Origin: Frigoribacterium sp.
GTDB taxonomy: Bacteria; Actinomycetota; Actinomycetes; Actinomycetales; Microbacteriaceae
Direction: 5' to 3'
Assembly: GCA_025408445.1 (NCBI GenBank)
Contig: JANYIZ010000132.1
Span: 1 to 56,939 of the forward strand
DNA length: 56,939 nucleotides
The translations under genes were made by a program, and so were the position numbers. Positions 1 through 56,939 of this stretch are shown in pieces. The notes under the pieces are model-generated. The model did not search any database. It was not told the DNA's origin and saw nothing but the letters and a program-made list of their open reading frames with translations. Position 1 is the first letter of the stretch. Each line of letters starts with the position of its first letter.

Positions 1-1052
1 TGTCTGTCGGCGCTGCTGATTCGATCCGGGCCGGCCTCGGCGAACCGAGCGCCCAAGTTTCGGAAAGCGCTCTTGCGGAGGCAACCAAACGGCTGTGCAG
101 CGAATCGAAGACCCTCGATACCGATCGCCTTTTTCGGCGTGCCCGCGAACTACGGGACGAGTTGGACGAGGCGGGCATCGCCGAACGTGAGAACGAGCGA
201 CGTGACGCGCGCAGCCTCACTTTTACCCGTCTTCCCTACGGAATGAGCCGATTGACGTGGCTGATGGATCCCGAGACCGCCACGATCACCTCAGACCTCT
301 GGGATCGGGCAACGTCACCACGACGTGGCGGGCCGCGATTCGTGGATGCTGGCAGTACAGACTTCGAGCGAGCAAAGCAGATCACCGACGATCCTCGGTC
401 GACGGCGCAGCTTGCCTCCGACGTGTTCGTGGAACTACTTCGCCAGGGTGCGGCTGCTGACTCGTCCCAGCTGTTGGGATCGGGTGCACCCGTTGTGCAT
501 CTGCTCGTGCTGAATGCGGCTCTCGACGAGAGCGATGGCGAGGCCATGGGTGCGAGCGCGGGCCATACTCAGGGCCCTGCCTACGGCCACCCTCACGCTC
601 ACGGCCACCTCGAGGGCCAGCTCGATCCCGTGAGCATCGAGACCATCCAACGCGCGCTCTGTTCGTCGACCATCGAGCCGATTCTTTTCGACGACAGTGG
701 TCGCGCGCTCGACGTAGGCCGCGAACGTCGGCTGTACACGCGTAAGCAACGGCAAGCTCTCGCGGTTCGCGATGGCGGATGCATGTTCCCCGGATGTGAC
801 CGACCGCCATCCTGGACCGAGGCCCACCACACCAAACACTGGACGCGAGACCGCGGCAGCACGAACATCCACGATGGAATCCTGCTCTGCCGACATCACC
901 ATCTGCTCTGCCACAACAATCACTGGGAGATCCAGCAAGCGGAGGGGGGTTTCGTCCTGATTCCTCCGATCGATGTGGACCCCGACCAGGTGCCGATTCC
1001 TCTGCCATCCAAGAGCGCAGCCCTGCGAGAACTCCGTGCTTCGGCGAGCTGA
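1..1052 (+). CDS. DUF222 / HNH endonuclease domain protein (5' partial)
   Basis: The frame is open from the first bases of the window, so the gene starts upstream and only its C-terminal 349 or so codons are here. The visible N-terminal part (RARELRDELDEAGIAERE, then RLPYGMSRLTWLMDP) is typical of the DUF222 region of actinobacterial 13E12-type proteins. The C-terminus carries an HNH domain around positions 765-930: two Cys in CMFPGCDRP, then the HH of EAHHTKHW and CRHHHLLCH. These proteins are multicopy in actinobacteria and are suspected nucleases of mobile or repetitive character; their true role is unknown. A TTG at 162 lies inside the DUF222 region and is not a convincing start. No partner gene is visible. 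The family assignment is firm, the biochemical activity is inferred from the HNH motif. Confidence 0.85.
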   Translation, partial: SVGAADSIRAGLGEPSAQVSESALAEATKRLCSESKTLDTDRLFRRARELRDELDEAGIAERENERRDARSLTFTRLPYGMSRLTWLMDPETATITSDLWDRATSPRRGGPRFVDAGSTDFERAKQITDDPRSTAQLASDVFVELLRQGAAADSSQLLGSGAPVVHLLVLNAALDESDGEAMGASAGHTQGPAYGHPHAHGHLEGQLDPVSIETIQRALCSSTIEPILFDDSGRALDVGRERRLYTRKQRQALAVRDGGCMFPGCDRPPSWTEAHHTKHWTRDRGSTNIHDGILLCRHHHLLCHNNHWEIQQAEGGFVLIPPIDVDPDQVPIPLPSKSAALRELRASAS

Positions 1053-1739
1053 TGGTGTGCCCGAGAGGATGCCGGGTGCCGGGTGCCGGAGCGCCCCGGG
1101 TACGAACTCGTGCCGGGCACAGGGTCGGGCTCGCGCCCACGCTCGGCACGCGCTCACACCAAAGCTCGCGCACAGATGGAGCGCCCTGGAGTCTCCTCCA
1201 CAACGTGACATCCGCGGTACCAGTCGCTTTCTCAATCACCATCTGGTGCAGCGTGCGCACGTTGGTTATGAGCTCAGGCGCCTCAGCCGTCACCTGGTCG
1301 ATGGGCTTATGGGCCGCCGAAATCTCGTCGAGGAACGCTTCGGTGTACCAATATTTGTTGCCCACCATCGCCTCTCGAAGCTGCTCAAGAGTGAAGGTTT
1401 TGCGAGCGGTACCCCGAGAGTAGGCCAAGGTGGGTATCCGGCATGAGGGCAAGTCGAGGGGAGATGAATAACATCGTTGCTGTGGCACGAGCCTGGGTTT
1501 CGGCTTTTTCACTGAGATTGCTCGTCCAGCTCAGGAGGCGGTCGTCGATTTCTCTCTCAGTGTTTCTGTCCACCGGATGGATTACGCGGAAGATCCTCGC
1601 CAGGCACTGCTCTCCGAAGTGCAGTATCGAAAAGACACAACGCCCCCGAGTCAAGACGGAGGCGCGGGATAATGTCGAACACAAGGCTCCTTCTTGCCCG
1701 ATTAACGGGGGAGCGGGAAGCGGGATCAAGCGTGCTCGT
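1053..1739. other. 687-bp gap with a possible decayed gene fragment
   Basis: No intact gene is supported here. On the minus strand, about 1422 down to 1153, one frame reads like real protein (FTLEQLREAMVGNKYWYTEA, later ELITNVRTLHQMVIEKATG) with balanced composition, but it has no convincing start or end and continues into antisense of the DUF222 gene. It may be the remains of a gene whose family I do not recognise. A short direct repeat of gccgggt (two full copies and a partial third) lies at 1071-1089, directly after the DUF222 stop codon. Confidence 0.35.
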
Positions 1740-2564
1740 TTACCCGGGCAGGGTGATAATCGCCTGCACCGGCGCGTGGTCAGAGGGCCAGCTTCCGTCG
1801 AATCGAGTGACGTTGATGCCGGTCCGGGAGACCGAGATCCCCGGGGTCGCGAGGATCCAGTCGATGCGCTTGTGATCAAGTCGCGGCGGTCGGTAGTCGA
1901 GAAAGGTTCCCCAGGCGTCCGTGACACGGTCTACCGCGATATTCCAAGTGTCGACGAGCGTATCCTCGGCGGTGATAGCAGCGTAGGGGAGCGAACCAAC
2001 ACTCGTGTTGAAGTCGCCAGTCACGATGGCGGGAAGAGTGCCGGACCCGACGAGCGCCCTCACCAGCGAGGCGGAATGAATACGCGCATTTCGGGATCGA
2101 TGATCGAAATGAGTGTTCAAAGCCCTGAATTCGTTGCCGGTGATCCGGTCACGAAAGGTGGCATCGATAAGTACTCTCGGAACCTTGTTGCCCCAGGTAG
2201 TGGAGCCGGTGACGCTCGGGGTATCCGAGAGCGCGGTCTGCTCCCAGCGCAGCAGCGTGAGCCGGCGACCGTCGTAAAACAGGGGACAGCCTTCACCGCG
2301 TCGATCGGTATTCCGTCCATAACCGATCGCCCGGTAATTGTCCCCGAGGGCATTGCGCAGGTATTTGGCCTGGTCAGGAAGAGCCTCCTGCACCCCGAGA
2401 ATCGTCGGGAGCTCCGAGACAAGAAGCCGAGAAATCAATGGCCGACGTTTGCTCCACCGATCAGGATTACCGGGCAACAAGCGCGGCATCCGCCGACGGA
2501 TGTTGAAACTCATCACCTGCAACTGCGGGGCGGCGACGGGGCCGAGGAGGGGGATATCCGTCAC
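1740..2564 (-). CDS. Endonuclease/exonuclease/phosphatase family protein
   Basis: A 274-residue protein of the EEP (DNase I-like) superfamily. The family's metal-binding and catalytic signatures appear in order: SFNIR near residue 19, the Glu of GVQEA near 58, NTHFDH near 150, the Asp/Asn pair in TGDFN near 183, DWI near 238 and the terminal SDHAPV. It has no signal peptide and is close to the minimal length of the fold. EEP proteins hydrolyse phosphodiesters or phosphomonoesters in nucleic acids, lipids or sugars; the substrate cannot be read from sequence. Start is GTG at 2564, 56 bp from the divergent DUF1653 gene, so the two probably share a promoter region. A second EEP gene lies at 25350-26042 but is clearly a different subgroup. 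Confidence 0.85.
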   Translation of the reverse strand: MTDIPLLGPVAAPQLQVMSFNIRRRMPRLLPGNPDRWSKRRPLISRLLVSELPTILGVQEALPDQAKYLRNALGDNYRAIGYGRNTDRRGEGCPLFYDGRRLTLLRWEQTALSDTPSVTGSTTWGNKVPRVLIDATFRDRITGNEFRALNTHFDHRSRNARIHSASLVRALVGSGTLPAIVTGDFNTSVGSLPYAAITAEDTLVDTWNIAVDRVTDAWGTFLDYRPPRLDHKRIDWILATPGISVSRTGINVTRFDGSWPSDHAPVQAIITLPG

Positions 2565-2620
2565 GCGTCCAGCCTACGGTCGTCGCGATGCCGAAGACGC
2601 CTAAACGCTAGCCTTCTGGA

Positions 2621-2878
2621 ATGGTCGAAACAGACGGGCTCGAAACAGACGGGCTCGAAGCACCTGCCGAGATCCCCGCCGGAACCTATCGGCACTACAA
2701 GGGCAACCTGTACGAGGTGATCGGAGCTGCTACCCACTCGGAGACCGAGGAGCCCCTCGTCGTGTACCGCGCTCTCTATGGAGAGTTCGGACTATGGGTG
2801 CGTCCGAGAGAGATGTTTCTCGAAGATGTCGAGGTCGATGGTCGAAGTATGCGGCGGTTTTCGCAAGTGGAAAACTGA
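2621..2878 (+). CDS. DUF1653 domain protein
   Basis: An 85-residue protein whose core (GTYRHYKGNLYEVI, then EEPLVVYRALYG, then WVRPREMF) is the whole DUF1653 domain, a small beta-rich fold found as a stand-alone protein in many bacteria. Function is unknown. The N-terminus contains a perfect in-frame 15-bp duplication giving ETDGLETDGLE just before the domain, so the protein is five residues longer than it would be with one copy; the insertion is outside the fold and should be tolerated. Transcribed divergently from the EEP gene and convergently towards the antiporter gene. Confidence 0.8.
   Translation: MVETDGLETDGLEAPAEIPAGTYRHYKGNLYEVIGAATHSETEEPLVVYRALYGEFGLWVRPREMFLEDVEVDGRSMRRFSQVEN
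2626..2655. repeat. 15-bp perfect tandem duplication inside a gene start
   Basis: cgaaacagacgggct occurs twice head to tail, beginning 5 bp after the A of the DUF1653 start codon, and adds five codons in frame (ETDGL). Confidence 0.95.
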
Positions 2879-2910
2879 CGGGCATCACGGCACGGGTAAC
2901 AAGAGCCGGT

Positions 2911-2952
2911 GGCACGCTGGTATGGGCCGCTGGCACGCTGGTATGGGCCGCT
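2911..2952. repeat. 21-bp perfect tandem duplication between convergent genes
   Basis: The 21-bp unit beginning ggcacgctggtatgg occurs twice in a row in the 117-bp space between the convergent DUF1653 and antiporter genes. It is not part of a recognised gene. I see no U-tract terminator here. Confidence 0.95.
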
Positions 2953-2995
2953 GGCGAGCGCAAGTGAGAGGTGACGGGCACAGACATCAGAACCG

Positions 2996-4192
2996 CTACG
3001 GCGTGTCGCTTGCCGTCCGCACCCGCTGTTGCCTGAGGCCGATCCAACGGCGGAACCAAGCAGCATCCGTCATTCGGGCCAGGATCGGGCCGGCGATTAC
3101 CGTCAGCAGCACGTAAGCGGTAGCCAGCGGCGCGAGCCTTGGCTCGATGCCGGAGCCCGCGGCGAGACCGGCGATCACGATCGAGAACTCACCACGGGGC
3201 GTGAGCGCGAATCCAGTGCGCCAGCGCCCCGGCAGGCCGATGCCCGCTGTCGCCGCCGCGGCATAGCCGGTGAGAGTTTTTGTCGCGATCGTGATCACAG
3301 CGAGAATTGCAGCGGGTAGCAGGACCGGCGGGATGCTGGCGGGCTCTGTCGAGAGACCGAAAAAGACAAATAAAATGGCGGCGAAGAGGTCGCGAAGCGG
3401 GGCGAGGAGCTGTTGGGCGTTGTGCGCCACCCGGCCGGAGAGGGCGATGCCGACCAGGAATGCGCCGACCGCTGCCGACACATTCACCTCCTGCGCGATT
3501 CCTGCCACCAGCATGGTCAGTCCGAGAACACAGAGCAGCAGAGATTCAGAGTGGTTGGCGGCGAAGAGTCCTGAAATGACGCGACCGTGCCTCAGCGCAA
3601 GGTAAAGAATCACCGCGACGACCAAAACCGCGACGAGCAGTGCAGCCCCTCCCACGAGCACACCGGTGCCGATCACCAGCGCCGAGAGCACGGGCAGGTA
3701 AAAGGCCATCGCGAGATCCTCGATCACCAGGATTGACAGGATCGTCGGCGTCTCGCGGTTACCCAATCGCCGTAAATCCCGAAGCACCTTAGCGATCACC
3801 CCGGAGGAAGATACCCAGGTGATGCCCGCGAGCGCCACGGCGGCTACCGGACCCCATCCGAGAATGAGCGCGCAGGCCGCGCCGGGAACTGCATTGAGGA
3901 GTACATCGAGGATGCCTGCCCTGCGGGACTGTTTGAGGCTCGAAATGAGCTCCGTTGGTGAATATTCCAATCCGAGCATGACCAGCAGGAGGATCACGCC
4001 GAGCTCGCTCCCGAAGGTGAAGAATTCGTTGCCTGCCTCCAACGGCACAAAACCCCCGACACCGAAGGCGAGTCCGGCGAGCAGGTAAAACGGGATTGCG
4101 GAGACGCCGAACCGGTCGGCGAGCCGGGATAGCAAGCTGAGCCCAAGCAGTACGGCCCCGACTTCTACGAGAAGCAGGGCGGCGTCATGCAT
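2996..4192 (-). CDS. khtU: CPA2-type K+(Na+)/H+ antiporter, KhtU-like
   Basis: A 398-residue polytopic membrane protein with about 12 hydrophobic segments and the Na_H_Exchanger (CPA2) pattern: ALLLVEVGAVLLGLSLLSRL at the N-terminus, LVMLGLEYSP near residue 95, WVSSSGVIAKVL near 145, LVIEDLAMAFYLPV near 170 and LTPRGEFSIVIAGLA near 345. The Asp in IEDLA lies where the family carries its ion-binding acidic residue. There is no C-terminal RCK domain; the separate upstream gene supplies it, as in the KhtTU system of Bacillus, which exports K+ in exchange for protons. I chose the ATG at 4192 because the upstream in-frame extension is Pro/Trp-rich antisense of the partner gene; this leaves 13 bp after the partner's stop codon. 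Confidence 0.85.
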   Translation of the reverse strand: MHDAALLLVEVGAVLLGLSLLSRLADRFGVSAIPFYLLAGLAFGVGGFVPLEAGNEFFTFGSELGVILLLVMLGLEYSPTELISSLKQSRRAGILDVLLNAVPGAACALILGWGPVAAVALAGITWVSSSGVIAKVLRDLRRLGNRETPTILSILVIEDLAMAFYLPVLSALVIGTGVLVGGAALLVAVLVVAVILYLALRHGRVISGLFAANHSESLLLCVLGLTMLVAGIAQEVNVSAAVGAFLVGIALSGRVAHNAQQLLAPLRDLFAAILFVFFGLSTEPASIPPVLLPAAILAVITIATKTLTGYAAAATAGIGLPGRWRTGFALTPRGEFSIVIAGLAAGSGIEPRLAPLATAYVLLTVIAGPILARMTDAAWFRRWIGLRQQRVRTASDTP

Positions 4193-4205
4193 CAGCGGAG
4201 GGGTA

Positions 4206-4694
4206 TTAGCCGTCGGTGAGAACGCGGGCCAGGGCGTCCAGACCCGAGCGGGTACCCACGGCCACAATGGTGTCGCCGGCGGCGAGGGGAGTGTCCGGGG
4301 TCGGCGAGGGAATGACATCCGCTCCCCGCACGATCGCGACGATGGAGGAGTGCGTGCGAGTGCGGGCCCTCGTGGCTCCGAGGACCTCGCCGGCGTAGGG
4401 CGAGCCAGCCGAGATCAGGAGCTGCTCGGTGAAGAGGCCAGCGGCCTGTTCACGGATGGCGGCGAGCTGCCCGAGCATGAGCGAGGCCCCAAGCACATCG
4501 GCGAGAGCCGCAGCCTCGTCATCGGTGAGAGCGATCGAATCAACCGCCTCGTCGGGGTCGTCGACGCCGAACAGCGCGAGCTCCCGCTCGCCAGAACGAT
4601 AAGAGACCACGCCGATCCGACGCCCTCTCCTGGTGATGACGTCATGGCGCGTGCCGATACCCGGCAGATCAATCTTTTCGACGCGTACGCTCAC
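4206..4694 (-). CDS. khtT: RCK_C (TrkA-C) regulatory subunit, KhtT-like
   Basis: A 162-residue cytoplasmic protein. Residues 1-60 (VEKIDLPGIGTRHDVITRRG, then GVVSYRSGERELALFG) match the N-terminal domain of KhtT. Residues 85-160 form a TrkA-C/RCK_C domain ending in TPLAAGDTIVAVGTRSGLDAL, a ligand-binding module that gates K+ transport proteins, in KhtT by cyclic di-AMP. It lies immediately upstream of the antiporter on the same strand, so a KhtTU-type operon is likely. Whether the ligand is c-di-AMP here is inference from the family. Confidence 0.85.
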   Translation of the reverse strand: MSVRVEKIDLPGIGTRHDVITRRGRRIGVVSYRSGERELALFGVDDPDEAVDSIALTDDEAAALADVLGASLMLGQLAAIREQAAGLFTEQLLISAGSPYAGEVLGATRARTRTHSSIVAIVRGADVIPSPTPDTPLAAGDTIVAVGTRSGLDALARVLTDG

Positions 4695-4836
4695 GCGGCA
4701 ACCCTAACAGTCGACGCGGTTACGGGACGAGCGCATTAGCCCCGGTGCTGGCGGCGGCCGGAAGGCGCGATGACGCCAGTCACGACGGGATATGGCGCCG
4801 GATACTGCGCCCGCGACGCCACCCATTCGACGCCCG

Positions 4837-5562
4837 CTACGACGACAGGTGCGACGACAGATACGACCACACCGCGAAGACGCAGCATCCGCCGATCAGT
4901 ATCGCGAAGAGCAGAAGCCAGACCGGAGACGGGATGCCGGTTCGGCGGTAGAGAAGGTAGGCATCCGAGGTGGAGAGCTGGTCGCGACGGCGAAGGTGCA
5001 CACCAATGACGGTGCCGAGCGCCCGCACCGCGCCGACGAGCAGAGCGATCCCAATCACCAGGAGGGCGTAGCCCTGCACCGTAGGCGTTGCAGAGAACCA
5101 CAGCAGCGCACTGGTCGACGCCGAGACAAGCACCACGATCGCCCCAAACGCATTGCGGATCACCAGCAGCGTCAGCACCAGCATGATCCCGCCAGCGAAG
5201 AGCGCAATCGCGGTGTACCCGTTGAAAACACTCCAAAGTTGGGCGGCACCGACGATGGCGGGCGCGGGATAGCCGAAGACCCCACTCACGACCGTGCCGA
5301 ACACGCCGCGACCACTGCTCAACGCATCACCCGAATGATTGCGACGGATGCGGATACCGTGCACCACCCGTCCGGTGAGGATCGCGGCGACTGCGTGCCC
5401 GAGTTCGTGCACGAGTGTCGCGAAGAGGCCAAAATACTGCCAGGTGGTTCGCGGCAGGCTGAGCGCCGCGGCGACCGCCACGATCCCGAGCAGCACAGGC
5501 AGCGGGACGGCGACGGGCGCTGTTCGCGCGAGGAGCGCCAGCAGGGTAGGCAGGATGGGCAT
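4837..5562 (-). CDS. M50-family membrane metalloprotease-like protein
   Basis: A 241-residue integral membrane protein with about six hydrophobic segments and the zinc protease motif HELGH near residue 52 in LVHELGHAVAAILTGR. It resembles the short actinobacterial M50B-like family, which is related to site-2 proteases but lacks a PDZ domain. The second metal ligand usually comes from an Asp/Asn in a later segment that I cannot assign with certainty. Substrate is unknown; site-2 proteases usually cleave membrane-anchored anti-sigma or regulatory proteins. No clear Shine-Dalgarno sequence precedes the ATG at 5562. Stands alone between the KhtT-like gene and the GH15 gene, all on the minus strand. 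Confidence 0.75.
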   Translation of the reverse strand: MPILPTLLALLARTAPVAVPLPVLLGIVAVAAALSLPRTTWQYFGLFATLVHELGHAVAAILTGRVVHGIRIRRNHSGDALSSGRGVFGTVVSGVFGYPAPAIVGAAQLWSVFNGYTAIALFAGGIMLVLTLLVIRNAFGAIVVLVSASTSALLWFSATPTVQGYALLVIGIALLVGAVRALGTVIGVHLRRRDQLSTSDAYLLYRRTGIPSPVWLLLFAILIGGCCVFAVWSYLSSHLSS

Positions 5563-5634
5563 AGTGGGCAGGATGGGTAGGGAGTCGATGGGCTTCAGTC
5601 TGCCATCGTCGGGTCAGCTCCCCGCCCACCAGTC

Positions 5635-5660
5635 CGGAATCAGCACTACGGAATCAGCAC
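5635..5660. repeat. 12-bp direct repeat spanning the GH15 stop codon
   Basis: cggaatcagcac occurs at 5635-5646 and 5649-5660. The downstream unit (on the minus strand) repeats the last coding codons and the first base of the TAG stop codon, so the 3' end of the gene has been duplicated past its stop. Confidence 0.85.
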
Positions 5661-8600
5661 CGCCGCCAGTCTCACCGGCCCGGCCGTGTAGTCGAGCTCG
5701 GCCGCCTGCGACACCTCGGACGGCACGATCGTGTCCATCACCTTCGGCACCGTGTTTGGGTCGGCGGAGCAGAGGGCGCTCGACGACAAAGCGGCGCAGA
5801 CTCCGAAGCTGTAATCGCCGGCAGTCGCGCTGAAGCTGCGGGTCTGGTCGACTCCGTGGGTACCGTCCTGGCCGGTGAGAGCCAGTGTGAAGCCCCACCC
5901 CGAAGTCGGTGTTCCCCCCAGCGCTGTCTTGTCGACGCTGAAGGTGATGTACCGGCTGACCGCGTTCGCGCCGACCGTCACTGCGCCGAGCGAGGTGCCA
6001 GAGGCATTCACGAACCTGTTGTTACCGAAGCCCTGCGCTTCGATCAGTCGGCTCCACGGCGTGCGGGTCGAGTAGTTCATTCCCGGGTACGACGAAGCGG
6101 TCGACGTGGATGCCGCCCCCGGCTGGGACACATAGACATCCAGCAGCTGGGCGCCGTTTGTCGAGCCGAAGGTGGGCGTCAGGTCGGCGGTCTGTACCCG
6201 GAAGGTCACCGTCGAGCCGGTGTCGTAGACCTGGAAGCGGTCGAGGTCGAACGCCCCCGCGTGGAAGTCCCCGGCCTTCGGGTAGGCGTAGTTACCCGGC
6301 CCTGTGTCGTCGCCGGTCGGGTCGTCGACGCTCACGAGGAGGGTGCCATTCACGACATCGTTCACCACTGAACGCACCACCTGGGCGGTCCCACCGTTCA
6401 GCGCTGTGCTGGCGATCACGAAGACGTTCGTGCCGGCCGCTGAGGTCACGTCGACGCTGAACGAGCCATCGGTGGCTGCGGTCGTGTGTGTCAGAGTCGT
6501 GACGCTGTTCGCGTCCGTTGCGACATCCGCGATGTCGATGGATGCCCCGGCAGCCGCCGTGCCACTCACGGTGGTGATGGCACCGGTGGCGGATCCGTCG
6601 GCCGGCGCCGTCACGGTGAGCGGGGTCGAGCCCTGGCTGTGCGATATGTAGCGGTCGCGCACCTGGGCGGGCTGCTCGAGGCTTTTCCCCGCCGCGAGAT
6701 CGGCCGTGAGGCGCACCTGCGCAGCCGAACCCCAGGTCAGCGGTGAGGCCGACCCATCCGCCGTGCCGTTGACAAAGCCGATGGATGCGATGGCCGGATC
6801 GGTAACGTACGGCGAGGCGGGCACATTCGCGCGGTCCCACACCTGCTCTGGCACGAGACCCGGACCGGAGTTCATGCGGTTGATGGAGACCAGCGCTGAG
6901 GATGCATCGGAGGTCTGCCCCTGGGCGAGATGCTGTTGCGCCCGCTCGGCGGCCAACACGGGCCACGGGTGGCCGGTGCCGGAGAAGTTGTTCGTCCAGG
7001 GTGCGCCCGTGACCGTGCAGTTGGTACCGGCGCCGACAAAGCAGTCACCGTAGCCGTCACCGTTGTAGCGGAGCCAGCCAGGCCCGCTGTCAGTGGGGCG
7101 CTGGATGGTGGCATCCGTCACGGCCAGCGAGTTGAGGATCACCGGGTCGGTCGCGGGCAGGATGCCGAGGCGCACGTACTCGAGGAATCCGGCATCCGCG
7201 ACCGCACGCTGATCGAGCGTCGGCCCACCGTTACCCACGTTGTAGCTGATCGCGGCGTTCGGGTCGCCGGTTTTTGAGAGGCGAATGAAATACGGGGAGC
7301 TCGAGAGCGGACCGTTCGTGGTCACGCCCCAGGCCTTGATCGTTCGTTGGTACTGGTCGGCGGTCGCTCGCCAGACGCGGGCGCTGGCCTCGTCGTGATG
7401 CTGGTCTGCGATGGTCGCGGCGGCGATGAGTCCGGCGATCTCGGCGGCGATGGTTGAGGGGGAGTAGCCGGTCTGCTCCTCCCAACGCTCGACTCCGAAG
7501 CTCGGGCCGTGGCTCACCAGAAAGTTCGCCGCCGAGCGAACTCTCGGCCACAGCGCGTTGTCACCGGCAAGTCCGGACTGCAGCGCCATCAGGATGGGGT
7601 AGGCCGTCTCATCCAGCTGGTCATTGAAGGCATCGGGAGCCTTCGTGCCGTCAAGCAGCGAATTGCGCGGCTGGGATCCATTGGCCTGCTGGCTCTTCAA
7701 CAGAAGGTAGCGCACCGTTGCCTGGGCGGTCGAGATGTCGCCGTTGGTGTAGAGCGCAGTCCAGGCCTCGTAGAGGTCCCGCGCGAACACCTCCTTGTAG
7801 CCGCCGACGAAAAGGTTGTTCGGGTCGTTGGCCACGATGGACTGGCCCCATGGCGCATCCAATCCCGCGACGATTGCGCCGGGGTAGGTCTTGTCTTCTG
7901 ATGCCTTCACCACGTTCGCCGACTGGTAGTAGTTCTTGATCGCGGCGAGCCTTTGGGAGCCGGTGAGCCCGGCAGTGGTGAGCACTGGAAACTTCAGCCC
8001 AGCGTCATAGCGAGCCCATCCGGCACGATAGCTCGCGGTGATTCGAGTCGGTGAAGTGGACGCCGTGGCATTTGCTGTCGCGACGGCCGCGGCTTGCGAG
8101 GTGCCGAATCCGAGCGCGAGCAGGGATTCGCCGTGGCGATCACTCTGCACGCCAACGGTCTGTTCGACATTGCCACCGGTGGCGGTCCCCGAGAGTGGAC
8201 CGAGGGTGTGGGTGGCATCGAGCTGGGTGAGCCCGTCGCTCGCCGTCCCGACGAATCCGCTGCTCACGCTGGTGAACGGCCGATCGCCCGTGAGCGCGAG
8301 GTAGGAGGGCACCGCGTAGGCGGTGCGGTTGGCCTGGCTCGTCGTCTTCGGGTCGAAGGACACCGGTACCGACCGCCCGGTGCTCGTGTCGACCACCGCG
8401 GTATCGGCACCCCCGTTGGCCGACCCACCGCCACCGTTGCCTCCCGCGTTCGCGTCGAGGCGCACGAACAGGGAGTAGTTGCGGGCCGTCTTGGTGAGGG
8501 GCTGGAACTTCGTGCGCACCACGACGCTGTTGCGGGCCGGGTCGGTGAGATAGGTGTTGACGAGCCGATAGGCGCCGCTCTTCGCGGTAGAGGTGATCGT

Positions 8601-8969
8601 GCAGACGGTCCCTGTGGCATCCGCGGAAACCGTGTAGGTCGTGTCGCGGCTCTGCAGGTCGGTGAAGGTGGAGCCATCGGTGACGAGATATTGCATCGTC
8701 TGCACGTTGGTCGCGTCGAGAGTCGGCGCATAGACATCCGAGAGGATGCCGCCCGCCACAGTGAACCAGATCTTGGAGTCGGTCGTTCGCGAGGTGCCGA
8801 CACAGTCCTTGCGGGATTGGCCCTGGTGGCTCGGGAGACCGGGCGAGCCCACGGCTTCGGTGCTCGCGGGAACCCCGGTTATCGCACCCGCCGGAGCGGA
8901 TCCCAATGAGAGGGCAGCCAAAGCGAAAACGGCGGCAATTGCAGGCACGAAGTACTGACGTCGGTTCAC
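5646..8969 (-). CDS. Secreted GH15 glucoamylase/glucodextranase-like enzyme
   Basis: A 1107-residue exported glycoside hydrolase. Residues 1-30 are a Sec signal peptide (Arg-rich start, hydrophobic core, ending near APAGA). About 30-310 is a glucodextranase-type N-terminal beta domain, 320-770 the GH15 alpha/alpha barrel, 780-870 a bacterial Ig-like segment (SDGSATGAITTVSGTAAAGA) and 880-1090 a beta-rich C-terminal domain of the glucodextranase type. RWEEQTGYSPST near residue 494 holds the expected general acid Glu, and LVPEQVWD near 705 the general base Glu. The family releases glucose from alpha-1,4 or alpha-1,6 glucans. The start is GTG at 8969, preceded by AAAGGAG. No transporter or regulator gene for maltodextrin lies next to it. 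Substrate preference, starch versus dextran, is not decidable here. Confidence 0.9.
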   Translation of the reverse strand: MNRRQYFVPAIAAVFALAALSLGSAPAGAITGVPASTEAVGSPGLPSHQGQSRKDCVGTSRTTDSKIWFTVAGGILSDVYAPTLDATNVQTMQYLVTDGSTFTDLQSRDTTYTVSADATGTVCTITSTAKSGAYRLVNTYLTDPARNSVVVRTKFQPLTKTARNYSLFVRLDANAGGNGGGGSANGGADTAVVDTSTGRSVPVSFDPKTTSQANRTAYAVPSYLALTGDRPFTSVSSGFVGTASDGLTQLDATHTLGPLSGTATGGNVEQTVGVQSDRHGESLLALGFGTSQAAAVATANATASTSPTRITASYRAGWARYDAGLKFPVLTTAGLTGSQRLAAIKNYYQSANVVKASEDKTYPGAIVAGLDAPWGQSIVANDPNNLFVGGYKEVFARDLYEAWTALYTNGDISTAQATVRYLLLKSQQANGSQPRNSLLDGTKAPDAFNDQLDETAYPILMALQSGLAGDNALWPRVRSAANFLVSHGPSFGVERWEEQTGYSPSTIAAEIAGLIAAATIADQHHDEASARVWRATADQYQRTIKAWGVTTNGPLSSSPYFIRLSKTGDPNAAISYNVGNGGPTLDQRAVADAGFLEYVRLGILPATDPVILNSLAVTDATIQRPTDSGPGWLRYNGDGYGDCFVGAGTNCTVTGAPWTNNFSGTGHPWPVLAAERAQQHLAQGQTSDASSALVSINRMNSGPGLVPEQVWDRANVPASPYVTDPAIASIGFVNGTADGSASPLTWGSAAQVRLTADLAAGKSLEQPAQVRDRYISHSQGSTPLTVTAPADGSATGAITTVSGTAAAGASIDIADVATDANSVTTLTHTTAATDGSFSVDVTSAAGTNVFVIASTALNGGTAQVVRSVVNDVVNGTLLVSVDDPTGDDTGPGNYAYPKAGDFHAGAFDLDRFQVYDTGSTVTFRVQTADLTPTFGSTNGAQLLDVYVSQPGAASTSTASSYPGMNYSTRTPWSRLIEAQGFGNNRFVNASGTSLGAVTVGANAVSRYITFSVDKTALGGTPTSGWGFTLALTGQDGTHGVDQTRSFSATAGDYSFGVCAALSSSALCSADPNTVPKVMDTIVPSEVSQAAELDYTAGPVRLAAVLIP

Positions 8970-8983
8970 GGGGGTCTCTCCTT

Positions 8984-8997
8984 TGAGAACGCTCTCA
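8984..8997. promoter_or_regulatory. LacI-family-type operator upstream of the GH15 gene
   Basis: TGAGAACGCTCTCA is a near-perfect palindrome with central CG, the usual form of LacI/GalR-family sugar-regulator operators. It begins 15 bp before the GTG start and its first base touches the AAAGGAG ribosome-binding site, so a bound repressor would sit at or after the transcription start. No lacI-like gene is in the window. Confidence 0.6.
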
Positions 8998-9068
8998 ACA
9001 GGACCGTAGACCCACCGTGCACTCTGGTCAACACCCGAACTGTCTACCGGTCCGAGTACCGGCGAGAA

Positions 9069-9170
9069 TCATCCCTGGGACCGAGCTCCCACCGCCCGAA
9101 TCAGCCCGACTACTCCTCCCGCGATCACGACGATCACGACGATGACGTCATGATCACCGAGCTGCCCCAT
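9069..9170 (-). CDS. Possible 33-residue membrane peptide
   Basis: A short open frame between the penicillin-binding protein gene and the GH15 gene encodes MGQLGDHD followed by a strongly hydrophobic stretch (VIVVIVVIAGGVVGLI) and a basic tail (RAVGARSQG), which would make one membrane segment. There is no good Shine-Dalgarno sequence and part of the hydrophobic stretch comes from a short cgatcacga repeat at 9122-9139. It could be a real small membrane protein or chance; I favour chance slightly. Confidence 0.25.
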   Translation of the reverse strand: MGQLGDHDVIVVIVVIAGGVVGLIRAVGARSQG

Positions 9171-9179
9171 ATCGCGGCA

Positions 9180-11366
9180 CTACTGCCCGCTGGCCGCGCC
9201 TCGCCCGTTGACCAGCGCCGGGTCCGGCGCCGGGAAGTCGCCACCGCGGTAGTCCGGATTCGCGTTCAGCGAGGCCATGGTGTCGCGAAAGATGTTGAAT
9301 TTTGTGTTGTAGCCGTTGGTACCGACGAGCGTGGTCTTACGCAGGGAGTGGTGCCCGCCATCCGTGTTGCCCACCCACACCGCCAGGGACATCTTCGTGG
9401 TGGTCGCGATGAGCCAGTTCTGCGCCGAATCCTCGGTGGTACCGGTTTTACCGACGATCGGCACGCCGTCTCGCGGACTTCCGGCCGATCCCGTACCGGA
9501 CGTCATGACCGCACCCAGCGCATACGCCACGGTGGCGGCGACATTGGGCGCGACCGCTTGGGAGCAGGAGCGGGGCTGGCCCGGAGCGTCCTTGCCATCC
9601 GGCCCAACGACCTTGTCGATAATCGTCGGCGCGCAATACAATCCATTCGCGCCAACGGTCGCGATGGCCGCGGCCATGGTGATCGGTGCGATCTCGTTGG
9701 TACCGATGATCGCGGCAGGTTGAGCACCAAGCTCGATGCCGTCGGCCCGATGCACTCCGTAGGCCTTTGCGGTGTCCCGGATGTCGCACACATCAAGCTT
9801 CTGCGCCATCGAGAGAAACGCGAGGTTGACCGAGTACTTCGTGGCGGCCGCCACCGTCATCTGCCCACCCTCACCGGGGGAGTCATTATTGAAGACGAAC
9901 GGTGCCTGGCCATCGGAGTTGATACACCGCGAATTGAAGGAGCTCAGGTTGAATGCCCGTGGGGTGCCGTCAACAACCTCACTCAGGGTGTGGCCCCTCT
10001 TCAGCCACTCCGTGAGGGTGAAGATTTTATAAGTTGACCCGGTTTGGAAGCCGGATGATCCCCCGTACGACCGATCGGTCATATAGTCGACGGCGGTCGT
10101 CGTTGGCCCCCCGCCATCCTGGGAATTATCAAAGCCCTTGTTCTGCGCCATGACCACGATTCGCCCGGTGCCGGGTTGCATCGCCACCGCTGCCGCCCCG
10201 AGTGCGAAGCGCGTCTCCGTCGGCGGGGCGTTGGTTATGAGATTGTCCTGGGCGACATCCTGCTGCCCCAGGTCGATGCTCGTGTAAATCCTGTACCCCC
10301 CGCGCGCCCAGGCGGCGGCGCGGGCAGCGTCGGTTTCGCCGAGAGCGGCCAGGGTCGGCACCAGTCGCAGCGCAAAGTCGCAGGCGAACTTCGCGTCGGC
10401 CGCGTAGAGACATCCATTATTTGGAGTGCGAAGTTTCGGCGCGATCGGACTCGCTATCGCGGCCTGGTACGACGCCTCGTCGATGAAGCCAAGGTCCCGC
10501 ATATCGAACAGGATCAGGTCTCGCCGATCCTTGTTGGCTGCATAGAGCGCCGGATCGCTCAGGTTGCGGGAATTGGGCTGCTGCACCATGGCGATGAGGC
10601 TGGCGGCCTGGGGAAGCGTGACATCCTTCGCACTCACGCTGAAGTATTTCTGGGCCGCCGACTCGATGCCGTAGGTGTTTCCCCCGAACCCGGCGATATT
10701 CAGGTAGCCGAGAAGAATGTCCTTTTTCGCGTAACGCTTCTCGAGACCGATCGCGAACTTCATCTCGCGCAGTTTGCGATTGAGAGTGTCGCTGATCGCA
10801 GCGGCATAGGCCGTCTTCTTCTTGGCCGCGTCATCGATGCGCAGCGCCCGCTGGATGAGGATGTTCTTCACCAGCTGCATTGCGATGGTCGAGCTGCCAC
10901 TGGTGATCGACTTGTGGACGAGGTTTCCGGCGGCGGCGCGGGCTATCGCTTTCAGGTCGATGCCCCCATGCTGCCAGAATCGGCGATCTTCCCCCGCGAC
11001 AGTGGCCTCGGTGATGAACTTCGAGACGCCTTTCCAGGCCACGCTCTGGCGATCCTGGTCGTAGATCGTGGCGATCGGCACGGCGGCCCCGTCGCGCTGG
11101 GCGTAGATCAAGTTGCGCTGCGTCTGCGCGTCGATCGTGAGATAGTCCGGCAGGTTATCGAAGAAGCCGATGGATGCTGTCGCGCTTCGGCTGGTGACCA
11201 GGATCGATGGGAGGGCGAGAGATGACACGAGCACTCCGGCCAGCAGGCTGAAGAACAGCAGCCCGACGAGGGAACCGAAGACCGTGCCCCGCCGTCCATA
11301 GTCCGAGACGGAGGTTTGTCTCATCGCCGTGGGTAGCGGGGCGGCGGCACGAGTTTTGCGAGCCAT
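9180..11366 (-). CDS. Class A penicillin-binding protein (PBP1-type)
   Basis: A bifunctional peptidoglycan synthase of about 728 residues. A short cytoplasmic tail and one membrane anchor (FGSLVGLLFFSLLAGVLVSS) are followed by a GT51 glycosyltransferase domain with EDRRFWQHGGID near residue 128 and SSTIAMQLVKN. The transpeptidase domain has the active Ser in TGSTYK near 440, SVN near 512 and GKTGTTED near 640. It polymerises lipid II and crosslinks the chains outside the membrane. Two ATGs lie at 11372 and 11366; I chose 11366 because the GGAAAGGGGG sequence is at the right distance from it. The tail after the transpeptidase domain is short. It is monocistronic, with about 200 bp on either side. 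Confidence 0.93.
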   Translation of the reverse strand: MARKTRAAAPLPTAMRQTSVSDYGRRGTVFGSLVGLLFFSLLAGVLVSSLALPSILVTSRSATASIGFFDNLPDYLTIDAQTQRNLIYAQRDGAAVPIATIYDQDRQSVAWKGVSKFITEATVAGEDRRFWQHGGIDLKAIARAAAGNLVHKSITSGSSTIAMQLVKNILIQRALRIDDAAKKKTAYAAAISDTLNRKLREMKFAIGLEKRYAKKDILLGYLNIAGFGGNTYGIESAAQKYFSVSAKDVTLPQAASLIAMVQQPNSRNLSDPALYAANKDRRDLILFDMRDLGFIDEASYQAAIASPIAPKLRTPNNGCLYAADAKFACDFALRLVPTLAALGETDAARAAAWARGGYRIYTSIDLGQQDVAQDNLITNAPPTETRFALGAAAVAMQPGTGRIVVMAQNKGFDNSQDGGGPTTTAVDYMTDRSYGGSSGFQTGSTYKIFTLTEWLKRGHTLSEVVDGTPRAFNLSSFNSRCINSDGQAPFVFNNDSPGEGGQMTVAAATKYSVNLAFLSMAQKLDVCDIRDTAKAYGVHRADGIELGAQPAAIIGTNEIAPITMAAAIATVGANGLYCAPTIIDKVVGPDGKDAPGQPRSCSQAVAPNVAATVAYALGAVMTSGTGSAGSPRDGVPIVGKTGTTEDSAQNWLIATTTKMSLAVWVGNTDGGHHSLRKTTLVGTNGYNTKFNIFRDTMASLNANPDYRGGDFPAPDPALVNGRGAASGQ

Positions 11367-11584
11367 GGCCATCCCCCTTTCCGCTCTCTCTGTTCAATTG
11401 TCTGATGGACTGTAGGCGTCGGTTTACCCTCTCGGGGCGCGTAGTCAAATCGTGACATTACGGTTGATCCGGGTGCCAACAAGCACGCATCCGCGCTACC
11501 GCTCTGGGGCAGCCCACGATCGCCTTCGACTCCCAGCGGTGTTCTGGTTCGCGGTCGTGGCGAGGCCAGGCTCGAATTGACACG

Positions 11585-14077
11585 CTAGGTGTTGTCCCCG
11601 CCCGTCTCGGCGGCGGAGATAGCTCCGGCACCGGTTCCGCTCCAGGTCCAGTCGGCCACCTCTGGAATGTCCTCGCCGTGTTCGCGCGTGTAGGCACGAG
11701 CACGCAGTCGGGCATCCTGCATGTCTTGGCGGAGCCCCGCCGTGCGGCCGGCGAGGCCGGGCACATGGTCGATCACGTCCATCACGAGGTGATATCGGTC
11801 GAGGCTGTTGAGCATCGCCATGTCGAACGGCGTGGTCGTGCCGCCCTCCTCGTTGAATCCGCGCACATGGATATTAGAATGCCCGCTGCGACGATAGGTG
11901 AGCCGGTGAATCAGCGTCGGGTAGCCGTGATAGGCGAACACGACGGGCTTATCGGTTGTGAAGATGGCGTCGAACTCCTCGCTGTCGAGTCCGTGCGGGT
12001 GCTCCGACTCGTCTTGCAGGCGCATCAGATCGATGACGTTGACGACCCTCACCCTCAACTCGGGCAGCCGCTCACGAAGGATGGACGCCGCGGCCATGGT
12101 CTCGAGAGTCGGCACGTCGCCGGCGCACGCGAGCACGACATCCGGCTCCTGTCCCGTGACCTCGGTGCCCGCCCAGCCCCAAATGCCAACACCGCGCGTA
12201 CAGTGCGCAATTGCATCCGCCATGCTCAGCCACTGCGGACTCGGCTGTTTGCCGGCGACGACCACGTTCACGTAGTCGACCGATCGAAGGCAGTGGTCGT
12301 AGGTGGAGAGCAGGGTGTTCGCGTCAACCGGGAAATATACCCGAACAATGCTCGCCTTCTTGTTCACGACGTGGTCAATGAATCCCGGGTCCTGATGGCT
12401 GAATCCGTTGTGATCCTGGCGCCAGACGTGGCTCGAGAGCAGGTAGTTGAGCGAGGCGATCGGGCGGCGCCACTGAAGCTTCTTCGACTCCTGCAGCCAC
12501 TTCGCGTGCTGGCTGAACATGGAATCGATGATGTGGATGAAGGCCTCGTAGCAGTTGAAGATGCCGTGGCGACCGGTGAGCAGGTAGCCCTCGAGCCATC
12601 CCTCGCACTGGTGTTCACTCAGCACCTCCATCACACGACCGGCGCGCGCCAGGTGTTCATCGATCGGCCAGATCGCACTGTTCCACTGCTTGTCGGTAGC
12701 GTCGAAAACGTCCTGCAGGCGATTGGAGGCCGTCTCGTCCGGACCGAAGATGCGGAAATTGTCGGGGTTTGCACGGATCACGCCCGAGAGCCAGCCGCCG
12801 AGCACCTTTGTCGATTCGACCGCAACGCTTCCCGGCTCTCCCACCTCGATGCCCGCGGTCCGGAAGTCCGGCAGCTCGAGATCGCGACGAAGCAAGCCAC
12901 CGTTCGCGAATGGTGTCGCCGACATGCGCAGGTCGCCCTTGGGGGCGAGGTCCGCGATCCACTCGAAGAGTCGCCCAGCCTCGTCGAAGAGCTCCGTCGG
13001 CTTGTACTTCAGCATCCACTCCTCGAGGATGCGCGTGTGCTCCTCGGTGTCGCGTGCGTTCGCGAGAGGCACCTGATGTGCGCGCCAGGTGTTCTCCACC
13101 GGCTTGCCATCGATTTCCGCGGGACAGGTCCAGCCCTTTGGGGTGCGCAGGATGATCATCGGCCAGACGGCCGTGCCTTCCAGCGTGCCATCCGCCGCGC
13201 TCTTCTTGATGCGGGCTATCTCGTTGAGCACCTCATCGAGAGTCTCGGCCATTCGCTCATGCACTCGCAGTGGATCTTCGCCATCGAAGCCACCGGAGAC
13301 GATGTACGGCCTGTGTCCGTAGCCACGCATGAGCTCGAGCAGCTGCTCTTCCGGGATACGGGCGAGGATGGTCGGATTCGCGATCTTGTAGCCGTTGAGG
13401 TGCAGGATCGGCAGCACCACGCCATCCTGCAGCGGGTCGATGAACTTGTTGGAGTGCCAGGCGGTCGCGAGTGGACCGGTCTCGGCCTCACCATCACCGA
13501 TGACGCAGGCGACCAGGAGGTCGGGATTGTCGAAGGCCGCCCCGTAGGCGTGCGACAGCGAATAGCCGAGTTCGCCGCCCTCATTGATCGAACCGGGCAC
13601 ATTCGGCGCCGCGTGGCTGGGGATACCCCCGGGGAAAGAGAACTGGCGGAACAGTCGACGCATGCCGACCGAGTCCTGGCGGATCGGGGAGTAGAGCTCT
13701 GAGTACGTGCCGTCGAGGTATCCGTTGGCGACCATTCCCGGGCCGCCGTGGCCGGGTCCGGTGATGTAGAGCGTTTTCTGCTGGCGCTCTCGGATGATGC
13801 GATTGAGGTGGGCGTAGAGGAAGTTGAGTCCCGGCGTTGTGCCCCAGTGTCCGAGCAGGCGCGGCTTGATGTCATCACGCGTGAGCGGATCGCAAAGCAG
13901 GGGATTGTCGAGCAGGTAGATTTGCCCGATCGAGAGGTAGTTGGCGGCTCGCCACCATCCGTCGATCTGCGCCAGCGTGTGCGGGTCCAGCGGAACGGTC
14001 GGTTTCGACGCCCAGGTCGCCGGTCCGGCGATGTGCCCGGTGTTCGAAATCGTCGGGGTGCTGATCATGTCGGTCAT
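11585..14077 (-). CDS. xfp: Xylulose-5-phosphate/fructose-6-phosphate phosphoketolase
   Basis: An 830-residue thiamine-diphosphate enzyme that cleaves xylulose 5-phosphate, and often fructose 6-phosphate, with phosphate to acetyl phosphate and a shorter sugar phosphate. The length and N-terminus ([20 protein letters not shown]) are full-length for the family. [18 protein letters not shown] and GPGHGGPGM near residues 95-130, [20 protein letters not shown] near 185 (ThDP/Mg site) and [18 protein letters not shown] near 550 are diagnostic. The ATG at 14077 has a GGAGACC ribosome-binding site. No acetate kinase or phosphotransacetylase gene is adjacent, but acetyl-CoA synthetase occurs at 45053-47071. 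A weak DosR-like half-palindrome lies upstream. Confidence 0.95.
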
Positions 14078-14153
14078 CTGGTCTCCGCTTCGGTCGTGCC
14101 TGGGTTCCGGTCGTGCCTGTGTGGCACCGTACTCGCCTCTGAACTCCGCGCAC

Positions 14154-14167
14154 AGTACGAAAGTCCC
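14154..14167. promoter_or_regulatory. Weak DosR-box-like sequence upstream of phosphoketolase
   Basis: AGTACGAAAGTCCC has one intact DosR half-site (AAGTCCC) and matches 11 of 14 core positions of GGGACTWWAGTCCC. It lies 77 bp upstream of the phosphoketolase ATG. It is weaker than the sites near the universal stress genes and may be chance. Confidence 0.2.
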
Positions 14168-14301
14168 GGAGAAGGACCGATCGGATGTTCCCGGAAGCTC
14201 GACTCAGAGGGCGAGCGGAGCCGACTGCAGCGTGGATCCCGGCTCTCCTGCAGCGATAGCCGGCGATGTCGTTGGTGGTCACGACGATCATGAACGAAAC
14301 C

Positions 14302-16401
14302 CTATGCCCGCAGTGCGAGCACGAAGGGAAGTACCGCACCCGCCCCGGCGCGCCGCAGCTCACGACCCGCCACGGTGAGCGTCCAGCGGCTGTCCGCCAG
14401 GTCGTCGACGAGCAACACCGGCCCGGTCGGGATTTCGATCCCCGCTGCGGAGAACCGTTGCATGACTCCGGCAAGGCGATAGGCGCTGTTTCCGCCGGCA
14501 TCCCCGGTCGGCCCGCCGCCGACCCACCCGAGTGAACCGAGGTACGGCAACTTTCCCGCGTTCGCGAGCCCCTCGGCAACAGATGCGATGAGTAACGGAT
14601 GCCGCCTCGAGGGCACGGTCACCACTGCGGCGGGCCGCTCCTGCCACTGCCATTCCGCGAGCACCCGCACGCAGTCGGCGATGAGGGCCGGGCTCGCTGG
14701 GGAATCGGGCGAACTCGGGGCGAACAGCTCCCTCAGAGACCCGCCCCACCCGAGGTCGGTGAGCCTCGCCAGCGCCCTACCCGGCTCCGTGCGCTCGGTC
14801 AGCGCAATGTTTCCGCGCACGGTCACACCAAGACGATCCATTCCGCTCGGCCACTGGGCGCGGGGTGCGACCGGTACACCCACGCGGTCGAGCGAAGCGC
14901 CAGCCACGATCGCGGCATCCGCCCTCACCTCTATGGAGTACCACGGACCGGCGCAACGATCGCAGCGCCCGCACGGCGCGGCGGTCTCGTCGTCGAGCGC
15001 GCGCTGCAGAAATTCCATGCGACACCCGGTGGTCGTCTCGTAGTCGAGCATCGACTGCTGCTCGGCAGCCCGTGCGAACGCGATGCGCTCATACCGTTCA
15101 GCGTCGTAGGTCCAGGGCTCGCCGGTCGACACCCACCCGCCCCTGACCCGTCGCACGGCGCCATCGACGTCGAGCACTTTAAGCAGCAGCTCCAGTGGCG
15201 TGCGTCGCAGGTCGACTCGTGCTTCGATCGCCGCTGTCGAGAGGGCAGTGGCGCCGAGGGCCTCAATCACCGCGAGGGCCTTCTCCTGCACCGGCATCGA
15301 CGAGGTGGCAAAATAGTGCCAGATTGCCTCGTCCTCCGTTCCGGGAAGCAGGAGCACATCAGCGTTCTCTGTTGCGCGACCGGCACGACCGACCTGTTGG
15401 TAATAGGCGACGGGAGACGAGGGAGCGCCGAGATGAAGAACGAATCCGAGGTCGGGCTTGTCGAAGCCCATTCCGAGGGCGCTCGTGGCTACCAAAGCTT
15501 TGACGTCGTTCGATTTGAGTCGCTGCTCGAGCTGCTCACGCTCGGAAGTATCGGTGCGACCCGTGTACGCGTGCACCTCGTGTCCAGCCTCGCGCAACAG
15601 TCGTGCGAGGTCCTCGGCGGCGGAGACGGTGAGCGCATAGATGATCCCGCTGCCGGGCAGCTCAGCGAGGTGGCTGAGCACCCACGCCAGTCGGGCTTTC
15701 GAATCGGGCAACCTCAACACGCCGAGGCGCAGGGAGGTGCGAGCGAGAGGCCCGCGGATCGTGACCACCTCGGAACCGGGGGACCCGTCGGAGCTGCCGA
15801 GCTGTTCCGCGACATCCGCCACCACTCGGCTATTCGCCGTCGCCGTGGTCGCGAGCACCGGGATGCCCGCCGGCAGGGTCGCGATGAGGTCGCGGAGCCG
15901 TCGATAATCGGGGCGGAAATCGTGACCCCAGTCAGAGATGCAGTGCGCCTCGTCCACGACGAGAAGGCCAGCGCGTGCGACCAACGTGGGGAGCTGCTCA
16001 TCACGGAAGGCAGGGTTGTTGAGCCGCTCTGGTGAGACGAGCAGCACATCGACCTGGTCGCGGTGAAGTTTGTCGAGTACTTCCTCCCACTCGTGCGCAT
16101 TGGCGGAGTTGATGGCGACCGCGCGCACCCCCGCCCGGGATGCCGCGGCCACCTGGTCGCGCATGAGCGCAAGCAACGGGGAGACGAGGATGGTCGGTCC
16201 GGCGCCGCGCCGCCGGAGGAGGAGAGTCGCCACAAAGTACACCGCAGACTTGCCCCATCCCGTTCGCTGCACCACGAGAGCGCGGCGGCGCTGGTCCACC
16301 AGCGTCTCGATCGCCTCGAACTGGCCGTCATGGAAATCCGCATCATCACGCCCGACCAGGGCGCGCAGGATGGCGAGGGCGGCGGCGCGGCTGTCGGTCA
16401 T
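14302..16401 (-). CDS. recQ: RecQ-type DNA helicase with phosphoribosyltransferase-like C-terminus
   Basis: A 699-residue protein. The N-terminal SF2 helicase core has Walker A in RTGWGKSAVY near residue 47, the DEAH box in VVDEAHCISDWGHDFRPDYR near 145, and helicase motif VI in YYQQVGRAGR near 330. A RecQ zinc-binding Cys cluster (CRMEF...CGRCDRC) follows near 470-490. Instead of an HRDC domain the last 60 residues read GPVLLVDDLADSRWTLTVAG, the PRPP-binding signature of type I phosphoribosyltransferases such as ComF. The start at 16401 (MTDSRAAALAILR) fits the domain; the frame upstream is unlike protein. The helicase presumably acts in recombination or repair; the role of the tail is unknown. 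It stands alone and diverges from the 16598 gene. Confidence 0.9.
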   Translation of the reverse strand: MTDSRAAALAILRALVGRDDADFHDGQFEAIETLVDQRRRALVVQRTGWGKSAVYFVATLLLRRRGAGPTILVSPLLALMRDQVAAASRAGVRAVAINSANAHEWEEVLDKLHRDQVDVLLVSPERLNNPAFRDEQLPTLVARAGLLVVDEAHCISDWGHDFRPDYRRLRDLIATLPAGIPVLATTATANSRVVADVAEQLGSSDGSPGSEVVTIRGPLARTSLRLGVLRLPDSKARLAWVLSHLAELPGSGIIYALTVSAAEDLARLLREAGHEVHAYTGRTDTSEREQLEQRLKSNDVKALVATSALGMGFDKPDLGFVLHLGAPSSPVAYYQQVGRAGRATENADVLLLPGTEDEAIWHYFATSSMPVQEKALAVIEALGATALSTAAIEARVDLRRTPLELLLKVLDVDGAVRRVRGGWVSTGEPWTYDAERYERIAFARAAEQQSMLDYETTTGCRMEFLQRALDDETAAPCGRCDRCAGPWYSIEVRADAAIVAGASLDRVGVPVAPRAQWPSGMDRLGVTVRGNIALTERTEPGRALARLTDLGWGGSLRELFAPSSPDSPASPALIADCVRVLAEWQWQERPAAVVTVPSRRHPLLIASVAEGLANAGKLPYLGSLGWVGGGPTGDAGGNSAYRLAGVMQRFSAAGIEIPTGPVLLVDDLADSRWTLTVAGRELRRAGAGAVLPFVLALRA

Positions 16402-16449
16402 TGCTCCAGCTTGACAGGGGCGGGCGACAGAGCGGACCGACGGGCACAT

Positions 16450-16514
16450 CCGGAGAAAACTCCGGGGAAGACTCCCGGGAGGTTCACGCGGGGGAGGAGA
16501 TGACTCTCCTCCCC
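16450..16514. repeat. Two perfect hairpins in the recQ upstream region
   Basis: CCGGAG-AAAA-CTCCGG (16450-16465) and GGGGAGGAGA-TGAC-TCTCCTCCCC (16491-16514) are perfect inverted repeats of 6 and 10 bp stems. They lie between the divergent recQ-like gene and the 16598 gene. Neither has a following T-tract, so operator or leader structures are more likely than terminators. Confidence 0.7.
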
Positions 16515-16597
16515 TTCACACCGGAAGTCCGGCGGAGCAGAACACAGAAATTAGCCAGTACAGCCCGGCACCCGTCTCGATGCGCGACGCTGCCGTG

Positions 16598-17017
16598 ATG
16601 AAACCCCATTACGAAGACACCATTAGCCAGCCGCTCGCCACTGATTCCCTTGTTGAAGAGCGGATCTCTGCGCTCGTGGGACGTGCCTGCCACAGACAGG
16701 TCTGGTTCCTGTTCGTGGACAGCAGGAACGTGCAGTTGCCGCTCATCATCCCGGTCTCCGACCCGCCGATAATGCCTGATACCGCAGTATCTCAGCTTGT
16801 CGACAACATTGTGAAGGCCGGTGAGGGCATGGACGCCCATTCGGTGATCGTCGTACTCGAACGCTACGCCGGGTCGGAATTCACTCCGGCCGATCGAGCC
16901 TGGGCACGCGCACTCGACAGTGCATTCGGATGCACCGAGCTGCCAATGCGGGCCGTCCTGGTCAGCCACAGCCGAGGAGTGCGCTGGTTCGCACCTGACG
17001 ACTATGGGTTCGACTGA
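16598..17017 (+). CDS. Conserved-looking hypothetical protein
   Basis: A cytoplasmic protein of about 139 residues without recognised domain. It has normal globular composition (VWFLFVDSRNVQLPLIIPVS, then DAHSVIVVLERYAG, then RAVLVSHSRGVRWFAPDDYG), suggesting an alpha/beta fold with several strands. Codon bias supports this strand over the open frame on the opposite strand. Start is uncertain: ATG at 16598, GTG at 16595 and ATG at 16580 are in frame, none with a strong ribosome-binding site. It diverges from the recQ-like gene. I do not recognise the family. Confidence 0.65.
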   Translation: MKPHYEDTISQPLATDSLVEERISALVGRACHRQVWFLFVDSRNVQLPLIIPVSDPPIMPDTAVSQLVDNIVKAGEGMDAHSVIVVLERYAGSEFTPADRAWARALDSAFGCTELPMRAVLVSHSRGVRWFAPDDYGFD

Positions 17018-17098
17018 CCTGGCCACGACGGATCGCCAGCCCCGAACTAGCCCCGAAGCCCAGAACTGGCCCCGTCGAACTTGCCAAGCAACCCGGGG

Positions 17099-17599
17099 CT
17101 AGGAGACGAGAAGCGAGGCCTCGATCAGCGACACGATCTCCGGCGCATCGGGCTGCGTCGTCGGACGGAAACGATGCACCTCCCCTTCGCGGGTGATCAC
17201 GAACTTCTCGAAGTTCCACTTGACCTTGCCTGCCTTGCCCGCAGAGTCGGAGGACTTGGTGAGCTCGGTGTAGAGCGGGTGGGCGTTCTTGCCGTTCACC
17301 TTCGTCTTCTCGAACATCGGGAAGGTGACTCCCCACGTGGTCGAGCAGTACTCCTTGATGGCGTCTTCGCTGCCGAGCTCCTGCAAGAACTGATTGCTCG
17401 GAAAGCCGAGCACACTGAAACCGCGCTCCGCATAGGTCTTCTGCAGCTTTTCGAGTTTCTCGTATTGGGGAGCGAGCCCACATCGAGAGGCGACGTTGAC
17501 AACGAGGTAAACCTTGTCGCCGAGGTCGGAAAGGGTGGTCGACGTACCGTCGATGGTCGTGAGGGGGATATCGCCGAGAGGGCTGTCACTGATTGTCAT
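17099..17599 (-). CDS. Glutathione peroxidase family thiol peroxidase
   Basis: A 166-residue protein, full length for the bacterial GPx family. The peroxidatic Cys is in NVASRCGLAPQYEKLEKLQ near residue 37, followed by GFPSNQF near 69 with the catalytic Gln position, and KWNFEKFVI near 127 with the catalytic Trp and Asn. Cys rather than selenocysteine implies a thiol peroxidase; in actinobacteria, which lack glutathione, the reductant is probably thioredoxin or mycothiol (inference). The start at 17599 (MTISDSPLGDIPL) begins the domain; the longer upstream frame is non-coding in character. It reduces hydrogen peroxide or lipid hydroperoxides in the cytoplasm. Confidence 0.93.
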   Translation of the reverse strand: MTISDSPLGDIPLTTIDGTSTTLSDLGDKVYLVVNVASRCGLAPQYEKLEKLQKTYAERGFSVLGFPSNQFLQELGSEDAIKEYCSTTWGVTFPMFEKTKVNGKNAHPLYTELTKSSDSAGKAGKVKWNFEKFVITREGEVHRFRPTTQPDAPEIVSLIEASLLVS

Positions 17600-17814
17600 A
17601 ACAGTGAAACCTATCCTCAGAAGCAGGGAATTCCACTCCTCTCGAAGCTGTGAATGAGTCGGGTACGAGTGGGGTCGGCGAATCCGAAGCGAGTCACAAC
17701 GCCGCTCCAGAACGTGCCCACCTCGATCCCAGCAAGTTTTCGATATCGTCATGTGGTGGTGCACTTGACCGAGGCACCGGCACACTGCGCCGATATTCCA
17801 GCGGAAAGCCCGTC

Positions 17815-18735
17815 ATGTCCGACAGCCCAATCTCAGCGACACCCTACGAGGTGCTCGGCGTGAGCTCGACGGCTACCCAGGATGACCTGCGCCGCGCCTA
17901 TCGGCGGCTGGTGCGGGAAACCCATCCCGACACCGGGGGAGACGCGGAGCGCTTCACCTCCGTGCAGGTGGCGTGGGAACGCGTGGGCGACCCCGATGAT
18001 CGCGCCGTATACGATCGAGGACGCCCCACGTCGAGGGGCGCTGACACTCCTGCCACCTGGGCGCCGCAATCGCGCCCGAAGCAGACCGACACCCGCCCTC
18101 GCGCCCGTTCCTACGGGCATCCGGGAGGCTGGAGGCGGGAACGCTACCTCGTGCTGATGCGCGAATGGGTCGGCAGGGGTGAGCCGCTGGAGGATCCCTA
18201 CGACCCGTCCCTGGTTCGCTCGGCTCCGATGGAACTGCGGCATCTGCTGGCGGACGCTCTCGCTGAAGAAGCGACAGCGCGTGCACTGGCCGCGCTCGGT
18301 ATTGGCTACACAATCTGGCACGACGTGAGTACCGGCGATCCCGAGGAGAAGATCGACCACGTGGTGCTCGGTCCAACCGGAGTCTTCGCGATCCTGTCCG
18401 AGGACTACGGCGAACCGGTACGCAGCAGGCGCGGCGAACTGCTCGGCAAGCCCCTCGGGGAGGCCCGCCCCATGCACGACCTCGGGGTGCGGGCCAAGAT
18501 CGTGTCACGGGCAGCACGGGTCAAATTCACGGCGCTGCTGATCGTGCTTCCCGACGATGCGCTTGACGAACCGTACACAGTGCTTGGGGTGATTCGCGGT
18601 GCCGCCACTGTGATCGCTCGCCGGTCCATGTTGCCGGTTCTGCTTCGGGACGGCGTGCCGGGGACACGGGTGATCGGCGGCAACGAGCTCTTCGACGTGC
18701 GCACTCGACTGCAGGGGGGCATCCACTTCGTCTGA
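17815..18735 (+). CDS. J-domain protein with NERD-like C-terminal domain
   Basis: A 306-residue protein. Residues 5-65 form a DnaJ J-domain (PYEVLGVSSTATQDDLRRAY, then the HPD tripeptide in RETHPDTGG near 40), which stimulates DnaK ATPase. A charged linker follows. Residues 150-300 resemble a NERD nuclease-related domain: a helix AEEATARALAALG, then DHVVLGPTGVFAILSEDYG with the Asp of the PD-(D/E)xK-like core. There is no zinc-finger or classical DnaJ C-terminal region, so it is not the general chaperone partner. I chose ATG 17815, preceded by GGAAAG, because homology to the J-domain starts there. Function is unknown; a chaperone-linked DNA-processing role is only a guess. Confidence 0.8.
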   Translation: MSDSPISATPYEVLGVSSTATQDDLRRAYRRLVRETHPDTGGDAERFTSVQVAWERVGDPDDRAVYDRGRPTSRGADTPATWAPQSRPKQTDTRPRARSYGHPGGWRRERYLVLMREWVGRGEPLEDPYDPSLVRSAPMELRHLLADALAEEATARALAALGIGYTIWHDVSTGDPEEKIDHVVLGPTGVFAILSEDYGEPVRSRRGELLGKPLGEARPMHDLGVRAKIVSRAARVKFTALLIVLPDDALDEPYTVLGVIRGAATVIARRSMLPVLLRDGVPGTRVIGGNELFDVRTRLQGGIHFV

Positions 18736-18762
18736 TCGCGGATGTGCTCACGGATGCGCTTC

Positions 18763-19446
18763 TCAGGCGGCCGGGAGCAGTCCGGCCACCAGGGACCGGG
18801 CCACCAACGATGCGGTCGTGAGCGCGACCACCAGGCCGACGTGCCACCACAGGGGCGCGGATCCGTGGCCGGACTGCTGCCGCACCTGCACGGTGCGTGC
18901 GATGAGATAGCCGAGCGGACCGAGGAGTAACCACCAGCGGCTCGGCACGCGGCCGTAGCCCATCGCGTCGAGCCTTCGGCAGTCCCTGGTCGCCGCCGCC
19001 ACTGACCAGAGGAGTGGCAGCGGCACGATCGAAAGCGCCAACCACACCGAGAAGGTGACAGCGAAACCGATTCCGACGCCGCTGACCACGCCGATGAGTG
19101 GCGTTGCACTGAGCGCCCAGGCACCGCCGGTATTCCATCGCGTTGGCGCAATTGGTGCCAAGGACCGCGATCTAAGGGCATCCATCGTCCCGCCCGACCC
19201 GTCGCCGCCGAAGGGCACGTAGGCAAGCATCTCGGGTTGCGGCGGCAGCACAGCGCGGGGCGGCGGTATCAACGGTGAGGTACGTGCGAGCACACTGCCG
19301 GGGCGCGGGACATCCGACGGACGCATCGCCGGGCTGGCCGCCACGTATTCGGTCCACTCGGCGCCGCTCCACCAGCGCAGATCGCTTCGCCCCACGGGAT
19401 CGGTGAACCATCCGGGCGGAGCAACGACGAGGCCACCCTCAGCCAC
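18763..19446 (-). CDS. DUF2510 membrane protein
   Basis: A 227-residue protein with an N-terminal DUF2510 motif (PPGWFTDPVGRSDLRWWSGAEWT, residues about 10-33), a linker, and about four hydrophobic segments between residues 105 and 225. DUF2510 is a short actinobacterial W-rich motif on the cytoplasmic side of many membrane proteins; its role is unknown. The start is GTG at 19446. The same motif opens the next upstream gene on this strand, so the two are probably related or functionally linked. Ends 28 bp from the convergent J-domain gene. Confidence 0.8.
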   Translation of the reverse strand: MAEGGLVVAPPGWFTDPVGRSDLRWWSGAEWTEYVAASPAMRPSDVPRPGSVLARTSPLIPPPRAVLPPQPEMLAYVPFGGDGSGGTMDALRSRSLAPIAPTRWNTGGAWALSATPLIGVVSGVGIGFAVTFSVWLALSIVPLPLLWSVAAATRDCRRLDAMGYGRVPSRWWLLLGPLGYLIARTVQVRQQSGHGSAPLWWHVGLVVALTTASLVARSLVAGLLPAA

Positions 19447-19488
19447 CGCGGTTCACCGGCCTACACCCGCATCGCGTCGAGAACATGG

Positions 19489-21111
19489 TCAGACGGTCGG
19501 CGCTTCGCTCACCAGGGCGAATGCGGAGTTCGGCAGAGTCGAGTCGATCACGACATTGAGGGTCACCTTTACCGACGCGAGCGTGCCGACACAGGAGACA
19601 GCAGTGCCGTCAAGAGTAACCGGGAGCGGTGGGCAGCTGATCGACGAGAAGGTGAGGTTCTTCGCGAGCGTCTGGCGGGTGAGCTCTGCAGCCATGCCGG
19701 AGGGCGTGAGTTCTGCTGCTCGCTGCGCACCAGTGATCGGTCCGCCGCTGACGACGGCCGGTGTGGCTGCGACAGGAGCCGTGAGGCTCACGAGCGCGAA
19801 TACGGCCGGAAGCTGCAACACAATGAAGGAAATAGCAGCCGTCTGGAGGAGGAGCCAAAGGAGCAGCGGCACCACCCCCGCCGCACCGACCCGGATGGCA
19901 CGAACCAGGAGGTATAGCGGCGGAACGAGTGCGAGGACTGCGGGGGCGGTGCGCGGGAACCCCCGGCCCCGCAGCACGCGACCGTCGAGGAATGCAAGCA
20001 TCGGGGGGAGGAGGAGGGGCGCTCCGAGCACCAAATAGCGGATCACGGGGGAGCCGCCGAGATCGAGCAACCCGAGGATGAGCCAGACGGCGGCCGCGTG
20101 AGCGACCGGGAGCAGCGCGAGGATCCACACCGCGGCTGTTGTCGATCGTGCGGAGATCGCGAGGATGGGACCGGGAACCGCGGCGGCGGGTATCTGGGAA
20201 ACGACGGGTAGCGCAGTGGCCGCGACCGAGGTGGGCGACGTGGCGAAGGGATCCGGGGGAAGCCTTAAGCCGAGGGCGCCTCGGGAAAAGGTCGGCGCTG
20301 GCGACGGCAGAAGGACGGGCAACGCCTCGGGCGGTGTCGTCGACACAGGAGCCCCGAAAGGCTCGAGTCCTGCGGCGGCCAAAGCGGCGGGCGGACCGGT
20401 CGGAGCGGGCTGCACTTGCGCTGGGACGGAGGCGGCGGAGGCGGGCACGAGCGGTGCGGCGACACCGATCCACGGGCGGGCGACCGACGCGTCTGAGAGG
20501 GAGGCCGCGTCTGAGGGGGAGGCCGCGTCTGAGACGTCGGTGGGCTCGAGGAATGCGGTGGCGCTGAAGACGGTCATTTCGGCGGATTCGCGCTCGGCCG
20601 GTGAAGACTCGAACAGGGCTTCAAAGGGCGAGCGGTCATCGGTGTTACCCGGCACGGCGGCCGGCAGCGGCTCTACAACGGGAGCATGGTCCGGCACATC
20701 AGGGAGCCCGATCGGAGACGGCGCGAGCGAAGTCCCGACCGGCACGTCGATCAGCACGGGTCCGGTCGTGAGCGGTCCGACGAGTTCGCGCAGTTGGCGA
20801 CGGCTCAGCGCGGCGGCGGGAGCTGTGAGTGCAGTCTCGGCGAGCACGGCAGTCGCGCCACCGGCGACCGGCGCGACCGGAGTTTCGCCGCCCAGCTCGG
20901 CAGTCCACGCCGTTCCATTCCACCAGCGAGACCGTGTGCTCCGCATCGGGTCGGCATACCAGCCTGGCACGATCAGGGCGGCCAGAGGTTCTGCTGCGGA
21001 TTCGGTGACGGGCGTCGAGTCGGCGGATAGCGATGGCATTTCGCGACGAGCGCTTCTTCGTGACGGCGCAGCCGGCTGCGCCTCAGTAACCGAATTCAGA
21101 GTAAGTGACAC
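19489..21111 (-). CDS. DUF2510 / DUF4333 membrane protein with long disordered linker
   Basis: A 540-residue protein. Residues 45-72 are a DUF2510 motif (VPGWYADPMRSTRSRWWNG). Residues 75-310 are Ala/Pro/Ser/Thr-rich and probably disordered, with a short internal repeat (SDAASLSDAS). Residues 325-460 hold about five membrane segments. The last 65 residues (LTRQTLAKNLTFSSISCPPL, then CVGTLASVKVTLNVVI) resemble DUF4333, a small extracytoplasmic domain with two conserved Cys that probably form a disulfide. The start is GTG at 21111 with GGGGGAA upstream. The architecture, cytoplasmic W-motif to outer Cys domain, suggests a cell-envelope protein. Function unknown. Confidence 0.75.
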   Translation of the reverse strand: MSLTLNSVTEAQPAAPSRRSARREMPSLSADSTPVTESAAEPLAALIVPGWYADPMRSTRSRWWNGTAWTAELGGETPVAPVAGGATAVLAETALTAPAAALSRRQLRELVGPLTTGPVLIDVPVGTSLAPSPIGLPDVPDHAPVVEPLPAAVPGNTDDRSPFEALFESSPAERESAEMTVFSATAFLEPTDVSDAASPSDAASLSDASVARPWIGVAAPLVPASAASVPAQVQPAPTGPPAALAAAGLEPFGAPVSTTPPEALPVLLPSPAPTFSRGALGLRLPPDPFATSPTSVAATALPVVSQIPAAAVPGPILAISARSTTAAVWILALLPVAHAAAVWLILGLLDLGGSPVIRYLVLGAPLLLPPMLAFLDGRVLRGRGFPRTAPAVLALVPPLYLLVRAIRVGAAGVVPLLLWLLLQTAAISFIVLQLPAVFALVSLTAPVAATPAVVSGGPITGAQRAAELTPSGMAAELTRQTLAKNLTFSSISCPPLPVTLDGTAVSCVGTLASVKVTLNVVIDSTLPNSAFALVSEAPTV

Positions 21112-21266
21112 GATGATTCCCCCAGGTAGACCCGCCTGAACTGGGCAGACTCCGATTTTACAAGCCGGATACAGCGCAATCTAGGCTCCGCTGTACCCCA
21201 GTCCGTGGGGTTCACCGTCCTATCGCTTGCCTGCAGCGGGGCTTGGTCCGGATAGAGAGAAAGGGT

Positions 21267-21307
21267 GTCGGTGTCGTGAGTCCACTAGATACTTGATGGA
21301 CACCGAC
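21267..21307. promoter_or_regulatory. 9-bp inverted repeat in the leader of the nuclease-helicase gene
   Basis: GTCGGTGTC (21267-21275) and GACACCGAC (21299-21307) are perfect inverted copies 23 bp apart. The right arm ends 14 bp before the ATG and just before the GAGGAT ribosome-binding site. Either a dimer-binding operator or an RNA hairpin. Confidence 0.4.
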
Positions 21308-21321
21308 CACGAGGATGCCAC

Positions 21322-24300
21322 ATGTTCCTGCTTGCTGACGGAACCGTCGTCTACTCGGCATCCGACTTCACTGCGGCGGCCGCCTGCGAATGGGCGGTGA
21401 TGCGCAGGCTGGACGCGCGCCTCGGCCGTATCGAGCCGCCGCCGACAACGACGGACGAGATGCTGGAACGCGCTGCCGGTCTCGGCGACCAACACGAACA
21501 ACAGTTTCTCGAGCAGCTCAGGTCCCGGGTCGATGTAGTGGAGATACCGCGACCGGACCACTCCACCGACCCGTCCGAGGTGGTCGAGCTCACCACCGCG
21601 GCATTTGAGAGCGGCGCCGCCGCGGTCTACCAAGCCGCTTTCTTCGACGGGCGATTCCTCGGCTATGCGGACTTCATCGTGCGAAATCGCGAGGGCCGCT
21701 ACGAGGTCTTCGACACAAAGCTCGCCCGCCACGCGAAGATCACTGCCCTGCTTCAGCTCGCGGCCTACGGTGAACAGCTGCAGCGACTCGGCATCCTGAC
21801 CGCGGAGACAGTCTCGCTCGTTCTCGGCGACGACAGCATCAGCGAACATCGGCTCGTCGATATCTTGCCGGTCTACCGTCGGCGTCGCGCCCGCTTTGAG
21901 TCCCTGGTGGACCAACGAGTGGCGGACACCGCTGCCACCGAGTGGGGCGACCCCCGCTCTGTGGCGTGCGGACGCTGTGCCGTTTGCGAGGAGCAGGTGC
22001 AGCGCCACCGCGACCTCTTGCTTGTCGCCGGGCTGCGGGTGACGCAACGCGCCCGGTTACTCGAGGCGGGCATCACGACCATCGAGCAGCTCGCCGCCTC
22101 GACCGCGCAGGTGCCGGGTCTGTCGCAACCGGTGGTGGCCGCGCTGCGGGAACAGGCGGTCGTGCAGCTCGCTCCCGGGCTGGCCTGGCGAGTCATCTCT
22201 CCGGCGAGCCTCGCCGCAATACCCAATCCCGATCCGGGCGACATCTTCTCCGACTTCGAGGGTGATCCGTTGCACCGGGAGGGCACGGAGTGGGGACTCG
22301 ACTACCTGTTTGGCCTGGTGGAGGCCGACGAGGCTTTTCGGGCATTCTGGGCGCACGATCTCGCACAGGAGAAACAGGCCTTGGTGGACTTTCTCGACTA
22401 CGTCGCGGAACGTCGACGGCGGTACCCTCGCCTGCACATCTATCACTATGCGTCCTACGAGCGCACCCACCTTCTGAGCATTGCGGCGCGACACGGAGTG
22501 GGTGAGGAAGCGGTGGACGACCTGTTGCGTAGCGGCGTGCTCGTAGACCTGTACCCGATCGTGAAACAGTCGCTCCGGGTGGGGAGCCGCAGTTACTCGC
22601 TCAAGAAACTCGAGCCGCTTTACATGGGAACTCGAGGTCGCACAGGAGTGGCGACCGCGGCAGACTCGATTACCCAGTACGTCCGATCCCGCGATCTTCT
22701 CGACTCCGGAGACACGGATGCCGCGGCCAGGGTTCTTGCCGAGATCGCGACCTACAACGAGTACGACTGCATCTCTACCCTCGCCCTGCGCGACTGGCTG
22801 CTCGCCCGCGCCGCCGAAAACGAGATAGTGCCTGCGGGGTTCGACGAGCTCGAACTGGATGTGCCGCTGCCCGGCCCTGATCCCATCTATACGCAGCTCG
22901 CCGCCATCGTGGCCGGCTTTCCGGCGGGGGAGCGCACCGCCGACCAGTCCGCCGTCGCCCTTGCCTCTGCCGCCATCGACTATCACCGGCGCGAGGGCAA
23001 AAGCTTCTGGTGGGACCACTTTGCCCGGCTCGTCGCGCCGCTCGAGGACTGGTCCGACACGCGCAACGTCTTCGTGGTGGAAAGCGCAGAGGTCGTGCGG
23101 CGCTGGGGTATCGAGGGGGGCGCCCGAACGCAGTCCCGCGAGCTGCGCCTGACCGGCACTGCCGCCCCCGGTAGCTCGTTCGGCGGATCAGACGCGCCGT
23201 GGGTGGTCTACGACCCGCCGTTCCCACCGATCGATGCCGGTCGTGATCCCGGTGCCCGCGTCACCCATTGCCGCACCAGCGTCATGGTGGCGCTCGACGG
23301 ATCGTTACTCCTCACCGAACGCCTCCGGTCTGGGGCGCCGATCTACGACCAGCTACCACTCGCCCTGATGCCGAGCTCGCCGCCGAATCCGGGTACCCAG
23401 GTCACCGCAATCTCCGAGTGGGGTAGTGAGCTGCTCGATGCCTATCCGCAGTTGATGCCGAACGCGGCTCTCGACGTCCTTCGGCGGGTGCCGCCACGCG
23501 GCCGTGTCGATGACCCCTCGACCGCAGCCGGCACCATCGCCGAGCGGATGCGTGACGCCCTGCTCGCCCTCGACCACTCCTTCCTCGCGGTGCAAGGCCC
23601 GCCCGGCACCGGCAAGACCTGGAACGGCGCTCGGGTGATCGCCGACCTCGCGCAGAACCATGGCTGGCGGGTCGGAGTGGTCGCACAGTCTCACGCGACG
23701 GTGGAGAATATGCTCGCCGCGGTGGTGGCAGCGGGTCTCGACCCGGCCCGCGTCGGCAAGAAGCCGCGGGCGGGCGCGGAGTCCGATAACACGACCTGGA
23801 CCAGGCTTACCGATTCGACTCTCGGCGAGTTCACCGACGGGCCGGGATTCGTCGTCGGCGGCACCGCCTGGTTATTCAGCAACGCGGCGCGCATCCCGCG
23901 CGGATCGCTCGACCTGTTGGTGATCGATGAGGCCGGTCAGTATTCGCTCGCCGCCACGATCGCAGCCTCGGTCTCTGCGACCCGCCTGCTGCTGCTCGGT
24001 GACCCCCAACAACTCCCTCAGGTGAGCCAGGGCATTCATCCGGAGCCGGTGGATGTCTCGGCTCTCGGCTGGCTCAGCAACGGTCACGACGTGCTCCCGC
24101 CCGAGTTCGGCTTTTTCCTCGACGTGAGCCACCGCATGCATCCGGCACTCTGCAAACCCGTGTCTGAACTCTCGTACGAGGGTCGCCTGCATTCGATGCC
24201 ATCGGACCGCGTGCTCGCTGGCATCGCGCCCGGCCTGCACCCCGTGCCGGTTGCCGCGCCCGACAATTCCACCTCCTCGACCGAGGAAGCGGATGCCGTG

Positions 24301-24723
24301 CTCGCGATTGTGCGCGACGTGATCGGTCGTGCCTGGACCTCTGCGGGCCGTACTTCAGCGCTCACGCCCGACAACGTGATTGTGGTGGCCCCGTACAACA
24401 CCCAGGTGCAGCTGTTGCGCGCGACCCTCGACGCGGCAGGGTTCGAAAGCGTGCCGGTGGGGACGGTGGATAAGTTTCAAGGTCGCGAAGCAGCGGTCTC
24501 CATCGTGTCCCTTGCCGCCTCGTCGGCCGCAGATGCGCCACGAGGCCTGGAGTTTTTACTCCTGGCCAACCGCCTCAACGTGGCAATCTCCCGGGCACAA
24601 TGGGCCGCTTGGCTGGTGTACTCGCCGACGATCACAGACTCTCTCCCCACGAACATCGAGGCACTTGCCCGGTTGAGCGCATTTATCCGGCTGGTAGACC
24701 CGGAGAATGACCGGGAAATGTGA
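21322..24723 (+). CDS. TM0106-type RecB-like nuclease fused to SF1 helicase
   Basis: A 1133-residue protein. Residues 1-290 are a RecB-like nuclease region with the Asp-x-Lys catalytic pair in EVFDTKLARHAKITALLQL near 130 and a Cys pair in CGRCAVCEEQ. Residues 305-500 form an RNase H-like domain starting with DFEGDP near 312 and closing with YNEYDCISTLALRDWL near 478. Residues 720-1125 are a superfamily 1 helicase with Walker A GPPGTGKT near 759, Walker B IDEAGQYSL near 866 and DKFQGREAAVS near 1050. This order is that of the TM0106 family and suggests DNA end processing. The ATG at 21322 is preceded by GAGGAT. No adjacent defence or repair gene is seen. Confidence 0.9.
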   Translation: MFLLADGTVVYSASDFTAAAACEWAVMRRLDARLGRIEPPPTTTDEMLERAAGLGDQHEQQFLEQLRSRVDVVEIPRPDHSTDPSEVVELTTAAFESGAAAVYQAAFFDGRFLGYADFIVRNREGRYEVFDTKLARHAKITALLQLAAYGEQLQRLGILTAETVSLVLGDDSISEHRLVDILPVYRRRRARFESLVDQRVADTAATEWGDPRSVACGRCAVCEEQVQRHRDLLLVAGLRVTQRARLLEAGITTIEQLAASTAQVPGLSQPVVAALREQAVVQLAPGLAWRVISPASLAAIPNPDPGDIFSDFEGDPLHREGTEWGLDYLFGLVEADEAFRAFWAHDLAQEKQALVDFLDYVAERRRRYPRLHIYHYASYERTHLLSIAARHGVGEEAVDDLLRSGVLVDLYPIVKQSLRVGSRSYSLKKLEPLYMGTRGRTGVATAADSITQYVRSRDLLDSGDTDAAARVLAEIATYNEYDCISTLALRDWLLARAAENEIVPAGFDELELDVPLPGPDPIYTQLAAIVAGFPAGERTADQSAVALASAAIDYHRREGKSFWWDHFARLVAPLEDWSDTRNVFVVESAEVVRRWGIEGGARTQSRELRLTGTAAPGSSFGGSDAPWVVYDPPFPPIDAGRDPGARVTHCRTSVMVALDGSLLLTERLRSGAPIYDQLPLALMPSSPPNPGTQVTAISEWGSELLDAYPQLMPNAALDVLRRVPPRGRVDDPSTAAGTIAERMRDALLALDHSFLAVQGPPGTGKTWNGARVIADLAQNHGWRVGVVAQSHATVENMLAAVVAAGLDPARVGKKPRAGAESDNTTWTRLTDSTLGEFTDGPGFVVGGTAWLFSNAARIPRGSLDLLVIDEAGQYSLAATIAASVSATRLLLLGDPQQLPQVSQGIHPEPVDVSALGWLSNGHDVLPPEFGFFLDVSHRMHPALCKPVSELSYEGRLHSMPSDRVLAGIAPGLHPVPVAAPDNSTSSTEEADAVLAIVRDVIGRAWTSAGRTSALTPDNVIVVAPYNTQVQLLRATLDAAGFESVPVGTVDKFQGREAAVSIVSLAASSAADAPRGLEFLLLANRLNVAISRAQWAAWLVYSPTITDSLPTNIEALARLSAFIRLVDPENDREM

Positions 24724-24732
24724 CCTAGAAAA

Positions 24733-24764
24733 CCGCACGAAGCCCTGGCTAGGGCTTCGTGCGG
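24733..24764 (-). terminator. Rho-independent terminator between convergent genes
   Basis: A perfect 14-bp stem (CCGCACGAAGCCCT / AGGGCTTCGTGCGG) with a 4-base loop. On the minus strand the stem is followed by TTTTCTAG, so it mainly terminates the small acidic protein gene; it also lies 10 bp after the stop of the plus-strand nuclease-helicase gene and may serve both. Confidence 0.8.
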
Positions 24765-24772
24765 TGCTGACG

Positions 24773-25129
24773 TCAGTCGTGCCGTTCGGTGCGATCCTTG
24801 TCCGTTTCAGACAGGTCAGAATCGGTGTACTCGCCCTCTTCGCTATGTCCCGCTGCGCGATCCGGGGTGTGCGATCCATCCTTGAATTCCTCGTCGGTGA
24901 ATTTACCGTCGGGCTCGCGTGCCGTTCCGGTGCTGTCTGCGCTGTCAGTCATTCTTCCTCCTTGTTTTTTCGATACCTTGCTTACCGGGGTGGTCGTCGA
25001 TTCAGCGTCTGATTGCTGAGCGGGGAAAGGGCTCACCTCGGCCACCTTTCCCGTGGGAGCGCTGAAGTCTGCGTCGGCCGGGAGTTCGCCATCGCCATAC
25101 ACTCCGTCGGCACGAGAAGATTGCGTCAT
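24773..25129 (-). CDS. Small acidic, probably disordered protein with a second internal start
   Basis: A 118-residue hydrophilic protein rich in Asp, Glu, Ser and Thr (REPDGKFTDEEFKDGSHTPD, EEGEYTDSDLSETDKD). There are no membrane segments or known domains. The ATG at 25129 has GAGGAA 5 bp upstream. A second in-frame ATG at 24952 follows AAGGAGGAAGA, a stronger ribosome-binding site than the first, and would give a separate 59-residue product equal to the C-terminal half. Either both forms are made or two ancestral genes have fused in frame. The composition resembles small stress-related actinobacterial proteins, but I do not recognise the family. Ends at a strong terminator. Confidence 0.7.
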   Translation of the reverse strand: MTQSSRADGVYGDGELPADADFSAPTGKVAEVSPFPAQQSDAESTTTPVSKVSKKQGGRMTDSADSTGTAREPDGKFTDEEFKDGSHTPDRAAGHSEEGEYTDSDLSETDKDRTERHD

Positions 25130-25349
25130 AGGCGTTCCTCTCCTTGATGACCGCGATGGCACCACCGCACTTCCAACGATAGACAGACGCCGGGCGATTA
25201 CTACCCCCCACAGCCGAATCGGACGGCACCACGACGACCAGGTCAGCTTTCTTATAGGAGATTCGTGTCGTCTCGACCGCGCGCGCCCCCTAGGCTTTTG
25301 CGGTGGCCTCCGATTGGTGTGCCCGGTGGGCGAGTCGAGCGGGATCTAC

Positions 25350-26042
25350 GTGATCAGAGTCATCAGCTACAACCTGCGCAAGAACCATGCGAGCGGCGAA
25401 CTCGCCGAACTCGTGCAGAAATTCAGCCCGGATGTGCTCTGCCTGCAGGAATGCGATACGACCGACCTGCCCGTCGATGTCGGCCATCTCCGTCTTGCCG
25501 ACTCCACCAAGCGAAACAGGCTCGGGCTGGCCATCTACTTTCGCACTGACCGCTTCAGCGCTCGGGAGACCCAGGCCTTCGCCCTCAAGAAATCCCTGCA
25601 CGATCACGTGCTCAAACCCGCTCACGAGCGACTGATCGGCACCCGTCTCATCGACCACGAGACTGACCGGGAGCTCGTAGTGGCGTCCTTTCATGCTGCA
25701 CCTCTCACAGCCCGCAACTCGCTTCGACGGGAGCAGATCCGTGCAGCCCACGAGCTGCTGCTCACGCTCGGCCACGGGCTGCCAACCCTCATGGTCGGCG
25801 ACTACAACTACCCCCTGTTTCACACGAACCTTACCCAGAGGGTCAACGAATCGGGTTACGATCTGTCACTGAGCGACCGCCGCACGTACACCCGGTACAA
25901 ATTCTTCCGCGGACACTTCGACTTTGCGACATCGGTCGGACTCGGCATCGACAGTGTTGAGACTCTTGATCGCGGGGCATCCGACCACATGCCCATCATG
26001 GTGAGCGCGTCCTACCGCGAGGATGCCGTCGCTGCCGCCTGA
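25350..26042 (+). CDS. Endonuclease/exonuclease/phosphatase family protein
   Basis: A protein of about 230 residues of the EEP superfamily, subgroup different from the one at 1740-2564. Motifs in order: VISYNLRKNH at the N-terminus, CLQECD near 33 with the metal-binding Glu, VASFHAAPLTARNSLRREQI near 110, MVGDYNYP near 148 with the Asp/Asn pair, and ASDHMPIMV near 210 with the catalytic Asp-His. It should be a metal-dependent phosphoesterase acting in the cytoplasm; the substrate is unknown. The start is uncertain: GTG at 25350 begins the fold. Upstream in-frame sequence reaches back over the divergent acidic-protein gene and is not convincing. Confidence 0.8.
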   Translation: MIRVISYNLRKNHASGELAELVQKFSPDVLCLQECDTTDLPVDVGHLRLADSTKRNRLGLAIYFRTDRFSARETQAFALKKSLHDHVLKPAHERLIGTRLIDHETDRELVVASFHAAPLTARNSLRREQIRAAHELLLTLGHGLPTLMVGDYNYPLFHTNLTQRVNESGYDLSLSDRRTYTRYKFFRGHFDFATSVGLGIDSVETLDRGASDHMPIMVSASYREDAVAAA

Positions 26043-26174
26043 TCGCGCCGACTTGCAGCACTAAGCATGTCGCGGCGTTGAGCGCAAGCCCTTTGACGAT
26101 TGGGTCAGGAGCAGGTTGTCTAGGGGTAGCGCCGATCCAGGCGCCTCAATTCTCGCGTCGGCGGAGGCACTCCA

Positions 26175-26456
26175 ATGCACTATTCACACCAAGCGCAATT
26201 GAGCGAAATCACCGGATTGCCGGTACTGGGTGAGACTTCGGTCACATTCTGGACAAGCAACGCACCGCATATCATCGCGGCCCGGGATGACGCGGGGTGG
26301 AGCCTGCTCGAGTCCACCGGTTCGCTCGTTGGCGAGTTCGTCTCGGACAACGGCGGATTCACGATCGTCAGCGATGACGGCGACGCAGTGGAGAGTTTTG
26401 ACAACTGGCGGTCTGCTGTGCGCCACATCCTGCGCCGGGGTCTGCGCGCCGCCTAA
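26175..26456 (+). CDS. Small hypothetical protein
   Basis: A 93-residue soluble protein (TGLPVLGETSVTFWTSNAPH, then AARDDAGWSLLESTGSLVGE, ending in SFDNWRSAVRHILRRGL) predicted as mainly beta strands followed by one helix. ATG at 26175 has GGAGG 8 bp upstream. I do not recognise a domain. It is followed by a weak inverted repeat shared with the convergent DUF2269 gene. Confidence 0.65.
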   Translation: MHYSHQAQLSEITGLPVLGETSVTFWTSNAPHIIAARDDAGWSLLESTGSLVGEFVSDNGGFTIVSDDGDAVESFDNWRSAVRHILRRGLRAA

Positions 26457-26464
26457 ACTGCTGC

Positions 26465-26488
26465 GTCCGGGATCTACTACGACCGGAC
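26465..26488. terminator. Possible weak bidirectional terminator
   Basis: GTCCGG and CCGGAC are inverted arms separated by 12 bases between two convergent genes. There is no T-tract, so this is only suggestive. Confidence 0.25.
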
Positions 26489-26505
26489 CTGACGCGCTGC
26501 GCGTT

Positions 26506-26964
26506 TCACGGCTTCCAGACCATGAGCACCACGACCGCCACGAGAAGCAGGCTGGCCGTGCCGGATCCTCCGGCGATGGCACCGTAGCCGTCGGGCGACG
26601 AGGTGGTGCCCGTGCCGTCCGCACCGGTCGACGCCTTGACGCCAGCGGCCGCTCGTTTCATGGCTGGCACCGTCACGAACAGGTTGACGGCGAGGGCGAC
26701 TACGTACAGGATTATCGACCACACGATCCACCCCGACACGAGGGACCAATGTTCTTTCGGGTCGCTCATGCCGAGCACGGCGAAGCCGAACAGGAGGACA
26801 ATGAGTGAGAGCAGCGAGAAAGTGGATGTCGCCTTGGCTAGCGCGAGCACCTGGGCGCCATTGCGAGCCCGCGCAGCCCGCATTGCGGTCATCGGCAGAA
26901 TCGCCATCGGACCAACGATGAAAACGGCCGCGACCACGTGCAAAACGGCGAATAGGGTATCCAT
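26506..26964 (-). CDS. DUF2269 family integral membrane protein
   Basis: A 152-residue protein with four hydrophobic segments (LFAVLHVVAAVFIVGPMAIL, SLLSLIVLLFGFAVLG, IVWSIILYVVALAVNLFV, TASLLLVAVVVLMVW), matching the DUF2269 pattern. An early His and a segment spacing reminiscent of small heme or quinone membrane proteins are seen, but no function is established. Its start codon lies 76 bp inside the 3' end of the USP gene upstream, so it is probably translated in coupling with it and may share its promoter and the DosR-like site. Confidence 0.8.
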   Translation of the reverse strand: MDTLFAVLHVVAAVFIVGPMAILPMTAMRAARARNGAQVLALAKATSTFSLLSLIVLLFGFAVLGMSDPKEHWSLVSGWIVWSIILYVVALAVNLFVTVPAMKRAAAGVKASTGADGTGTTSSPDGYGAIAGGSGTASLLLVAVVVLMVWKP

Positions 26965-27374
26965 GATGACCTCTCGTAAGCGTAATCAGTCGGGGAGTGC
27001 CGCGCCCCGGCGGGCGCGAGCTGCAGAGGCACGGTTGCGCTAAATACGCCGGAGAGCACGCTGCTCCCGTGCGACCCGATGACAACGAGATCCGCCGCGA
27101 CAGATTCCCGGGCCAACACGTCGACGGCCTTTCCTCTCAGCAGCACCATCTCGATTTTCGACCGGGGAGCAAGTTCGCCGAACCGGCCAGCGGCATGACC
27201 GAGCGCTCTCACCGCCTCGAGTCGTTGTGACGACTCGGTCACTGGCACGGCAGATTCGTCGATCGTCATGAGGCGAACATTCAGGTCGGTATTCGCCGCG
27301 CGGGAGATGGTCCACTCGAGTGCTGCGGCACTGGCGACTCCGCCGTCGATGGCGAGAACGATTCTCTCGGGCAT
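26889..27374 (-). CDS. Universal stress protein (UspA fold), abnormal C-terminus
   Basis: A 161-residue UspA-like protein starting MPERIVLAIDGGVASAAALE with the first strand and nucleotide-binding Asp, and reaching LVVIGSHGSSVLSGVFSATV near residue 108. That is close to the ATP motif GxxGx9G(S/T), but the third Gly is Ala. A normal USP would end about 15 residues later with a hydrophobic strand such as CPVVVVP. Here the frame continues with 45 unrelated residues antisense-like in composition and overlaps the DUF2269 gene by 76 bp. The last strand is missing, so it is either a frameshifted or a naturally variant USP. A DosR-like site lies about 80-100 bp upstream. Confidence 0.75.
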   Translation of the reverse strand: MPERIVLAIDGGVASAAALEWTISRAANTDLNVRLMTIDESAVPVTESSQRLEAVRALGHAAGRFGELAPRSKIEMVLLRGKAVDVLARESVAADLVVIGSHGSSVLSGVFSATVPLQLAPAGARHSPTDYAYERSSWIPYSPFCTWSRPFSSLVRWRFCR

Positions 27375-27454
27375 TGCCGGCGTCCTCTCCGTCTGCGAGT
27401 GCCTGCTCGAACAGCGGGTGCGCTTACTCAGAATGCCGAATTCGAACCGCACTC

Positions 27455-27474
27455 CCCGGGACCAAAGACCCTCC
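27455..27474 (-). promoter_or_regulatory. DosR-box-like site upstream of the USP gene
   Basis: Core GGGACCAAAGACCC (27458-27471) matches 12 of 14 positions of the DosR core GGGACTWWAGTCCC; over the full 20-bp consensus the match is about 13. It lies 84 bp before the USP start and overlaps the end of the marR-like gene. The weakest of the three USP-linked sites. Confidence 0.4.
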
Positions 27475-27935
27475 TAGAAAACCGAAGAGTCCAGAGGTAC
27501 GAGCTCCTCAGCCGCCGACCGCAGCAGGGTGGAACAGCCCTGGAGGTCTGCCTCCGTCACGTCTTTCGTCACGACCGCCAAGGCCGCATCGAATTCGCGG
27601 TAGATCTGCTTCATGACCTCATCGCCCGACGGCGTGAGTTCGAGAAGAAGGCTGCGTCGGTCGTTCGGATGGTCAACGCGACGCATCAGCGCGGCGTCGA
27701 CTAGGCGAGTTGAGATCGCGGTGACAGCGCCGGTCGTCATTTGCATGGAGTCGGCCAGCTCCTTTGGCGTGATACTCCCGGCTTCCGCCACCCGCGACAG
27801 GGCACGCAGTTCGCTTCCGGTGACACCGGCTTCCTTCGCGATTCGGTGACGGTTGCTGTCCAGCGCTCGCATGAAGATGAGAGCTGCAGCAGGAAACCCG
27901 CCGAGAGAGTGGGCTGAGCCAAATTTCTCGTACAT
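27474..27935 (-). CDS. MarR-family transcriptional regulator
   Basis: A 153-residue winged-helix protein. The DNA-binding region is clear: GVTGSELRALSRVAEAGS, then ITPKELADSMQMTTGAVTAI (recognition helix, residues about 57-76) and the wing with the family's DxRRS motif in RRVDHPNDRRSLLLELTPSG near 88-106. Dimerisation helices lie at both ends. MarR proteins repress genes for efflux or stress and are released by small ligands or oxidation; one Cys (CSTLL) is present near the C-terminus. ATG at 27935 has AAGGGG close upstream. It probably controls itself and possibly the downstream USP; the target and ligand are unknown. Confidence 0.88.
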   Translation of the reverse strand: MYEKFGSAHSLGGFPAAALIFMRALDSNRHRIAKEAGVTGSELRALSRVAEAGSITPKELADSMQMTTGAVTAISTRLVDAALMRRVDHPNDRRSLLLELTPSGDEVMKQIYREFDAALAVVTKDVTEADLQGCSTLLRSAAEELVPLDSSVF

Positions 27936-27969
27936 AAAACCCCTTCATCCAGTCGAATAGGAACCGCAG

Positions 27970-27995
27970 GATCGACTCGTTCCAATGACTCGATC
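27970..27995. promoter_or_regulatory. Imperfect dyad, possible MarR operator
   Basis: GATCGACTC and GACTCGATC are inverted arms with one mismatch and an 8-base centre, 35-60 bp upstream of the marR-like start codon. The position and size suit MarR-family autoregulation. Confidence 0.3.
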
Positions 27996-28366
27996 ATCAC
28001 GGTCTATTTCTTCACACCCTCGATGGCATCCCTTCGAGATATTCGACCGGCGCTGGATCGCTCCCACCACCGACCGACACTTCAACAATACGACCGAGTC
28101 ATAACTGATGCTCCCATCGCACCACCCCCAGCGCATCATCCGTAGTGAGGGTATCGAAACTGTGAAAGGTGCGAACGAGCGGACCGAGCCCGACCGGACA
28201 CGGCGACCGCCGATGTTCGGGATTTTTGGAGGACGAGGGCGGATCTCGGGGACTATCCCGACGACAGCCACTCGCGCGGCCCGTGGCGCTCCCGAAATAC
28301 GAGTCGAGGTGTTCAGGCACCCGCGGACGCCCTTCCTTGGCAAGTAGGACAAGCGAAGGTGTTCCC
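27996..28366. other. Gap without a recognised gene
   Basis: About 370 bp between the end of the apbE-like gene and the marR-like promoter region. Short open frames on both strands lack ribosome-binding sites and family resemblance. I see nothing to annotate apart from the operator candidate at its left edge. Confidence 0.5.
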
Positions 28367-29116
28367 TCAGCCCGTGGCCAGTGCGGCGGAAAGCCCCGGG
28401 GTCGCTGTCATCGCGCCGTCCCGTGCCACGGTGAGCACGTCGACAGACCAGCGCCCGACGATAGTCGCGAGCGTACTCGGCCCGCCCGCGATGATTGCAG
28501 TGGCGAGCACATCCGCCGTCTCGATGTCGTCGGCAACGACGGTCGCCTGCACATAGGTGCGATCGAGCGCGCTGGCGGACCAGATGTGATCTCCGCGCTC
28601 GGCGCTTCCCGAGGTGGCAACCGCGTGACGTGAGCCGGTCAGGGAGATCGCGAAGAGGAGAGCGGAACGGTCGGCAGGGTCCACCACACCGACGCGCCAG
28701 GCCGCCCCGTCTGGCTGGTAGCCGGCGGAAAGCACGTCCCCGCCGACATTGAGGCACCAGTCTAAGAACCCGCCGCGGAACAACTCGTCTGCCGCGGCCT
28801 GCATGGCGAGCGCCTTCACGGTGCCATTGAGATCGACCGTGCCATCCGGACGATGTGGCGTGAATGCTCCGCCGGTCTCGTCCCGCCAGCGCAGGGATGC
28901 CGCGTATGACGACCTCAGCTCCTCGCTCGAGGCGGTGAGCGCGAGCTCTCCCCGCGCGACCAGTGAAAGCTCCGAGTCCGGGCGGTAGAGGCTGAACCGC
29001 TCGTCGAAGTCCGCGAAGCACTGAATGACCGCCTCGACCGCATCCGCTGCGCCCTTCCCCTCCGGAAGCGTGAGGGACACGACGGTGCCCATGGCCTCGA
29101 AAACATGGGGCGTCAC
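28367..29116 (-). CDS. apbE: FAD:protein FMN transferase (ApbE)
   Basis: A protein of about 249 residues of the ApbE family, which attaches FMN covalently to a Ser or Thr of target proteins using FAD and Mg2+. Visible features are FEAMGTVVSLTLP at the N-terminus, the FDERFSLYRPDSEL block, the DLNGTVKALAMQAAAD segment near 120, NVGGDVLSAG near 145 and TSGSAERGDHIWS near 190. There is no lipobox, so the enzyme is shorter than secreted E. coli ApbE and may act in the cytoplasm or be exported in another way. The GTG at 29116 lies 4 bp after the stop of the FMN-binding protein gene, its likely substrate, giving a tight operon. Confidence 0.88.
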   Translation of the reverse strand: MTPHVFEAMGTVVSLTLPEGKGAADAVEAVIQCFADFDERFSLYRPDSELSLVARGELALTASSEELRSSYAASLRWRDETGGAFTPHRPDGTVDLNGTVKALAMQAAADELFRGGFLDWCLNVGGDVLSAGYQPDGAAWRVGVVDPADRSALLFAISLTGSRHAVATSGSAERGDHIWSASALDRTYVQATVVADDIETADVLATAIIAGGPSTLATIVGRWSVDVLTVARDGAMTATPGLSAALATG

Positions 29117-29120
29117 GGTG

Positions 29121-29624
29121 TCAGATACCCGCCTGGTCCAGTGCGGACTGTAGCGAGGAGAGGTAGGCGTCACTCGTGTAGGTCGCGCCGCCCACGGTCG
29201 ACACCCGGGCGGACTGGGAGCTGAGCACCTCCGACCGGAGAATGGGGGCGGCGCTGTTGCTGATCTGCACCGACCTGCCGCCGTCGTCGGTGAGATGAAG
29301 GGCCTTCACATCGGTGATTTTGCCGTTCGCCACCACGACCTGCACCTGCACGCTTCCGTACTGGGTACTCACACTGTTACCAGTGAAGGTTCCACCGGGC
29401 GCCGCAGGTGCCGCGGGCGCTGCTGGTGCGGTTGGCGCCGCCGGCGCTGCAGATACAGAGGGTGTTGGCGCGGGGCTGGTAGCCCGTGCAGTGGCCGCGC
29501 TGTTGCTACCGGCCGTACCCGAAGACGAGTGCACCGCCGTGATGGCGGCGGAGCCGGCCTGCCAGCCAACGATGAGGATGGCGACGGAGGCGAAGATGCC
29601 GCTGAGTGTTGCGCGCGTTCTCAC
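29121..29624 (-). CDS. Membrane-anchored FMN-binding protein, ApbE substrate
   Basis: A 167-residue exported protein. Residues 8-30 are a signal anchor (LSGIFASVAILIVGWQAGSA). Residues 35-80 form an Ala/Pro/Ser/Thr-rich linker with AAPAAPTAPAAPAAP repeats, like cell-wall-spanning spacers. Residues 82-167 are an FMN_bind domain (VQVQVVVANGKITDVKALHL). The motif GGATYTS near residue 148 corresponds to the flavinylation consensus SGATxT of NqrC/RnfG-type proteins, the last Thr being the expected FMN acceptor. It should carry electrons on the outer face, passed from the ferric-reductase-like protein encoded just upstream, with which it shares a 4-base GTGA overlap. Confidence 0.88.
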   Translation of the reverse strand: MRTRATLSGIFASVAILIVGWQAGSAAITAVHSSSGTAGSNSAATARATSPAPTPSVSAAPAAPTAPAAPAAPAAPGGTFTGNSVSTQYGSVQVQVVVANGKITDVKALHLTDDGGRSVQISNSAAPILRSEVLSSQSARVSTVGGATYTSDAYLSSLQSALDQAGI

Positions 29625-31042
29625 CAGTCAAACCTTTCTGTGTGGAGCTGATGCTCGGGGATTCCGGCTCGGCGCGCGTCGATCTCCACGAGGTCGAGCC
29701 ATGCGGTCGGGCCGCAGATGTAGAGGTCAGAGACCTTCAAATCGGGGAAAACACTCCGCAGTGTGACGCCGCGGGAAGAATCGGCCTGCGGCATCCAGCC
29801 CGGTCCGGTGAGTGCACGCTTGCCAACCATCGTGTACACGCGGGCTCCCTTTTTGCGGGCGAGATCTGCGATTTCGTCCCAGAGGTAGGTTTCCTCTCCG
29901 GTCGAGGCGCGAAGCAGAATCGTGGTCTCCCCGGGTTGCACCCGGGAGTCTTCGAGAAACGCGCGCACCGGAGTGATCCCGATGCCGGCCACGACGATGG
30001 CGAGTTTGGGGGCGGTTCGGCCTGCATCCGTAAACATGCCGTATGGACCCTCGAACGATACCCGGGTGCCCGGGCGAACCGCACTGATTGCACTGCTACC
30101 GGTGCCGAGGTCACGCACTGTGATTCGGGCGGTAGTCCCGGTCGGCACTGAAGAAAGCGAGATGGGGTGCGAATGCCACCAGGTGCGCCCGGTCCAAAAC
30201 CGCCAAACGAAAAACTGGCCGCCGGCGGATTCGAGCGAGCGAAGGTTACGACCGGAGAAGTGGATCGACACCACGCCGGGCGCGACGCTCTCAACCCGAT
30301 CGACCCGCAGGCGATGGCGGATGGTCGAGACCACCGGCTCGACGAATCGGTAGGTGGCAATGGACCCGAATGCAAGCACGTAGAGAGCGATCCAGTAGAC
30401 CCGCTCGACGCTCCCGTTCGAGAGGATGCCTCCCACGCTCAGCTGGTGGGGAACGGCCACGAGAACCGCCGCATAGCTGAGCAGGTGCACGAGGTGCCAC
30501 CCCTCGTAGCTGAACCGGCGACGCACCGCCACCAGGGAGGTGATGACCACGACAACCAGCAGGCCGAGCCCGATGAAGGCCAACGGCATATCGGGAATGG
30601 CAAGGAGCGGGCCGATCTCGGCGAACGGGTTGATGCCGGAGCTCAGGCCATATCCGGTGAGGAGAAGAATGGCATGACCGATGAGCAGGTAGAGGGCGGG
30701 CTTACCAAGCGAACGGTGCACGGCGATGGCTCGGTCGTGCCCGACCGTGCGGTCGATGATCGGGATCCGGGCGGCGAGCACGATCATCACCAGGATGAAG
30801 TCCGTCCCGATGAGGCCGGCGATGATCCCCGTGCTCGTGACCGCATCCGCAATGGTGCTGAATTTTGAGGCACCGCCGGTGGCGAGAAAGAGCGCGGCGG
30901 CGGCCGCCCCTGAGGCCCACAGGGAGGTGACCAGGATGTCTGCGATGCGGGCACGGCGGCGGTACTGCTTACGCCGATCCGGAGCAGCCGCTCGCGACCG
31001 CCCCGAAATGACCGGAGGTCGGGAGGTGGTGTTCGCTGACAT
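29621..31042 (-). CDS. Ferric-reductase-like transmembrane flavoprotein
   Basis: A 473-residue protein. Residues 35-235 hold about six membrane segments with His pairs suited to heme ligation (AVHRSLGKPALYLLIGHAIL and EGWHLVHLLSYAAVLVAVPH), as in the ferric reductase transmembrane domain. Residues 250-473 are a ferredoxin-NADP reductase type module: FAD site in WWHSHPISLSSVP near 315, GPYGMF, NAD(P)-binding VVAGIGITPVRAFLED near 370 and LYICGPTAWLDL near 445. It would move electrons from cytoplasmic NAD(P)H across the membrane. Start ATG 31042 was chosen because upstream residues lack family character. The next gene overlaps by 4 bases, and a two-component system precedes it. Confidence 0.88.
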   Translation of the reverse strand: MSANTTSRPPVISGRSRAAAPDRRKQYRRRARIADILVTSLWASGAAAAALFLATGGASKFSTIADAVTSTGIIAGLIGTDFILVMIVLAARIPIIDRTVGHDRAIAVHRSLGKPALYLLIGHAILLLTGYGLSSGINPFAEIGPLLAIPDMPLAFIGLGLLVVVVITSLVAVRRRFSYEGWHLVHLLSYAAVLVAVPHQLSVGGILSNGSVERVYWIALYVLAFGSIATYRFVEPVVSTIRHRLRVDRVESVAPGVVSIHFSGRNLRSLESAGGQFFVWRFWTGRTWWHSHPISLSSVPTGTTARITVRDLGTGSSAISAVRPGTRVSFEGPYGMFTDAGRTAPKLAIVVAGIGITPVRAFLEDSRVQPGETTILLRASTGEETYLWDEIADLARKKGARVYTMVGKRALTGPGWMPQADSSRGVTLRSVFPDLKVSDLYICGPTAWLDLVEIDARRAGIPEHQLHTERFDW

Positions 31043-31107
31043 GACTACAGCCTCTGGGAACTTTCTATGGTCTTGCCGTGAAGGAGACACCCCGCCCGCG
31101 TGAGTTC

Positions 31108-32466
31108 TCACATCTTTGGGATCGACACCGTCGCAACCAGCCCGCCGCCCGTGTTCTGCACCTGCACAGTGCCATTCGCGGCGAGCGTGATCGCTCGCAC
31201 GAGGGCGAGGCCGAGACCGCTTCCCCCGGTGCTCGCCGTTCGCGAATTGTCGGCACGGGAGAACCGGTCGAAAGCGTGCGGCAGGAACGTCTCATCCATT
31301 CCCGGGCCCGAATCGGTGACCCGAAGCACGATCTTTCCGGGCTCCTCCGTGAGGTCGGCATCCACCGATCCACCCGGCGAAATCACCGCCACGCTGTTGG
31401 CGAGCAGGTTATCGGCGAGCCGCGCGAAATTCTCCCCGCTGATCGCAAAGCGCGCTCGGTCATCGACCGGGGAGACGAGCGAGACGGTGAAGCCGACCTC
31501 CGCATCGTTCGCGAGCCCGATCAGGCGAGCCCGGTCGATGCAGCCCATAAGCTCGGAGACCAGGTCATCGGCGGAGCACGGCCGGACCGGCACTGCTTGC
31601 GCATCAAGACGTGAGAGTTCGAGAAGATTGGTCGCGAGCGACGAGAGCCTGGCTACCGAGCGCTCTGCCGCGATCACCTGAGCGGCGAGTGCTGCAGCAT
31701 CGTCGAAGTCGTCGTGGGCGAGCTCGAGCTGGGTCTTGAGCGCGGAGAGCGGCGTGCGCAGCTCGTGGGCGGCATCCGACACCACCTGCTTCTCCCGTGC
31801 GCTCGAGGCGCGAACCCGACCGAGAAAAGCGTTGAGCGTCATGGCGAGCTCCGAGAGTTCGTCCTTCGCCCGGGCGACCGGGAGCACCGAGGTCGGATCC
31901 ATTCCCAGGGACTCGGCCTTCTGGCGCATGCGTCGTACCGGTCTCAATGCGGCCGAGGCGAGCAACCAGGAGGCGAATCCGAACGCGACGAGCAACACGA
32001 TTCCTCCGAGGACGAACGCGATGTCAAGACTCCGCATCGCCAACAGGCTCGATGCGGTGCTGCGGGCGGCCCACAGCGACCACTCGCCGGTGGTGGTCTT
32101 GACAAGCCTGCCGACCACGACGAACGCGGTCCCGTCCTCACCAGAGCTGAAAGTTTCGTTGCGGCCGTCACGATGCTCGACGACTCGGTGGATGTGGCGG
32201 GGCAGAGTGTCGAGCTTCACCTGGCCGCTGGGGTCACGAATTGAGACGAGCAGGCCCTTGCCGGAGTCATCCACGAGTCCCGAAGGATTCGCGACGACCT
32301 CTAACGCGTAGGAGTCCAGGTCGGCCCGAGCGAGAGTGGCGTCGGCGGCTAAGAGAATCGAGACGACCTGGGCGTGTGCCGCCATCATCGCGATGGCGAA
32401 GATCACCGCAGCGACGAGAACACTGCCGATCGTGATCCGGGCACGGATGGTGAGTCGCCCGAGCAT
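31108..32466 (-). CDS. Two-component sensor histidine kinase
   Basis: A 452-residue membrane kinase. Segments near 12-35 and 160-185 flank a sensor domain of about 125 residues outside the membrane. A HAMP linker follows, then HisKA with the phospho-acceptor His in SDAAHELRTPLSALKTQLEL near 240, and HATPase_c with N-box LADNLLANSV, DSGPGMDE and GGSGLGLALVRAI. The start at 32466 lies 2 bp after the response regulator's stop codon. It presumably senses an envelope or metal-related signal and controls the flanking VIT1, reductase and FMN-binding genes; that link is inferred from gene order. Confidence 0.92.
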   Translation of the reverse strand: MLGRLTIRARITIGSVLVAAVIFAIAMMAAHAQVVSILLAADATLARADLDSYALEVVANPSGLVDDSGKGLLVSIRDPSGQVKLDTLPRHIHRVVEHRDGRNETFSSGEDGTAFVVVGRLVKTTTGEWSLWAARSTASSLLAMRSLDIAFVLGGIVLLVAFGFASWLLASAALRPVRRMRQKAESLGMDPTSVLPVARAKDELSELAMTLNAFLGRVRASSAREKQVVSDAAHELRTPLSALKTQLELAHDDFDDAAALAAQVIAAERSVARLSSLATNLLELSRLDAQAVPVRPCSADDLVSELMGCIDRARLIGLANDAEVGFTVSLVSPVDDRARFAISGENFARLADNLLANSVAVISPGGSVDADLTEEPGKIVLRVTDSGPGMDETFLPHAFDRFSRADNSRTASTGGSGLGLALVRAITLAANGTVQVQNTGGGLVATVSIPKM

Positions 32467-32468
32467 TG

Positions 32469-33197
32469 CTAGGCCGCGTCGGCGACGAGGCAATAGCCCG
32501 AGCCGCGCACTGTCACGATTCTCACACCCGCATCCACCGGATCGAGCTTACGGCGCACGTAGCGCACGTACTGGTCCACGATCGTCGGATCGATGTGACG
32601 GGTGGTGCCCCACACCTCGTGCAGGATATCGCTGCGGGAGACGGTCTCGCCCGACCGCGATACGAGATATCGCAGCAGCGAGAATTCCTTCGTACTGAGG
32701 GAAAGCGGCTTGTCCTGGACGGATGCGCGAACGCTCGCGGTGTCGAGGGCGAGCGTCCCGAGGCGCAATACGGGCTTGGGAGTGGAGGCCTCGCGGCGCA
32801 CCAGTGCGCGGATGCGGGCACTGAACTCGGCGAAGGCGAACGGTTTGGTGAGATAGTCATCCGCGCCAGAATCAAGACCGAAGACCCGATCCTCGACGGC
32901 ATCGCGCGCGGTGATGAGCAGAATCGGCAGCGTGCTACCGTGCTGCCGGAGGTGGCGGCAGACCTCGAAGCCGGTCATCTCTGGCATCATCACATCGATG
33001 GCCGCTGCGTCGAAGTCGGAATTGGCCACGGCGATGAGGGCATCCATACCGTTGGTCACCAGGGTGATGTCATAACCCTCGCCAGTGAGGCCCCGCGCGA
33101 TGAGCGATCCCATCGCGTCGTCATCCTCGACGACGAGGATGCGCGTGAGGCCGGGCCCCGCGACGCTAGACAATGCCGGTCGTGCCGAGAAGTGCAC
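32469..33197 (-). CDS. OmpR-family response regulator
   Basis: A 242-residue regulator with a receiver domain (ILVVEDDDAMGSL, phospho-acceptor Asp in AAIDVMMPEMTG near 67, conserved Lys in DDYLTKPFAF near 117) and a winged-helix DNA-binding domain (GETVSRSDILHEVWG, then VDQYVRYVRRKLD and GSGYCL). The ATG at 33197 lies inside the end of the VIT1-like gene; a TTG at 33173 that overlaps the VIT1 stop codon is an alternative and would put the receiver domain nearer the N-terminus. Paired with the kinase gene 2 bp downstream. Confidence 0.92.
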   Translation of the reverse strand: MHFSARPALSSVAGPGLTRILVVEDDDAMGSLIARGLTGEGYDITLVTNGMDALIAVANSDFDAAAIDVMMPEMTGFEVCRHLRQHGSTLPILLITARDAVEDRVFGLDSGADDYLTKPFAFAEFSARIRALVRREASTPKPVLRLGTLALDTASVRASVQDKPLSLSTKEFSLLRYLVSRSGETVSRSDILHEVWGTTRHIDPTIVDQYVRYVRRKLDPVDAGVRIVTVRGSGYCLVADAA

Positions 33198-33894
33198 CGA
33201 TCGTGAAGGTCGCGATGAGCGCGAGCGCGCCCCCGATCACGACTCGAGAGGCCGCGCGCACTCGGCCGGCGCCGCCGAGGTGGGCGCTGATCAGTCCGGT
33301 CGCGGCGAGCGCAAGAAGTACGACGACGAAGGTTACCGGCACCCGGAATTGCTCGGGGGGTAACAGGATCGCGAGCAGAGGCACGATTCCGCCGAGGAGA
33401 AAAGCGGCCGCGGAGGCGAACGTTGCATGCCAGGGACTGACCACGTCGTTCTGGTCGATGTTCAGCTCGATGGAGAGATGGGCGGCGAGCGCGTCGTGGG
33501 CGGTGAGCTCGGTCGCAACGGTGAGCGCGGTCTCCCGGCTGAGGCCCTTCGCCTGGTAGAGGCCGGCGAGTTCGGCGAGTTCCTCATCCGGCGTCTCCTC
33601 GAGTTCGCGGCGCTCTTTCTCGATGAGAGCATGTTCACTGTCCCGCTGGCCACTGACCGACACATACTCTCCGAGTGCCATCGAGATCATGCCTCCGACG
33701 AGGGCGGCAAGACCGGCCGTGAGGATGGGGGCGGTCGCAGTGGTGGCGCCCGCAACACCGACGCCGATTGCGGCCACCGAGACGATGCCGTCGTTGGCGC
33801 CGAGCACCCCGGCGCGCAGCCAGTTGAGCCTCTGGGCGACACCGCCCATGTGTGGTTCATTGGCCTGCTGGTTCGGGGCGATCTCGTAGGTCAT
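33166..33894 (-). CDS. VIT1/CCC1-family Fe(II)/Mn(II) transporter
   Basis: A 242-residue membrane protein of the VIT1/CCC1 family. The N-terminal signature RAGVLGANDGIVSVAAIGVG is followed by GGMISMALGEYVSVSGQRDS, a charged cytoplasmic metal-binding region (residues 95-150, Glu-rich ERRELEETPDEELAEL) and three further membrane segments. The family exports Fe2+ or Mn2+ from the cytosol, protecting against iron toxicity. Start ATG 33894 was chosen over an upstream alternative because it leaves the normal length. It overlaps the response regulator gene by up to 32 bp and probably heads a six-gene unit ending in apbE. Confidence 0.9.
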   Translation of the reverse strand: MTYEIAPNQQANEPHMGGVAQRLNWLRAGVLGANDGIVSVAAIGVGVAGATTATAPILTAGLAALVGGMISMALGEYVSVSGQRDSEHALIEKERRELEETPDEELAELAGLYQAKGLSRETALTVATELTAHDALAAHLSIELNIDQNDVVSPWHATFASAAAFLLGGIVPLLAILLPPEQFRVPVTFVVVLLALAATGLISAHLGGAGRVRAASRVVIGGALALIATFTIGALLGTTGIV

Positions 33895-34089
33895 GGTTCT
33901 ATAGAACTCCCTTTGCGGCGGGATTTCCACGAAGGACAGGCTCGCCTATTGCTGGGGATTTGCCGGTCTGTCCAGACGGAGTCGCACGAACCGGTAACGC
34001 ACGCCAGTCACGGAAACGGCAGGTTGAGCCTGTGATTTAATCAAGAAGCACTCTCCTCGCCGGACAGCGCGCATCGGATTGGAGCCGCG

Positions 34090-34899
34090 GTGACCCCTCT
34101 TGTCACGATGATCGCCGTCGCACTTCTCGCCGCGCTGACCCTCGGTGTCGTGCTCGCCCTCCGACTCGAGCATCCGTGGCTGCAACCGTGGGCGCTCCTG
34201 CGCGCGGTCGTGCAGTTGGGCATTCTCAGCCTGATCCTCAACGGGGTGATCAGTAATCGCTGGTGGGTCGCCATCTTTCTCACCGTGATGGTTGCGGCGG
34301 CCACCTGGGTTATCTTCCGACGACTGCGGGTGGCGCCGCGCTACCTTCCCGCCCTCGCCGGCACGGTGATCGGGGCATCCGCGGTTCCCCTCGTTGTCGT
34401 GTTCGCCACCGGGGCGGTGGATTTCAGTCCGCGTTACCTGCTCGCTCTTGGCGGCATCGTGATCGGCAACACGATGACGGTGTGTACCCTGACCGGTCGC
34501 TCGCTCGGCTCTCTCTTTCTCTCGCAGCGTGACGAGATGGAAGCGTGGCTTTCTCTCGGCGCCACACCGCGCCGGTCCGCACTGCGAGCGGTGCGTTCGG
34601 CGGCGTCCACGGCTCTCATTCCTTCCACCGACCAGACCCGCACCACCGGTATCGTCACCCTGCCCGGAGCCTTCGTCGGTGCAGTGTTCGCGGGAGCATC
34701 GCCGATCCAAGCGGCTCAGTTCCAGATCGTGGTGCTCGCGGCCATCCTTGCTGCCGGGGCACTATCGGCGGCCTCATTCAGCGGTATCTTTGGCGCTCCC
34801 GAGGTGTTACCGCTCGACGAGCGCCCCCTCGGGGAAAGCCGATCCCGTTCTTATTCCGGCGCGAGCAAATCCGCGGAGAAGTCCCAAATCGGGTCTTAG
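34090..34899 (+). CDS. fetB: FetB-like ABC permease (UPF0014)
   Basis: A 269-residue permease with about seven hydrophobic segments, the full UPF0014/FetB domain: RAVVQLGILSLILNGV, GASAVPLVVVFATGAV, LGGIVIGNTMTVCTLTGRSL, RSAASTALIPSTDQTRTTGIV and LPGAFVGAVFAGASP. In E. coli FetAB exports iron and gives oxidative-stress resistance. The partner ATPase gene fetA, normally adjacent, is absent on both sides. GTG start at 34090, divergent from the VIT1-like iron transporter gene. Its stop codon lies inside a DosR-like palindrome that probably serves the next gene. Confidence 0.85.
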   Translation: MTPLVTMIAVALLAALTLGVVLALRLEHPWLQPWALLRAVVQLGILSLILNGVISNRWWVAIFLTVMVAAATWVIFRRLRVAPRYLPALAGTVIGASAVPLVVVFATGAVDFSPRYLLALGGIVIGNTMTVCTLTGRSLGSLFLSQRDEMEAWLSLGATPRRSALRAVRSAASTALIPSTDQTRTTGIVTLPGAFVGAVFAGASPIQAAQFQIVVLAAILAAGALSAASFSGIFGAPEVLPLDERPLGESRSRSYSGASKSAEKSQIGS

Positions 34900-34907
34900 G
34901 TCCCTAG
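34888..34907 (+). promoter_or_regulatory. DosR-box-like site upstream of the USP gene at 34941
   Basis: The core GGGTCTTAGGTCCC (34891-34904) matches 12 of 14 core positions of GGGACTWWAGTCCC, and the full 20 bases match 15 positions of TTSGGGACTWWAGTCCCSAA. It contains the fetB stop codon and ends 33 bp before the USP ATG. It shares ATCGGGTCT with the site at 42524. Confidence 0.6.
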
Positions 34908-34940
34908 GTTCGCGAGCTCGCCAGGGCGTGGAATGGTGTC

Positions 34941-35504
34941 ATGCAACAGATGACCGGAACCTCAGCTACCCAGCCTTCTCACTTCGTCGCCCAACCCGAC
35001 GGGGCTCGCTACGAAGCGGACGATCTCACCCACACTGCCGCGGGTGCGATCACGACCGCCTCCACGGAACGTCCGACCCTCACCGAGCCGATGCGGAAGG
35101 GACGAATAGTCGTCGGAGTGGACGGATCCGAGCCATCCCTCCGCGCCCTTGCTCAGGCCGTGAGCCTTGCGAGTTCCCTCAACACCACGGTGCAGATCGT
35201 CACCACCTGGAAGTACTTTGCCGCGTACGCCGACATCAGCATTTCTGAATGGTCGCCCGAACAGGACGCGACAGATAACATGAACGACGCCATGGTTCGC
35301 CAGTTCGGAGCCGAACTCCCGGGATGGGTGAGCAGCAGCTCCCTCGAAGGGAATGCAGCCCAGCGCCTCATCGACGCGAGCGACGGCGCTGAGATGCTCG
35401 TCGTCGGCAGCCGCGGCCACGGGGGAGTGGTGGGACTACTTCTCGGATCGGTGAGTTCTGCCTGCGCTGAAAAGGCCCACTGCCCGGTGCTTGTCGTTCA
35501 TTGA
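34941..35504 (+). CDS. Universal stress protein
   Basis: A UspA-fold protein of up to 187 residues. The domain begins at GRIVVGVDGSEPSLRALAQA near residue 54 and ends normally with the ATP motif and last strand: VVGSRGHGGVVGLLLGSVSS, then CPVLVVH. An N-terminal extension of about 50 polar residues is unusual; a later ATG at 35091 would give a 137-residue standard USP, but the upstream ATG at 34941 fits the position of the DosR-like site. USPs with ATP-binding motifs are typical members of the DosR dormancy regulon in mycobacteria. Monocistronic, followed by 120 bp and the convergent cydC gene. Confidence 0.85.
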   Translation: MQQMTGTSATQPSHFVAQPDGARYEADDLTHTAAGAITTASTERPTLTEPMRKGRIVVGVDGSEPSLRALAQAVSLASSLNTTVQIVTTWKYFAAYADISISEWSPEQDATDNMNDAMVRQFGAELPGWVSSSSLEGNAAQRLIDASDGAEMLVVGSRGHGGVVGLLLGSVSSACAEKAHCPVLVVH

Positions 35505-35623
35505 CAAAACCGGAATAGAGCCCGAGCGCTGGAGCGCTTCACCTCGGCAGTCTCGCATTCGCAAAGACCCGCGCCCATTGGTTTCGGTCGGCACGACGCG
35601 CACGTCATTGACATCCATGTTCC

Positions 35624-37441
35624 TCAGCGATCGTCTCCGGTGTGTGTGTGGATGGCCGGGCCTTCGGGGAAGGTCCAGTCAGGAGTTTCGAGCCGAACCC
35701 GGTGCGAGACGAGATCCGCGGGTATGGGCGTGTGGGAGATCACGATCACGGTGCGCTGGTCGTCGCCCGTGTCATCCCCGGCGACCGTGAGGATGTCGCG
35801 CATCAGCTGGGTAGCGAGCTCGGGATCCACGTTGGCTGTCGGCTCGTCGAACACAATCACCGGGAAGTTCGCGAGCAGGGCCCTGGCCAGGGCGAGGCGC
35901 TGAGCCTGCCCGCCGGAGACGAGCGCACCGCCGTCGCCCACGCGGGCAGACAGACCGCCGCGCTCCCGCATCCAGTCGGCGAGTCCGACCCTGGCGAGCA
36001 CCGCCACGAGTTGCTCATCGGTCGCGGAATCGTGTGCAAACAGGAGATTCTGGCGGATGTCTTCGTCGAACAGGTACGGCGACTGCTCGCAGAGGCCCAC
36101 GATGTCGCGCACAGAGTCGCCCGACAGCTGCCTGGACTCGACACCACCGATGCGGTAGCTGCCGGTGTAGTCAAGGAAGCGCACCAGAACATGCGCGAGG
36201 GTCGTCTTCCCGGAGCCCGACACACCCTCGACGACGACACGGTCACCGCGGCGCAGGCTGAGGTTGAGGCCGCTGAAAGCGGTACCGGATTCACCGGGCC
36301 AGCACGCACCGACGTCAGTCAGCTGAAGCACCGGCACCGACTCGGCACGAGGGCCGGTCTGTGGCGCGGGGCTGGGCTGTGGCGCGGGGCCGGAGCGAGG
36401 CGCAGCGGGCTCGGTCGGTATCTCTCTTGAGATGTTCGTGGGAGTCGCATCCGCCACCCGCCGAGCGCTCGCGTACACCTGCCTGAACGCTCCGAGAGCG
36501 AGCGGAGCGCTGGCGACGACCTCGAAGACCGCCAGGGGAATGAGAGCAATCACCGTGAGGGCGGGTCCTTCCAGTCCGTGCCCGAGCGCCGAGACACCGA
36601 CAAGCAGCGCGGCGGCAGACGCGAGGGTGGCGAGAGCGGCCAGGATGGCGGAGGTTGCTCCGGCACCACCGGCACGGGCGAGAGTGGCAACGCGAAGGCG
36701 GTGGTCTGCGGCCTCCACCCGGGCGATCCGCCCCGCAAGGGCGTCGAAGGCGACGAGCACATCGATGTTCGATACGTAGTCGAGCAGCTGGTCCGCGAGA
36801 GCACCTCGAAGCGGAGCGATTGATCGTTCTGCCCGTCCGGCGATCGCCGACTGCACGAGGGTTGCAGCGCCGAACGCCAACAGGAGCGCCACCGCGAGTG
36901 CGACACCGGCGGACGGCAGGACGATGCTGACGCCCACCACGCTGAGCACGGCGGTGACAACTGTCACCAGCAGCGGCTGCACGACTCGCAGCGGCATGTT
37001 CTGCAGTTCATCGACATCGTTCACCAGTCGGGCGAGCAAGTCGCCACGCCCGGCTCCACGCGCACTGCCGCGCAGTCCGTCAGGTGCGAGCGGCACCAGC
37101 CGCCGATAGATCCCGACCCGTAGCGCCGAGAGCTGGCGGAACGCCGCATCGTGGCTGCTGAGTCGCTCGACATAGCGAGCGGAGCCGCGAAGCAGCGCAA
37201 ACGCACGAACGCCCACGATCGCCGCGCCGAGGAAGAGGATGGGCGGATGCTCCGCCGCGCGGGTAATCAGCCAGGCCGATGTCGCGAGAAGGCCCACCGA
37301 ACTGAGCGCGGAAATCACTCCGAAGAACACCCCGGGCATGAAGCGGCCCAGGGGCGGCTGGGCGAGGCGGAGAACGGCCACAGTGGGTGAATCTGCGTTC
37401 ATTCGGATGTCAGAAGTGATGTCAGAAGTGATGTCAGACAC
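35624..37441 (-). CDS. cydC: CydC, heterodimeric ABC exporter subunit for cytochrome bd assembly
   Basis: A 605-residue ABC exporter half with about six N-terminal membrane segments (PGVFFGVISALSSVGLLATS onward) and a C-terminal ATPase with Walker A GVSGSGKTTLAHVL near 398, signature LVSGGQAQRLALARALL near 500 and Walker B VIVFDEPTANVD near 530. With CydD it exports cysteine or glutathione, in this phylum presumably another thiol, needed for cytochrome bd maturation. A Pro/Ala/Gln-rich insert (PAPQPSPAPQTGP) links the two domains. The start codon lies in the 3' end of cydD with 8 bp overlap, and the first codons are an SDIT repeat produced by a 12-bp tandem duplication; ATG 37402 (MNADSP) is an alternative start. 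Confidence 0.93.
   Translation of the reverse strand: MSDITSDITSDIRMNADSPTVAVLRLAQPPLGRFMPGVFFGVISALSSVGLLATSAWLITRAAEHPPILFLGAAIVGVRAFALLRGSARYVERLSSHDAAFRQLSALRVGIYRRLVPLAPDGLRGSARGAGRGDLLARLVNDVDELQNMPLRVVQPLLVTVVTAVLSVVGVSIVLPSAGVALAVALLLAFGAATLVQSAIAGRAERSIAPLRGALADQLLDYVSNIDVLVAFDALAGRIARVEAADHRLRVATLARAGGAGATSAILAALATLASAAALLVGVSALGHGLEGPALTVIALIPLAVFEVVASAPLALGAFRQVYASARRVADATPTNISREIPTEPAAPRSGPAPQPSPAPQTGPRAESVPVLQLTDVGACWPGESGTAFSGLNLSLRRGDRVVVEGVSGSGKTTLAHVLVRFLDYTGSYRIGGVESRQLSGDSVRDIVGLCEQSPYLFDEDIRQNLLFAHDSATDEQLVAVLARVGLADWMRERGGLSARVGDGGALVSGGQAQRLALARALLANFPVIVFDEPTANVDPELATQLMRDILTVAGDDTGDDQRTVIVISHTPIPADLVSHRVRLETPDWTFPEGPAIHTHTGDDR
37406..37438. repeat. 12-bp tandem repeat at the cydD/cydC junction
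   Basis: gatgtcagaagt occurs twice and is followed by a third partial copy of 9 bp. It encodes SDITSDITSDI at the N-terminus of CydC and lies at the 3' end of cydD. Confidence 0.95.
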
Positions 37442-39071
37442 GGAGCGCGACCCCCAGTTCGATGTTTTCGTCCGCAGCGGCGATGATCGCCGGGCGATGG
37501 CTCACGACGAGCACGGTGTGGCCTTCGTCGGCGAGTCGGCGGAGTCCGCGGAGTAATTGTGCTTCAGCCCGGGAATCGAGAGCGGCGCTGGGTTCGTCAA
37601 AGACCAGAACGGGACAGAATCGGTCGATTCCGCGGTAGATCGCTCGGGCGGCAACCACCCGCGCGGCCTGCCCACCGGACAGTCCGCTGCCTGTCACACT
37701 CACCGGCAATTCCGGGTCGAGAGAGCCGAGAGCGGCCAGGGCGAGCGCTCGGCGTACGAGCGTGACATCCGGCTGCAGCGCACCGAGCGCCACGTTGCTG
37801 GCGATGGTGCCCTCGAGCAGCGGTGCTTCCTGTCCCGCCCACGCCGTCCGGGACCGGCGATCGTCGACCGCAGCGGCACCACCGATTTCGATCGTCCCGT
37901 CGAAGGGCACGAAGCCGAGGAGTGCGGCCACAAGCGAGGATTTGCCCGATCCACTCGGACCGGCCAAAACAGTCAACCGACCGGGACGAATCACCGCGGA
38001 GAAGCGGTCGACTGCAACCCTGCCCTCGTGGCGCACGCTCACCTCGGTGAAGCGCAGCTCACTTCGAATGAGCGACGTCGCCCGTCCGCCCAGTGCCTCG
38101 GCCTCTCGCGTCACCGCCTGGGCAGCATCAAGGATTTCGAAAATGTCTTCCGCGGCGGCGATGCCATCCGCGGCCGCGTGAAAGTTCGCTCCCACCTGGC
38201 GAAGCGGGAGGAATGCCTCCGGTGCGAGCAGCAGCACGAAAAGTCCAACCGCAAGGCCGAGGCTTCCGTCTATCAGCCGCAACCCAACGGAAACCGCCAC
38301 CAGAGCCACCGAGAGGCTCCCGATCAGCTCGAGGGTAAAGCCGCTGAGAAACGAAATGCGAAGCACTTTCATCGTCTCGATGCGGTACGACTCGGTGAGC
38401 GACTCGATGCGCGCTGCCTGGCGATGCTGTCGGCCGAAAATCTTGAGAGTGGCGAGTCCGCCAACCACATCGAGAAACCGGCTTGATAACTGCGCGAGCA
38501 CCAGCCACTGTCGCCTCTGTACCGCCCGGGTCGCCAGCCCGATCAAGATCATGAAGATCGGGATCAGCGGCAACGCGATGACCACGAGGATGCCGCTGGT
38601 CACGTCCTCGAGGAAGATTACGACGATCACGAGCGGAGTGGCGATCGCGGTGAGAATGAGCTGGGGGAGGAAGAGCGAGAAGTAGCCGTCGAGGGCATCA
38701 AGCCCGGCCCCGGCGGTCGTCACGAGATCAACTCGGTTGCGTCCGTTGAGCCACCCGGGGCCGAGGCGGGCAAGCCCGGTGACGAGGCGCCGGCGCAACT
38801 GGCTTTTCACCACCGAAGCGCCGCGGGCCGACGCGACATCCATCACCCAGATCGTGGCCGCCCGCAGGATTCCCACCCCGGCCAGGGTCATGATGTCGGG
38901 GAGTAATTCGGTGAATGACCTCCCAGCGATCGCTCCCACGATCGCCTGTGAGAGCACCAAGCAGAACGCAACAGTCGCGATCGTCTTCACGATCCCCAGT
39001 AGGACGCCAACGCCGAAGAAGGTGCGCGCCGCGGCCGCATAACGCAGCAGCCGGGGATCAAGCGGACGCAT
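37434..39071 (-). CDS. cydD: CydD, heterodimeric ABC exporter subunit for cytochrome bd assembly
   Basis: A 545-residue ABC exporter half. Membrane domain from RTFFGVGVLLGIVKTIATVA to about residue 290, with the family segment LPLIPIFMILIGLATRAVQR and the FGRQHRQAARI motif. ATPase: Walker A LAGPSGSGKSSLVAALLG near 365, signature GSGLSGGQAARVVAARAIYRG near 465 (with GG rather than a standard Q-loop pair), Walker B PVLVFDEPSAALD and switch His in VSHRP. Partner of CydC. Start ATG 39071 is 4 bp after the cydB stop; the overlap with cydC at the other end implies translational coupling across the operon. Confidence 0.93.
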   Translation of the reverse strand: MRPLDPRLLRYAAAARTFFGVGVLLGIVKTIATVAFCLVLSQAIVGAIAGRSFTELLPDIMTLAGVGILRAATIWVMDVASARGASVVKSQLRRRLVTGLARLGPGWLNGRNRVDLVTTAGAGLDALDGYFSLFLPQLILTAIATPLVIVVIFLEDVTSGILVVIALPLIPIFMILIGLATRAVQRRQWLVLAQLSSRFLDVVGGLATLKIFGRQHRQAARIESLTESYRIETMKVLRISFLSGFTLELIGSLSVALVAVSVGLRLIDGSLGLAVGLFVLLLAPEAFLPLRQVGANFHAAADGIAAAEDIFEILDAAQAVTREAEALGGRATSLIRSELRFTEVSVRHEGRVAVDRFSAVIRPGRLTVLAGPSGSGKSSLVAALLGFVPFDGTIEIGGAAAVDDRRSRTAWAGQEAPLLEGTIASNVALGALQPDVTLVRRALALAALGSLDPELPVSVTGSGLSGGQAARVVAARAIYRGIDRFCPVLVFDEPSAALDSRAEAQLLRGLRRLADEGHTVLVVSHRPAIIAAADENIELGVALRV

Positions 39072-39075
39072 CGAC

Positions 39076-40125
39076 TCAGCGACCGAGCACTGGTGCCGAT
39101 GCGGACGGGGAGTCGGCAAGCGGCTGCGTGTCCTCTGGGATCGATGCACGGGTGATGCGCTTGCGGAACACCCAGTACGTGTAGGCCTGGTAGGCGAGCA
39201 CGAAGGGCAGCACCGCCAAGGCGACCCAACTCATCACCGTGAGGGTGTACGGAGTGCTCGACGCGTTCGCGATCGTGAGGCTGTTGGCCACGTCATTGCT
39301 CGCCGGCATCACGTCGGGGAAAAGTGCCGCGAAGAGACTCGCGACCGCGATGGCGATCGTGCCGGCCATGAGACCGAATGCGTAGCGCTCCCGTCCGCGG
39401 AGATTAGCGAAGAACGAACCGATCAGTAGCACCGCTGCCAACGTGGCGAGCAGCCAGGAAGCGACCTGACCGTGCGCGAGGTTGGTCCACAGGAGGAAGA
39501 CCGCAGCGACGAGGATCGTAATCGCACCCGACCGCACGGCGAGTCTCCGCGCCCGCAGTCGCAGGTCACCGTCCGTCTTCAGCGAGATGAACACCACGCC
39601 GTGGGTAAAGAACAGCATGAGCGTCGTGAGCCCGCCGAGCAGTGCGTAGGGGTTGAGAAGGTCGAACAGCGTTCCGGTGTAGTTGTGGCCGACATTGAGC
39701 GGAACACCCTGCACAATATTGGCGAACGCCACTCCCCACAGCAGTGCCGGCACAGCCGACCCCACCACGATCATGCCGTCGAACCATTTCTTCCAGCGCG
39801 ATTCCGGCCGGTGGTGGCGATATTCGAAGGAGACACCACGAGCGATCAGTGCGAGCAGGATGAGGAGAAGTGCGAGGTAGAAACCGCTGAACAGCGTGGC
39901 GTACCACTCCGGAAAGGCGGCGAACAGCGAAGCACCTGCCACAATCAGCCAGGTCTCGTTGAGGTCCCAGACCGGTCCGATGGTGTTGATCATGACGCGG
40001 CGATCGATCTCGTCCCGACCGAGAAAAGGCAGCGCCATCCCGACGCCGAAGTCGAAGCCGTCGAGCACAAAGTATCCGATGAAAAAGAAGCCGACAATCC
40101 AAAACCACAGAATATTGAGATCCAT
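39076..40125 (-). CDS. cydB: Cytochrome bd ubiquinol/menaquinol oxidase subunit II
   Basis: A 349-residue CydB with about eight or nine membrane segments. The N-terminus LNILWFWIVGFFFIGYFVLDGFD, DLNETWLIVAGASLFAAFPE near 55 and LARGVSFEYRHH near 95 are the family's signatures. It forms the core oxidase dimer with CydA. ATG 40125 (MDLN) has GAGGAA at a suitable distance; an in-frame GTG at 40128 is possible. Lies 18 bp after cydA and 4 bp before cydD on the same strand. Confidence 0.95.
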   Translation of the reverse strand: MDLNILWFWIVGFFFIGYFVLDGFDFGVGMALPFLGRDEIDRRVMINTIGPVWDLNETWLIVAGASLFAAFPEWYATLFSGFYLALLLILLALIARGVSFEYRHHRPESRWKKWFDGMIVVGSAVPALLWGVAFANIVQGVPLNVGHNYTGTLFDLLNPYALLGGLTTLMLFFTHGVVFISLKTDGDLRLRARRLAVRSGAITILVAAVFLLWTNLAHGQVASWLLATLAAVLLIGSFFANLRGRERYAFGLMAGTIAIAVASLFAALFPDVMPASNDVANSLTIANASSTPYTLTVMSWVALAVLPFVLAYQAYTYWVFRKRITRASIPEDTQPLADSPSASAPVLGR

Positions 40126-40143
40126 CACTTATTCCTCACGCTC

Positions 40144-41553
40144 TTAGTACACAGTCACTCGGGCGGTCGGGACTTCGGAGTCGTCGGTGACCGGCGCGCC
40201 CTCTGGTCCCTTCTGGGCGGCTCGCTTCAGGAGTCGGAATTCGACCACCGCGAGAATGCCGTAGACCAGCGTGAACGCAACTATCGAGATCAGCACGTCG
40301 AGACCGGTGAGGTTGGGCGAGACGCCGTCCTTGGTCTTGAGCAGGCTGAAGACGATCCAGGGCTGGCGGCCCATCTCGGTGAAGATCCAGCCGACGATCA
40401 TTGCCGCGAGAGGCAGTGGGAACGCCCAGACCGCCACTCGCCAGACCCACGGGTTCTTCGGGAGGCGCCCCTTGCGCATCAGCCACAGGCCAGCGGCTGA
40501 GAGCAGCACGGAGAGCATGCCGAGCCCGATCATCCAGCGGAACGCCCAATAGGTGATCCAGACCACCGGCGCGTAGTTGCCGGGTCCGTAGAGCGTGCGG
40601 TACTGGGCCTGCAGGTCGTTGATCCCCTCGACGGTTCCGGTCAGCGTGTGCGTCGAAAGGAATGACAGCAGGTACGGGATGCGGATCGAGAACAGCTCGT
40701 TCACCCCGTCGGGCGTACCAAGAGTGAAGATCGAGAACGAGGCATCCGCCCCAGTCACCGTGTTGTAGGCGGCTTCGGCCGCGGCCATTTTCATTGGCTG
40801 CGTCTGCACCATCACGAGACCAAGCTGGTCGCCGGTGAGCACCGTGAGGATGCCGGCACCGATCATCGTCCAGAGGGCGAAGATCATCGCCGGTCGCATG
40901 GTGTCGAGATTCTGCCTGCGGGCGAGATGCCAGGCGGCGATGCAGATCACGAGCGCGGACGAGACCATGAACGAGGCAACGATGGTGTGCGGGAATGAGG
41001 CGAGGGAGACCTTGTTGGTCAATACCGCCCAAATATCGGTGAGCTCCGCCCGGCCACGTGCCTCGTTGATGCGGAATCCGACCGGATGCTGCATGAACGC
41101 GTTCGCCGCGAGGATGAAGTACGCCGAGAGGATAGTGCCAGCCGCCGTGATCCAGATGGTGGCGAGATGGATGCCTTTTGGCAGTTTGTCCCAGCCGAAG
41201 ATCCACAACCCGATGAAGGTGGCCTCGAGGAAGAAGGCGAGTAGTCCCTCCATCGCAAGCGGAGCGCCGAAGACGTCCCCGACGAATCGAGAGTAGGTCG
41301 ACCAGTTCATGCCGAACTGAAACTCCTGCACGATGCCGGTCACCACCCCCATCGCGAAGTTGATGAGAAAGATCTTGCCGAAGAACTGGGTGAGATGCAG
41401 GTACCTGACCTTCGCCGTTCGGTACCATGCCGTCTGGAATACCGCCGTGGTGGTGGCCATGCCGATCGTGATCGGAATGAACAGGAAGTGGTAGATCGTG
41501 GTGAGCCCGAACTGCCACTGCGACAGGACGAGGGGACTGAGGATGTCGTTCAC
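40144..41553 (-). CDS. cydA: Cytochrome bd quinol oxidase subunit I
   Basis: A 469-residue CydA. The N-terminus SRWQFG-like motif is SQWQFGLTTIYHFLFIPITI with the heme His near 22. Also visible are GVVTGIVQEFQFGMNWSTYS, the long loop with SFPHTIVASFMVSSALVICI (second heme ligand His), and NPWVWRVAVWAFPLP. Length, below the 520 residues of E. coli, indicates a short Q-loop form, usual in actinobacteria. The oxidase transfers electrons from menaquinol to O2 with very high affinity and is used under low oxygen. First of four cyd genes in a row; a USP gene lies 31 bp upstream and probably shares the DosR-controlled promoter. Confidence 0.96.
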   Translation of the reverse strand: MNDILSPLVLSQWQFGLTTIYHFLFIPITIGMATTTAVFQTAWYRTAKVRYLHLTQFFGKIFLINFAMGVVTGIVQEFQFGMNWSTYSRFVGDVFGAPLAMEGLLAFFLEATFIGLWIFGWDKLPKGIHLATIWITAAGTILSAYFILAANAFMQHPVGFRINEARGRAELTDIWAVLTNKVSLASFPHTIVASFMVSSALVICIAAWHLARRQNLDTMRPAMIFALWTMIGAGILTVLTGDQLGLVMVQTQPMKMAAAEAAYNTVTGADASFSIFTLGTPDGVNELFSIRIPYLLSFLSTHTLTGTVEGINDLQAQYRTLYGPGNYAPVVWITYWAFRWMIGLGMLSVLLSAAGLWLMRKGRLPKNPWVWRVAVWAFPLPLAAMIVGWIFTEMGRQPWIVFSLLKTKDGVSPNLTGLDVLISIVAFTLVYGILAVVEFRLLKRAAQKGPEGAPVTDDSEVPTARVTVY

Positions 41554-41584
41554 TGGTATCTCCGGATCGGATGTGGCAGGGCTG

Positions 41585-42469
41585 TCATTTCGTTCGCCCG
41601 GCCAGTTCGGCTTCTGGGTGGCCCTCGGTGTCGCCGTGCACGACGAGCGTCGGGCCGGCGATGTTGAGCAGCACGTCGTGGCTCACCGGTCCAAGGGCCG
41701 CCATCTGCGCGCCGTGTCTTCGAGAGCTGCCGATCACGAGCAGTTCGGCAGACATCCCTGCGTCGACGAGAGCTTCCGCCGCGGGTCGACGCAGAGTGCG
41801 CGTGCGCACCAGTACCCCGCCTCCCGCGCTGTGAGCGAGGGCCACGGATTCGGACCCGAGCGTCTCCAATGCATCCCTGGCACGCTGCTCCGCGGCTCCG
41901 TCTTCCGCTTCAGAACCGTGCACGCTGGATGTCCAGGCGCGCAGCAGCACCAGCTCCTCGTGCACACGGTGTGCTTCGGTCGCGGCGAACCGCACGGCGG
42001 CGCGACCGGCAGCCGAGTCGTCGATACCGGCGACGATGCCATGACGCTCGGTTGTCGACCCTTCGGGGATCACGGCGACCGGGCACCAGGCCGTCGCGGC
42101 GAGCTGGAGGCTGCGTGAGCCGAAGGCGCGTCCGTGCAGGAAACCCGTCTTATGAGTTCCGATCACGACGAGGCCGACCTCCCTGGACGCGACGCCCAGT
42201 TCGACCATCGGATCACCGAGAAGTACGCGGGTACTCACCGTGACCGCGGAATCGATCGAACGGGCGTAGACCGCCTCCTTCTCCACGAGGGCGTAGGCGG
42301 AGGGGTGGAGTTCTGAGATCGACTGTTCGCCGATCATGCCCCACTCGTCATCGACGACGTGCACGAGCACGACGCAGGATCCCAGCGTCGCTGCCCGAAG
42401 TACCGCCCAGCGGATCGCCGCATGGCACGCCGAAGTACCGTCTACGCCGACAAGGATCATTTTGTCCAT
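41585..42469 (-). CDS. Tandem-domain universal stress protein
   Basis: A 294-residue protein of two USP domains, as in many mycobacterial DosR-regulon USPs. Domain 1 begins MDKMILVGVDGTSACHAAIR and ends VVIGTHKTGFLHGRAFGSRS with AWCPVAVIP; domain 2 begins GIVAGIDDSAAGRAAVRF and ends LVIGSSRRHGAQMAALGPVS with LNIAGPTLVVHG. The ATP motif is imperfect in both (GTHKTGFLHGRAFGS and GSSRRHGAQ). The ATG at 42469 is chosen because the upstream extension is not protein-like. It lies 31 bp before cydA and 54 bp after a DosR-type box on the same strand, so usp-cydABDC is a likely single unit. Confidence 0.9.
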   Translation of the reverse strand: MDKMILVGVDGTSACHAAIRWAVLRAATLGSCVVLVHVVDDEWGMIGEQSISELHPSAYALVEKEAVYARSIDSAVTVSTRVLLGDPMVELGVASREVGLVVIGTHKTGFLHGRAFGSRSLQLAATAWCPVAVIPEGSTTERHGIVAGIDDSAAGRAAVRFAATEAHRVHEELVLLRAWTSSVHGSEAEDGAAEQRARDALETLGSESVALAHSAGGGVLVRTRTLRRPAAEALVDAGMSAELLVIGSSRRHGAQMAALGPVSHDVLLNIAGPTLVVHGDTEGHPEAELAGRTK

Positions 42470-42523
42470 CGCACTGCCCCCGATTCTCTCTGGCCTCCAG
42501 CATGAAACGGTGCGGACGAAGTG

Positions 42524-42543
42524 ATCGGGTCTAAAGTCCCGCG
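42524..42543. promoter_or_regulatory. DosR-box between usp-cyd operon and devRS
   Basis: ATCGGGTCTAAAGTCCCGCG matches 16 of 20 positions of the DosR consensus TTSGGGACTWWAGTCCCSAA, and 13 of 14 in the core GGGTCTAAAGTCCC (42527-42540). It lies 54 bp before the USP start (minus) and about 110 bp before the sensor kinase GTG (plus), so one site could serve both. Confidence 0.75.
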
Positions 42544-42652
42544 AACGTTTGCTCAGGCTCGCACCCCGACGCGCTACGCTCGAAAGTGCCGGCACGCGCG
42601 CTGACCCGGTCTCGAATCGGTGTCACTTGACCAGCGTCGGCAGGGGAATCAC

Positions 42653-44374
42653 GTGGCGTCGCAGGACGAACCTCTCACCTTCCCCGATGAGCCGCGAGCC
42701 GAACTCGATCGTGCGCTCAGCGAACTTGTGGACCGCGCTCAGGATGTGCTCGCCACGCAGGGACGCCTGCGCGCTCTGCTCCGGGCGAATCTTGCCGTCG
42801 TGGAACACCTCGAGCTGCCCGTCGTCCTCGAGCGGATCGTGCAAGCCGCGGTGGACCTGGTGGGCTCCGAGTACGGCGCGCTCGGGGTGATCGCTCCCGG
42901 TGGCGGTCTCGAGCAGTTCATCCATGTCGGGATTCCTCCCGAACAGGCTCTCATCATCGGCCACCTCCCGGAGGGGCACGGCTTACTCGGTGCCCTCATC
43001 GACGACCCCCGTCCAATCCGACTCGAGCACCTCCACGACGACGCGCGGTCAAGCGGATTCCCGGCCGGCCATCCGGCGATGGAGAGCTTCCTCGGGGTGC
43101 CGATCCGGGTGCGCGACGTGGTCTATGGCAATCTCTACCTGAGCAACCAGGCTTCCGGGGCCTTCAGCAGTGAAGACGAACAGCTCGTCGAATCGCTCGC
43201 AGCCTCCGCCGGGTTCGCCATCGATAATGCCCGGCTGTTCGCCGAGACTCGTCGCCGACAGGCTTGGTCTGCTGCTTCCGCCGAGATCACCGCCGCGATG
43301 CTCTCCTCCGACCGGTCGGACTCTCTCTCCACCCTGGTGAGCCGCGTGCTCGTGCTCGCCGAGAGCGACCTCGTCTGCATGATCCTTCCCCACTCGACCG
43401 CCGACACGCTGGTTGTGGAGATCGCTCGCGGCGACGGCGAGGCCGATCTCGTCGGTCGACGCTTCCCCTCGGCCGGCACTCTTGCCGGCAGCGTTCTCGA
43501 GGGTAAGCAGCCCCGCCTCGTCGGGGGCGGAAGCCCCGATTCCGAGCTCTTCTCGACCGAGAACCCGCTCGGCCCGATGATGGCTGTTCCCCTCATTTCC
43601 TCCGGCCGGGCCGAGGGTGTGTTACTGGTCGCGCGCATGGCGGGAGGTCTCTGCTTCGCTCCGTCCGATCTCGAGATGGCCGCGGACTTCGCCGGGCAGG
43701 CGAGCCTTGCCATGCAGCTCGCCCGCGCCCGGGCGTCCGAACAGCGGATGCTGCTGCTCGAGGATCGCGGACGGATCGCGCGCGACCTGCACGACCACGT
43801 CATCCAGCAGCTTTTCGGCACCGGTCTCGAACTGCAGAGCGTCGCCGGATCGATCGAATCGGAGGTCGATCGGGAGCGGATCCTCCAGTCGGTGAGCCAC
43901 CTCGACTCCGCCGTCACCCAGATTCGCACGGTGATCTTCGCCCTCTCCGCTCGCGAAGATACCCGTGATTCTGTGCGGCACCGCATCATCGACCTGGCCA
44001 ACGACATCAGCTCTGGACTGCAGAAGAGCCCGACAGTCGCTTTCACCGGTCCGGTCGACCTCGTCGTTACCAGTGGACTCGCCGATGACGTCGTAGCGGT
44101 GACCCGCGAAGCACTGGCGAACGCTGCGAAGCATGCCAGCGCGGAGCAGACCGCAGTAACGCTCGACGTCGGGGATGGCATGATCCACCTGGTGATCTCC
44201 GACAACGGGGGAGGAATCACCGACACGTCCCGTCGCAGCGGGCTGGCTAACCTCGAGGCCAGGGCGATTAATCGCGGCGGATCGTTCGTCGTGGATTCCA
44301 GCGCCGAGGGCACCCGGCTTTACTGGAGCGTCCCGATGGACAGCAGTGACGAAGACGGAACGGAGGCCTCATGA
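42653..44374 (+). CDS. devS: GAF-domain histidine kinase, DosS/DevS-like
   Basis: A 573-residue soluble kinase with the DosS layout: GAF-A (residues about 50-190), GAF-B (about 200-360), HisKA_3 with phospho-acceptor His380 in RIARDLHDHVIQQLF, and HATPase_c with REALANAAKHA and ISDNGGGI. GAF-A contains GFPAGHPAM with His140, at the position of the heme-binding His of M. tuberculosis DosS (GFPxHHPPM region, from memory), so O2 or redox sensing by heme is likely. Start GTG 42653 is preceded by AGGGGAA; a GTG at 42620 is in frame. The stop overlaps the regulator's start in ATGA, giving strict coupling. Confidence 0.9.
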   Translation: MASQDEPLTFPDEPRAELDRALSELVDRAQDVLATQGRLRALLRANLAVVEHLELPVVLERIVQAAVDLVGSEYGALGVIAPGGGLEQFIHVGIPPEQALIIGHLPEGHGLLGALIDDPRPIRLEHLHDDARSSGFPAGHPAMESFLGVPIRVRDVVYGNLYLSNQASGAFSSEDEQLVESLAASAGFAIDNARLFAETRRRQAWSAASAEITAAMLSSDRSDSLSTLVSRVLVLAESDLVCMILPHSTADTLVVEIARGDGEADLVGRRFPSAGTLAGSVLEGKQPRLVGGGSPDSELFSTENPLGPMMAVPLISSGRAEGVLLVARMAGGLCFAPSDLEMAADFAGQASLAMQLARARASEQRMLLLEDRGRIARDLHDHVIQQLFGTGLELQSVAGSIESEVDRERILQSVSHLDSAVTQIRTVIFALSAREDTRDSVRHRIIDLANDISSGLQKSPTVAFTGPVDLVVTSGLADDVVAVTREALANAAKHASAEQTAVTLDVGDGMIHLVISDNGGGITDTSRRSGLANLEARAINRGGSFVVDSSAEGTRLYWSVPMDSSDEDGTEAS

Positions 44375-45012
44375 TCCGGGTCTTCCTTGTCGACGATCAC
44401 GAGATCGTGCGGCGCGGAATCGCGGAACTGCTCGGTACAGAGCATGACATCGAGGTAATCGGTGAAGCGGGCACCGCGGCGCAGGCCCGGTCACGCATCG
44501 CCGCGACCCTTCCCGATGTGGTGCTGCTCGATGTGCGCCTTCCCGACGGGAGCGGTATCGACGTCTGCCGAGACGTGCGATCGCACAATCCAGAGGTCAA
44601 GTGCCTCATCCTCACGGCCTACGACGACGAGGAGGCGCTGTCCGCTGCCATCATCGCCGGGGCATCCGGCTATGTGCTTAAGGATGTCCGCGGCAGCGGC
44701 CTCGTCGAGTCGCTTCGGAAGGTGGCGAGCGGTCGCTCCCTGCTCGACCCGATGCTTACCCGCAAGGTCATCGAGCGCATCCATACCCGCTCCGACACCG
44801 ACCCGCGCCTCGGGTCGCTGACCGCCAGGGAGACACAGATTCTCTCCCTGATCGCGGGCGGGCTCACCAACCGCCAGATCGGCACGGAACTCTCGCTTGC
44901 CGAGAAGACAGTGAAGAACTACATCTCCGGGCTGCTTGCCAAGCTCGGTCTGCAGCGCCGCACCCAGGCCGCGATCCTGCATCTCGGGTCGCATCCAACA
45001 GCAGAGGGCTGA
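44371..45012 (+). CDS. devR: NarL/LuxR-family response regulator, DosR/DevR-like
   Basis: A 213-residue regulator nearly colinear with M. tuberculosis DosR. Receiver: Asp8/Asp9 in LVDDHEIVRRG, phospho-acceptor Asp54 in LLDVRLPDGSG, Thr82, Tyr101 and Lys104, the same numbers as in DosR. The LuxR-type DNA-binding domain has LTARETQILSLIAGGLTNRQ and AEKTVKNYISGLLAKLG, with Lys178, Lys181 and Asn182 corresponding to the DosR residues that read the box half-site. It should bind the palindromes near the three USP genes and drive hypoxia genes. Overlaps the kinase gene by 4 bases and ends 40 bp from the convergent acs gene. Confidence 0.93.
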   Translation: MIRVFLVDDHEIVRRGIAELLGTEHDIEVIGEAGTAAQARSRIAATLPDVVLLDVRLPDGSGIDVCRDVRSHNPEVKCLILTAYDDEEALSAAIIAGASGYVLKDVRGSGLVESLRKVASGRSLLDPMLTRKVIERIHTRSDTDPRLGSLTARETQILSLIAGGLTNRQIGTELSLAEKTVKNYISGLLAKLGLQRRTQAAILHLGSHPTAEG

Positions 45013-45052
45013 TCGGGCACCAAATCCCGCTCCGCGCCGGAGCTTCAGGGTG

Positions 45053-47071
45053 CTAGCGCCGGTCCCTCACAATTTCGGCGATGAGACGCGGAACCGAATC
45101 ATCCTGCAGTGACGTTGTGTCGCCGAGTTCGCGACCATCGACGATGTCTCCGAGCAGCCGCCGCATGATTTTGCCCGAGCGCGTCTTCGGTAGGTCCGGA
45201 ACGATCACAATGTCCCGTGGCTTGGCGATCGCCCCAATCTCATGGGTCACATGAGCGCGAAGTGCCGCCTCGAATTCACGAGCCGCAGCCGGGTCATCCG
45301 CAATCGGTACTGAGGGAATGACGAACGCGGCGATCGCCTGTCCGGTGGTCGCATCCGCAACGCCGACAACTCCCGCCTCTCCAACCATCGGATGCGACAC
45401 AAGGGCAGATTCGATTTCAATGGTCGACAGTCGGTGTCCGGAGACGTTGATCACGTCATCGATTCGACCGAGCAACCAGATGTAGCCGTCGTCGTCATAC
45501 TTCGCGCCATCTCCGGCGAAGAAGTATCCGCGGCTCGCGTATTTCTTCCAGTACGAGTCACGATAGCGCTCAGGATTTCGCCAGACCGTGCGCGCCATCG
45601 CCGGCCAGGTGCCGTCGATCACGATGTAGCCGCCAGAGCCGAAAGGCACCTCGATACCCTCTTCGTCGACGATCCGGACCGTGAGCCCCGGCAGTGCGAA
45701 AGTCGCCGATCCGGGCTTTAGGTTCGTGACGCCGGGCAAAGGCGCAACGATAGCCGCACCGGTCTCTGATTGCCACCAGGTGTCGACGATCGGAGCGTCA
45801 CCCCTTCCGACGTTCTCGCGAAACCAGATCCAGGCTGCCGGGTTGATCGACTCTCCCACGGTGCCGAGCAGGCGGATGCTCGAGCGGTCCCAGGTCGCCG
45901 GAAGGCCATCCGGAAACCAGGTCATGAAGGTGCGGATAAGTGTTGGCGCGGTGTAGTACGTCGTGACGCCGTAGCGCTCGATGATCTCAAAATGGCGCCC
46001 GGTATGCGGAGTATTGGGTGTGCCCTCGTAGAGCACGGATGTCGCGCCGTTCGAGAAAGGTCCGTAGAGCACGTAGGTGTGCGCCGTGACCCAGGCGAGG
46101 TCGGCCGTGCACCAGTACACATCGTTGTCCTGTGCATCGAAGATCGCCCAGTGGCTCCACGATGCCTGCGTGAGGTACCCGCCGGAGGTGTGCACGACTC
46201 CCTTCGGGGTGCCCGTCGTTCCCGAGGTGTAAATGATGAACAGCGGCGTTTCGGAGTCGAAGAACTGCGGCTCGTGAACATCCGCGGCCGCGCCGACGGC
46301 ATCGTGCCACCAGACATCCCGGCCTTCGGTCCACGGGATCCCCGGAGTGGCCTCACCCGTTCGACGAACAACGAGAACGTGCTCGAGGGTCGTATTACCG
46401 GCAACGGCGGCATCGGCCTGGCTTTTCACCGCCACAGCCTTTCCGCGGCGAAACTGGCCATCAGAGGTCACGAGTAGCTTCGCCCCGGTGTCCTCGACAC
46501 GAAAACGCAAAGCTTCGGCCGAAAATCCACCGAAAACCAGAGAGTGGATGGCGCCGAGTCGAGCAATCGCGAGGGTGATGACGATGCTCTCGGGAATCAC
46601 CGGAAGGTAGACGACCACCCGATCGCCTTCGACAATGCCGAGTGCGGTGAGGGCATTGGCCGCCTGGGCGACCCGTTTTTGCAGGTCGGCATAGGTAATC
46701 ACCTCGCGGTCACCGAGTTCACCCTCGAAATTGATGGCGACGCGGTCACCACGACCGGCCACGACGTGCCGGTCGACACAGTTGACGGCGACGTTGAGCG
46801 TGCCGCCAACGAACCATTCTGCCGACGGGATCGACAGTTCCGGTTCGCTCGCTGCATCCGTTCCTCCGGTCGGCCTGGCCGGCGACCAGGTGTGGGCGGT
46901 GTGCCAGCGCTCTGCCCAATCCAGCCGGTCGGCCTGGCGCTCCCAGAAAGCGAGCGGGTCTCTGGCGGCGCGCGCCCATTCGGACCCGTCGACGTTCGCT
47001 GTCGCCGCGAAGTCAGCCGGGGGAGGGAAGACCCGTGTCTCGCGGGAAAGATTTTCGATCGTTTCGGTCAC
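45053..47071 (-). CDS. acs: Acetyl-CoA synthetase (AMP-forming)
   Basis: A protein of about 672 residues, the usual length of the family. Core motifs: YTSGTTGTPKGVVHTSGGYL near 260, the W-x-T-AD-x-AWVTAHTYV acetate pocket region near 310, WWQSETGAAIV near 410, and the PKTRSGKIMRRLLGDI near 625 with the Lys that is typically acetylated by Pat. It makes acetyl-CoA from acetate, ATP and CoA in the cytosol. The start is uncertain: GTG 47071 (TETIENLSRE) gives the family's normal N-terminus but has no clear ribosome-binding site, so leaderless translation is possible; an in-frame GTG at 47125 gives 18 more residues. The gene may use acetate from phosphoketolase metabolism. Confidence 0.95.
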   Translation of the reverse strand: MTETIENLSRETRVFPPPADFAATANVDGSEWARAARDPLAFWERQADRLDWAERWHTAHTWSPARPTGGTDAASEPELSIPSAEWFVGGTLNVAVNCVDRHVVAGRGDRVAINFEGELGDREVITYADLQKRVAQAANALTALGIVEGDRVVVYLPVIPESIVITLAIARLGAIHSLVFGGFSAEALRFRVEDTGAKLLVTSDGQFRRGKAVAVKSQADAAVAGNTTLEHVLVVRRTGEATPGIPWTEGRDVWWHDAVGAAADVHEPQFFDSETPLFIIYTSGTTGTPKGVVHTSGGYLTQASWSHWAIFDAQDNDVYWCTADLAWVTAHTYVLYGPFSNGATSVLYEGTPNTPHTGRHFEIIERYGVTTYYTAPTLIRTFMTWFPDGLPATWDRSSIRLLGTVGESINPAAWIWFRENVGRGDAPIVDTWWQSETGAAIVAPLPGVTNLKPGSATFALPGLTVRIVDEEGIEVPFGSGGYIVIDGTWPAMARTVWRNPERYRDSYWKKYASRGYFFAGDGAKYDDDGYIWLLGRIDDVINVSGHRLSTIEIESALVSHPMVGEAGVVGVADATTGQAIAAFVIPSVPIADDPAAAREFEAALRAHVTHEIGAIAKPRDIVIVPDLPKTRSGKIMRRLLGDIVDGRELGDTTSLQDDSVPRLIAEIVRDRR

Positions 47072-47226
47072 TGGTTGCACGCTACAGTTTCGCGGCCAGC
47101 GGTCGTTGTTCTCGCGTAAGACCACGTAACGAAGACCGGCACGACTCGGTTACCTCCCGCCAACGCCAACCCGATCTCGGTGCGAGGTAAAGCTCCGGAG
47201 CTGGCCAAAGGGCGCAGACTTGACCG

Positions 47227-48156
47227 ATGAAGACACTGACTCTGCTGAATTCGACCGTCGAAGTTCCGAATATCATTCTCGGGCTGATGCGGATCGAACC
47301 GCTCTCCGATTCACAAATCCGCTCCCTGGTGGGAGCCGCGATCGACTCCGGCATCACGTTTTTCGATCACGCGGACGTTTATGGTGACACCACCCACGGA
47401 TGCGAACGACGATTCGGTGAGGCGATCACGTTCTCCGCGGCCGAGCGGTCGGCCATCACGATCCAGTCGAAGGTGGGCATCCGCTCGGGGTTCTGGGACT
47501 ACTCGAAAGAGCACATCCTCCGTTCCGTTGATGAATCCCTCGCCGCACTCCAGACCGACTACCTCGACCTCCTGCTGCTTCACCGCCCGGATGCCCTGGT
47601 CGAACCCGATGAGGTGGCAGCCGCTTTCGACACGCTGCACAGCTCGGGGAAGGTGCGCCAGTTCGGGGTGTCGAATCACACTCCCGGGCAAATCGAACTG
47701 CTCGCCGCGTCGCTGAACCAAGCTCTCGTTGTAAACCAGGTGCAGCTCAGCATCACCCACGCCCCGCTCATCGCTGCGGGAGTCTCCGCCAACATGGCCG
47801 GGCTCGACCAGTCGATCGATCGCGACAACGGCATCCTCGACTTCTGCCGCCTGAAGGAGATCACCCTCCAGGCCTGGTCGCCATTCCAGAAGGGGTTCTT
47901 CGACGGAGTATTCCTCGGAGACCGGGAGAACTACGCGGAGTTGAACGACGTGATCGACGAACTCGCGATCAGCTACGAGGTGCCCGCCGCCGCCATTGCG
48001 GTGGCGTGGATCACGCGTCATCCGGCCAACATGCAGGTGGTGCTCGGAACCACGAATATCGACCGAGTGCGCGACTCGGCGGCCGGTTCGGACGTGCCTC
48101 TCACCCGCCCGGAGTGGTATCGCCTCTTCACGGCGGCGGGTCACGTGTTGCCGTAG
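47227..48156 (+). CDS. Aldo/keto reductase (YdhF-like)
   Basis: A 309-residue NADPH-dependent oxidoreductase. The catalytic tetrad is present: Asp in FFDHADVYGDTTHGCERRFG near 47, with Tyr near 52, Lys in TIQSKVGIRSG near 79 and His in LLLLHRPDALV near 118. The N-terminus (LGLMRIEPLSDSQI) and VRQFGVSNHTPGQIELL are like the YdhF subgroup of E. coli. ATG at 47227 is 155 bp from the divergent acs start. Substrate unknown; carbonyl detoxification is the usual guess. Confidence 0.88.
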   Translation: MKTLTLLNSTVEVPNIILGLMRIEPLSDSQIRSLVGAAIDSGITFFDHADVYGDTTHGCERRFGEAITFSAAERSAITIQSKVGIRSGFWDYSKEHILRSVDESLAALQTDYLDLLLLHRPDALVEPDEVAAAFDTLHSSGKVRQFGVSNHTPGQIELLAASLNQALVVNQVQLSITHAPLIAAGVSANMAGLDQSIDRDNGILDFCRLKEITLQAWSPFQKGFFDGVFLGDRENYAELNDVIDELAISYEVPAAAIAVAWITRHPANMQVVLGTTNIDRVRDSAAGSDVPLTRPEWYRLFTAAGHVLP

Positions 48157-48182
48157 CCGCAGCGGAAGCGTCGGTCACCGCA

Positions 48183-49172
48183 TCATTGTGCGGCCCTTGT
48201 CACCTCGGGCGTGCGGACACGAAGTGCATTCGGCTCGATCCACGCCGTGAACGCCATCGCTTCACCGAAGCCGTCGCCATCGAGTTCGATTTCTTCGGGA
48301 TCCGACAGGCGCGCGGTGAATGACGTGCCCGTTTCATAGTGAAGATCTGGATTGTTCTTGTGTTCTCCTGCAATCGCTTTTCCGGCTTTTGTGCGCCGAA
48401 CGACACCATTCGTCCAGGCGACTTTCACCCAGACCCTGATCCAACCAAGCACGCCATCGGGTCGAGTCATCATGAGGTCGAATTTGCCGTCGTCCAGCAC
48501 CGCTTCGGGCATGAGCAGAATGTTTGCCTGCAGGGAGCCGCAGTTGCCGAGGATCAAGGTGTGCACGGTCGTTCGCCTGCGAGGTCCATCATCGAGCCGG
48601 AACTGGAGGTGAAGCTTCGATGGGTCTCGCAGTGAGGCGGCAAGGGCTTTTATGTAGGCAACCCAGCCAGCTTTGGCTTTGAGCTTCTCGTCGGTATTGG
48701 CGATCATTTTCGCATCGAGGCCCAGTCCAGCCATCACCACGAACGCATGTTGATCCCGGCTCTTATCAGCCCGTTCAATGCGGATCATGCCAAGGTCGAT
48801 CGGTCGATCTACCCCGGTGAAGGCGACCTTGACGCTTCCCGGCAGATCGTTGAGTGTCAACTTGAGGTTGCGCGCGAGAAGGTTTCCGGTGCCCGATGGC
48901 AGGAGGGCAACGGACGCCTCATGCCCCCGCAACGCTTCGACAACCGCTCGAACCGTGCCATCACCGCCCGCGACGATCACCATATCGACGCACTGCGCAA
49001 GGGCTTCTCCCGTCGCGCCCTGGCCGACGTCATCAATGGAGGTTTCAAACCAGAGGGTTTCCCCCCAACCGGCGGCCACAGCCTCCGAGATCACTGCTTC
49101 GCGGAGAGTAGGGAGGTCTACCTTGATGGGGTTGTACACGACCGCGGCAACACGGGGGCTGGCATTGTTCAT
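48183..49172 (-). CDS. Diacylglycerol kinase-like lipid kinase
   Basis: A 329-residue protein of the DAGK catalytic family (YegS/LCB5 type). The nucleotide-binding motif VIVAGGDGTVRAVVEAL near 75 and LLPSGTGNLLARNL near 105 are clear, followed by the beta-sandwich domain with GLGLDAKMIANTDE near 160 and DGDGFGEAMAF at the end. It phosphorylates diacylglycerol, ceramide or a related lipid at the membrane surface. ATG 49172 (NNASPRVAAVVYNPIK) begins the fold; in-frame extension further upstream is unsupported. It is convergent with the aldo/keto reductase gene and diverges from the MoxR gene. Confidence 0.85.
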   Translation of the reverse strand: MNNASPRVAAVVYNPIKVDLPTLREAVISEAVAAGWGETLWFETSIDDVGQGATGEALAQCVDMVIVAGGDGTVRAVVEALRGHEASVALLPSGTGNLLARNLKLTLNDLPGSVKVAFTGVDRPIDLGMIRIERADKSRDQHAFVVMAGLGLDAKMIANTDEKLKAKAGWVAYIKALAASLRDPSKLHLQFRLDDGPRRRTTVHTLILGNCGSLQANILLMPEAVLDDGKFDLMMTRPDGVLGWIRVWVKVAWTNGVVRRTKAGKAIAGEHKNNPDLHYETGTSFTARLSDPEEIELDGDGFGEAMAFTAWIEPNALRVRTPEVTRAAQ

Positions 49173-49432
49173 GGAGTCATCGTAAGGGCGGGAATCGAGC
49201 GGGGAGAGCGGGTTGACCAGCCCGTAATTTGCGGCCAGAATGGCAATTTTCGTTCCGCACTGGGTTCCGCCGCCCTGTCCCGCGGGGTCCATGAGCGTCT
49301 CGGTCACCCACCGAGTTCGGCGGCGAGGTGCTCGCCGGTGAGGGTGCAATCCGTGGTCCAACCCTTCGCCTTGGCTGGGACCATGGCGTATTCACTGCGG
49401 TCACTGGTCAGGGGCGGGGTAGCTTTGTTGAG

Positions 49433-50818
49433 GTGATACGACCCCCCCAGACAACCGTCGGCGAGCTCCGGTCTTCCGGCCATGTGCAGAAGACACTGCG
49501 CGTCGAGATCCGCGACAATCTTCTCTCCGCGCTCCGCGAGGGCCGCGACCCGTGGCCCGGGCTGCACGGCTTCGCCTCCACCGTCATCCCGCAGCTCGAG
49601 CGGGCCCTCATCGCCGGCCATGACATCGTGCTTCTCGGCGAGCGCGGGCAGGGCAAGACCCGCCTGTTGCGCACGATGGTCGGGCTGCTCGATGAGTGGA
49701 GTCCAGTGATCAAGGACTCCGAGCTCGGTGAGCACCCCTTCGAACCCATAACCGTAACGAGTGCGCGCCGCGCCATCGAGCTGGGGGATGACCTCCCGGT
49801 CGCCTGGCGCGGCCGAGACGAGCGGTATGCCGAGAAGCTCGCCACCCCGGACACGAGTGTGGCCGACCTGATCGGCGATGTCGATCCGATGAAGGTCGCG
49901 GAGGGTCGGAGCCTGGGGGATCCGGAGACCATCCACTTCGGCCTGATCCCGCGCAGCCACCGCGGCATCGTCGCAATCAACGAGCTGCCCGACCTGGCCG
50001 AGCGCATCCAGGTCGCGATGCTCAACGTGATGGAGGAACGCGACATCCAGATCCGCGGCTACGTGCTGCGCCTCCCGCTCGATGTGCTCGTGGTGGCCAG
50101 TGCAAACCCCGAGGACTACACCAACCGCGGGCGGATCATCACCCCGCTGAAGGATCGCTTCGGCGCCGAGATTCGCACCCACTATCCGACCGAACTCGCC
50201 GATGAGATCGCCATCATCCGCCAGGAGTCCGACCTCGTCGCCGATGTGCCCGACTACCTCGTCGAGATCCTCGCCCGCTTCACGCGCGCCCTGCGCGAGT
50301 CGTCCGCGGTCGACCAGCGCAGCGGTGTGAGCGCCCGCTTCGCCATCGCGGGAGCCGAGACTATCGCCGCAGCCGCGATCCACCGGGCGACCCGCCAGGG
50401 CGAGGCGGATGCCGTGGCCCGGCCGGTGGACCTGGAGACGGCCGTCGACGTGCTCGGCGGCAAGATCGAGTTCGAGTCGGGGGAGGAGGGGCGAGAAGAC
50501 GAGATTCTCGACCATCTCCTCCGCACTGCCACTGCCGAAACAGTGCGGGCCCATTTCCGTGGTCTCGACTTTGCCGTGCTGGTGGAGTCGATCGCGAGCG
50601 GGGTCATGGTCACCACCGGCGAGCAGGTCACCGCCCGCGACTTTCTCGCCGGCCTCCCGGTGCTCGGCGAATCGGAGCTCTACGACGAGATCTGTACCCG
50701 TCTCGGTGCCACCAACGACGGGCAGCGAGCCGGCGCGATCGAGCTCGCTCTCGAGGGCCTCTACCTCATGCGCAAGATCAGCAAAGAGAGCGGCGAGGGT
50801 GAGGTCATTTATGGCTAG
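49433..50818 (+). CDS. MoxR/magnesium-chelatase-type AAA+ ATPase
   Basis: A 461-residue cytoplasmic ATPase. Walker A is LLGERGQGKTRLL near 69, Walker B GIVAINELPDLAERIQVAML near 176, followed by sensor region VLVVASANPEDYTNRGRIIT near 220 and the arginine-rich PLKDRFGAEIRTHYP. A C-terminal lid domain follows. It is longer than typical MoxR proteins. It pairs with the VWA protein encoded next, the usual partner: MoxR/VWA pairs act as chaperone-like metal- or cofactor-inserting systems. GTG start 49433 is a best guess; the upstream frame is not protein-like. The stop lies inside a 16-bp tandem duplication that separates it from the VWA gene. Confidence 0.88.
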   Translation: MIRPPQTTVGELRSSGHVQKTLRVEIRDNLLSALREGRDPWPGLHGFASTVIPQLERALIAGHDIVLLGERGQGKTRLLRTMVGLLDEWSPVIKDSELGEHPFEPITVTSARRAIELGDDLPVAWRGRDERYAEKLATPDTSVADLIGDVDPMKVAEGRSLGDPETIHFGLIPRSHRGIVAINELPDLAERIQVAMLNVMEERDIQIRGYVLRLPLDVLVVASANPEDYTNRGRIITPLKDRFGAEIRTHYPTELADEIAIIRQESDLVADVPDYLVEILARFTRALRESSAVDQRSGVSARFAIAGAETIAAAAIHRATRQGEADAVARPVDLETAVDVLGGKIEFESGEEGREDEILDHLLRTATAETVRAHFRGLDFAVLVESIASGVMVTTGEQVTARDFLAGLPVLGESELYDEICTRLGATNDGQRAGAIELALEGLYLMRKISKESGEGEVIYG

Positions 50819-50850
50819 GAATAACTGTGGCTAGGAATAACTGTGGCTAG
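50812..50850. repeat. 16-bp tandem repeat at the MoxR/VWA junction
   Basis: tggctaggaataactg occurs at 50812-50827 and 50828-50843, followed by a partial third copy. It contains the MoxR stop codon and the ribosome-binding AGGAAT of the VWA gene. An ATG at 50811 now opens an 8-codon frame ending in TAG. Confidence 0.95.
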
Positions 50851-52882
50851 AGCCAATCGCCGGCTGGCACGTCGTGCTCGCTATGGCAGGTATGACGGCG
50901 GGCCCGATCCGCTCGCCCCGCCCGTCGACCTGTCCGAAGCGCTCGATGCGATCGGTGAGGATGTCATGGCCGGCTCCTCGCCCGAGCGTGCGATGCGCGA
51001 GTTCCTGCGCCGAGGTGGCGCGGACCAGGCGGGTCTCGACGACCTGGCGCGCCGGGTTGCCGAGCGTCGGCGCGAGCTGACGAAGAAGCATAACCTCGAC
51101 GGCACCCTGCAGGAGGTCAAAGCCCTGCTCGACAAAGCCGTTCTGGCCGAGCGCAAACAGCTTGCCCGCGACACCGAGCTGGACGATGGCGACCGGATGC
51201 TCGCCGAGATGCAGCTCGACAACCTGCCGGCCTCCCCGGCGGCAGCGGTCAGCGAGCTCAGCGACTACGACTGGAAGAGCAGCGAGGCTCGGGCCGACTT
51301 CGAGAAGATCAAAGACCTGCTCGGGCGCGAGCTGCTCGACCAACGCTTCGCCGGAATGAAGGATGCGCTGGAGAACGCCACCGACGCCGACCGTGCCGCA
51401 ATCACCGAGATGATGAACGATCTCAACGCCCTGCTGGACGCCCACGGGCGCGGCGAGGACAGCCAGGAGCAGTTCGACGACTTCATGCAGAAGCACGGCG
51501 AGTTTTTCCCCGATAAGCCATCCAACATCGACGAACTTCTCGACTCGCTCGCCGAGCGCGCCGCTGCCGCTCAGCGGATGCGGAACTCGATGAGTCAGGA
51601 ACAGCGCGACGAACTCGATGCGCTCGCGCAGCAGGCCTTCGGGTCACCGGAGCTGATGCAGTCACTTGCCCAACTCGACGGCAGCCTCCGTTCGCTCCGC
51701 CCGGGTGAAAACTGGGGCGGCTCCGAGAAGATGGATGGTGAGGAGGGGCTCGGTCTCGGCGACGGCACCGGGGTATTCCAGGACATCGCCGAGCTCGACG
51801 CGCTGTCTGAGCAGCTCGCGCAGTCGTACAACGGATCGCGCCTGGACGACCTTGACCTCGACCAGCTGTCCCGCCAGCTCGGCGACGAAGCAGCGGTCAA
51901 TGCCCGCACGCTTCAGCAGCTCGAAAAAGCCCTGCGTGAATCCGGCACGATGAAGCGCGGATCTGACGGCCAGCTCACCCTGACCCCGAAGGCGATGCGG
52001 CAGCTCGGTAAGGCTCTGTTGCGCGATGTCGCCAATCGGATGTCGGGCCGCCAGGGTAACCGTGACCTCCGCCAGGCGGGAGCCGCGGGGGAGCGCTCCG
52101 GTGCCACCCGCGAGTGGGCCTTCGGCGACACGGAATCCTGGGACGTCACCCGCACAATCACCAACGCCATCACCCGCACGGCAGGGGAGGGCGGCGCAAC
52201 CGGCGCGGGTGTGCGGATCGAGATCGGCGACGTCGAGGTACAGGAGACCGAGGCGCGCACCCAGGCCTGTGTCGCTCTGCTCGTGGACACCTCATTCTCG
52301 ATGGTGATTGACGGGCGGTGGGTACCGATGAAGCGCACCGCGCTTGCGCTCCACACCCTCATCACGAGCCGCTTCCGCGGTGACGACCTGCAGCTCATCA
52401 ACTTCGGTCGGTCGGCCTCCGTCATCGACATCGAGCAGCTCACCGGGCTCGAGGAGATCTACGACAAGGGCACCAACCTGCATCACGCCCTGCTGCTGGC
52501 AAACCGTCACTTCCGCAAGCATCCGAATGCCCAGCCAGTGCTCCTCATCGTCACCGACGGCGAACCGACCTCGCACCTCGAAGCCAGTGGTGAGGTCTTC
52601 TTCGACTACCCACCGCATCCGCTCACTGTGGCCTATGCCGTGCGCGAGCTCGAAAACTCAATGCGCCTTGGCGCCCAGACGACGTTCTTCCGCCTCGGCG
52701 ACGATCCCGGCCTTGCCCGGTTCATCGACTCGATGGCGAAGCGGGTCGGCGGAACGGTCGTCGCCCCCGAGCTGGACGATCTCGGCGCGGCTGTCGTGAG
52801 TTCCTACCTCGGCTCGCGCGGCAGCAGGGGCGGCGAGGGTCCGTCGAGCGGTGGCTTCGACGGCGTGTTCGGTCGCGGATGA
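50843..52882 (+). CDS. VWA-domain protein, partner of MoxR-type ATPase
   Basis: A 679-residue protein. The first 460 residues are helical, acidic and probably elongated (LDDLARRVAERRRELTKKHN, AAITEMMNDLNALLDAHGRG), then an Arg-rich linker. Residues 475-660 form a von Willebrand A domain with the MIDAS motif DTSFSMV near 481, the Thr of the second loop in DKGTNLHHALLLA and VTDGEPT near 569. It presumably binds divalent metal and the MoxR ATPase in a chaperone-like complex, as known for other MoxR/VWA pairs. GTG 50843 is preceded by AGGAAT six bases upstream; the start was evidently relocated by the tandem duplication. Confidence 0.88.
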   Translation: MARANRRLARRARYGRYDGGPDPLAPPVDLSEALDAIGEDVMAGSSPERAMREFLRRGGADQAGLDDLARRVAERRRELTKKHNLDGTLQEVKALLDKAVLAERKQLARDTELDDGDRMLAEMQLDNLPASPAAAVSELSDYDWKSSEARADFEKIKDLLGRELLDQRFAGMKDALENATDADRAAITEMMNDLNALLDAHGRGEDSQEQFDDFMQKHGEFFPDKPSNIDELLDSLAERAAAAQRMRNSMSQEQRDELDALAQQAFGSPELMQSLAQLDGSLRSLRPGENWGGSEKMDGEEGLGLGDGTGVFQDIAELDALSEQLAQSYNGSRLDDLDLDQLSRQLGDEAAVNARTLQQLEKALRESGTMKRGSDGQLTLTPKAMRQLGKALLRDVANRMSGRQGNRDLRQAGAAGERSGATREWAFGDTESWDVTRTITNAITRTAGEGGATGAGVRIEIGDVEVQETEARTQACVALLVDTSFSMVIDGRWVPMKRTALALHTLITSRFRGDDLQLINFGRSASVIDIEQLTGLEEIYDKGTNLHHALLLANRHFRKHPNAQPVLLIVTDGEPTSHLEASGEVFFDYPPHPLTVAYAVRELENSMRLGAQTTFFRLGDDPGLARFIDSMAKRVGGTVVAPELDDLGAAVVSSYLGSRGSRGGEGPSSGGFDGVFGRG

Positions 52883-52887
52883 GGCCG

Positions 52888-53655
52888 TCAGAACAGCGGC
52901 CACGGCACGGCGGGCATGTGGCCGCGAGGGGCGGGGAAGCGCCCGTTCTGCCGTAACCGGTCGCAGCGGTCGGCGAGGGCCGTTATCTCGCGGCTGGTAA
53001 GCAGTTCTGCGAGGGAAGCTCCGAGATCGCCGTCGAGCTGCGCGCGCACCCGGTCGATCCCCTCCAACTCGTCGGCGGTGAGCTCGTCACCGAGCCAGCC
53101 CCAGAGCACTGTGCGCAGCTTGTGCTCGACGTGGAAGGTGAGACCGTGGTCAACCCCGTGACGGTGTCCGTCCGCCATCGCGAGCACGTGCGCGCCCTTG
53201 CGATCGGCATTGTTCACGACGATGTCAAAGACGGCCATCCGTCGTAGCGCGGGGGAGTCCTCGTGGATGAGCGTGACCGACCGATCCTGATTATCCAACC
53301 CGTTGAAGACGTGGCGCCACCCCTCAGCGGGCACGGCGCCTGCGGGCACCAGGTCAACGGCATCCTGCTCGGGATCGATATCCCGCCAGAGCTGCACCAT
53401 TCCCGCGCCAAGCGGACCTTCGCGCAGCCAGGTGCGGGGAACGATGTTCCAGCCGAAAGCCTCCGACACCAGGCACGCCGCGACCTCACGGCTCGCGAGA
53501 TCGCCGTCCGGAAAGTCCCAGAGCGGACGCTCGCCGGCTACGGGCTTGTAGACCACCACAACGTTTCCGATACGCGCAAGAAACGTCGCGTTCGATGCCG
53601 TGGTGATGCGGCCGGTGATCTCTAGCTCATCCTCCGCGAGGTCCGCATCCGGCAT
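52888..53655 (-). CDS. SCO1664-family kinase-like protein
   Basis: A 255-residue protein of the actinobacterial family TIGR03843 (SCO1664 type), distantly related to phosphatidylinositol 3/4-kinases. Conserved segments: GNVVVVYKPVAGERPLWDFP near 28 (a Lys expected at the ATP site), DIVVNNADRKGAHVLA near 145 and GVDHGLTFH near 168 with the Asp/His typical of the catalytic loop. It has no known substrate. Starts 2 bp after the DUF3090 stop codon, so translation is coupled. The trio of histidine phosphatase, DUF3090 and this gene is a conserved actinobacterial neighbourhood. Confidence 0.85.
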   Translation of the reverse strand: MPDADLAEDELEITGRITTASNATFLARIGNVVVVYKPVAGERPLWDFPDGDLASREVAACLVSEAFGWNIVPRTWLREGPLGAGMVQLWRDIDPEQDAVDLVPAGAVPAEGWRHVFNGLDNQDRSVTLIHEDSPALRRMAVFDIVVNNADRKGAHVLAMADGHRHGVDHGLTFHVEHKLRTVLWGWLGDELTADELEGIDRVRAQLDGDLGASLAELLTSREITALADRCDRLRQNGRFPAPRGHMPAVPWPLF

Positions 53656-53657
53656 CG

Positions 53658-54206
53658 TCAGAAATCATCAGGCAGCGTGTGCACATGCCCGTCGGGGTCT
53701 ATGGGCGTGCCACAGACAGAACAGATCGGCCGGCCAGATCCGACCACTTCGAGGGTGCGCTTCGCGAATGCCCGCGCGGTGCCGACCGGAATGCGCACCA
53801 GCAGCATCTCCGCCGGCTCCGTCTCGACCTGATCGATCGCGCCCTCCTCGACCAGTACGAGCGGGTAGGCCTCGATGACGACCTGCGCCGTCGACGGGTC
53901 CCAGCCCAGGCTCATCACGCCGGTGCGAAATTCGGCATCGACTGGTTGCTCGAGGGGATCGTTGTCAACGAGCTCGATCGGCGTCTCAGCCGGTACGCTC
54001 ACCGGGTTGCCCTGCTGGCCCATCAACTCGTCGAGGATTTCCTCGATCTTCTCGGCGAGAAGGGCCGACTGCTCTTTCTCCATCGCCACGCTGACGATTC
54101 GTTTTCCGGTTCGAGCTTGCAGGTAAAACGTGCGCGACCCGGGTTCCCCGACCGCACCGACGACGACCCGATCGGGCCAGTCGAACGCGTGGATGATGGT
54201 TGGCAT
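53658..54206 (-). CDS. DUF3090 family protein
   Basis: A 182-residue soluble protein of the DUF3090 family (TIGR03847), with FDWPDRVVVGAVGEPGSRTF at the N-terminus, QARTGKRIVSVAMEKEQSAL and a C-terminal zinc-like CSVCGTPIDPDGHVHTLP motif (CxxC with a distant His). Function unknown; always found next to the SCO1664-type protein. Lies 34 bp after the phosphatase gene in the same direction. Confidence 0.88.
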   Translation of the reverse strand: MPTIIHAFDWPDRVVVGAVGEPGSRTFYLQARTGKRIVSVAMEKEQSALLAEKIEEILDELMGQQGNPVSVPAETPIELVDNDPLEQPVDAEFRTGVMSLGWDPSTAQVVIEAYPLVLVEEGAIDQVETEPAEMLLVRIPVGTARAFAKRTLEVVGSGRPICSVCGTPIDPDGHVHTLPDDF

Positions 54207-54240
54207 ACGAATATTCTACGAGCGGTGGATGAGCGATTCC

Positions 54241-54957
54241 TCAGAGGTTGCCTGCGCCGCCGCCGACCGGTGCATCGTGGGCCGGGGCGCTGGCGCGAAG
54301 CCAGGAGAGGTCACCAGAATCGGTGTTCGTCGCGATGACGTTGGGGCGACCGGCTCCATACCGAACGATTGAAACGGAGGCCGGGCCAACGCTGATTCGC
54401 TGGAACAGGTCCAGATGCATGCCGAGGGCGTCGGCCAGGATCGACTTGATGATGTCGCCGTGGCTCACCGCCACCCAGACGGCGCCGGATCCGTGCTGAA
54501 GCTCGAATGCGGCATCGTGACGTCGAATCGCAGCAACCGATCTGGCCTGCATCGCTGCCATGGACTCGCCGCCGGGGAATGTGACCGCGGAGGGGTGCGA
54601 CTGCACCACCGACCACAGGTCCTCCTTGGCCAGTTCGGCAATGGTACGGCCCTGCCACTCACCGTAATCGCACTCGGTGATCCCCTTCTCCAGTGCCGTC
54701 ACCGGCAGACCGCCCTGGTGATCGAGATTCTGAGAGTCACGATTGTAAGAGTCAAGGATGAACCGCGCCGTCTGCCGACAGCGCTCCAGTGGGCTCGAGA
54801 CCACGCCGACCAGCGGCACCACGGCAAGGCGTTCGCCCATCAGTGCCGCCTGCGCCCGTCCGGCTTGGTCGAGCCTGACGCCCGCGGCCCGTCCCGCCAG
54901 GACGCCGGCGGTGTTCGCGGTGGTGCGGCCGTGCCGCACGAGAATGACTGTGGCCAT
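54241..54957 (-). CDS. Histidine phosphatase family protein (MSMEG_4193 type)
   Basis: A 238-residue protein of the histidine phosphatase superfamily: catalytic LVRHGRTTANTAGVLAGR with His8 near the N-terminus, SSPLERCRQTA near 66, and the Glu of ITECDYGEWQGRTI near 105, and SHGDIIKSILADALG near 180 with the second His. Matches the MSMEG_4193/TIGR03848 family linked with DUF3090 and SCO1664 proteins. Substrate unknown. ATG 54957 starts the phosphatase fold; a longer frame upstream is not supported. Confidence 0.87.
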   Translation of the reverse strand: MATVILVRHGRTTANTAGVLAGRAAGVRLDQAGRAQAALMGERLAVVPLVGVVSSPLERCRQTARFILDSYNRDSQNLDHQGGLPVTALEKGITECDYGEWQGRTIAELAKEDLWSVVQSHPSAVTFPGGESMAAMQARSVAAIRRHDAAFELQHGSGAVWVAVSHGDIIKSILADALGMHLDLFQRISVGPASVSIVRYGAGRPNVIATNTDSGDLSWLRASAPAHDAPVGGGAGNL

Positions 54958-55020
54958 AGCGACAAGCCTAGACATCCGTCCCGGGTGAACCCGACAGCGA
55001 TCCACCCGGGGGATTTGGCT

Positions 55021-55971
55021 CTAGTAGCGCGCTCCGACAACCTGTTCGATCAGGCCGTCGAGCGCACTGAGCGTATCGGTGTCAAGCGTGAGATCAAGAG
55101 CGCCGACGTTCTGCTCGAGCCATTTCACACGCTTCGTGCCGGGGATCGGCACAATCGAGATGCCAAGGCGGGTGCTCTGGGCGCCGACCCAGGCGAGTGC
55201 GACTTGCGCCGGCGTCGCGCCAATCCGGGTAGCGATTGCGGTGACCGTCTCGGCGATCGCCTGGTTCGCATCCCCGGCCTCACCGACGAAACGGGGGCTC
55301 TTGCTGCGAAAGTCTTTCGCATCGAACGTCGTGCGGTCGACTGTCCCGGTGAGGAATCCGCGCCCGAGGGGGGAGTAGGGAACCAGGCCGATGCCCAGTT
55401 CCTTCATCACGGGAGCGAGGCTCTCGGGGTCGCGTGTCCAGAGCGAGTACTCGCTCTGCACTGCGCTGATCGGGTGCACGGCGTGCGCGCGCCGCAGCAG
55501 CGACTCGTCGACCTCGCTCAGGCCGAGGTAACGCACCTTGCCCTCGGTCACGAGTTCGGCCATCGCTCCGACCGTCTCCTCGATCTCGGCCGTCTGTGCC
55601 GGACGGTGCAGGTAATACAAGTCGATCGTGTCGATTCCCAGGCGCAACAGCGAGGATTCGGCCGATCGTTTCACATACCCACGCTCACCACGGATGATTC
55701 GTTTGTCATCCCCGCCGGTACGGTCAATGCCAAATTTGGTCGCGATCTGCACGGAATCACGACGGTCGTGGATGGCACGGCCGACCAGTACCTCGTTATG
55801 GCCGTCGCCGTACACGTTCGCGGTATCGAGCAGCGTCACGCCGAGGTCGATCGCGCGATGGATGGTGGCGATGGACTGGTCCCAGTCCGCCGGTCCGTAC
55901 CACTCACTCATTCCCATGCAGCCGAGACCCTGCGCCGAGACGGTCAGTTCTCCAAGATTCACTTTTTTCAT
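55021..55971 (-). CDS. Aldo/keto reductase
   Basis: A 316-residue reductase. The tetrad is Asp in LLDTANVYGDGHNEVLVGRA near 49 with Tyr near 54, Lys in VQIATKFGIDRTGG near 79 and His in LYYLHRPAQTAE near 121. The C-terminus has IVPIPGTKRVKWLEQN, the NADPH-binding signature. It belongs to the same broad family as the gene at 47227 but is a different subgroup, close to IolS/YakC-like reductases. ATG at 55971 is preceded by AGGAG. It may form a transcription unit with the SDR gene upstream. Confidence 0.9.
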   Translation of the reverse strand: MKKVNLGELTVSAQGLGCMGMSEWYGPADWDQSIATIHRAIDLGVTLLDTANVYGDGHNEVLVGRAIHDRRDSVQIATKFGIDRTGGDDKRIIRGERGYVKRSAESSLLRLGIDTIDLYYLHRPAQTAEIEETVGAMAELVTEGKVRYLGLSEVDESLLRRAHAVHPISAVQSEYSLWTRDPESLAPVMKELGIGLVPYSPLGRGFLTGTVDRTTFDAKDFRSKSPRFVGEAGDANQAIAETVTAIATRIGATPAQVALAWVGAQSTRLGISIVPIPGTKRVKWLEQNVGALDLTLDTDTLSALDGLIEQVVGARY

Positions 55972-55986
55972 TGTTTTCTCCTATTG

Positions 55987-56042
55987 CCCTGTGCTTCTAG
56001 CCCTGTGCTTTTTTAGCCCTGTGCTTCTTTAACCCTGTGCTT
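55987..56042. repeat. Four copies of a CCCTGTGCTT unit after the SDR stop codon
   Basis: CCCTGTGCTT occurs at 55987, 56001, 56017 and 56033, at spacings of 14-16 bp. On the minus strand each copy repeats the last codons of the SDR gene (GAAGCACAGGG, Glu-Ala-Gln-Gly) with a stop-like TAA or TAG after most copies. Confidence 0.9.
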
Positions 56043-56853
56043 CGATGGACAAGTCGTTCCACTGTTCCCAGGTGGCCAGTCGTGACGCATAATCCGCCTT
56101 CGCAATTGCCAGCGGAGCCTCCCCGAAAAAGATGCGCAGGGGCGGCTCGTCGGCATCCACGATCTTCAACAGGACCGCAGCGGAGGCGACCGGGTCGCCC
56201 GAGACGCTCACGCGGGATTTGCGGGCGGCCTCGGCCAGCTGCTTCACGCCGTCGTAGTCCGGCAGCGCGGTCGCGTGGATTCCGGATGACCCGCCCCAGT
56301 CCGTGGAGAATCCGCCCGGCTCGATCAGGGTCACCCTGATGTTGAACGGGGCGACCTCCTGCGAAAGCGCCTGCGAGAATCCCTCGAGCGCCCATTTTGA
56401 GGCTGCGTAGAGTCCCGTGCCCATGAATGCGCTGATGCCGCCGATGGAGGAGACCTGCAGAATGTGGCCGCTCTTTTGGGCCCGCATGTAGGGGAGAGCC
56501 GCCTGGGTAACCCACAGCGCGCCGAAGAAGTTGGTCTCCATTTGGGCATGAGCTTCGGCATCGCTGACCTCTTCGATCATGCCGAAAAGTCCGTAGCCGG
56601 CGTTGTTCACCACCATGTCGAGTCGTCCGAAGTGTGCGTGGGCCGCATCGACCGCCGCGGTCGCCGCGGCGTGGTCCGTGACGTCGAGGGCTAGCGGAAG
56701 GATCAGGTCGCCGTACCGGTCGGAAAGATCAGCGAGGGTGTCGATATTGCGGGCGGTCGCTGCCACTTTGTCACCCCGGTCGAGTGCGGCAATTGCCCAT
56801 TGCCGGCCGAAACCGCGAGACGTTCCAGTGATAAACCAAACTTTTGAAGGCAT
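56029..56853 (-). CDS. Short-chain dehydrogenase/reductase (SDR)
   Basis: A 274-residue classical SDR. The dinucleotide-binding motif is FITGTSRGFGRQW near 7 (TGxxxGxG), followed by ALDVTDHAAATAAVDAAHA, NNAGYGLFG near 88, the catalytic Ser in QVSSIGGISAF near 140 and the YxxxK pair in YAASKWALEGF near 153. It reduces or oxidises a carbonyl or hydroxyl substrate using NAD(P)H. Start ATG 56853 has AAAGGAA upstream. Its end is followed by the CCCTGTGCTT repeats and its positions 56506-56560 are repeated inverted at the window's end. A monomeric enzyme close to retinol-type oxidoreductases is likely, but the substrate is unknown. Confidence 0.92.
   Translation of the reverse strand: MPSKVWFITGTSRGFGRQWAIAALDRGDKVAATARNIDTLADLSDRYGDLILPLALDVTDHAAATAAVDAAHAHFGRLDMVVNNAGYGLFGMIEEVSDAEAHAQMETNFFGALWVTQAALPYMRAQKSGHILQVSSIGGISAFMGTGLYAASKWALEGFSQALSQEVAPFNIRVTLIEPGGFSTDWGGSSGIHATALPDYDGVKQLAEAARKSRVSVSGDPVASAAVLLKIVDADEPPLRIFFGEAPLAIAKADYASRLATWEQWNDLSIEAQG
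56506..56560. repeat. Left arm of a 55-bp perfect inverted repeat
   Basis: Codes within the SDR gene for DAEAHAQMETNFFGALWVT. Exactly reverse-complementary to 56885-56939; the pairing breaks at 56561/56884. Confidence 0.97.
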
Positions 56854-56884
56854 GGGAAATTCCTTTTCTATCGGGGAATGAACG

Positions 56885-56939
56885 TGCCGAAGCTCATGCC
56901 CAAATGGAGACCAACTTCTTCGGCGCGCTGTGGGTTACC
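56885..56939. repeat. Right arm of a 55-bp perfect inverted repeat at the window end
   Basis: An exact reverse complement of 56506-56560, separated by 324 bp, reaching the last base of the window. The SDR-like plus-strand reading has no start codon ahead of it, and sequence identity stops abruptly at its left edge. Confidence 0.97.

Follow-up and report, generated by a model that had tools for sequence, protein, structure and literature searches.

The usp-cydABDC genes and an adjoining sensor–regulator pair, found in a 56,939-nucleotide stretch of Frigoribacterium DNA (hereafter the window), appear to be the centre of a low-oxygen regulon of the DosR/OsdR type in which the high-affinity cytochrome bd oxidase is a probable direct target of the regulator, a reading to which a probability of about 0.75 is assigned. 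The evidence consists of a DosR-type palindrome between the two gene groups, the characters of the sensor and the regulator, and the occurrence of the same box before cydA in related genomes.

Genes of the usp-cydABDC locus and the sensor–regulator pair

On the reverse strand, the gene of a universal stress protein (USP) with two Usp domains (41585–42469; two stretches matching Pfam Usp), which lies 57 bp from the core of the palindrome, is followed by cydA and cydB, encoding subunit I (40144–41553; PF01654, 526 bits) and subunit II (39076–40128; PF02322, and TIGR00203 above its cut-off) of cytochrome bd, and by cydD (37434–39149; TIGR02857 above cut-off) and cydC (35624–37441; TIGR02868 above cut-off), each encoding an ABC exporter half. 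The stop codon of usp and the start codon of cydA are separated by 31 bp; the two-domain USP 31 bp before cydA, as described in an earlier reading of the sequence alone, is therefore borne out by the Pfam matches and the measured gap. Pfam also upheld the gene content given in that sequence-only reading (USP, cydABDC, sensor and regulator), and CydB, CydD and CydC passed NCBIfam cut-offs as well. A scan of positions 41400–42700 for promoter-like and terminator-like sites found none, an outcome that weighs neither way.

On the forward strand, a DosT/DosS-like heme GAF sensor kinase (42620–44374; start at 42620 or 42653) with the Pfam domain order GAF-GAF-HisKA_3-HATPase is followed by a DosR/DevR-like response regulator (44371–45012) composed of receiver and GerE domains. 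The top solved-structure match of the sensor is the DosT GAF-A domain, and that of the regulator is DevR (3c3w; residues 1–203, E 4.8e-67), the next being VraR (3e-42); an NCBIfam search of the regulator returned no DosR model among its matches, the best of which, MadR, fell under its cut-off. If the ATG at 44371 is taken as the first codon, the regulator has, at the numbers they bear in DosR, the Asp54 that is phosphorylated there and the DNA-contact residues Lys179, Lys182 and Asn183 given in passages of PMC4082495. Asp54 stands as first read, and the DNA-reading residues numbered 178/181/182 at that time are to be corrected. The sensor histidine previously placed near the DosS heme histidine does share its alignment column with the histidine that is the proximal heme ligand in DosT and DosS; its number, 140, is right for a start at 42653 and becomes His151 from 42620. 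Tyr173 aligns with the distal tyrosine of the DosS/DosT GAF-A domain, and a DosT-like glycine occupies the position where DosS carries Glu87. Among 40 family sensors, the heme His and the Gly are each conserved in 39, and the distal Tyr and the phospho-His in all 40. The structure matches and aligned residues support the identity proposed for the pair, in the form of a DosT/DosR-like system.

DosR-type boxes in the window

The sequence ATCGGGTCTAAAGTCCCGCG is located at 42524–42543 (core 42527–42540; no strand assigned, as for the two boxes below), between usp-cydABDC and the sensor–regulator genes. This palindrome agrees at 16 of 20 positions with TTSGGGACTWWAGTCCCSAA, which we take to be the mycobacterial DosR consensus, and no other stretch of 20 nt in the window, whichever strand is read, scores 16; a single one, the box at 34888, scores 15. 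The palindrome and its 16/20 agreement, both noted earlier, are confirmed; it is also an exact fit to the 20-nt DosR/DevR box NNNGGGHCNWWNGNCCCBNN given in a supplementary-table legend of work on Rhodococcus equi (PMC2947987). The earlier view of a single site was incomplete, as two of the three exact fits in the window, at 27455, 34888 and 42524, had been overlooked. The second box (34888–34907, core 34891–34904) overlaps the end of a UPF0014 ORF and is 36 bp upstream of a USP ORF on the forward strand (34941–35504; Pfam Usp), and the third (27455–27474, core 27458–27471) lies 83 bp upstream of the start codon of a USP gene on the reverse strand (26889–27374), in which the Usp match is confined to residues 1–112. 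A USP gene is thus found downstream of all three boxes, and the 42524 box additionally stands beside the sensor–regulator pair.

Boxes before cydA in related genomes

The comparison sampled 150 genomes of Microbacteriaceae. Sensor-positive status was assigned at E values up to 1e-40, with no more than 9 first-look candidates from each genome being scored, and the scan of the genome contigs listed the best 80 matches. Four distant cydA copies with 30–32% identity (G022, G054, G114 and G124) were excluded, and G053, whose cydA was examined separately and has no box, was left out of the cydA counts and of the count upstream of sensors.

An exact box stands no more than 300 bp from cydA in 11 of the 52 copies from sensor-positive genomes, distributed over nine genera, and in 0 of the 66 copies from sensor-negative genomes (Fisher 6.3e-5), which supports control of the bd oxidase by the regulator; shuffles gave a mean count of 0.07 and a maximum of 1. 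When one mismatch was allowed within 130 bp of cydA, the counts were 17/52 and 0/66, respectively. With the usp-headed operon counted, boxes were assigned to 14/47 sensor-positive versus 0/66 sensor-negative genomes and, per genus, to 10/34 versus 0/36, genera not being independent samples. The boxes of relatives are positioned 59–95 bp before cydA, and boxes also precede cydA in Curtobacterium luteum and at two Nocardioides loci; in one sensor-negative genome (L174), a box-like site that lacks the central A/T pair lies 66 bp before cydA. Since the exact box is absent from 41 of the 52 sensor-positive copies, the link between box and cydA is recurrent but not general. The sequence-only interpretation, that the oxidase is under direct DosR control in a non-mycobacterial genus, is therefore partly supported: the proposed control gains comparative support, but the link is not limited to a single genus, as it recurs in ten sampled genera with the usp-headed operon counted and at two Nocardioides loci.

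Roughly even odds are given to a wider proposal, namely that in Microbacteriaceae and Nocardioidaceae DosR-type regulators directly switch the bd oxidase through boxes gained repeatedly before diverged cydA genes (repetition and lineages of gain being judged by identities and genera), and that in the window's genus this control has become hard-wired, with cydABDC placed behind a DosR-driven usp and the divergent box also serving the sensor–regulator genes. As far as sampled, the combination of a usp directly before cydA and one shared divergent box is peculiar to the window's genus.

Alternative explanations for the box and for cyd control

In the window, the box precedes usp and is 973 bp from cydA, so control of cyd depends on read-through across the usp–cydA gap. 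The box might instead serve usp and the sensor–regulator genes only, with cydABDC having a promoter of its own and a different regulator, and lying behind usp by coincidence; we regard this as improbable. Against it stand the 31-bp gap and the tight usp-cydABDC order, which among the sampled genomes was seen only in the window's genus, in 3/3 of its members. In its favor, just 5 of 118 cydA copies have a USP gene in the preceding 1.5 kb, most sensor-positive genomes lack an exact box at cydA, and passages of PMC5874750 and PMC6898941 assign cyd of Mycobacterium tuberculosis and M. smegmatis to SenX3-RegX3 or PrrAB; on the other hand, nine other genera have boxes directly before cydA, which speaks against this alternative.

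It is very unlikely that cyd is controlled by Rex or a CRP-type protein, with the DosR box secondary. Scans of the window with operator patterns that we presume to be those of Rex and CRP found no Rex-like operator, with up to 3 mismatches allowed, and 16 CRP-like matches versus 15.8 expected, none of them within the usp–sensor gap. What speaks for Rex is that it regulates cydABDC in Streptomyces coelicolor (PMC2799521). Here, PF06971 (the Rex-type N-terminal domain) was not found in the 89% complete assembly by a search whose controls were positive in 7/14 genomes, none named as an actinobacterium, so that its sensitivity for an actinobacterial Rex is uncertain. Both candidates were rejected, Rex within the limits of these searches.

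A functionless chance origin of the 42524 palindrome is scarcely credible and was rejected in view of its retention at the same location in both sampled genus-mates (L071 and L072) and by the frequency of boxes upstream of sensors, where those with at most one mismatch occur in 21/39 loci versus ~4% of random windows. Exact boxes were found in 11 of the 39 usable loci, a count reduced from 12/40 by removal of L095, in which the match is an artefact because the contig starts inside the sensor; the count overlooks boxes downstream of the projected start, as in L106. The 34888 box likewise has an identical core and the same downstream USP in L071 and L072. What speaks for chance is that the loose pattern GGGNCNWNNGNCCC is not enriched across the 3.05-Mb assembly, being rarer (38 matches per strand) than its own reversed form (59 and 51); with a control that outnumbers the pattern itself, such a count says little. 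Clustering, in contrast, indicates more than chance: of 8 sites in the assembly that have A/T at positions 4, 7, 8 and 11, the 57-kb window contains 3 (P 3.4e-4), and of 22 with two central A/T it again contains 3 (P 0.0077). Some of these 22 are probably chance matches, because neighbours of the following kind form no obvious regulon: thymidylate synthase (C77, on the other side), a CNNM/mycothiol-transferase-like gene (C217), a purine permease-like gene (C27) and DUF5652 (C51), with C139 and C191 left out of the inspection. The genome-wide and sibling search suggested earlier thus gave no enrichment at the loose level, but clustering in the window and conservation in genus-mates.

Proposed switch and comparison with known systems

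In the proposed switch, the putative heme in GAF-A of the sensor would lose O2, or bind NO or CO, upon which the sensor would phosphorylate Asp54 of the regulator. The regulator would then, in the way that phosphorylated DosR/DevR regulators bind GGG-N8-CCC palindromes, bind the 42524–42543 palindrome and, from this one divergent site, activate usp-cydABDC leftward, presumably as a single transcript, and probably its own sensor–regulator genes rightward, while the two further boxes would place two more USP genes under its control. Oxygen-short cells would thereby co-produce the bd oxidase, the CydDC exporter and stress proteins.

The locus resembles the M. tuberculosis DosS/DosT-DosR system in sensor architecture, heme histidine, the regulator residues named above, box and USP targets. 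It differs in that the box heads usp-cydABDC here and precedes cydA in relatives, whereas in M. tuberculosis cyd is not known to belong to the core DosR regulon. OsdK/OsdR of S. coelicolor, as described in passages of PMC5069765, is similar in its DosR-like box outside mycobacteria and in the USP genes around the pair; its narG2 site AGGGACCTTCGGCCCC contains the core GGGACCTTCGGCCC found before cydA in relatives, and zinc dehydrogenase and pyridoxamine oxidase genes are likewise among the predicted targets. In contrast, the words "cyd" and "cytochrome" are absent from the main text of that paper (PMC5069765), and cyd is a Rex target in S. coelicolor (PMC2799521). The predicted DosR/DevR boxes of R. 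equi apply the same 20-nt consensus outside Mycobacterium; "cytochrome bd" is absent from the main text of that report, whose target table is supplementary (PMC2947987).

The type of switch is known, and its recurrent target, cyd, was not found described in a limited search of open-licence papers; a 2010 study of M. smegmatis calls the regulators of mycobacterial cytochrome bd "still unknown" (PMC2799521), and later papers name SenX3-RegX3 and PrrAB. The targets of the Dos system, these comparisons suggest, shift between actinobacteria. A family with the box of a dormancy regulator directly before cydA offers a simple case in which control of a terminal oxidase by a heme O2 sensor can be tested. 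If the wider proposal is true, the role of the Dos system would extend beyond dormancy to the switching of respiration.

DosR-Type Boxes in the Window and in the Rest of the Assembly

The palindrome ATCGGGTCTAAAGTCCCGCG at 42524–42543, situated between the minus-strand usp-cydABDC genes (usp, 41585–42469) and the sensor gene, agrees with the mycobacterial consensus at 16 of 20 positions, the only 20-mer on either strand of the window to score so, and is an exact fit to the 20-nt DosR/DevR box consensus printed in the legend to a table of PMC2947987. Exact matches to this published box number three across the window, at 27455, 34888 and 42524; the sequence-only reading, which reported a single palindrome, was correct about its site and left the other two unnoticed. 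All three boxes lie upstream of universal stress protein (USP) genes, with the core separated from the USP start codon by 57 bp at 42524 (ATG 42469) and 83 bp at 27455 (ATG 27374), and from the start of the USP open reading frame by 36 bp at 34888 (34941). In the protein encoded at 26889–27374, by the USP gene following the third box, similarity to the Usp family covers residues 1–112 only and the remaining tail is unmatched; the gene is possibly frameshifted or decaying. Downstream of the same box, the minus strand of 28367–31111 encodes, as read from translations, an ApbE-like flavin transferase, an FMN-binding-domain-like protein and a ferric-reductase-like membrane protein.

The genome-wide motif search proposed earlier was uninformative in its simple form: the loose pattern GGGNCNWNNGNCCC occurs 38 times on each strand of the 3.05-Mb assembly, a count that proves nothing because the reversed form is commoner (59 and 51). 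Clustering in the window, which makes up 1.9% of the assembly, emerged once A/T filters were applied: of the 22 sites whose two central bases are A/T, 3 are in the window (binomial P 0.0077), as are 3 of the 8 that also carry A/T at positions 4 and 11 (P 3.4e-4).

Elsewhere in the assembly (G000), a box on contig C16 (locus L023, 6191–8107) is followed by a short membrane-protein frame, a cytochrome b-like gene (a weak ExtP match, below the cut-off) and a 317-aa frame with no match in Pfam or NCBIfam; judged from sequence, these genes may be another respiratory operon of the regulon. A further box lies between FAD-binding oxygenase-like and flavodoxin-like genes on contig C24 (locus L024, 4997–5010); on C77 one separates a pyridoxamine-oxidase-like gene from thymidylate synthase, and on C176 one precedes a zinc alcohol dehydrogenase, all gene names being read from sequence. 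Predicted OsdR targets in Streptomyces coelicolor include USP, zinc dehydrogenase and pyridoxamine oxidase genes (PMC5069765).

The Sensor and the Regulator

Among solved structures, the regulator (44371–45012) is closest to DevR (3c3w, 4.8e-67), followed by VraR (3e-42); the GAF-A domain of the sensor (42620–44374) matches DosT (2vzw, 3.6e-42) and DevS (2w3d, 9.5e-35), and its ATPase domain also matches DevS and DosT. The regulator retains Asp54, Thr82, Tyr101 and Lys104, as had been claimed, together with the DNA-reading Lys/Lys/Asn, which is numbered Lys179, Lys182 and Asn183, the DosR base contacts (PMC4082495), rather than Lys178/Lys181/Asn182. The GAF-A histidine singled out earlier indeed aligns with the proximal heme histidine of DosT/DevS (His140 counting from the start at 42653, His151 from 42620). 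Gly89 of the sensor aligns with Gly85 of DosT and not with Glu87 of DosS, a difference tied, with reservations, to stable O2 binding (reviewed in PMC4082495). Forty sensor loci were fetched for comparison; among 40 family relatives, the histidine and the glycine are each kept in 39, and the distal tyrosine and phospho-histidine in all 40. Searches of the own assembly gave two further, partial matches to the sensor (31% and 29%) and, for the regulator, a next match that is 40% identical.

Boxes Upstream of cydA in Microbacteriaceae

Searches of 150 sampled Microbacteriaceae genomes recovered the sensor in 57, own genome counted, and cydA in 114, of which 113 supplied the 118 copies examined. 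Among cydA copies from sensor-positive genomes, 11 of 52 have the box GGGNCNWWNGNCCC at a distance of 300 bp or less, versus none of the 66 from sensor-negative genomes (Fisher 6.3e-5), and counting the usp-headed operon gives 14/47 versus 0/66 per genome (P 1.2e-6) and 10/34 versus 0/36 per genus (P 3.3e-4), P values that are guides only because genera are not independent. The 11 boxes, from nine genera, are positioned 59–95 bp before cydA; in shuffled versions of the sensor-positive stretches the mean was 0.07 boxed and the maximum 1. Allowing one mismatch within 130 bp yields 17/52 versus 0/66. Between −1500 and −300 of cydA, four boxes occur in 62 kb of sensor-positive sequence, three being the usp box of the window's genus, and none in 79 kb of sensor-negative sequence. 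Grouped by identity without a tree, the boxed CydA proteins are ~70–72% or ~52–61% identical to the window's CydA over the aligned stretch. Among the best 80 named loci around DosR relatives, 12 contain a CydA match, nine with more than 200 bp upstream, and three of these nine, from Curtobacterium luteum (Microbacteriaceae) and two Nocardioides, carry a box no more than 110 bp upstream of the aligned CydA.

Against the cyd link stand the 41 of 52 sensor-positive copies without an exact box within 300 bp, and sensor-negative locus L174, where a similar site lacking the central A/T pair precedes cydA; an additional sensor-positive copy outside the 52 has no box either. Both sampled genus-mates keep the box and the whole layout, in which UPF0014, a box and a USP gene are followed by cydC-cydD-cydB-cydA-USP and then by a box, the sensor and the regulator. 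Only 5 of the 118 copies have a USP gene within 1.5 kb before cydA, and a distance of ~100 bp or less is confined to the window's genus (3/3). In locus L109 of another genus (G026, 8375–12321), the order is cydB-cydA, USP, box, sensor, regulator, the USP lies ~0.7 kb from cydA, and a box with one mismatch stands 62 bp upstream of cydA; this arrangement, with separate boxes for cyd and the USP-sensor block, perhaps represents a stage preceding the usp-cyd operon of the window's genus.

Comparison with Known Systems

In S. coelicolor, the OsdR site at narG2, AGGGACCTTCGGCCCC, shares its core with sites upstream of several of the cydA genes examined here; the OsdR paper uses neither "cyd" nor "cytochrome" in its main text (PMC5069765). 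Control of cyd has been attributed to Rex in S. coelicolor (PMC2799521), and to SenX3-RegX3 (PMC3116866, PMC5874750) and PrrAB (PMC6898941) in mycobacteria. In Mycobacterium smegmatis under CO, CydA and CydB increase alongside part of the dos regulon, a need for DosR being unstated in sections 6 and 8 of the source (PMC8125079). In searches of an open-licence library that lacks many journals, no listed title or abstract opening described a DosR box before cydA.

The window locus is a DosR/OsdR-type regulon with cytochrome bd very probably among its direct targets. In the window's genus, a single divergent box would control usp-cydABDC in one direction and the sensor-regulator genes in the other; we infer binding of the regulator to this box, sensor-regulator phosphotransfer, co-transcription of usp with cyd, and induction. 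The DosR-type switch itself is a known kind of system; its recurrent linkage to the bd oxidase, together with the usp-cyd operon, looks like a new variant.
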